30,425 nt of DNA from a virus: the IMG/VR virus record IMGVR_UViG_3300025769_000548, positions 1 through 30,425 of that record; one strand, given 5' to 3'. The position numbers and the translations under genes are program-made. Shown piece by piece: positions 1 to 30,425 of this stretch (position 1 is its first letter; every line of letters starts with the position of its first letter). The notes under the pieces were generated by a model. It saw only the letters and a list, made by a program, of their open reading frames with translations. It was not told where the DNA came from and searched no databases.

Positions 1-1
1 G

Positions 2-172
2 AATCTTGAGTATCCATGGTTTGCACCGAAGATGCAAGTCTTTGAATCTGGAAATGTACAAGACATGTGTGGTGAGGATGTCTCATTCTGTCTTGATGCA
101 AAGGATGAAGGATTTGAGATTTGGTGTGATCCTCGAATTCGTGTTGGACATGAAAAAACTCGTATTATTTGA
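2..172 (+). CDS. Glycosyltransferase-like protein, C-terminal fragment
   Basis: The open frame runs in from the left edge and stops with TGA at 170-172, so only about 56 C-terminal residues are visible. They contain CGEDVSFCLDAKDEGFEIW, followed by CDPRIRVGHEKTRII. A GEDV/FC...A...GFEIW.DP...VGHEK pattern is typical of the C-terminal part of GT-A fold (family 2-like) glycosyltransferases in T4-like marine phages, where the acidic ED residues and the late His lie near the catalytic site. I infer a role in sugar transfer, possibly onto virion or host surface polymers; donor and acceptor cannot be read from this fragment. The 44-aa gene begins 24 bp downstream. The N-terminus is outside the window, so the family call rests on a short motif region. 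Confidence 0.65.
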   Translation, partial: NLEYPWFAPKMQVFESGNVQDMCGEDVSFCLDAKDEGFEIWCDPRIRVGHEKTRII

Positions 173-183
173 TTTTTATTTAC

Positions 184-188
184 AGGAG
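184..188 (+). promoter_or_regulatory. Shine-Dalgarno AGGAG for the 44-aa gene
   Basis: AGGAG lies 8 nt before the ATG at 197. It is one of only two strong ribosome binding sites in the window. Most large structural genes here start without a recognisable SD, so this site supports the small reading frame as a real gene. Confidence 0.7.
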
Positions 189-196
189 AAAGTATT

Positions 197-331
197 ATGG
201 CAATGATGAAAGGTGGTTCTTATGTTGAAGGTAAGCCTAAAAAAACTCGTCAAGGCTCGTCTCAATATACTAAACTCGCAGCGTCTTCTCGTAATGGTAA
301 AAAGAAGAGGTATAGGGGTCAAGGAAAATGA
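197..331 (+). CDS. Small basic conserved phage protein (44 aa)
   Basis: ATG at 197 to TGA at 329-331 encodes 44 residues: MAMMKGGSYVEGKPKKTRQG, then a Ser/Lys/Arg/Gly-rich tail ending KKKRYRGQGK. The protein is strongly basic, with about a third Lys/Arg and almost no acidic residues, and has no membrane segment. A consensus AGGAG precedes the start by 8 nt, and the stop overlaps the next ATG as ATGA, which indicates translational coupling to the 254-aa gene. I recall short basic proteins of this type upstream of baseplate genes in T4-like cyanophages, but I know no assigned function. Nucleic-acid binding or a virion-associated role is only a charge-based guess. Met3 and Met4 are alternative starts, but the SD spacing favours 197. 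Confidence 0.7.
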   Translation: MAMMKGGSYVEGKPKKTRQGSSQYTKLAASSRNGKKKRYRGQGK

Positions 332-1092
332 GTGAGTTAATTGTAAATCTACCTGCACAAAAAGTATGGGTTCGTAAGGAATACTTACGTGATTTACAAG
401 ATGGACATGGTGAATTTGTAGAAGGCGTTTGGGTATCGGCAAAGTCCATACCTGGACGCACTTTTTATTTTGAGACTTATTTACCAGAGTATGCGGCAAT
501 GTTTGATAAATTGCCTATCAGTGCCTTCTGTAGTCGCCCTGAGCTGCCTTCTCCTGACCTTGACTTACCCAACCTTCAGTTTTGGAATTGTATGGATTAT
601 GGAGTCACTAATATTCATAAGCAATTTACTGGTTCAATGCGTTGGGAAATTAGAACAAGGAATTTTGGATCACTTAATGGGTCATATATTTGCACTTTAG
701 ACAATTATCATCATAGTGCGAATGAGATTGACTACAGTACAAGTGAGATTCCACAGGAACATAAGTCATTTAACCTCATTGAACTTGAAAATGGGCAATA
801 TGCACTATATCCAAACAACCGTTGTCGCATTTATGACATCTCATTAACACCATCAGAAGCTAAAATACCTGATTTTAAGGTATCTACGGAGTATTATGAG
901 GTCGAAAATGATATTGACTGGGGTCGATTAGGTGATACTGATGAATATTTTTGGGAAACACCCGAAGAAAAGTTAAAAAAAGAAGTAGAAATGCTTGAAA
1001 ATGGTCCAATTTCTTGTGGCCCGGGTCATTTTACTCAAGGATATGGATTTTTTGGAAAAACAAATCAAAATAATTCAGAATCTCAAAAATAA
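328..1092 (+). CDS. Conserved T4-like cyanophage protein, function unknown (254 aa)
   Basis: The start ATG at 328 overlaps the previous stop by 4 nt and has AAGGA a few bases upstream. The product begins MSELIVNLPAQKVWVRKEYL and has a motif VWVSAKSIPGRTFYFETYLP at about residues 35-54. The middle is aromatic-rich and mixed alpha/beta (NCMDYGVTNIHKQFTGSMRW), and the C-terminus is acidic then Gly-rich (CGPGHFTQGYGFFG). There is no signal peptide or membrane segment. I recognise it as a conserved protein found near baseplate genes in marine T4-like phages, but cannot assign a reaction or fold. It is the last gene before the late-promoter-like sequence at 1107, so it is probably transcribed with the upstream genes. 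Virion component and host-takeover factor are both possible. Confidence 0.75.
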   Translation: MSELIVNLPAQKVWVRKEYLRDLQDGHGEFVEGVWVSAKSIPGRTFYFETYLPEYAAMFDKLPISAFCSRPELPSPDLDLPNLQFWNCMDYGVTNIHKQFTGSMRWEIRTRNFGSLNGSYICTLDNYHHSANEIDYSTSEIPQEHKSFNLIELENGQYALYPNNRCRIYDISLTPSEAKIPDFKVSTEYYEVENDIDWGRLGDTDEYFWETPEEKLKKEVEMLENGPISCGPGHFTQGYGFFGKTNQNNSESQK

Positions 1093-1106
1093 CTCAATAA
1101 ATCCTT

Positions 1107-1114
1107 AATAAATA
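1107..1114 (+). promoter_or_regulatory. Putative T4-type late promoter upstream of gp25
   Basis: AATAAATA, preceded by T, matches the T4 late -10 consensus TATAAATA at seven of eight positions. It lies in the 53-bp gap before gp25, with 31 nt between it and the ATG. A weaker AATAAATC lies at 1096-1103. T4-like phages transcribe virion genes from such sites using the phage sigma factor gp55. This is the largest intergenic gap in the window and precedes the first baseplate gene, so it is the natural place to start the baseplate operon. Confidence 0.6.
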
Positions 1115-1145
1115 AGGTAAGATTTGCTGTAAAAACAACAAAAAA

Positions 1146-1556
1146 ATGCCATTAGAACGGGTCAGTCGGGGATTTAAGGATGTGAGTTTGGCTTTTTCGC
1201 CAAATCCAGTCACTAATGACTTGATTGTACTCAATAATGAAAGAGCAATTGCAAGATCTATTCGTAATCTAATATTTACACAAACTGGGGAAAAATTTTT
1301 CAATCCAGATCTTGGCACTCATACATTAAATCCAAATTTTCCACTATTTGAAATCATTGATAATATCAATGCGACCGAATTTAGGGAAAATCTTCTCAAT
1401 TTGATACAAAATTATGAACCAAGGGTTTCTGTTATAAATGTATTAGTAGAACCTGATTGGGATAATAATGGATATAATATTACAATTTCATACAGAATCA
1501 TAGGAGCAGATATTGTTCCGCAGCAATTAGAATTTGCAATTTTACCAACAAGATAA
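1146..1556 (+). CDS. 25: gp25-like baseplate wedge subunit
   Basis: The 136-aa product is close to the 132 aa of T4 gp25. It has the family layout: an N-terminal region with DLIVLNNERAIARSIRNLIF at about residues 24-43, the signature TQTGEKFFNPDLGT at about 44-57, and a C-terminal beta region ending in EFAILPTR. In T4, gp25 joins gp6 and gp53 in the baseplate wedge and helps initiate sheath polymerisation. The family is sometimes called lysozyme-like, but no catalytic glycoside hydrolase residues are evident and no enzymatic role is implied. It sits 9 bp before gp6; in T4 itself gene 25 is located elsewhere, and the 25-6 pairing is usual in T4-like cyanophages. The start has no strong SD but is the first ATG after the late-promoter-like sequence. 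Confidence 0.95.
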   Translation: MPLERVSRGFKDVSLAFSPNPVTNDLIVLNNERAIARSIRNLIFTQTGEKFFNPDLGTHTLNPNFPLFEIIDNINATEFRENLLNLIQNYEPRVSVINVLVEPDWDNNGYNITISYRIIGADIVPQQLEFAILPTR

Positions 1557-1565
1557 GTGCTTTAA

Positions 1566-3494
1566 ATGGCCCTCCAAAATTTTACTGGTCTAGATTTTGA
1601 CCAAATAAAAACAACACTTATAGATTACATAAGATCAAATTCCAATTTTACGGATTATGATTTTGAGGGATCTAATCTATCGACAATTATTGATCTGTTA
1701 GCATATAACACCTATATTACTTCATATAATGCCAATATGGTATCAAATGAGGTATTTTTGGATAGTGCGACATTGAGAGAAAATGTTGTTTCACTTGCTA
1801 GAAATATTGGATATGTCCCAAGATCAAAGAAAGCTTCTAAAACAAATATAAATTTTTCAGTTGATACTACGTTAATATCACCAAAACCAACATCTTTGTT
1901 ACTGAATAAAGGTGTGGTTGCAGTATCACAGAATCAATTTGCAAATCAATCATTTACTTTTATAATTCCTGAAGATGTAACGGTTCCAGTAATAGATAAC
2001 ACTGCAAGATTTGATAATATTGAAATTTTTGAAGGCACATTACTTAAGCAATCTTTTACAGTAAATTATAGAAATCTCAAACAAAGATTTATATTACCAA
2101 ATACGGGAATTGATATTGACACCTTGAGAGTAAAGGTAAGATCTAGTGAATCATCTAGTGTTGCGACAACTTATTATAAAAAGGATAATCTTTTTGATAA
2201 TAATTTGAATAGCGTTTTAAATGAAGAATCGACCATATTTTTCCTTCAAGAAGTAGAAGGTGAGCAATATGAATTAATATTTGGCGATGGTGTATTTGGT
2301 AAAAAACTTGAAGATGGAAGTATTATAGATGTTACATATGCAGTAACATCTGGAGAATCTGCAAATGGTGTTAGTAATCTTGATTTTAGTGGAAAGTTAT
2401 CTTATGTAAGAAATTCTATAGATTATACAGTTGTAAGTGGAATTAGTTTTTTAACTTTAGATAATGTTACTACTGGTGGGGAATCTATCGAAAGTGTAGA
2501 TTCTATTAGAAAATATGCTCCTCAAATATATTCAACTCAAAATAGAGCTTTAACTGCATCAGACTATGAAACTTTAATACCAAGAAAAATTTATACTGAA
2601 GCAGAATCAGTATCAGTATTTGGTGGTGAAGATCTTGTTCCACCACAATATGGAAAAGTTTTTATCAGTATAAAACCAAGAACTGGAGATTTTGTTCCCA
2701 ATTCAATTAAACAAAATATCAAAAATCAACTTAGAAGTTATGCAGTAGCAGGAATTGTCCCTGAAATTTTAGATTTAAAATATCTTTTCCTTGAAACAGA
2801 TAGTAAAATTTATTATAATCCAAATTTAGTTGAAAGTTCTAGTTTTTTATCATCATTAATCCAGTCAAATATCAATAAGTACGGAGAATCTGCAGAGTTA
2901 AATAGATATGGTGCAAGATTCAAATATAGTAAATTTTTAGGTATTATTGATCAAAGCCATGAAGCAGTTTCATCTAATATTACAAGTGTTAAGATGAGAA
3001 GAGACTTAGGTCTTGCTATTAATTCATTTGCCGAATATACAATTGACTTTGGAAATGAATTTCACATTCAATCTATGAATGGTTTCAATATTAAGTCAAG
3101 TGCTTTTAGAGTTTTAAATATTTCTGATGATGTTTATCTTTATGATGTTCCATCTACAAATAGAACAACTGGAACAATTTCTTTATATTCTGGCAAATTC
3201 ACTGATCCGGTTATAAGAAGAAGAAATGTTGGTACAATTGACTATATGAAAGGCAGAATTACTCTTAGACCTATTAACATAGTTTCTGGAAAGAGTAAAA
3301 ATGATCAACAAATTATGGAAATTACTGCTTGCCCACACTCCAATGATGTTATAGGACTACAGGACTTGTTTATTCAACTAGATAGAGTTGATGTTGAAAT
3401 GATTGCCGATCCAATTTCTTCTGGAAATGATCTTTCTGGTTCAACATTTACTTCATCATCTAGTTATGTAAACGTAAACAATAATCCATATTAA
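1566..3494 (+). CDS. 6: gp6-like baseplate wedge subunit
   Basis: The 642-aa product compares with 660 aa for T4 gp6. The N-terminus (about residues 8-100) has the typical pattern: FEGSNLSTIIDLLAYNT, then NEVFLDSATLRENVVSLARN and IGYVPRSKKA. A baseplate-J-like segment lies near residues 328-375 (LTASDYETLIPRKIY, GGEDLVPPQYGKVFISIKPR). In T4, gp6 dimers form the inner ring that ties six wedges together and changes conformation when the sheath contracts. The C-terminal 150 residues are beta-rich and end in a Ser/Asn-rich tail (SSSSYVNVNNNPY). The gene is 9 bp after gp25 and 12 bp before the giant gene, consistent with one late transcript. The start follows a weak ribosome binding site. Family assignment is firm; the boundaries of the C-terminal domains are not. 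Confidence 0.95.
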   Translation: MALQNFTGLDFDQIKTTLIDYIRSNSNFTDYDFEGSNLSTIIDLLAYNTYITSYNANMVSNEVFLDSATLRENVVSLARNIGYVPRSKKASKTNINFSVDTTLISPKPTSLLLNKGVVAVSQNQFANQSFTFIIPEDVTVPVIDNTARFDNIEIFEGTLLKQSFTVNYRNLKQRFILPNTGIDIDTLRVKVRSSESSSVATTYYKKDNLFDNNLNSVLNEESTIFFLQEVEGEQYELIFGDGVFGKKLEDGSIIDVTYAVTSGESANGVSNLDFSGKLSYVRNSIDYTVVSGISFLTLDNVTTGGESIESVDSIRKYAPQIYSTQNRALTASDYETLIPRKIYTEAESVSVFGGEDLVPPQYGKVFISIKPRTGDFVPNSIKQNIKNQLRSYAVAGIVPEILDLKYLFLETDSKIYYNPNLVESSSFLSSLIQSNINKYGESAELNRYGARFKYSKFLGIIDQSHEAVSSNITSVKMRRDLGLAINSFAEYTIDFGNEFHIQSMNGFNIKSSAFRVLNISDDVYLYDVPSTNRTTGTISLYSGKFTDPVIRRRNVGTIDYMKGRITLRPINIVSGKSKNDQQIMEITACPHSNDVIGLQDLFIQLDRVDVEMIADPISSGNDLSGSTFTSSSSYVNVNNNPY

Positions 3495-3506
3495 TAGAAA
3501 AAAACA

Positions 3507-6500
3507 ATGGCAGAACAAAGAGTTAAGGTTAGTCAAATTGTTTCTAATCAACTTCCCGAATATGTAAGACTACAATATCCACAATTTGTTCAATTTTTGA
3601 CGCAGTATTATCAGGGTCAGGAATATCCAGGAGCTCCTCTTGACTTAATACAAAATATAGATTCATATATTAAAATAAATGAGAATGGAAATACTGTTGG
3701 TTTTACGTCTCTTTCTAATGATATTGATGTTATTGACAATTCCATTCAAGTAGATAATACTAGTGGATTTCCTGAAAAATATGGATTATTAAAAATTAAT
3801 GATGAAATTATCACATATTCTGGAACAACTTCAACTTCATTTACTGGTTGTGTACGTGGATTTAGTGGTATTACTTCATTTACATCATCAGACAATATAG
3901 AAGATCTTGTATTTTCAAATTCAGAGGCATCTTCACATTCTGAGGGCGATAATGTTGAGAATTTAAGTAGATTATTCTTACAAGAATTTTTTAAAAAGAT
4001 AAAAAAACAATATCTATATGGACTAGGTGATCAAAAATTAACGGATAATTTAAATAAATCCCAATTTATCAGGAGTGCGAAAGATTTTTATTCAATAAAA
4101 GGAACTGATGCTTCGTTTAAAATTCTTTTTAAAGCACTTTTTGGCGAAAACGTTGAAATAGTTAGGCCATCGGACTATGTTATTTCACCTTCAAATGCCA
4201 TTTATCAAAAAACAAAGGATTTAGTAGCAGAATTTATATCTGGAGATCCATATGATTTAGTTAATAAAACTCTTTATCAAAGTGGTGATGAAAATATACC
4301 GGAAGCATATTCGCCAGTTTCAAATGTAGAGAAAATATCTACTGGTTCATTAAATAAGGATTATTATCGAATAACCATAGATGGTTCTTATCTCAAAAAA
4401 GAGGGATCAAATACAGAATCAATATATGATAATTTTTCAATACACCCAAAAACAAAATGTATTGGTGAGATTGGTATTGGACAAACATTCATAGATGTTG
4501 ACTCTACAGTAGGATTTCCAAATTCTGGCTCTTTAGATGTTGTATATAATGATTTCACTACGGATACTATCACATATTCAAACAAGACAATTAATCAATT
4601 TTTGGATGTATCAGTAATATCTAAAAGAATTTTAGATGGTTCTGATATAGATTATTCATCCTTTGCATATTCTGCTGGATTAGGTAGAACTGATGGGATT
4701 AAATTAAGAATAAGATCGGTGATAGGTGGATATAATATTCCAAAAGTAACTTATCAACAAAATATTGGTTCTAAGATAAAAATAAAATCTTTAGGAAAAA
4801 TTGGCAATAAACTTAAAGAAAATAATTGGATATTTAACAATTCCCAATCATATAATGTGGAGTCTTTGGAATTAATTGACTCTAGAAATTTCGTTTATAG
4901 ATTAACAACTATTGATGATAATATTCTAAGAGTTGGCGATACTTTGAGATTAAAATCACTAAATGATGTATTTTTAACTGATGATTTTACAGTTACAACG
5001 ATAATTAATAATAAAATTTCTTTAATACGTGGAAGTGACGTTGAAAATCCCAACGGAATAGTAAGTGTTAATAGAATTTTAAATAAAGTTAAAACTAATA
5101 TACACCCACAACTTAGTAAATTTACTGCAAATGTTCAAAATGTTTATATCGATAATGATGATGATAGTGTTTTAGTAGCTTCAAATTCTTTGCCGTATTT
5201 TGAGTCACCTACAAATCCAGATATTCAAAAAATAATTCTTTCTGGTTTAGTTGCAAATAATCAAACTACACTTAAAGTTACTGAAGATTTTGATCATAAT
5301 TTTTTCACTGGAGATTCAATTTATTATACTCCAAATAAAGATAATAATGGTAATGTGATTAGTAAAATTTTTGATGAAGGTTTATATTTTGTTCATAGAG
5401 TTGATTCTAATAATGTAAAGTTGGCAAAAAGTGGATCTGATTTATATAACGAAAAATATGTTACAATTGATGATCTTTCCGGAAAAGCAAACGTAGATAT
5501 TACTAATCATATTATAGAAAAATATGCATTTAATGGGAAGATTATTGAGCCGCAAAAATTAATCAGAAAAATTCCCAATATCCATAATCAGAGAGATGAT
5601 GAAGTAAATGAAAAGTCACTTGCCACTAAAGCAGGGGCTACTGGAATTTTTATAAATGGTGTTGAAATTTTAAATTATAAGTCTCATAGTTATGTGCATT
5701 ATGGAGAAATTGAAGAAATTAATCTTACCTCCCCTGGTTTTGGATACGATGTGATTAACCCACCACTATTATCAATTTCAGATTCTGTTGGTAGTGGAGC
5801 CACTGGAGTCTGTGGCGTGAAAGGAAACTTTGTAGATATTGATTTAATCGATGGGGGATTTGATTATCTTGATATTCCATCTATTCAAATAACCGGTGGA
5901 AATGGAAAATCAGCCAAAGCATCTGCAAATACAACGTTTGTAGATCATACACTCTCATTTGATTCCTCCAATCTACTCGACATTTCTGTAGATTTTGAAT
6001 TGAGATCTGGTTTTGGTGGAATTTCAACTGAAACATCAAAAATTGGATTTTCAACATATCATAGATTTAAGAATGGAGAATCTGTAGTATATAAAACTCT
6101 TGGAGGAAATGCAGTCACAGGATTGTCAACGGATTCAACATATTATGTAAATGTAGTTAATGATTATGATATAAAGTTACATTTATCTAAAGGAGATGCA
6201 TTAGCATCCTCTGGAACTGGTATTAATACAATTTCTTTATCGGATTTTGGAACGGGTAATCATTCTTTTACTGCAATACCAAAACTATCAGTTTCTTCAA
6301 TAAGAATTATTGATCCTGGATTTGATTATGAAAATAAAAAGAGAATGTGTTCATCAGCGGGTATTAATACTTCCATCAATACGATAGATATACTAAATCA
6401 TGGGTATAAAACTGGCGAAATAATTAGATATTCTTTTAATGAAACATCTATTGGAGGTCTTTCTACAACAAAGGATTATATAGTAACAACTATTAATAAT

Positions 6501-9500
6501 GATTCCTTTAAATTATCTGATGTTGGAATCGGTTCTGATTTAAAATATTTGTATTTTAATAGAAACGTCTTTAAAAATTTAACGTCTTCTGGTTCGGGAT
6601 TACACACTTTCAATTATCCAGAAATTTCTGTAAAAGTTATTGGAAAAGTTGGAGTAACTTCTATAGGTGAAGATACTTTTGAAGCTAAAGTTCAACCAAT
6701 AGTTCGTGGTGAGTTAACTTCAATACATTTAACTAATAATGGACAAAATTATGGAACTAGTAGAATCTTAAACCTTAAAAGATTGCCAAAGGTAAGTTTA
6801 ATTAGTGGAACTGATGCTGCACTAAAACCTGTCATACTAAATGGACAAATTGTCAATGTCGTAATTTTAAATTCTGGAAAAGATTATACATCTATACCAG
6901 ATTTGATTGTACGTGGTACAGGAACATCTGGAAAATTAGTACCGATATTAAAAGATGGTGCTATTGTTGATGTTAAAATATCCAGACCTGGCGTTGGATA
7001 TGAGCAAAATTCCACATCAATTGAAGTGTTGCCGGCCGGCAATAATGCAGAATTTGAATCAGTAATTCAATCGTGGAGAGTGAATGAGGTTCGAAAAAAT
7101 CTATCAAATGTCAAGGATGATGATATTTTTGTTTCTCCTAGTATGAATGATGGCAAAGGATTGCAGTGTTATTTTGCTTATGGCCCAAGAAATTTAAGAA
7201 AATTAGTATATTCCACTGATAGGGGTGGGAGAATTTTGTATGGTAGAAATGATCTAAGAATTGTGAATGGATTAGAGTCTAGCAATATAAACCACTCACC
7301 AATTATTGGATGGGCATATGATGGAAGTCCGATATATGGTCCATATGGATACAAGACAAATAAAGGAACTGGAGGAGTAACACAACTTAAGAGTGGTTAT
7401 ACATTAAAGTTATCCCCCAATAGACCTCCATTAGTAAATTTTCCTGAAGGATTTTTTGTTGAGGACTTTGAGTGGAGTTATTCTTCTTCTGAAGATACTC
7501 TTGATGAAAATAATGGAAGATTTTGCATAACACCAGAATTTCCAAATGGAATCTATGCGTATTTTACAACTTTTGACGCAATACCATCAGAGGATGGGGT
7601 ATTTAAAAATTTTAAAGCACCCACATTTCCATATGTAATTGGAAATTCATATCATAAAACTCCAGATGAGTTTAATTTCAAAAAAAGATCAAATCAGGAT
7701 GATATAAATTTAAATGATTTTAATATAAGTAGAAATACATATCCATATTTGCTGTCTAATGATAATAGTGGTTATGATTATCTGGTAGAATCTTACAAAT
7801 TTACCGATCAAGATCCTACTATTACATCAGTAAATAGGGGAAATATTACATCAATTGGTATTGTTAGTGAAGGTATAAATTATCAAGTTGATGATACAGT
7901 CGTTCTTGACGCATCGACCACCTCTAGAGATTTTGGGCAAAGTAACAAAGTTTCTCTGATAGGAGGAGTTGGTGTATCTTCAATATCTTGCGAAACCTTT
8001 ATCGTACCAAACTTAGAATTTTATCCAAATGGAAGCACTGTAGTAGCTGTACACACTACTAACCATAATATTAGTAATAATGAGGCATTGAATGTAGTTG
8101 GACTGAGCACTGAAAAATACATTAAACCGGGTCAGTATACTGTTGGTATTTCTTCATTAACATTTGAACTGCAAAATACTTTAAATGCTCAAAATATAAC
8201 CGGAATTGTTACTTACATAAACATTAAGGCTAATACAACTTCATTTTTCTCAGACTTAAAGTTTGTAGAACCAAATGATGTATATAATTTATATGCAAAT
8301 AAGACGTATACTGAATCAGTTCGTGTTCTTCTCCCACAGGTCGGAACTGCAATTACAAGCAAGGCTTTGGATCCTGAAAGCAATCCTACAAGATTTACCG
8401 ATGCTGCCGTATATGACTATATATGGGATAATTATGATGAATTTGATGTTGATGGTGATGGAGTAGTTTCTTTTAATGATGCGATAGTTATAGTAAGACA
8501 CCTGTATGGAGACGAGGTTAAGGAAAGGGGTGCTTTTTCTGGAAATCGTATTTTTTCTACAGGTGGCGGTATTAGTGGAATTGGTTATAGTGGTGTGCCG
8601 GCCGCCGCCACAAGAACTACCAACAGAGAAGTGAGAGATTTCTTGGATTTCAGATCTTTTCATTCTAGGGAAGGTAATATTGGAGTTTCTACAAATGTAA
8701 TTACTGGTATACAAACGGGATATCTTTTTTATGGATCAGATCCAGATAATGTTGTTCGTGGAAAAGTTAGTATTGGCCAATCCGTCAACAGTACATTTGT
8801 GGCTGCTGGCACTACAGTGACTGCTATTGGTAAAAATTCTATTACTATCAGCAACACTACAACAAATACAGAAACTCAAGTAGGAACTTCAATTACATTT
8901 GGAAATGGATTGTATGATGTTGATGGTAATGGTCAAATAACTGTTTTTAGTGATGGCATAATGATAGCTAGAGTTTTTGGCCCTAGTGAATTTAAAAATC
9001 CATCTGATAATGGCATAGCTGGTTTTGCTACTGATAATACAATTTTTGATACTCTTAAGGTTTTAAATATAGATCCAGATTTGGGAAGAATTAGAGTATT
9101 ACGAACAGGTAATGGAACATATAGTGGTGTATTTGGTTCTAACAGTGAACTTGTAGAAAGATCTAGAAAAGTAGAGATTCCATTCATTGGAATTTCAACA
9201 GTTAATGACTCAAGAAAAACCTATGAGTATTATTTTAATCCTACAGAATCCATAGGAATAGGGGAAGACATTAGTGCAGGTGCAGGTACTACAATTACAT
9301 TTACGAATCCTGGTGCTGGCCAAACTCAGGTCTTTGTTCCAACCAGAGCAATTTATCTTCCATATCATACATTAAGAACTGGTGATAAAGTTGTATATAA
9401 GACAAATATTGGAGATACAATAGGTGTATCTACTGTTAGTGGAGGTTCTAGTGTACCTCTTACCCAATATTCCGAGTTATATGTTGGAAAAATAAATGAC

Positions 9501-12500
9501 AACTTTATTGGACTTTCTACAGTAAAAGTTTCTGCGGGAACAACGGATGGAATTTTTGTTGGGGTTACACCAGAAACAGAGCATCATGAATTGCTCTATT
9601 TTGTTGGGTTGGGGACAGGTGTATATCACAGTTTAACATTTAATAATCCAGACACAGTAACTGGTAATTTAGAAAAGAACATCGTTACTGTTTCAACTTC
9701 AAGTACGCATGGATTATCTCTTCTTGATAATGTTTTTGTTGAAGTAAAACCAAATATTAATGAAACAATAAAAGTAAAATATAACAAGAGTATTAGAAAA
9801 TTAATTGTCAATGAATATGATTATGTCACATCAGGAATTTCTTCCGAAAATAGAACAATTTCTATAACAGATCATAAACTTTCAACAGGCCAAAAAGTTA
9901 TTAATTTTTTAAATACATCTATTAATGATGATTCTTTTAAAGATGAGGGAGAATATTATGTATACGTTGTTGATAGAAATACAATCAAGTTAACAAATGA
10001 AAAATATGAATTATTCGAAAAAACTCCATCATTTATTGGACTTTCTACTCTTTCTTCAGGATCTTTATCTTTAATAAATCCCCCCTTAAATCTAGTTAAA
10101 AATTCTACGGTTAAATTTGATTTATCGGATTCTTCGTTATCTTATGTTCAAAATAATATTTCATATTCAGCGTTTAGATTTGATTTTTATAGAGATTCTA
10201 GTTATAAAGACATATATGTTACTAATGAGTTAAATTCATTATTCGCAGTATCTTCTGAAGGACAAATTGGAGTAACTGCAGGTGCAAATTATACATTGAC
10301 AGTCAATGATAATACTCCAAATAGACTTTACTATAAATTAACTCCCATTGATTTAAATCAAAATGTAATAGAAAATAAACAAATTTCCGTAGATAAAGAA
10401 GTAGAATTTTTTAATTCTATTTTTCCAATAGATAGTGATTATTCTGGAAAGCATACGGTTACTGGAATTGGATCTACATCTTTTTCATATTTACTTTCAG
10501 TAAAACCAGAAGCATCTGCTTATATTTCAACAAACACATCACTATCATATAATACTACATCATCTAGTGCATATGGACCAATAAAAAATATATCTGTTGG
10601 TAATGGGGGCAAATATTATTCAGAAATTCCAGGAATTTCTGAAATAGTGACTGGAATAGGAACTGGAGCTATTCTTAATGTCTTCAGTGACAGTATTGGT
10701 AAAATTAATTCAGTAAGAATTGATGATATTGGATTTGATTACCCATCAGATTTAACTTTAAAACCTGAAGTATACATTCCACAAATATTAAGAGTTGAAC
10801 AATTATCAAAGTTTAAGTCAATTAGTATAATCACAGATACTCAAGGTGCTACAGGGCCCACTAATATTTTTAGACACAATATACCACCAAAACTTGTTGT
10901 AGTTGATGGAATTACTAACAAAGTTGTGGATGATGCAATTTTGAAAATGAATCTACCTGAAAAAAAGGTAGACATTCTTCAAAATACATTTTCATTATCT
11001 GATGCTATACCAAAATTAATTCCTACAGAAAATGTAACTGGAATTGGATTCACTTCTTTAACATATGACATTTCAACCAAGGAAGTCACTGTTTCTTTGA
11101 CTAACGCTCAAGGACCAAAATTTGCAAATCTCAATCAAAATACCACCGAAGATTTTGTAAATATTAGAGTTGGTGATAATGTTTTAGTAGAAAACGTAAG
11201 TGTTGGAGTAGGAACTACTGGAACTGGATATAATTCTTCAAATTATAATTACAAATTATTCCCAGTGGTAGGTGTTACTACTGCAACAGGAATTGTTACA
11301 TTTAGTATGAGTAGTGTTATTGAGGACGATTATAATCCAGGTAAATTTATTAGTAATTTATCTTCACCTTCATTATTACCAGAAAGACTATTTCCAAAGT
11401 TCTCTATAGAGTTAGATAAAACTGGATTTAAAGAATCCGAAATTGTGAAGTCTGGTTCTAAGACAGGAAAGGTAATAAAATTTGATAGTTTCAATAAATT
11501 AGTTCATATTGAAAGCGCAGACGAATTTTTTATCAATGATACGTTAATTTCAGAATCCTTCGGAACAAAAGCTATAGTAAAAGATAATACTTTCTTTGAA
11601 AGTAGATTAGATTTAGACTATTATTCTATAATTGGAAGAAAATGGTCAAACACCACAGGTTTTATAAGTGATAATTTGCAAAGGGTACATGACAACGACT
11701 ACTATCAATATTTTTCATATGCAGTAAAATCTAAAATTGGTATTGATAAGTGGGATGAAAGTGTAAGTACTCTTAATCATGCTGCAGGATTTAAAAAGTT
11801 TAGTGATTTACAAATTGAATCTTCGGTCCCAACTTCTTTGAGTATGAAACCAACGATTGAAGAAGTTACTACCGTGTTTATTACTCTCGATAATATTGTA
11901 GATTTGAACTGCTATGATAACTTTGATTTAGTTCATGAAAATTTACTTATTTCTGATGGTAATAGGACATTTTCAAATGAAATTAATTTTACATCCACAA
12001 TCTTAACAGATTATGATGAATCTATTTCAAATAGAGTAGTTAATATTGATGATGTCAGTGGAGAGTTTAATAGTAATCCAAGATCAACACCATTTTCGGA
12101 AATATTCAGAACATTAACAGAAGACACAAGATCTCAAAAATTTATCACATACGTTAGAGATAGAACTTTTGTTGGAGAAAGGCAATTGATGGTGGCCACT
12201 GTTCTAACTGATACTGATCGCGCCTTAGGCATGATTAATCAATATGGAACTGTCTATACTCAATCTGATTTAGGATCTCTCGATTATGTGATTGACGGCA
12301 ATGATGGTGTGCTTCGTTTTTATCCGACAAAATATCAATATAATAATTATAATGTTTCGTTCTTTGCATATTCTTTAGAAGATATAGTATCAATATCAAC
12401 AGTATCTTCATCGCATACTGTAGGAATTTCTTCAGAATTAGCAGGAAAACCTCAAGGAAGTATAGCCAGTATAGGATCTTCCGAAATACTTACAGTTGGT

Positions 12501-15500
12501 ACTGCGGTTACAAATTTAGTGGTCATTTCGGGTATTGGAACTACCCTTCCTAGTGTTAGGTCTGCAAAAGTTTTAGTCAATATTGAAGTCGATGATGGTC
12601 AAACTGAATTTAATGAACTTAATGTTATTCATAATGGAACAGATGCACATCTATTAGAATTTGGTCAACTAAATGCACATTCAATTGATACTTTTGGATC
12701 ATCTGGTCTTGGAACATATGGTGCATCAGTTTCTAGTGATAATGAATTGATAATTGAGTTCACTCCATCAGTAGGACTTGGAACAACTGCAGTAATTAGT
12801 GCAAATACTATTACTGTGGGTCTCTCTACAGAAATCTATAATAATCAAAATTCTGGACTTGGTTCTGAGTCTACATTAAGTTCGGGAACATTAATAACAA
12901 AATGTACAGAATTAATAGGTGGTTCTGCAGAGTCTGTTGCAGAATTTTCAAGTGAGTTTGATGCTGCGTATTCAATTATTCAAGTTGCAGATCTTGATAA
13001 TGATATGTATCAAATGTCAGAGGCTATCATTGTTTCTGATGGAACAGATGCTCACATTACAGAATTTGGAAATGTAGAAACTAATCATAGTTTGGGTGAA
13101 ATGACTGGAGGTGTTAATTCAGGAATAACCCAGATTACATTCACTCCTGCTGCTGGAGTTGGAGATCTTCATGTCAAATCATTTACACATGCAATTAAAG
13201 TGGATACTGGAACTGATTCTGGAGAAATTGATTTAGATAACTCCAAATTGATAACAAATTCAGGAACTTACACTGGAACTGAATTAGATGTTAGAAAAGA
13301 TTTTGAAATTCTCCATAAAACATATCCAGTATTTAAGAGAGTATTTGATGGATCTGACAGCAGTTTTGTTGATGTGGTCAATAATAAAATTATTCTACCA
13401 TACCATTTCTTTACAACAGGAGAGAAAGTAGAATACAGACCTAAAACAGGAATTGGTACTAATAGTATAGGTATTGATGATATAACTGTTGGAAGTGGTA
13501 CTACAGATAAATTACCAACTACAGTATATGTAATTAAATTAAGTGAAAGTGAAATTAGATTTGCACAAACCGCTGAAAATGCCCTTAAACCTTTCCCAGA
13601 ACCAATTACAATAACTTCAGTTGGAATTAATAGTGATCATAGCATAACTTCAACTAATCAAAATCAGAGAGTATTAATTTCTATTGATAATTATATACAG
13701 TCTCCTATAGTTTCTACATCAGTAACAACATCTTTAGCAGATCAAGTTTTGATAACAGAGGATTCCGTCAAATTCTCGGGAATAACTTCGTTCTTTAGTG
13801 GTGATTATATTAAGATTGATGATGAAATCATGAGAATACGTGGAGTTGGTATTGGTTCCACTAATGCAATTACGGTCTTTAGAGCCTGGGCAGGAACCTC
13901 ACTTGCTGGACACTCTACGGATAGTTTAGTTACAAAGATCAAAGGAAATTATAATATTATTGGAAATACACTAAACTTTATTGAAGCTCCTTTTGGCAAT
14001 AATCCAATAAGTTCTACAACTAATGCACCATCTGAAAGAGATTGGGAAGGTATTACTACATCATCTTCATTCCATGCAAGAGCGTTTATGAAAACGGGTG
14101 TTGTTGGAGCTACCACAGACACATATGCAGGAAACTACATATTTGACGACATTTCTCAAAACTTTAGTGGAAGTGAGGACACTTATATAATAACTTCAGG
14201 AAATTCAAATGTTGTAGGAATCTCTACTAATAATGCGATAGTATTGATAAATGGTATTTTACAAGAACCAGGACTTAATAATGATTTTACTATAACTGAA
14301 GATTCTGATGTTGGAATAAGTTCTATTAAATTTACGGGAACAGCGAGTGCCACTTCTACTGATCCAAATTCACTTAATGTTCCTGTAGGAGGTATTATAG
14401 TTTCTGTAGCCTCATCTAGAGGACTTGGATATCAACCTTTAATATCTGCAGGTGCAACTGCTGTAATTTCAGTTGGAAATACTGTTGAATCTATTACTAT
14501 TGGAAATACTGGTTCTGGTTATAGATCAAATAACATTTATGAAATTGAAACAACAACAAAATATTCTGTTGGTGTAGGATCTACTAACATTTTACTTTCA
14601 AATACTAATAGTGCCCTTAATGTTATTAATTTGAACACAAGTTCTACTAATACTATTGCAATTGGTACATACATTAAAGAAACAACATCTATTGTTTCTA
14701 TAGCAAATACATTTGTTGGTATTGGTTCCACTTCTCCATATGAAATACCTGCAGGCACTTCAGTGAAGATTCAGATAGAGAATCCGGATGTCGGTATTGT
14801 AAATGTTGGTGTTGCTACGACTTCTTTGGGTATTGTGAATGTAACTCATGTCGGTTTTAGTACAATAAATGCAGGATTTGTTACGTCTGTGACAATAACA
14901 AATGGTGGAGATGGATTCTCATCAACAAATCCCCCATATGTAATATTTGATGAACCTCTCCCATATTCCAACATACCTTTAGTTTATAGTGAAACTTCTG
15001 TTGGAAGTGGAGGAACACAGGCAAAAGTTAATATTACTGTTGGACAAGGTTCTAGTGTGATTGATTTTGAAATCATTAATCAAGGTTATGGATATGGTCA
15101 AGGACATGTGCTTACCATTCCTACAGGAGGTATTACCGGTATTCCTACAGATTCTTCAATTGGAACATCATTTGAAGAATTTAAATTGACAATACAAGAA
15201 ACATTAACTGATGAATTTTCTGCATGGTTTATCGGTGAAATAGAACCACTTGATGATTTCTCCGATCTTTTTGATGGATCCAGAAAAACATTCTCATTAT
15301 TTAGATCTGGAAATAGATTGTCAGTTCAGTCTGATTATGGATCAATTGTAAACGTTGATGATGTCTTAATTGTTTTCATTAATGATATTTTACAAATTCC
15401 TGGCGATTCCTATACATTTAGTAGTGGAAGCACAATTACTTTTAGTGAAGCTCCAAAATCCGGAGATAGATTAAAGGTATTGTTCTATAAAGGAACGAGT

Positions 15501-16796
15501 GGAACTGATGTATTGCCAAAAGAAGTTACTAATGAAGTGCATGAGGGTGATGAGTTAATAATAAATTATGATAAATCTTTAAATCAAAACAAATTTAATC
15601 AACAAGACAATAGATCTGTTTATAGTGTACTTAGTTCTGGAACAGTTAAAACAAATTCATATTATGGTCCAGGACTATTATCAGACTCTTCTATTCATAG
15701 ACCTGTTACTCTTTGCAAGCAAACTGAAGATAAAATGATCGAAGGGTTTGTAGTAAATAAAGATCGTGAGCAGTATGAACCAATCATTTTCCCCACAGCA
15801 CATTTAATTACTAATATTGGAATAGGTTCTACAATAGCATTTGTTGATAATATTCGACCATTCTTCAATCCATCAAATGAAGCATCTAATTTAGATTTCC
15901 AAAATGATATAATTATTGTAGAAAATGGAGAAAAGGTTTCTGCAGCTGCTACTGCAATAGTTGGAGATGACACTCTAATTCAATCTATTGTTATTTCTGA
16001 AAATGGTGTTGGTTATAGTACAGCAACTGTGAGCATTGCAAGCACTGATGGTACTTTGGGTGTTGGAACAACAGCAGTAGCTAAAGCATACGCTATTATA
16101 AGTATTGGTGGAACAATAAATTCCATAGCTATTACAACATCTGGAATAGGTTATACGAATACAAATCCACCATCAGTGTTAATTTCGCCACCACAATTTG
16201 AACAAGAAACTAATAAAGTTGTATCTTTTGAAGGCGATTTTGGTATTATTGTTGGTGTTGGAACAACTAATGTTGGGGTTTCTACTGGAATAGCATTTGA
16301 TTTAATAATACCTCAAGATTCTTATTTGAGAGATACTTCAATTGTCGGAACTGCAACAACATTAACAGGATTAAAAGAGGGTTATTACTTTACTGTCTTT
16401 AATTCAAACGTTGGATATGGTGTGACTTCACTTGATGAAAATAATGAAATAGTTGGAATTGGAACCACTTGTTTAGATAATGTTTATAGAGTTTCTGGAA
16501 TCACCACTGCTCTTGAAAGAGATATAATAGGATATGGTTCAACTTATGTGACACGAGTTATTGTTAGCATTTCGACTTATTATGGATTGGATAGTGATAT
16601 TCCATCTCCAGATCAAGTTGTTTCCGGATTTACCACAGATTTCTTTGGTAAATATAGTTGGGGAAGGTTAATGCTTTCTCAAAGAACTGGAGTAATAACT
16701 TATTCAGCACAAACAAATAATGGTGTTGTTGGAATTAATACTGGATCTTTTGTGAGGAGAAAAAATTCTTTAAAATTTAGAAATTATACCACATAA
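3507..16796 (+). CDS. Giant virion structural protein (4,429 aa) in the gp7 position
   Basis: This single uninterrupted frame fills 44% of the window. The N-terminus (MAEQRVKVSQIVSNQLPEYV...YPQFVQFLTQYYQ, then FYSIKGTDASFKILFKALFG at about residues 196-215) is the usual opening of large cyanophage baseplate or virion proteins. A YHYH-type domain follows (about residues 1180-1385), then two EF-hand/dockerin-like loops (1647-1658 and 1804-1815). A conserved core has NLQRVHDNDYYQYFSYAVKS and LNHAAGFKKFSDL at about residues 2720-2775. The end, FFGKYSWGRLMLSQRTG to RNYTT, is also typical of such proteins. Much of the rest is Ser/Thr/Gly/Ile-rich beta modules repeated several times. Its position between gp6 and gp8 matches T4 gp7 (1,032 aa), the central wedge protein, but I cannot show homology to gp7. 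A role as wedge protein with fibre-like arms is an inference. Confidence 0.9.
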   Translation: MAEQRVKVSQIVSNQLPEYVRLQYPQFVQFLTQYYQGQEYPGAPLDLIQNIDSYIKINENGNTVGFTSLSNDIDVIDNSIQVDNTSGFPEKYGLLKINDEIITYSGTTSTSFTGCVRGFSGITSFTSSDNIEDLVFSNSEASSHSEGDNVENLSRLFLQEFFKKIKKQYLYGLGDQKLTDNLNKSQFIRSAKDFYSIKGTDASFKILFKALFGENVEIVRPSDYVISPSNAIYQKTKDLVAEFISGDPYDLVNKTLYQSGDENIPEAYSPVSNVEKISTGSLNKDYYRITIDGSYLKKEGSNTESIYDNFSIHPKTKCIGEIGIGQTFIDVDSTVGFPNSGSLDVVYNDFTTDTITYSNKTINQFLDVSVISKRILDGSDIDYSSFAYSAGLGRTDGIKLRIRSVIGGYNIPKVTYQQNIGSKIKIKSLGKIGNKLKENNWIFNNSQSYNVESLELIDSRNFVYRLTTIDDNILRVGDTLRLKSLNDVFLTDDFTVTTIINNKISLIRGSDVENPNGIVSVNRILNKVKTNIHPQLSKFTANVQNVYIDNDDDSVLVASNSLPYFESPTNPDIQKIILSGLVANNQTTLKVTEDFDHNFFTGDSIYYTPNKDNNGNVISKIFDEGLYFVHRVDSNNVKLAKSGSDLYNEKYVTIDDLSGKANVDITNHIIEKYAFNGKIIEPQKLIRKIPNIHNQRDDEVNEKSLATKAGATGIFINGVEILNYKSHSYVHYGEIEEINLTSPGFGYDVINPPLLSISDSVGSGATGVCGVKGNFVDIDLIDGGFDYLDIPSIQITGGNGKSAKASANTTFVDHTLSFDSSNLLDISVDFELRSGFGGISTETSKIGFSTYHRFKNGESVVYKTLGGNAVTGLSTDSTYYVNVVNDYDIKLHLSKGDALASSGTGINTISLSDFGTGNHSFTAIPKLSVSSIRIIDPGFDYENKKRMCSSAGINTSINTIDILNHGYKTGEIIRYSFNETSIGGLSTTKDYIVTTINNDSFKLSDVGIGSDLKYLYFNRNVFKNLTSSGSGLHTFNYPEISVKVIGKVGVTSIGEDTFEAKVQPIVRGELTSIHLTNNGQNYGTSRILNLKRLPKVSLISGTDAALKPVILNGQIVNVVILNSGKDYTSIPDLIVRGTGTSGKLVPILKDGAIVDVKISRPGVGYEQNSTSIEVLPAGNNAEFESVIQSWRVNEVRKNLSNVKDDDIFVSPSMNDGKGLQCYFAYGPRNLRKLVYSTDRGGRILYGRNDLRIVNGLESSNINHSPIIGWAYDGSPIYGPYGYKTNKGTGGVTQLKSGYTLKLSPNRPPLVNFPEGFFVEDFEWSYSSSEDTLDENNGRFCITPEFPNGIYAYFTTFDAIPSEDGVFKNFKAPTFPYVIGNSYHKTPDEFNFKKRSNQDDINLNDFNISRNTYPYLLSNDNSGYDYLVESYKFTDQDPTITSVNRGNITSIGIVSEGINYQVDDTVVLDASTTSRDFGQSNKVSLIGGVGVSSISCETFIVPNLEFYPNGSTVVAVHTTNHNISNNEALNVVGLSTEKYIKPGQYTVGISSLTFELQNTLNAQNITGIVTYINIKANTTSFFSDLKFVEPNDVYNLYANKTYTESVRVLLPQVGTAITSKALDPESNPTRFTDAAVYDYIWDNYDEFDVDGDGVVSFNDAIVIVRHLYGDEVKERGAFSGNRIFSTGGGISGIGYSGVPAAATRTTNREVRDFLDFRSFHSREGNIGVSTNVITGIQTGYLFYGSDPDNVVRGKVSIGQSVNSTFVAAGTTVTAIGKNSITISNTTTNTETQVGTSITFGNGLYDVDGNGQITVFSDGIMIARVFGPSEFKNPSDNGIAGFATDNTIFDTLKVLNIDPDLGRIRVLRTGNGTYSGVFGSNSELVERSRKVEIPFIGISTVNDSRKTYEYYFNPTESIGIGEDISAGAGTTITFTNPGAGQTQVFVPTRAIYLPYHTLRTGDKVVYKTNIGDTIGVSTVSGGSSVPLTQYSELYVGKINDNFIGLSTVKVSAGTTDGIFVGVTPETEHHELLYFVGLGTGVYHSLTFNNPDTVTGNLEKNIVTVSTSSTHGLSLLDNVFVEVKPNINETIKVKYNKSIRKLIVNEYDYVTSGISSENRTISITDHKLSTGQKVINFLNTSINDDSFKDEGEYYVYVVDRNTIKLTNEKYELFEKTPSFIGLSTLSSGSLSLINPPLNLVKNSTVKFDLSDSSLSYVQNNISYSAFRFDFYRDSSYKDIYVTNELNSLFAVSSEGQIGVTAGANYTLTVNDNTPNRLYYKLTPIDLNQNVIENKQISVDKEVEFFNSIFPIDSDYSGKHTVTGIGSTSFSYLLSVKPEASAYISTNTSLSYNTTSSSAYGPIKNISVGNGGKYYSEIPGISEIVTGIGTGAILNVFSDSIGKINSVRIDDIGFDYPSDLTLKPEVYIPQILRVEQLSKFKSISIITDTQGATGPTNIFRHNIPPKLVVVDGITNKVVDDAILKMNLPEKKVDILQNTFSLSDAIPKLIPTENVTGIGFTSLTYDISTKEVTVSLTNAQGPKFANLNQNTTEDFVNIRVGDNVLVENVSVGVGTTGTGYNSSNYNYKLFPVVGVTTATGIVTFSMSSVIEDDYNPGKFISNLSSPSLLPERLFPKFSIELDKTGFKESEIVKSGSKTGKVIKFDSFNKLVHIESADEFFINDTLISESFGTKAIVKDNTFFESRLDLDYYSIIGRKWSNTTGFISDNLQRVHDNDYYQYFSYAVKSKIGIDKWDESVSTLNHAAGFKKFSDLQIESSVPTSLSMKPTIEEVTTVFITLDNIVDLNCYDNFDLVHENLLISDGNRTFSNEINFTSTILTDYDESISNRVVNIDDVSGEFNSNPRSTPFSEIFRTLTEDTRSQKFITYVRDRTFVGERQLMVATVLTDTDRALGMINQYGTVYTQSDLGSLDYVIDGNDGVLRFYPTKYQYNNYNVSFFAYSLEDIVSISTVSSSHTVGISSELAGKPQGSIASIGSSEILTVGTAVTNLVVISGIGTTLPSVRSAKVLVNIEVDDGQTEFNELNVIHNGTDAHLLEFGQLNAHSIDTFGSSGLGTYGASVSSDNELIIEFTPSVGLGTTAVISANTITVGLSTEIYNNQNSGLGSESTLSSGTLITKCTELIGGSAESVAEFSSEFDAAYSIIQVADLDNDMYQMSEAIIVSDGTDAHITEFGNVETNHSLGEMTGGVNSGITQITFTPAAGVGDLHVKSFTHAIKVDTGTDSGEIDLDNSKLITNSGTYTGTELDVRKDFEILHKTYPVFKRVFDGSDSSFVDVVNNKIILPYHFFTTGEKVEYRPKTGIGTNSIGIDDITVGSGTTDKLPTTVYVIKLSESEIRFAQTAENALKPFPEPITITSVGINSDHSITSTNQNQRVLISIDNYIQSPIVSTSVTTSLADQVLITEDSVKFSGITSFFSGDYIKIDDEIMRIRGVGIGSTNAITVFRAWAGTSLAGHSTDSLVTKIKGNYNIIGNTLNFIEAPFGNNPISSTTNAPSERDWEGITTSSSFHARAFMKTGVVGATTDTYAGNYIFDDISQNFSGSEDTYIITSGNSNVVGISTNNAIVLINGILQEPGLNNDFTITEDSDVGISSIKFTGTASATSTDPNSLNVPVGGIIVSVASSRGLGYQPLISAGATAVISVGNTVESITIGNTGSGYRSNNIYEIETTTKYSVGVGSTNILLSNTNSALNVINLNTSSTNTIAIGTYIKETTSIVSIANTFVGIGSTSPYEIPAGTSVKIQIENPDVGIVNVGVATTSLGIVNVTHVGFSTINAGFVTSVTITNGGDGFSSTNPPYVIFDEPLPYSNIPLVYSETSVGSGGTQAKVNITVGQGSSVIDFEIINQGYGYGQGHVLTIPTGGITGIPTDSSIGTSFEEFKLTIQETLTDEFSAWFIGEIEPLDDFSDLFDGSRKTFSLFRSGNRLSVQSDYGSIVNVDDVLIVFINDILQIPGDSYTFSSGSTITFSEAPKSGDRLKVLFYKGTSGTDVLPKEVTNEVHEGDELIINYDKSLNQNKFNQQDNRSVYSVLSSGTVKTNSYYGPGLLSDSSIHRPVTLCKQTEDKMIEGFVVNKDREQYEPIIFPTAHLITNIGIGSTIAFVDNIRPFFNPSNEASNLDFQNDIIIVENGEKVSAAATAIVGDDTLIQSIVISENGVGYSTATVSIASTDGTLGVGTTAVAKAYAIISIGGTINSIAITTSGIGYTNTNPPSVLISPPQFEQETNKVVSFEGDFGIIVGVGTTNVGVSTGIAFDLIIPQDSYLRDTSIVGTATTLTGLKEGYYFTVFNSNVGYGVTSLDENNEIVGIGTTCLDNVYRVSGITTALERDIIGYGSTYVTRVIVSISTYYGLDSDIPSPDQVVSGFTTDFFGKYSWGRLMLSQRTGVITYSAQTNNGVVGINTGSFVRRKNSLKFRNYTT
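3715..3905 (+). other. IDDEI...RG beta module, copy in giant N-terminus
   Basis: The encoded segment has the pattern SIQVDNTSGFP...LLKINDEIITYSG...FTGCVRG. Related segments occur at 13735-13945 of the same gene (GDYIKIDDEIMRIRG...AWAG), in the DUF4815 protein (25230-25445, YARIQNEIISYTG...LTGITRG) and in the gp15 C-terminus (29965-30150). A shorter, divergent relative is at 4465-4610. It looks like a small all-beta unit used repeatedly in virion proteins; the alignment is by eye. Confidence 0.55.
5265..6620 (+). repeat. Protein-level repeats in giant: three 'TGD-x-V-x-Y' modules with GxGY repeats between
   Basis: Three diverged copies share the order His/aromatic, TG(D/E), hydrophobic, Tyr, then 'GLS', 'YYV' and 'IKL'. 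They are FDHNFFTGDSIYYTPN to NNVKLA (5280-5430), YHRFKNGESVVYKTLGG to YDIKLHLS (6055-6190) and LNHGYKTGEIIRYSFN to NDSFKLSD (6390-6520). Further copies lie at 9345-9605 (LPYHTLRTGDKVVYKT), 9850-10090 (ITDHKLSTGQKVINFL) and 13380-13650 (LPYHFFTTGEKVEYRP). Between and after them are GxGY-type repeats (SPGFGYDVINPPLLSI at about 5725; DPGFDYENKK at about 6312). DNA identity between copies is low, so these are old duplications. Confidence 0.6.
7050..7660 (+). other. YHYH-type domain within the giant protein
   Basis: The domain core is GWAYDGSPIYGPYGY (from base 7308, residue 1268), preceded by GLQCYFAYGPRNLRKLVYST and followed by LDENNGRFCITPEFPNGIYAYF and FPYVIGNSYH. The GWAYDG.PIYGPYGY and PY.IG signatures are those of the YHYH domain family. 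The eponymous YHYH tetrapeptide reads YAYF here, so the second His is lost. I recall this YAYF version from cyanophage structural proteins. The function in virions is unknown; the family is often linked to secreted or surface proteins. Confidence 0.75.
8412..8510 (+). other. EF-hand/dockerin-like calcium loop 1 in giant protein
   Basis: Residues 1647-1658 read DVDGDGVVSFND, followed by AIVIVRHLYGD. Acidic ligands fall at loop positions 1, 3, 5 and 12, with Ser at 9 and Gly at 6. This fits a dockerin-type EF-hand loop and its following helix. Calcium binding is inferred from the loop pattern. Confidence 0.7.
8907..8985 (+). other. EF-hand/dockerin-like calcium loop 2 in giant protein
   Basis: Residues 1804-1815 read DVDGNGQITVFS, followed by DGIMIARVFG. 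Ligand positions 1, 3 and 5 (Asp, Asp, Asn), Gly 6 and Ile 8 fit. Position 12 is Ser with Asp immediately after, so the loop is less canonical than copy 1. The DGxxIxRxFG helix matches the segment often found after such loops. The pair is separated by about 145 residues instead of the compact spacing of a true dockerin. Confidence 0.6.
12570..13205 (+). repeat. Tandem duplicated 'DGTDAH' module in giant protein
   Basis: Two adjacent segments match: LNVIHNGTDAHLLEFGQLNA...ELIIEFTPSVGLGTTAV (about 12570-12835) and AIIVSDGTDAHITEFGNVET...QITFTPAAGVGDLHV (about 12960-13205). They share GTDAH, EFG and the I.FTP..G.G spacing over about 80-90 residues. The copies are too diverged to form a DNA direct repeat, which indicates an old internal duplication of a beta domain. 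No function can be assigned. Confidence 0.65.
14185..15510 (+). repeat. Two 'INGILQ-PG' fibre-like modules in giant C-terminal region
   Basis: The copies are AIVLINGILQEPGLNNDFTI...SIKFTGTA (about 14235-14345) and VLIVFINDILQIPGDSYTFS...ITFSEAPKSGDRLKVLFYKG (about 15360-15500). The pattern vfING.LQ.PG..Yt......itF..aP..Gd.v is common in phage tail fibre and virion proteins, where it forms a short beta domain. GxGY repeats lie between them (for example TNGGDGFSSTNPPYVIF at about 14900). Confidence 0.6.
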
Positions 16797-16799
16797 ATA
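16792..16799 (+). promoter_or_regulatory. Putative late promoter upstream of gp8
   Basis: CATAAATA matches seven of eight bases of the T4 late consensus and contains the TAA stop codon (16794-16796) of the giant gene. Only 15 nt separate it from the gp8 ATG, so any leader would be very short. That makes this copy less certain than those before gp25 and gp15. Confidence 0.45.
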
Positions 16800-16814
16800 A
16801 CTAAAAACATAAAA

Positions 16815-18365
16815 ATGGCTGCAATTGTAACAGACAAGATTAGAATATTAAATGCGAAAAATTTTGTAGCAGGTATTTTGACTACTACAAATTCATACTA
16901 TACTTTTGTGGGATTACCAAATCCCACATCTATTCAAAGTGACTGGAATGAAGACCCTCCATCTCCTGTAGATAATTTTGATAATGAGTCTGATATTTGG
17001 GATACGGCAATAGCACTTAAAAAGATAACAACGAATGATGTCAGACAAGTTGTCAATAAAAATACTTGGGAATCTGGAACGACTTACGATTACTATCGTC
17101 CAGATTATAGTGCTTCAAACCCACCAAAAAATTCAAATGGAACATCTTTATACACAGCAAATTATTACGTAATTAATAGTGATAATCGTGTTTATATTTG
17201 TCTTCAGAATGGAACTGCACCAGAAACTCCTGATGGAAAACCATCACTAGATGAACCACAATTTGTGGATTTAGAACCTAGATCCGCAGGCACTAGTGGA
17301 GATGGTTATATATGGAAATATCTTTATACTATAAAACCATCAGAATTAATTAAGTTTGATTCTACAAGTTATATGCCAGTCCCATTAAACTGGCAAACTG
17401 ATAGTGAGCATGATGCAGTGAGAAATAATGCTGTTGATGGGAGTATTAAAGTTGTCGTAATTCAAAATAGAGGTGTAGGAGTAGGCACTGCAAATAGAAC
17501 TTATCGTAGAGTTCCAATTAAGGGAGATGGTTCAGGTGCTGAATGTACTGTTACTGTAAATAATGATCAAGAAATAGAAAGTGTAACTATTTCTAATCAA
17601 GGTTCTGGATATACTTTTGGAAATGTTGATTTAAAGTCTGGAGGAGTTCCTGATGCTTCAACAATACCAGTTTTAGATGTAGTAGCAACTCCTGCTGGAG
17701 GTCATGGTTATGATATCTACAATGAGCTTGGTGCATCTAATGTGCTTTTATACACTAGAATAGAAAATGATTTGGAAAATCCAGATTTCATTACAGGAAA
17801 TGAAATATCTAGAATAGGTGTTGTTGAAAATCCACTTTCATTTGGTTCAAATCAACTATTGAATTCAGATAAGGCAAGTGCCGTTTATGCAATTCGTTTA
17901 ACTGGTATTGGTTATAGTTCGGCAGTTTTTACTGCAGATTCTACTATAACTCAAACTGTTGGAACCGGAGTTACTGCTGCTGGAAAAGTTATTAATTACG
18001 ATAAAGAAACTGGGGTGCTAAAGTATTGGCAGGATAGAACATTAGCTGGGTTTAACACGGTTGGAACTTCCCAAACTAATCCACAATATGGATATAACCT
18101 AACAAGATTCACGGCATCTCCAACTTCTGGAGGAAGTTTTTTGATTAATGGTGGAAGTGTAACTTTATCAATTAGTACCTCTTTTAGTGGTTTCTCGACC
18201 ACAATAAATAATAGAACATATTTCCTTGGGCAATCTTTCGAAAATGGATTATCAAATCCAGAAGTAAAAAAACATTCTGGAAATATTATCTACATCGATA
18301 ACAGACCCGCTATAACAAGATCTTCAAATCAAAAAGAAGATGTCAAGATTATTTTGCAATTCTAA
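16815..18365 (+). CDS. 8: gp8-like baseplate wedge subunit, enlarged
   Basis: The 516-aa product is much longer than T4 gp8 (334 aa). The N-terminal part has the cyanophage gp8 pattern: MAAIVTDKIRILNAKNFVAG, SDIWDTAIALKKI, VNKNTWESGTTYDYYRPDYS, then YVINSDNRVYICLQNG and GDGYIWKYLYTI. A second conserved block reads GGHGYDIYNELGASNVLLYT and NPDFITGNEISRIGVVENP (about residues 294-343). Between them, about residues 209-285, is a GxGY-type beta insert (ESVTISNQGSGYTFGN) of the kind repeated in neighbouring virion proteins. In T4, gp8 dimers join the wedge through gp10, gp7 and gp6. The start has no SD but follows the late-promoter-like sequence at 16792. The family call is firm; the insert explains part of the extra length. 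Confidence 0.92.
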   Translation: MAAIVTDKIRILNAKNFVAGILTTTNSYYTFVGLPNPTSIQSDWNEDPPSPVDNFDNESDIWDTAIALKKITTNDVRQVVNKNTWESGTTYDYYRPDYSASNPPKNSNGTSLYTANYYVINSDNRVYICLQNGTAPETPDGKPSLDEPQFVDLEPRSAGTSGDGYIWKYLYTIKPSELIKFDSTSYMPVPLNWQTDSEHDAVRNNAVDGSIKVVVIQNRGVGVGTANRTYRRVPIKGDGSGAECTVTVNNDQEIESVTISNQGSGYTFGNVDLKSGGVPDASTIPVLDVVATPAGGHGYDIYNELGASNVLLYTRIENDLENPDFITGNEISRIGVVENPLSFGSNQLLNSDKASAVYAIRLTGIGYSSAVFTADSTITQTVGTGVTAAGKVINYDKETGVLKYWQDRTLAGFNTVGTSQTNPQYGYNLTRFTASPTSGGSFLINGGSVTLSISTSFSGFSTTINNRTYFLGQSFENGLSNPEVKKHSGNIIYIDNRPAITRSSNQKEDVKIILQF

Positions 18366-18380
18366 TATCCAATAACTCCC

Positions 18381-21300
18381 ATGGCTCAACAAACAAATTT
18401 AAATGTTTCTCCATATTTTGACGATTTTGATGCTGACAAGAATTATCATAAAATTCTGTTTAAACCGGGATATCCTGTTCAAGCCAGAGAGTTAACAGGT
18501 GTTCAATCCATAATACAAAATCAAATTGATAGATTTGGGCAACATGTGTTTAAAGATGGTGCCAAAGTTATTCCCGGAAATTGGTCTTACTACTCAAACT
18601 ATCCTGGAATTAGAATAAACAATACTCATCTTGGTGTTCCAGTATCACTATATACTGATCAATTGGTTGGTAAAAGAATTATTGGTCAAACTTCAGGAAT
18701 TACAGCTATAGTTGATTATGTATTACCTCCAGAACTATCTAGTACTGGAGATACTGTTTTATATGTTCAATATGCATCATCATCTGCAACCGATAAAGAA
18801 AGTGATACTTTTTTGGATGGAGAATTTTTAAATTTACAATCAGATGTTATCACGACAGAGTTAAATGATAATTTTATACCTCAAGGAGAGTCATTTGCAT
18901 CAACAATATCGTCAAACTCTAATATCACAGGTTCATCATTTTCAATAAATGATGGTGTTTATTTTATTAGAGGATATTTTGTAGATGTACAATCTGAAAG
19001 AATTTTGTTGGCAGAAAATAATGCTGATGTTGAAAGATTTAATGTAAGAATTGGATTTAGAATACTCGAAGAAATTGTAACTTCTGATTTTGATGAATCT
19101 TTAACAGACAATGCTAAAGGATTTAATAATTATGCAGCACCAGGAGCAGATAGATTTAAATTATCAGTGTCTCTTGCATATAAATCATTAACCGATTCCA
19201 ATGATGCAGATTTTGTAGAATTAGCTAGAGTTGAAAACGATACTCTTCAAGAGATACAAAAATATACTGAGTATGATCATCTTGCTGACGAATTTGCTAG
19301 AAGAACATTTGAAGAATCTGGCGATTATTTTGTAAAAGATTTTGATATAAGTGTTTTAGAATCATTAAATAATGGTAACAATGGTGGTATTTTTTATGAT
19401 GGAGAAACAACATATTCTGGTGGAACGCCAAATCCGAGCACTGCAATATACAAAATTTCTCCTGGATGTGCTTATGTTAGAGGATACAGAATTGATAGAA
19501 CTTCTCCAACATATTTGGATATTGCAAAACCAAGAACTACAAAAGAATTAACAGGTCAAAGTATAGAATATAATACTGGAGCAACTTTTAAACTGAATAG
19601 AGTTAAAGGTGCTCCCACGATTGGAATTGGAAATACTTATATTGTAAGTTTAAGAGATCAACGTATAGATCCAAGAGCTGCTGGTTTGGGAACAGATCCT
19701 GTTTTGCCGAATAAAGAAATTGGTATTGCTAGAGTATATGATTTTGCATTGGAAGGTGGTTCTTATGATACTACTGATGGGGACATAAATCAATGGGATA
19801 TTACATTATATGATATTCAAACGTTTACTGATATTAAATTAAATGAGCCAATAACTCTTAGTGTTCCTACCCATATTAAAGGAAAATATTCTGGAGCAAC
19901 AGGATTTTTAAGAAGTCCTGTAAGTGCAGGAACAGCGATGACTGTATATGACACAAAGGGTGATTTTGTTTTAAATGAACCATTCATATTTGATGGTGTA
20001 GAAAATAGTAGAATTGGTGTGGGTCTCACAATTCACAAACTATCTGATGCAAAATCGATTATTGGTGGAGCAGGTTTATTAGGGGATGTTGGTTCTGGAG
20101 TTTCATTTACTGCAGATATTATGCTTTCCAGAATTGGTTATAATATTGGTCTTGGAACTATTACTTCTTCCAGCATCAGCAATAGCGTGACGAGCTATCA
20201 TCTTTTCGGTACTTTAGATCCTGACGGAAATCCTGGAGTATCTACATTTATTGCCGAAAATATGAACGGACTTCTCAATAATGTGGAAGTTAATGATATT
20301 ATCAGGTATACCACAACGGGTTCAAATGGTGGTTCTGATGTGCCTGATGGTGGAAGAACCTGGTATAATAGAGTTGTCAAGATTGTAAGGACCGAAGAAG
20401 ACACGGAAACTGCACCATCACCTGGATTAGCAGGTATGGGAAGTTTTGGAAGATATGGACAACACTTACTAGTAACTCCAATTCCGAATATTCCTGGTAG
20501 AGTAGAAGCTACTGGTCCAACTGTAAATAATATTGCCAGTGGTAGAAATCCGTACGGATTTGTAGGTCACTCTGGTAGAATACTTGGTGGAACTAATGCA
20601 ACCTGGAATGTACAAGATGCAGTTATCTTAAAATCCCCCCTAATCAGTTCCACTAACAATACTTTATATACAAAAATACCAAAAAATAATATTTCCGATG
20701 TAACTTTAGATGATGCACAACTGGTTATTAGAAAAACATTTGATGTAACAATTGCTGATAACCAGTTGTCATCTGCATTGGTAGCAGGTGACAATGAAAC
20801 ATTTGAACCTTTTGATGAAGAAGATTATATTTTAATTCGCACTGATGGTGATGATGGGGGAACAGAGGTTCTTACGGAAGATAAATTTGAGATAACTTCA
20901 GGCGGAAAATCTTTACAAATAAGAAATTTAAGTGACACTGGTGGTGCAGCAAAATTAATAGCAACTCTTCGTAAAGTAAAACCAACTTCAAAAATAAAAA
21001 TAAAGAACAAAATTAATACTATTGTAATTGATAAATCAAATGATGTTGGTTCTGGAGCAGGGTCAACTACTCTCAATGATGGTTTAACATATGGAAATTA
21101 TCCGTTTGGTACAAAAGTTCAAGATGAATCAATATCTTTAAATGTACCAGATGTTGTGGAAGTTCTGGGAATTTTTGAATCAAAAGATACCTCAGCTCCA
21201 TCGGCACCAAAATTAACATTGAATGCACTAACCGGTCCTTCTGGAACAACGGACGATTTAATAATTGGTGAAAAGGTATTTGGTCAAACATCCAAAGCAG

Positions 21301-24300
21301 TTGCTATTGTTGCATCAAAATTATCATCAAATCAAATAGAATGTTTATTTAAAACAGATGTCAAATTTGAAATTGGAGAGGTTTTACGATTCCAAGAATC
21401 GTCTGTTCGTGCTCTTCCGTCAGCATTAGATGAAACAAGTAAAAATATATCATCACATTATCTTTATAATAGTGGACAAACTGGTTCGATCTATAATTAT
21501 TCTTCCATAAAAAGAAAACCAGGTTTTGAAAAACCAAAGAAACAAATAAAAGTATATTTTTCAAATTTATATTTTAGTTCATCGGATGATGGCGATATTG
21601 TAACTGCAAGATCATATAGCACTGGAATAGATTATGCTAAAGATATTAGAACGGTTAATGGAATAAGAAACACTGATATTATTGACATTAGACCAAGGGT
21701 TTCTACTTATGGTGTTGAAGTTGATAAGAGGTCTCCTCTAGAATTTTTTGGTAGAACTTTTAATCAAAGTGGAAATTCTGCTGCAAATATTTTAGCCTCA
21801 GATAAATCAATACTTATTGATTATACATTTTATCTTGGAAGAATTGATAGGATTTATCTTTCAAAAACGGGAGCTATTACAGTTCAAAAAGGAGATCCAT
21901 CAGAACATCCCAAAAAACCAGTTTCAATTGATGAAGCTTTAGAGTTAGGATTTATAAATCTTCCACCATATCTATATTCTTCTAGACAAGCAAAAGTTTC
22001 ATTTTTAGAACATAAGAGATATAGAATGAAGGATATCTCTAAATTGGAAAATAGAATTAAAAATTTAGAATATTATACTTCTTTATCATTACTGGAAACG
22101 AATACTGAAAATCTATTTGTACCAGATGATGAAGGATTGAATAAATTTAAATCTGGATTTTTTGTTGATAACTTCAAGACAAATCTCAATCAAGAGGGCA
22201 GTATTCCTCTTAAAAATAGTATTGATATTGGAAATAGTGAATTGCGCCCAAGACATTATACAAATTCTGTAGATTTAGAAATAGGACCTGTTGATGGAGT
22301 TTCTCCTGATACTGATGCTAGATGGAGTATTCCCGAAGGTACTAATATTGCAAGAAGTGCAAATAATTTATTAACATTGTCTTATAATGAATTACTCTGG
22401 AAAACACAACCATTTGGTACAAGAGAAGAAAGTGTAACCCCATATTTGATAGATGTATGGTATGGTAGATTAACTCTAGACCCATCATCAGATACCTGGG
22501 TAGATACTGTAAGAATAGATGCAAAAGTAATTCAAGTTGAAGGAAATTATAATGATACGATTGCCATTCTTGGTGCAGATCCACAAACTGGGTTAGGGCC
22601 AATAATTTGGGATGCTCCAGAGACTGTTTGGACTGGCACGAGGACCAATTCATTCTCTGTTCAAAGAACCGAAGTTGGTAATTTTTCAATTGATACAGAC
22701 CTTGAAACTAATATTAACACATCGCAAGATGCACTTAGAGCAGGTCAAACAACTACGGTGAATGGAAGTGTTTCTAGTACATTTGAGGTAGAACTATCAG
22801 GTACGGAAACAGTATTTGAAGATACTATTACAGAGACGTTCAATACAGGTACAGAAACAAGGAATGGTGTAAGGGCTCTTATTACTGAAAGATATGATCA
22901 AGAATCTCAAGGAGATAAAGTTGTAAGTAGAGAGTTAATCACTTTCATGAGGAGACGCAATATTACTTTTATTGGTTCTCAATTGAAACCACAGACTAAA
23001 CTCTATGCGTATTTTGATGGCGTTAAAGTTGATAAGTATGTTACTCCAAAACTTTTACAAGTTGAAATGATTTCGGGGGTATTTCAAGTTGGAGAAACTG
23101 TTGCAACTGATATAGTTCCTGGTACATATACAAATCCTTATATAAAATTTAGACTTGCAAGACCTGATCATAAAGAAGGTCCTTTCAATGATCCATCTAG
23201 GACATATACTTCAAATCCATATACTACTGTTGTTTCTACATCAACTGAAAGTTATTACGACTTAGCAGCTAGATCTGAACTTAATGCCATTCCATCTTCA
23301 TACTCATCAACTTCAGATATATTAAATATTGACCTATTATCTTTATCAAGTCGTGGTAATGGATTCTTTGGTTATGCTTCAGTTGGAATGATATTGAAGG
23401 GTCAAACTAGTGGTGCCATTGCTCGTGTAACAGCTAAAGATTTAATAACTGATATTGCTTCTACAATATATGGAGATTTACGTATTCCAAATCCAAATTT
23501 TGCATCTAATTTGAAATTTGAAACTGGCAGTAAAGTTTTAACTTTAACTGATAATCCAAATTCTTTCAGCTCATTTAATAAAACAAGTGCTCAAGCAGAA
23601 TTTGTATCTTCTGGTACATTAGAAACGGTTCAAGAAGAAATTATCAGTACAAGAAATGCTCAAGTTCGATATCAAGAACTTCAAACTTCACGCACAGTTG
23701 AGGAATTTGTAGGATCTGACGTTGTGACAGAAGTTGTAAGCACTACAAACTTTACAGATAATGGTTCAACTACTTCAAATGACACTTTTAGTCTTCAGAT
23801 ACCTCCAGGTGCACAAGGTGCCACAGGTGCACAAGGTGCCACAGGTGCCACAGGTGCACAAGGTGCACGAGGTGGAACAGGTGGTGGCGGCCGTGCTTTC
23901 TGGAATAATTTCGATCCTAGAACCCAGACTGGGTTCCACAACGTGCCGGTGCGGTGGAACAACGGCGGTGGTGGTGGTGGTGACCCCATCGCACAAACTT
24001 TCTTATGTGAAGAACCTAGTGGACTGTTCTTAACTTCTTTAGATGTCTTTTTCTCTCAAGTTGATCCTGATGGAATCCCTGTAATTTTTCAATTAAGAAA
24101 TGTTGTCAACGGATATCCAGAATCTAATGTGTTTATACCAGGTTCTGAAGTATATATCGAACCATCAGAGATTCAGGTTTCACCAGATGGATCTATTCCC
24201 ACAAGAATTAATTTGCCAGGTCCAGTTTATTTGAGTCCGGGAAAAGAATACGCTTTAATATTAATGTCAGCATCTACATCATATAAAGTTTTAATATCTA

Positions 24301-26489
24301 GAGTTAAAGAAAATGATTTAATAACTGATGAATTTGTTAGCACTCAACCTACATTAGGATCACTATTCAAGTCACAAAATTCCACTGCATGGGAATCAAG
24401 TCAGTGGGAGGATCTCAAGTTCAATTTATATGTTGCCAATTTTGCCACTAGTGGAACGGTTGAATTCTATAACCCAATCCTCTCTGATGCTGATGGCTAT
24501 GTTCCTACGTTAATGAAAGATTCTGTGGTTGTAAATTCTAGGCAAGTACGAATTGGAATTGGATCAACTTTACAAGATGACAATATCCGCATAGGAAATA
24601 CGGTAACGCAGGATGGAACTAGTGCTTCAGGAAATTTAAAAGGATTTGCTGGCTCTATAGACGGAGCATTTTCTATTGTCAATAGTGGAATTGGTTATAC
24701 TCCCAATTCCGGATCTTTTACATTTACTGGTGTTGCAGTAACTGCTGTTACTGGATTTGGAAGAGATGCCACAGCAGAAATTACCGTTACTGATGGTGTA
24801 ATCTCTTCAGCAACTGTAACAACAGGTGTTGAGGGAACAGGATATCAAGTCGGTGATGTTCTAGCTGTTCCAAAACTTGGAAATGAAAATGTTGGAGAAG
24901 TTGGAGCTAATGGAAGACTTTCAGTCGTTTCTATTGCTGCTACAAATATGCTAATCCTTGATGATGTTCAGGGAGATTTCCAAACTGGAAGTTTTAATTC
25001 AGGAATTTCATCTGTTCGATATGATACCATTAAAGATGGTGTAGGACTTTCTACAACATTAAATGGTGCAAATGATGTTGGTGGTGGTGTATACATCGAT
25101 AATATTATTACGGTCAGTGATGGTTTGCATCTTAAAATAAACCATAAAAATCATGGTATGCACCATGAAATTAATAGAGTTGCTTTAAATAATGTAATTT
25201 CTGATGTGTCTCCAACAAAATTAAGTGCAGCGTATTCATCTTCTTCAACCGATTCTATTTCAATTGATGATAGTTCACAATTTGGAACATTTGAGAATGT
25301 TTCAGTTGCATCATCTATGCCAGGTTATGCTAGGATACAAAATGAAATTATTTCGTATACTGGAGTTTCTGCAGGTCAACTTACTGGTATTACTAGAGGA
25401 GATTTGCCTGGAGATTATCCCTTAGGAACACCAGTTGAAAAGTATGAATTTCATGGAGTTTCTTTGAGAAGGATAAACAAAACACATTTACTTAGTGATG
25501 TGGATAAAACAATTATACCCAAACCCATTACATTTGATAGTTATCATGTAAAACTTGATATGGGAATTGATGGAACCGATAGAAACACCAATGAAAACAG
25601 CTATCCAAAACTTTATCTCACAGAAACTTCTAGTGATGGTGGACTTATAACTAATGCATCACAAAATATGCCTTTTGAAATTATTAAACCAATGGTCCAA
25701 AATATTTCTGTGAGTGGAGCATCAATTAAAGCTTCAATTAGAACAGTCTCTGGAACAAATCTTAATGATGGATCTGGAACTGGATCTGATCTTCCTTTTG
25801 TAGTTCAACCAAGAGTTCCTGTTACAATAAATGAAGTAAATTATCTCGATAATACCAGTATTATTTGTTCTAGAAATAATGAACTTGAAAATGCATCAAT
25901 TTCTCAACTTCCAGGAGCAAGATCATTCAATCTTCAATTACAGTTAAATACTAATAATCAATTAGTATCTCCTGTTATTGATCTTGAAAGGATAAATGTT
26001 GTGTTAACCTCTAATAGAATTGATTCGCAAATTTCTGATTTTAATACTGATAATAGAGTGAATACTTTATTAGAAGATCCATCTTCTTTCTCTTACATCA
26101 CAAAAGAACTTCAACTAAAAAATTCATCAACTTCCATTCAAGTTCTTCTCGATGCACACCTCAATGTGTTCTCGGATTTAAGAGTGTTTTATGCTATCAG
26201 TGATAAATCTAATTTTGAACCAATATTCATTCCCTTCCCAGGATATGATAATCTTGATCCACAAGGAAATATAATATCTTCACAAAATAATAGTGGTAGA
26301 CCAGACAGCCGTGTTTCACCATCATCATATGGTTCATTTGAATCTCTTGATTTGGCCTTCAAGGAGCATAAATTTAGTGTTTCTAATTTGCCATCATTCA
26401 GATTCTATAGAATAAAACTGGTGGCAGCATCATCCAATCAGGTGTATGTCCCCAGAATTCGTAACCTAAGAACCATTTGTTTTGCATAA
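18381..26489 (+). CDS. DUF4815 virion structural protein with collagen-like repeat (2,702 aa)
   Basis: The N-terminus (MAQQTNLNVSPYFDDFDADK, KILFKPGYPVQARELTGVQS, IIQNQIDRFGQHVFKDGAKV) identifies the DUF4815 family of T4-like cyanophage virion proteins. Further landmarks are YVRGYRIDR (about residues 369-377), RYRMKDISKLENRIKNLEYY with TSLSLLETN after it (about 1213-1240), and TPYLIDVWYGRLTLDPSSDTW (about 1350-1370). A collagen-like GXY run (residues 1810-1833) is followed by a Gly-rich stretch, then DPIAQTFLCEEPSGLFLTSL and related sequence that opens a beta-rich C-terminal half. GxGY and IDDEI-type modules occur near residues 2097-2165 and 2285-2355. The gene occupies the slot of T4 genes 9-12 and wac, so a peripheral baseplate or fibre-linked role is likely by position. 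Direct homology to any T4 protein is not shown. A tail-fibre or adhesin function is possible. Confidence 0.88.
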   Translation: MAQQTNLNVSPYFDDFDADKNYHKILFKPGYPVQARELTGVQSIIQNQIDRFGQHVFKDGAKVIPGNWSYYSNYPGIRINNTHLGVPVSLYTDQLVGKRIIGQTSGITAIVDYVLPPELSSTGDTVLYVQYASSSATDKESDTFLDGEFLNLQSDVITTELNDNFIPQGESFASTISSNSNITGSSFSINDGVYFIRGYFVDVQSERILLAENNADVERFNVRIGFRILEEIVTSDFDESLTDNAKGFNNYAAPGADRFKLSVSLAYKSLTDSNDADFVELARVENDTLQEIQKYTEYDHLADEFARRTFEESGDYFVKDFDISVLESLNNGNNGGIFYDGETTYSGGTPNPSTAIYKISPGCAYVRGYRIDRTSPTYLDIAKPRTTKELTGQSIEYNTGATFKLNRVKGAPTIGIGNTYIVSLRDQRIDPRAAGLGTDPVLPNKEIGIARVYDFALEGGSYDTTDGDINQWDITLYDIQTFTDIKLNEPITLSVPTHIKGKYSGATGFLRSPVSAGTAMTVYDTKGDFVLNEPFIFDGVENSRIGVGLTIHKLSDAKSIIGGAGLLGDVGSGVSFTADIMLSRIGYNIGLGTITSSSISNSVTSYHLFGTLDPDGNPGVSTFIAENMNGLLNNVEVNDIIRYTTTGSNGGSDVPDGGRTWYNRVVKIVRTEEDTETAPSPGLAGMGSFGRYGQHLLVTPIPNIPGRVEATGPTVNNIASGRNPYGFVGHSGRILGGTNATWNVQDAVILKSPLISSTNNTLYTKIPKNNISDVTLDDAQLVIRKTFDVTIADNQLSSALVAGDNETFEPFDEEDYILIRTDGDDGGTEVLTEDKFEITSGGKSLQIRNLSDTGGAAKLIATLRKVKPTSKIKIKNKINTIVIDKSNDVGSGAGSTTLNDGLTYGNYPFGTKVQDESISLNVPDVVEVLGIFESKDTSAPSAPKLTLNALTGPSGTTDDLIIGEKVFGQTSKAVAIVASKLSSNQIECLFKTDVKFEIGEVLRFQESSVRALPSALDETSKNISSHYLYNSGQTGSIYNYSSIKRKPGFEKPKKQIKVYFSNLYFSSSDDGDIVTARSYSTGIDYAKDIRTVNGIRNTDIIDIRPRVSTYGVEVDKRSPLEFFGRTFNQSGNSAANILASDKSILIDYTFYLGRIDRIYLSKTGAITVQKGDPSEHPKKPVSIDEALELGFINLPPYLYSSRQAKVSFLEHKRYRMKDISKLENRIKNLEYYTSLSLLETNTENLFVPDDEGLNKFKSGFFVDNFKTNLNQEGSIPLKNSIDIGNSELRPRHYTNSVDLEIGPVDGVSPDTDARWSIPEGTNIARSANNLLTLSYNELLWKTQPFGTREESVTPYLIDVWYGRLTLDPSSDTWVDTVRIDAKVIQVEGNYNDTIAILGADPQTGLGPIIWDAPETVWTGTRTNSFSVQRTEVGNFSIDTDLETNINTSQDALRAGQTTTVNGSVSSTFEVELSGTETVFEDTITETFNTGTETRNGVRALITERYDQESQGDKVVSRELITFMRRRNITFIGSQLKPQTKLYAYFDGVKVDKYVTPKLLQVEMISGVFQVGETVATDIVPGTYTNPYIKFRLARPDHKEGPFNDPSRTYTSNPYTTVVSTSTESYYDLAARSELNAIPSSYSSTSDILNIDLLSLSSRGNGFFGYASVGMILKGQTSGAIARVTAKDLITDIASTIYGDLRIPNPNFASNLKFETGSKVLTLTDNPNSFSSFNKTSAQAEFVSSGTLETVQEEIISTRNAQVRYQELQTSRTVEEFVGSDVVTEVVSTTNFTDNGSTTSNDTFSLQIPPGAQGATGAQGATGATGAQGARGGTGGGGRAFWNNFDPRTQTGFHNVPVRWNNGGGGGGDPIAQTFLCEEPSGLFLTSLDVFFSQVDPDGIPVIFQLRNVVNGYPESNVFIPGSEVYIEPSEIQVSPDGSIPTRINLPGPVYLSPGKEYALILMSASTSYKVLISRVKENDLITDEFVSTQPTLGSLFKSQNSTAWESSQWEDLKFNLYVANFATSGTVEFYNPILSDADGYVPTLMKDSVVVNSRQVRIGIGSTLQDDNIRIGNTVTQDGTSASGNLKGFAGSIDGAFSIVNSGIGYTPNSGSFTFTGVAVTAVTGFGRDATAEITVTDGVISSATVTTGVEGTGYQVGDVLAVPKLGNENVGEVGANGRLSVVSIAATNMLILDDVQGDFQTGSFNSGISSVRYDTIKDGVGLSTTLNGANDVGGGVYIDNIITVSDGLHLKINHKNHGMHHEINRVALNNVISDVSPTKLSAAYSSSSTDSISIDDSSQFGTFENVSVASSMPGYARIQNEIISYTGVSAGQLTGITRGDLPGDYPLGTPVEKYEFHGVSLRRINKTHLLSDVDKTIIPKPITFDSYHVKLDMGIDGTDRNTNENSYPKLYLTETSSDGGLITNASQNMPFEIIKPMVQNISVSGASIKASIRTVSGTNLNDGSGTGSDLPFVVQPRVPVTINEVNYLDNTSIICSRNNELENASISQLPGARSFNLQLQLNTNNQLVSPVIDLERINVVLTSNRIDSQISDFNTDNRVNTLLEDPSSFSYITKELQLKNSSTSIQVLLDAHLNVFSDLRVFYAISDKSNFEPIFIPFPGYDNLDPQGNIISSQNNSGRPDSRVSPSSYGSFESLDLAFKEHKFSVSNLPSFRFYRIKLVAASSNQVYVPRIRNLRTICFA
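23808..23879 (+). repeat. Collagen-like GXY repeat (8 triplets)
   Basis: Eight Gly-X-Y triplets (GAQ, GAT, GAQ, GAT, GAT, GAQ, GAR, GGT) are encoded by near-identical 9-bp units of the form GGTGCACAA / GGTGCCACA. In phage fibres such repeats form short collagen-like trimeric stalks, so this predicts a trimerising segment in the DUF4815 protein. The near-identity of the DNA units suggests recent slippage or expansion, and copy number may vary between relatives. Confidence 0.9.
23880..23992 (+). other. GC-rich, glycine-rich island in the DUF4815 gene
   Basis: Directly after the collagen repeat the coding sequence becomes strongly GC-rich (for example GGTGGCGGCCGTGC, then CGTGCCGGTGCGG) against an AT-rich background. 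It encodes GGGGRAFWNN, FDPRTQTGFHNVPVRWNN and then six consecutive Gly before DPIAQTF. It also holds a perfect inverted repeat at 23920-23936. The frame is unbroken. Composition and codon choice differ from the flanking gene, which suggests a separately acquired or fast-evolving segment. Confidence 0.75.
23920..23936 (+). repeat. Perfect inverted repeat, 8-bp arms with 1-nt centre
   Basis: The 17-nt sequence GAACCCAGACTGGGTTC is a perfect palindrome around a central A. It lies inside the coding frame, in the GC-rich island. No T-run follows, so it is not a typical intrinsic terminator. Confidence 0.85.
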
Positions 26490-26495
26490 AGTATT

Positions 26496-26723
26496 ATGAG
26501 CGATTTAATTAAGGTGGAGGGTCATGCAAATTTGAGACGTGACCCTCATACAAATTCAATTATCAATACAGATAAATCTGGATATGATCAGTATATTGCA
26601 CGTCGCAATAAAAAAAACGAAGAAAAACAAAAATCCTTGCAAATGGAGGAAGAAGTTGCTAATATGAAAAAAGATCTAGATGAAATTAAAACCTTACTAA
26701 GGAGATTAACTAATGGATCCTGA
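26496..26723 (+). CDS. Small conserved phage protein with C-terminal coiled coil (75 aa)
   Basis: ATG at 26496 lies 6 bp after the DUF4815 stop. The N-terminal half reads MSDLIKVEGHANLRRDPHTN, SIINTDKSGYDQYIARRNK. The C-terminal half (about residues 40-71, EEKQKSLQMEEEVANMKKDL, DEIKTLLRRL) is highly charged with leucine/methionine spacing that predicts an amphipathic coiled coil. I recognise similar proteins (IKVEGH..L.RD..T.AI.N.D..GY) just upstream of gp13 in marine T4-like phages, annotated as hypothetical. The context suggests a minor virion or assembly protein, perhaps oligomeric. No SD is evident, so translation is probably coupled to the gene upstream. The weak promoter-like CATAAAGT at its 5' side is unconvincing. 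Confidence 0.8.
   Translation: MSDLIKVEGHANLRRDPHTNSIINTDKSGYDQYIARRNKKNEEKQKSLQMEEEVANMKKDLDEIKTLLRRLTNGS
26699..26704 (+). promoter_or_regulatory. Shine-Dalgarno AAGGAG for the 58-aa gene
   Basis: AAGGAG lies inside the end of the 75-aa gene, 8 nt before the ATG at 26713. With the 11-bp overlap it decides in favour of this start and of the small frame being translated. Confidence 0.75.
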
Positions 26724-26889
26724 ATCAATTCAACTGGATAATATCAATAAGCAATTTGAATATTTTAAAATTTCTAAAGAAGTTGATAATATTACTTGCA
26801 TTGATTCTCTTAAGAATATGTTAAAAGCATATATTAAGTTATACTATAAGCAACAAGAGGTATTAACCAACATGGCTAAAATGCCATAA
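26713..26889 (+). CDS. Small conserved phage protein upstream of gp13 (58 aa)
   Basis: ATG at 26713 overlaps the 75-aa gene by 11 nt, and TAA is at 26887-26889. The product starts MDPESIQLDNINKQFEYFKI and continues with a helical segment IDSLKNMLKAYIKLYYKQQE before ending VLTNMAKMP. It is predicted to be all alpha, with hydrophobic residues spaced for an amphipathic helix and no membrane segment. Support comes from the consensus AAGGAG at 26699, the overlap with the preceding gene, and my recollection of comparable short helical proteins with a LK..Y.KLY..QQE core at this locus in T4-like cyanophages. Function is unknown. Its stop codon lies inside the late-promoter-like sequence for gp13. 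Confidence 0.78.
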   Translation: MDPESIQLDNINKQFEYFKISKEVDNITCIDSLKNMLKAYIKLYYKQQEVLTNMAKMP

Positions 26890-26892
26890 ATA
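26885..26892 (+). promoter_or_regulatory. Putative late promoter upstream of gp13
   Basis: CATAAATA, with T following, matches the T4 late consensus at seven of eight positions. It overlaps the stop codon of the 58-aa gene and leaves 21 nt before the gp13 ATG. It would allow the neck genes to be transcribed separately from the very long baseplate message. Confidence 0.55.
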
Positions 26893-26913
26893 TTCAAAAA
26901 AGAGTCCATAGAT

Positions 26914-27756
26914 ATGGCGCAACCATCCACAAAACAAGAGTTAATAGATTATGCAAAAAGAAAACTGGGAGCGCCAGTTTTAGAAATTAATGTTGCGGAT
27001 GAGCAAATTGATGACTTAATTGATGATGCTGTTCAATTTTTTCAAGAACGGCATTTTGATGGTGTATATCCTGCATTATTTAAATATCAAATAACAGAAG
27101 AAGACATAAATCGAGGAAAAGCAAAGGCCCCGACAGGTGTTGGTATCGCTACGACTTCTGCCACAGAAACAATTGTTGGTACAGCAACAACTTTCAGTTA
27201 TTATGAAAATTCAAATTATTTAAAAATTCCAAATTCTGTAATTGGTGTTACTAAAATATTTCATTTTGATGGATCTAATGCTGTTTCCAGCAATATGTTT
27301 AGTGCCAAATATCAATTATTTTTAAATGACGTTTATTATTGGGGTTCGACAGAACTTTTATCTTATTCAATGGTAAAAACATATCTTGAAGATATTAATT
27401 TTTTACTTACTACACAAAAACAAATTAGATATAATAAGAGACAAGATAGACTTTATTTGGATATTGATTGGAATACGGTAAATGCCGGAGACTTTTTTAT
27501 CATCGATTGTTTTTCTGTTTTAGATCCAAATTCATATTCTGAAGTATGGAATGATTCTTTTTTGAAAAAATATGTGACTTCACTGATTAAGAAACAGTGG
27601 GGCCAAAATTTAATTAAATTTCAAGGCGTAAAACTTCCCGGTGGTGTGGAGCTTAATGGAAGACAGTTATATGATGATGCTCAAAAAGAAATAGACGACC
27701 TAATGGAAAAAATGTCAAATACATACGAACTTCCTCCATTAGATATGATTGGTTAA
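26914..27756 (+). CDS. 13: gp13-like neck protein
   Basis: The 280-aa product compares with 309 aa for T4 gp13. The N-terminus carries the family signature: LIDYAKRKLGAPVLEINVAD, EQIDDLIDDAVQFFQERHFD (about residues 11-50). Later conserved segments include the aromatic DVYYWGSTELLSYSMVKTYL (about 143-162), QIRYNKRQDRLYLDIDW (about 170-186) and a C-terminal helix GRQLYDDAQKEIDDLMEKM. In T4, gp13 forms part of the head completion (neck) complex with gp14, sealing the portal after DNA packaging so that the tail can attach. A Thr/Ala-rich loop (GIATTSATETIVGTATT, about residues 77-93) is inserted after the first conserved block. The start follows a weak GAG and the late-promoter-like sequence at 26885. 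gp14 begins 4 bp after the stop. Confidence 0.95.
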   Translation: MAQPSTKQELIDYAKRKLGAPVLEINVADEQIDDLIDDAVQFFQERHFDGVYPALFKYQITEEDINRGKAKAPTGVGIATTSATETIVGTATTFSYYENSNYLKIPNSVIGVTKIFHFDGSNAVSSNMFSAKYQLFLNDVYYWGSTELLSYSMVKTYLEDINFLLTTQKQIRYNKRQDRLYLDIDWNTVNAGDFFIIDCFSVLDPNSYSEVWNDSFLKKYVTSLIKKQWGQNLIKFQGVKLPGGVELNGRQLYDDAQKEIDDLMEKMSNTYELPPLDMIG

Positions 27757-27760
27757 TGCT

Positions 27761-29182
27761 ATGCTAAATCCATTTTTTCTACAAGGGTCGCAAACAGAGC
27801 AAGGTCTGGTTCAAGATCTCATAAATGAGCAATTGAGAATGTATGGTGTAGAAGTACATTATATTCCTAGAAAATATGCAACTGAAAAGACAATAATCCA
27901 AGAAGTCATTCAATCAAAATTTGATCAGGCTCATCCTATTGAGGCATATGTCAATAATTATGAAGGGTATGGTGATAATACAACTATCCTTTCAAAGTTT
28001 GGTATACAAGCAACAAATGAAATTGAATTGATAATTTCTAAAGAAAGATATGAGCAATATATATCACCATTACTCAAAGATAGGTCTAACGTAAAACTAA
28101 CTACTCGGCCAAAAGAAGGAGACTTAATTTATTTTCCACTAGGCGATAGGATTTTTGAAATTAAGTTTGTTGAGCACGAAAAACCATTCTATCAACTTAG
28201 AAAAAACTATGTTTATGTTCTGAAATGTGAACTATTCAGAATGGAACAAAATGATATCCTCGATACGGGTATTTCAGAAGTTGATGATGTTCTTACAGGA
28301 ATCTCAACAAATTTAGACGATGGTTATGTCTCATTTGGTAGTGTACAAACTTTAAATATGGTTGGTGCAGGAGTGACTGCAACTGCATCCATATCTCAAG
28401 TGTTAAATGGATCAATTCAATATATTACAGTCACTAATCGTGGTGGTGGGTATTCAAGTGCACCAACAGTTGCTATATCCTCTGCACCTTCTGGAGGAAC
28501 TACTGGAATAGCAACGGCAGTGATGATTAGTGGTATTGTTGTATGTACAGACAATACTAATCCTAACGCAAAGTCTGTTCAATCAGTTAATTTAGTTAAT
28601 CCTGGTAGTGGTTATACCACTGCACCTGGAATTAGATTCATTGGAGGTGGTGGAAGTGGTGCAGCTGCGACTTCTATGATATCTACAGGTTCTATTGGTC
28701 CAATTACAGTTTCGAATGCTGGATCTGGTTATACTGTTGCCCCACCTGTCACGTTTACAGGAATTTCCACAGTATCAGCCGCTGCCACTGCGGTGGTGAG
28801 TTCTGCAGGAACAATTACTGCAATTAATATTACAAATACTGGTACTGGATATACTGAAGCACCAACGGTCACCATAGGATCTCCATATTTGTCTGGAATT
28901 GGAACTTATATTTTCAATGAAGTTATTACAGGTTCTACTAGTGGAACAACAGCAAGAGTTAGATCTTGGAATGTAAATACTAGTGTTCTTGAAATTGCTT
29001 CTGCTAGTGGAGAATTTGTTTCCGGAGAAACTGTCGTTGGTGAAGATTCTGAAGCATCTTATATGATAAGAACGATAACTGAATTTGAGGCATCAGATGG
29101 ATTTAGTAGTAATGATGATATAGAGACAGAAGCTGATGCAATTATCGACTTTTCAGAGGGAAATCCTTTTGGTCAGGCATAA
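27761..29182 (+). CDS. 14: gp14-like neck protein with repeat-rich C-terminal extension
   Basis: I chose ATG at 27761 (473 aa). An in-frame TTG at 27749 inside the gp13 end would add four residues, but family members begin close to LNPFF. The N-terminal ~165 residues match gp14: LINEQLRMYGVEVHYIPRKY, EAYVNNYEGYGDNTTILSKF, EGDLIYFPLGDRIFEIKFVE, EKPFYQLRKNYVYVL. In T4, gp14 (256 aa) forms the neck with gp13 and is needed for head-tail joining. Here about 215 extra residues follow. They comprise at least four GxGY repeats (RGGGYSSAPTVAISS, PGSGYTTAPGIRFIG, AGSGYTVAPPVTFTG, TGTGYTEAPTVTIGS; about bases 28430-28885), then a GSTSGTTARVRSW module. The last 40 residues return to an acidic tail. No SD is seen. 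The family call is firm; the extension's role is unknown. Confidence 0.94.
   Translation: MLNPFFLQGSQTEQGLVQDLINEQLRMYGVEVHYIPRKYATEKTIIQEVIQSKFDQAHPIEAYVNNYEGYGDNTTILSKFGIQATNEIELIISKERYEQYISPLLKDRSNVKLTTRPKEGDLIYFPLGDRIFEIKFVEHEKPFYQLRKNYVYVLKCELFRMEQNDILDTGISEVDDVLTGISTNLDDGYVSFGSVQTLNMVGAGVTATASISQVLNGSIQYITVTNRGGGYSSAPTVAISSAPSGGTTGIATAVMISGIVVCTDNTNPNAKSVQSVNLVNPGSGYTTAPGIRFIGGGGSGAAATSMISTGSIGPITVSNAGSGYTVAPPVTFTGISTVSAAATAVVSSAGTITAINITNTGTGYTEAPTVTIGSPYLSGIGTYIFNEVITGSTSGTTARVRSWNVNTSVLEIASASGEFVSGETVVGEDSEASYMIRTITEFEASDGFSSNDDIETEADAIIDFSEGNPFGQA
28430..28885 (+). repeat. Four GxGY-type beta repeats in gp14
   Basis: Four units of about 35-45 residues each start with an I.V.N.G.GY...P.V.. 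strand pattern and continue through an Ala/Thr/Gly-rich strand. They are closely similar to units in the giant protein (for example TTSGIGYTNTNPPSVLISPP near 16140-16190) and in gp8. The DNA copies are diverged, but the protein pattern is clear. Confidence 0.8.
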
Positions 29183-29184
29183 AG

Positions 29185-29192
29185 TATAAATA
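29185..29192 (+). promoter_or_regulatory. Late promoter upstream of gp15 (exact TATAAATA)
   Basis: This is an exact match to the T4 late -10 consensus TATAAATA. It lies in the 38-bp gap between gp14 and gp15, with 28 nt before the gp15 ATG. It is the best late promoter candidate in the window and would drive gp15 and the terminase genes. Confidence 0.75.
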
Positions 29193-29220
29193 GAACTTAT
29201 TGGCCCTCTAAAGTGTAGAA

Positions 29221-30225
29221 ATGTTTGATTATTTTTATCACGAAATTTTTAGAAAAACAATCATTGCTTTTGGAACATTATTCAACAGCATAGAAATTAG
29301 GCAGACAAATTCTGCAGATTCTGTTGTTAATATAATGAAAGTGCCTCTTGCATATGGGCCCACACAGAAGTTTTTAGCAAGACTTGAGCAATCTCCGGAT
29401 TTAAATAAACCAACTCAAATGACACTACCAAGAATGTCATTTGAATTTACTGGTGTTACATATGATCCTTCTAGAAAAATTACCGCAACTCAACAATTTG
29501 TTGTAAAAAATCCAAATGATGGATCGGACGTTAAGAAATCGTTCATGCCTGTTCCATATAATATGCAGTTTGAATTGAGTATTATGACAAAACTCAATGA
29601 TGATGCTTTGCAAATAGTTGAGCAAATTCTTCCATATTTTCAACCAGCATATAATCTATCAGTGACTCTCGTAGAATCTGGAATAAATGAGAAAAGGGAT
29701 ATTCCCATTGTTTTAGAAAATGTCACAATGCAAGATGATTATGAGGGCGATTATTCTACAAGAAGAGTTCTTCTTTACACATTGAGGTTTAGTGCAAAGA
29801 CGTATCTTTTTGGACCTGTTTCTTCTGCATCCAAGGATATTATCAAGTCTTCAACAATCAGTTATATTACTGGTACAGATACTACAAATACCACAAGAAA
29901 TCTTTCTTACACGGCCGTCCCAAGAGCAATTAAGAATTATAGTGGTGATGTATTAACCAATCTAACATCAGATATTGTAAAAACAGACACATCTATTGAA
30001 GTTGATGATGCAAGTTCTATTACAAATAAAACGTATCTTGATTTGGAAGGAGAGCAAATATTTGTCACTCGAATTGATGGCAATACTATGACAGTGGAAA
30101 GGGGTAAAGATGGCACTACTATTACAGATCATCTTCGTGGTGCTCCGATAAAACCAATTACAGCAACCGATAATGCACTTGTCGAATTTGGAGATGATTT
30201 TGGTTTTGATGGTACTATAAGTTAA
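29221..30225 (+). CDS. 15: gp15-like tail terminator / sheath stabiliser, C-terminally extended
   Basis: The 334-aa product is longer than T4 gp15 (272 aa). It begins MFDYFYHEIFRKTIIAFGTL, matching the T4 start pattern MFGYFYNSSFRR. It contains QIVEQILPYFQP at residues 131-142, identical to my recollection of T4 gp15, followed by the conserved RDIPIVLENV and STRRVLLYTLRFSAKTYLFG blocks. In T4, gp15 forms a hexamer that caps the tail tube and sheath and provides the surface that joins the neck. From about residue 240 there is an extension with the IDDEI-type beta module: SIEVDDASSI, YLDLEGEQIFVTRIDGNTMT, VERGKDGTTITDHLRG. This unit also occurs in the giant and DUF4815 proteins. The start has no SD but lies 28 nt after an exact late promoter match. 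Confidence 0.96.
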   Translation: MFDYFYHEIFRKTIIAFGTLFNSIEIRQTNSADSVVNIMKVPLAYGPTQKFLARLEQSPDLNKPTQMTLPRMSFEFTGVTYDPSRKITATQQFVVKNPNDGSDVKKSFMPVPYNMQFELSIMTKLNDDALQIVEQILPYFQPAYNLSVTLVESGINEKRDIPIVLENVTMQDDYEGDYSTRRVLLYTLRFSAKTYLFGPVSSASKDIIKSSTISYITGTDTTNTTRNLSYTAVPRAIKNYSGDVLTNLTSDIVKTDTSIEVDDASSITNKTYLDLEGEQIFVTRIDGNTMTVERGKDGTTITDHLRGAPIKPITATDNALVEFGDDFGFDGTIS

Positions 30226-30238
30226 GTAATTAAAAAAT

Positions 30239-30425
30239 ATGACTAAAAAGTATGAAGATTTGAGCGATGCTTTTAATGTAGAAGCAGAAATAGTTCCTGA
30301 AAAAGAAAATGACATGAATGTACCTGTAATAACACCTGATGAAAAAAAGATTTCAAATGATGTTCAAAAAGATTATGAATATACGAGAGGAAATTTATAT
30401 TCGATAATTGAAAAAGGTCAAGAAG
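30239..30425 (+). CDS. 16: gp16-like small terminase subunit, N-terminal fragment
   Basis: ATG at 30239 opens a frame that runs off the right edge, giving 62 complete codons. The visible residues begin MTKKYEDLSDAFNVEAEIVP, then an acidic linker, then KDYEYTRGNLYSIIEKGQE. The last segment matches the first conserved helix of T4-like small terminases (DY..TR..LY.LI.KG.E). In T4, gp16 (164 aa) forms rings that recognise concatemeric DNA and stimulate the gp17 packaging motor. Its position 13 bp after gp15 is the standard T4 order 13-14-15-16. The DNA-binding and C-terminal portions are outside the window. Confidence 0.85.
   Translation, partial: MTKKYEDLSDAFNVEAEIVPEKENDMNVPVITPDEKKISNDVQKDYEYTRGNLYSIIEKGQE

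Follow-up and report, generated by a model that had tools for sequence, protein, structure and literature searches.

Background

The neck protein gp14 is encoded by a core T4 gene and has been treated as a plain part of the connector. T4 gp14 has 256 aa (PDB 9lu4-9lu7, 9mkb); its arm (residues 178-256) has no ordered structure until the tail joins, upon which it contacts gp15 extensively (PMC12270204). The T4 whiskers are formed by fibritin (wac) and bind domain III of gp13, i.e., T4 gp13 residues 190-239 (PMC12270204). For cyanomyoviruses, wac has been listed as absent, while whiskers were reported on one isolate (Clokie et al. 2010, PMC2984593). Another neck decoration of a cyanophage is found in Anabaena phage A-1(L), whose neck fibres (gp80-82) are separate bead-chain proteins on a pentadecameric adaptor with a carbohydrate module that shows no host binding (PMC10966104).

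The gp14 proteins of P-SSM2, S-SM2 and other Kyanoviridae (phrog_460) are annotated as neck protein or head closure only. Ig-like and similar exchangeable beta modules occur on conserved phage structural proteins. Here, we describe gp14 from a virus record of 30,425 bases (the window, i.e., the whole stretch of DNA that was analysed). Ig-like modules sit at free ends, whereas the module of the window gp14 is nested within the docking arm of the connector. Searching the literature, we found no description of the gp14 module and its swapping; module swapping within this arm appears to be undescribed so far.

The gp14 gene and its core

The gp14 gene (27761..29182, plus strand) runs from the ATG at 27761 to a stop codon finishing at 29182 and encodes a neck protein (head closure Hc2) of 473 aa. 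In profile searches, the protein matches PF11649 (T4_neck-protein, E 1e-29) and phrog_460 (head closure Hc2, E 2.7e-131). It is flanked by gp13 (26914-27756) and gp15 (29221-30225), i.e., the gene order gp13-gp14-gp15 is that of T4.

The conserved core spans residues 1-165 (27761..28255, plus strand) and corresponds to T4 gp14 up to about residue 177. Its fold is that of T4 gp14: VIA-align places model residues 3-162 on T4 residues 30-177 (9lu5/9lu6) with a Z of 11.6, the structure alignment shows 33% identity over 129 residues, and Foldseek matches the core to 9mkb (E 2.1e-9). The T4-like part stops near residue 162-165, in line with the original prediction, which had put the end of the core near residue 165-175; about 245 extra residues follow. 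Core profile, core fold, gene order and a tail ending in [NS]PF all agree with the Hc2 family. That is, the window protein is an ordinary T4-type gp14 head-closure protein, from a phage closest to marine cyanophages. It shares core fold, gene order and [NS]PF tail with T4 gp14 and differs from it in length (473 vs. 256 aa) as well as in the arm, which carries no folded module in T4.

The nearest annotated relatives are cyanophage proteins (full-length identity 63% for S-SM2 and 44% for P-SSM2). These and other Kyanoviridae gp14s, at about 44-63% full-length identity, show the same four repeats, TSG barrel and tail that are described below. At least 80% of the window gp14 is covered in 101 phage records. 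Outside the cyanophage type, gp14 is short (pf16 208, Sa157lw 213, T4 256, Vibrio 278 and Ochrobactrum phage OC 281 aa), while the related proteins range from 292 to 952 aa (S-PM2 292, S-RIM8 390, P-SSM2 470, window 473, S-CAM9 657, Sf-FS3 763 aa; the longest, 952 aa, in 3 viral contigs). Given about 100 cyanophage records with the same long gp14, the doubled length is a trait of the clade and not an oddity of the window phage. The original prediction was thus right that T4 gp14 has 256 aa and lacks such modules, but the near-doubling it singled out is the norm of this lineage.

The conserved tail and gp15

The protein closes with an acidic tail (residues 442-473; 29084..29182, plus strand) that ends in NPFG (final residues NPFGQA) and holds 9 D/E and 0 K/R in 32 residues. 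Judged by its conservation, this is the presumed gp15-docking part: a PF motif lies within the last 20 residues in 233/237 gp14s, and gp14 of T4, Vibrio, pf16 and OC finishes in SPF or NPF. Since the tail is kept in nearly all gp14s and resembles the T4 end, the modules form an insertion between core and tail and not a terminal extension, as had been supposed. Since residues 178-256 dock gp15 in T4, the insertion of the window gp14 sits in the tail-docking arm. Docking of gp15 in the window phage itself is carried over from T4 via the short tail motif and thus should be read as probable.

The tail terminator gp15, to which the gp14 tail binds in T4, is encoded at 29221..30225 (plus strand; 334 aa; PF16724, E 9.6e-86). 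The window gp15 carries an extra module just before its conserved acidic DDFGF tail, which is absent from S-PM2 gp15 (266 aa) and repeats the insertion-before-tail pattern of gp14. In three other contigs (L244, L246, L247), gp14 breaks off within its third repeat and has neither TSG module nor NPFG tail; downstream lie an ORF with weak gp9/10 similarity and a subtilase (PF00082, E 5.6e-25).

Anatomy of the insert

The insert follows a flexible linker (residues 166-195; 28256..28345; pLDDT <50 at residues 176-193) and starts with the first strand of a TSG beta-barrel (residues 196-205, QTLNMVG...; 28346..28375; predicted strand 196-200). Within this barrel lie four GxGY repeats (residues 206-379; 28376..28897), the first three of which (R1-R3, 28376-28780) are recombining. 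The remainder of the barrel (residues 380-441; 28898..29083; block-mean pLDDT 84-91) holds GSTSGTTARV, which begins at residue 391. All these features are on the plus strand. The GxGY motifs are found at residues 228, 282, 321 and 361, a number reached in 0/20,000 shuffles of the window gp14, and HMM matches to the repeats cover residues 216-244, 271-298, 309-336 and 349-375 (25.6-40.3 bits). The GxGY repeats, GSTSGTTARV module and acidic tail noted in the original prediction are hence all present.

Among 237 gp14s, the number of repeat copies is mostly 0, 2, 4, 6, 8 or 10, where many of the proteins are closely related such that the counts are not independent events. The even counts hint at a paired unit; given the few odd counts and the related sequences, we make no claim here.

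The arrangement of repeats and barrel was compared between types of gp14. In S-PM2-type proteins, the barrel is uninterrupted and without repeats, i.e., the equivalent of the first strand adjoins the rest of the barrel. S-RIM8-type proteins have two repeats between GEEVVGD and AEVKSW, while window-type proteins have four or more following the first barrel strand. These layouts give sequence support for a nested arrangement. For example, L097 and L116 have nearly the same core, but the barrel lacks repeats in L097 and contains two in L116. On the evidence of these layouts, a small beta-barrel hosts the GxGY repeats, and their insertion site differs between two clades.

The repeat family is also found by profile searches in large baseplate and virion proteins. 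Protein matches to the insert in public phage records are confined to cyanophages and marine viruses, and nearly all annotated matches among those listed are gp14s.

Predicted fold of the insert

The window gp14 was modelled with AlphaFold as a single chain using 90 aligned gp14s. For the insert (residues about 195-441), pLDDT is mostly 80-96 with a dip near residue 260, while the linkers on both sides are below 50. The insert is thus confidently predicted as a single beta domain flanked by flexible linkers. The model shows no coiled-coil shaft in the insert; beta strands are predicted instead. A model of an 850-aa gp14 with ten repeats reached a pLDDT of only 34 (pTM 0.23) and was left out of the analysis.

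In the 193-442 range, the TSG barrel matches residues 762-844 of 9f4a_A0 (Z 7.8, rmsd 2.2, 71 residues), a 1031-aa baseplate-region protein of a Klebsiella phage, the size of which suggests gp7. Part of the same range is also matched by the small beta-barrel of archaeal aIF2-gamma (Z about 6), and values of Z <8 may merely reflect a common arrangement. The match to 9f4a_A0 aligns 71 residues over a 264-residue range and hence has to leave out most of the repeats, as expected for a barrel into which they are inserted. Since the alignment output lists the first and last aligned residue only, the split of the match around the repeats is our reading of it. For the repeats themselves, a PDB sequence search gives no match up to E 10, and searches with the whole gp14 model reveal no fold that clearly matches them.

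A Pfam search of the window's own gp14 reveals no recognisable ligand-binding, lectin or carbohydrate-binding domain. Among its relatives, only the insert of Sf-FS3 contains a lectin-like domain (LamG_3, LamG/ConA-like; E 2.9e-7).

Exchange among close relatives

We compared the window with its closest relative (L003). Synonymous divergence is 0.5-1.0 in R1-R3 and 0.05-0.18 in core, TSG part and tail. Mismatches amount to 96/408 in R1-R3 and to 176/3470 elsewhere, and 0/2000 shuffles give a block that dense. The divergence of synonymous sites in R1-R3 indicates that the block was replaced and did not arise by fast protein change. Fast protein evolution alone is ruled out as the source of the difference by the raised synonymous divergence. 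We found no donor for the R1-R3 allele carried by the window.

Larger changes are observed for the pair L055 and L070, with flanks of 92% and 95% identity and gp14 lengths of 564 vs. 852 aa. The synonymous divergence of the insert is more than twice that of the core in 27/110 pairs with close cores, where the pairs are not independent. Where measured, dN/dS of the insert is low (0.04-0.35). Near-identical phages with different inserts indicate that recombination swaps inserts, and exchange by recombination is the simplest reading of these sequence comparisons.

Signs of mosaic structure between the window and L003 are also seen elsewhere. A second divergence peak lies inside gp15 (29451-29550), and upstream of 26551 the identity drops to about 70%.

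Whisker genes and gp13

The window gp13 (26914..27756, plus strand; 280 aa) lacks the fibritin-binding domain III of T4, i.e., its alignment has no counterpart of T4 residues about 190-239. Of the aligned gp13s, only those of T4 and Vibrio AIR1 have the domain. The short motif spacing (no domain III) is seen in 203 gp13s of the fetched loci, while a spacing of 174 at seven loci results from motif mis-hits, with gp13s of normal length (272-275 aa). The gp13 of S-CAM9 (L091:2871-3992) has 373 aa and contains an insertion of about 90 residues near residue 80-170.

The missing wac gene, already pointed out in the original prediction, is uninformative alone within a 30-kb window, and we therefore tested complete relatives. 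The search for T4 wac in complete records matches only T4 (control) and Vibrio AIR1, and wac was not found in complete P-SSM2, S-SM2, S-PM2, S-RIM8, S-CAM9, Sf-FS3, S-SKS1, OC, pf16 and Sa157lw. The wac-less complete cyanophage genomes agree with the listing by Clokie et al. 2010 (PMC2984593). We found no confirmation that S-SKS1 is linked to the whiskered isolate of that study, which came from St Kilda. Furthermore, the Pfam search finds no Fibritin_C match in the window gp14. The phages pf16, Sa157lw and OC are without wac, without domain III and without gp14 insert; the insert is thus not a necessary substitute for whiskers.

If the gp14 insert is displayed outward, it would resemble T4 fibritin in being borne by the neck and projecting from it. 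Fibritin differs in that it is a separate trimeric coiled-coil protein on gp13 domain III, and both are absent here. The window insert does not qualify as a T4-type whisker.

Role of the insert

Taken as a whole, the observations are best explained by an exchangeable insert of a T4-type gp14, facing outward and decorating the head-tail joint; we consider this probable. Following this explanation, six gp14 subunits would each grip gp15 by the conserved NPFG tail, while the module, tethered at both ends, would loop outward at the joint between head and tail, giving a six-fold decoration there. With the joining core and tail kept, the module would be free to vary in length (0 to 10 repeats) and to be replaced (LamG in one phage), and it could offer a variable surface that binds or shields. 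Outward display is likely given the size of the module, its linkers and its variability. Participation of the insert in host adsorption of the window phage is only a possibility, for which the LamG domain of Sf-FS3 provides the sole hint.

A whisker-like or host-adsorption element projecting from the neck had been the central idea of the original prediction. In its favour, wac and gp13 domain III are missing and the insert is a confidently predicted, recombining domain; on the other hand, T4 whiskers bind gp13, the insert has a beta fold, and there are wac-less phages without insert. The idea is partly supported. The counter-argument named there was an extra domain buried in the connector and ordinary for the family: it is indeed normal for the family, but nothing suggests that it is buried. 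One may go further and assume that fibritin and its docking domain on gp13 were lost and that the gp14 module provides neck fibres or an auxiliary host-binding surface. We regard this as doubtful. T4-type wac is absent from P-SSM2, S-SM2, S-PM2, S-RIM8, S-CAM9, Sf-FS3 and S-SKS1, domain III is missing in the window and the tested cyanophages but present in the wac carriers T4 and Vibrio AIR1, a whiskered cyanomyovirus isolate exists although wac is listed absent (Clokie et al. 2010, PMC2984593), and module swapping as well as the LamG domain of Sf-FS3 would suit a binding surface. However, pf16, Sa157lw and OC without insert and S-PM2 with the barrel only reveal that whisker loss does not require an insert, the insert is a predicted beta domain and not a coiled-coil fibre, and the carbohydrate module of the A-1(L) neck fibres failed to bind the host (PMC10966104). 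Unlikely as well is a related variant, where a recombining, outward-facing and variable connector domain took over after fibritin loss and repeats or lectin-like domains tune neck binding.

The module might also act as a stiff collar or spacer, holding the head-tail joint stable without binding any ligand. A predicted folded module tethered at both ends would fit such a role, as would the gp15 of the same phages, which gained a module before its own conserved tail, and the TSG barrel with its likeness to part of a baseplate-region protein from a phage. That near-identical phages often have the module replaced or greatly changed in length is hard to square with a closely fitted part, and we consider the spacer role quite improbable. 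Improbable, too, is a selfish or neutral spread of promiscuous beta modules that move between structural genes and do no harm in any place where they can fold. While the same repeat types occur in baseplate and virion proteins, insertions are nested at two sites and modules are also found in gp15 and in the gp13 of S-CAM9, neutral spread is at odds with the low dN/dS (0.04-0.35), the conserved GxGY positions and the retention of some form of the module in nearly all sampled cyanophage gp14s.

For the exchangeable decoration favoured here, a swappable module in the docking arm, found throughout abundant phages of the ocean, suggests that variable surface parts exist even at the genome gate. Near-identical phage pairs with and without extra repeats provide natural material for probing the role of the module.

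Other features of the window

Related motifs occur upstream of the neck genes. A 2702-aa structural protein (18381-26489) contains two TSG motifs (at 18684 and 23400) as well as a short collagen-like stretch, GAQGATGAQGATGATGAQGARGG, at 23808-23876. A very large ORF of 4429 aa in gp7 position (3507-16796) has one weak GxGY repeat near residue 4201. Finally, the ORF at 328-1092 matches phrog_3704 (labelled ferredoxin) over nearly its whole length but shows no Pfam ferredoxin domain, such that the label may be doubtful.
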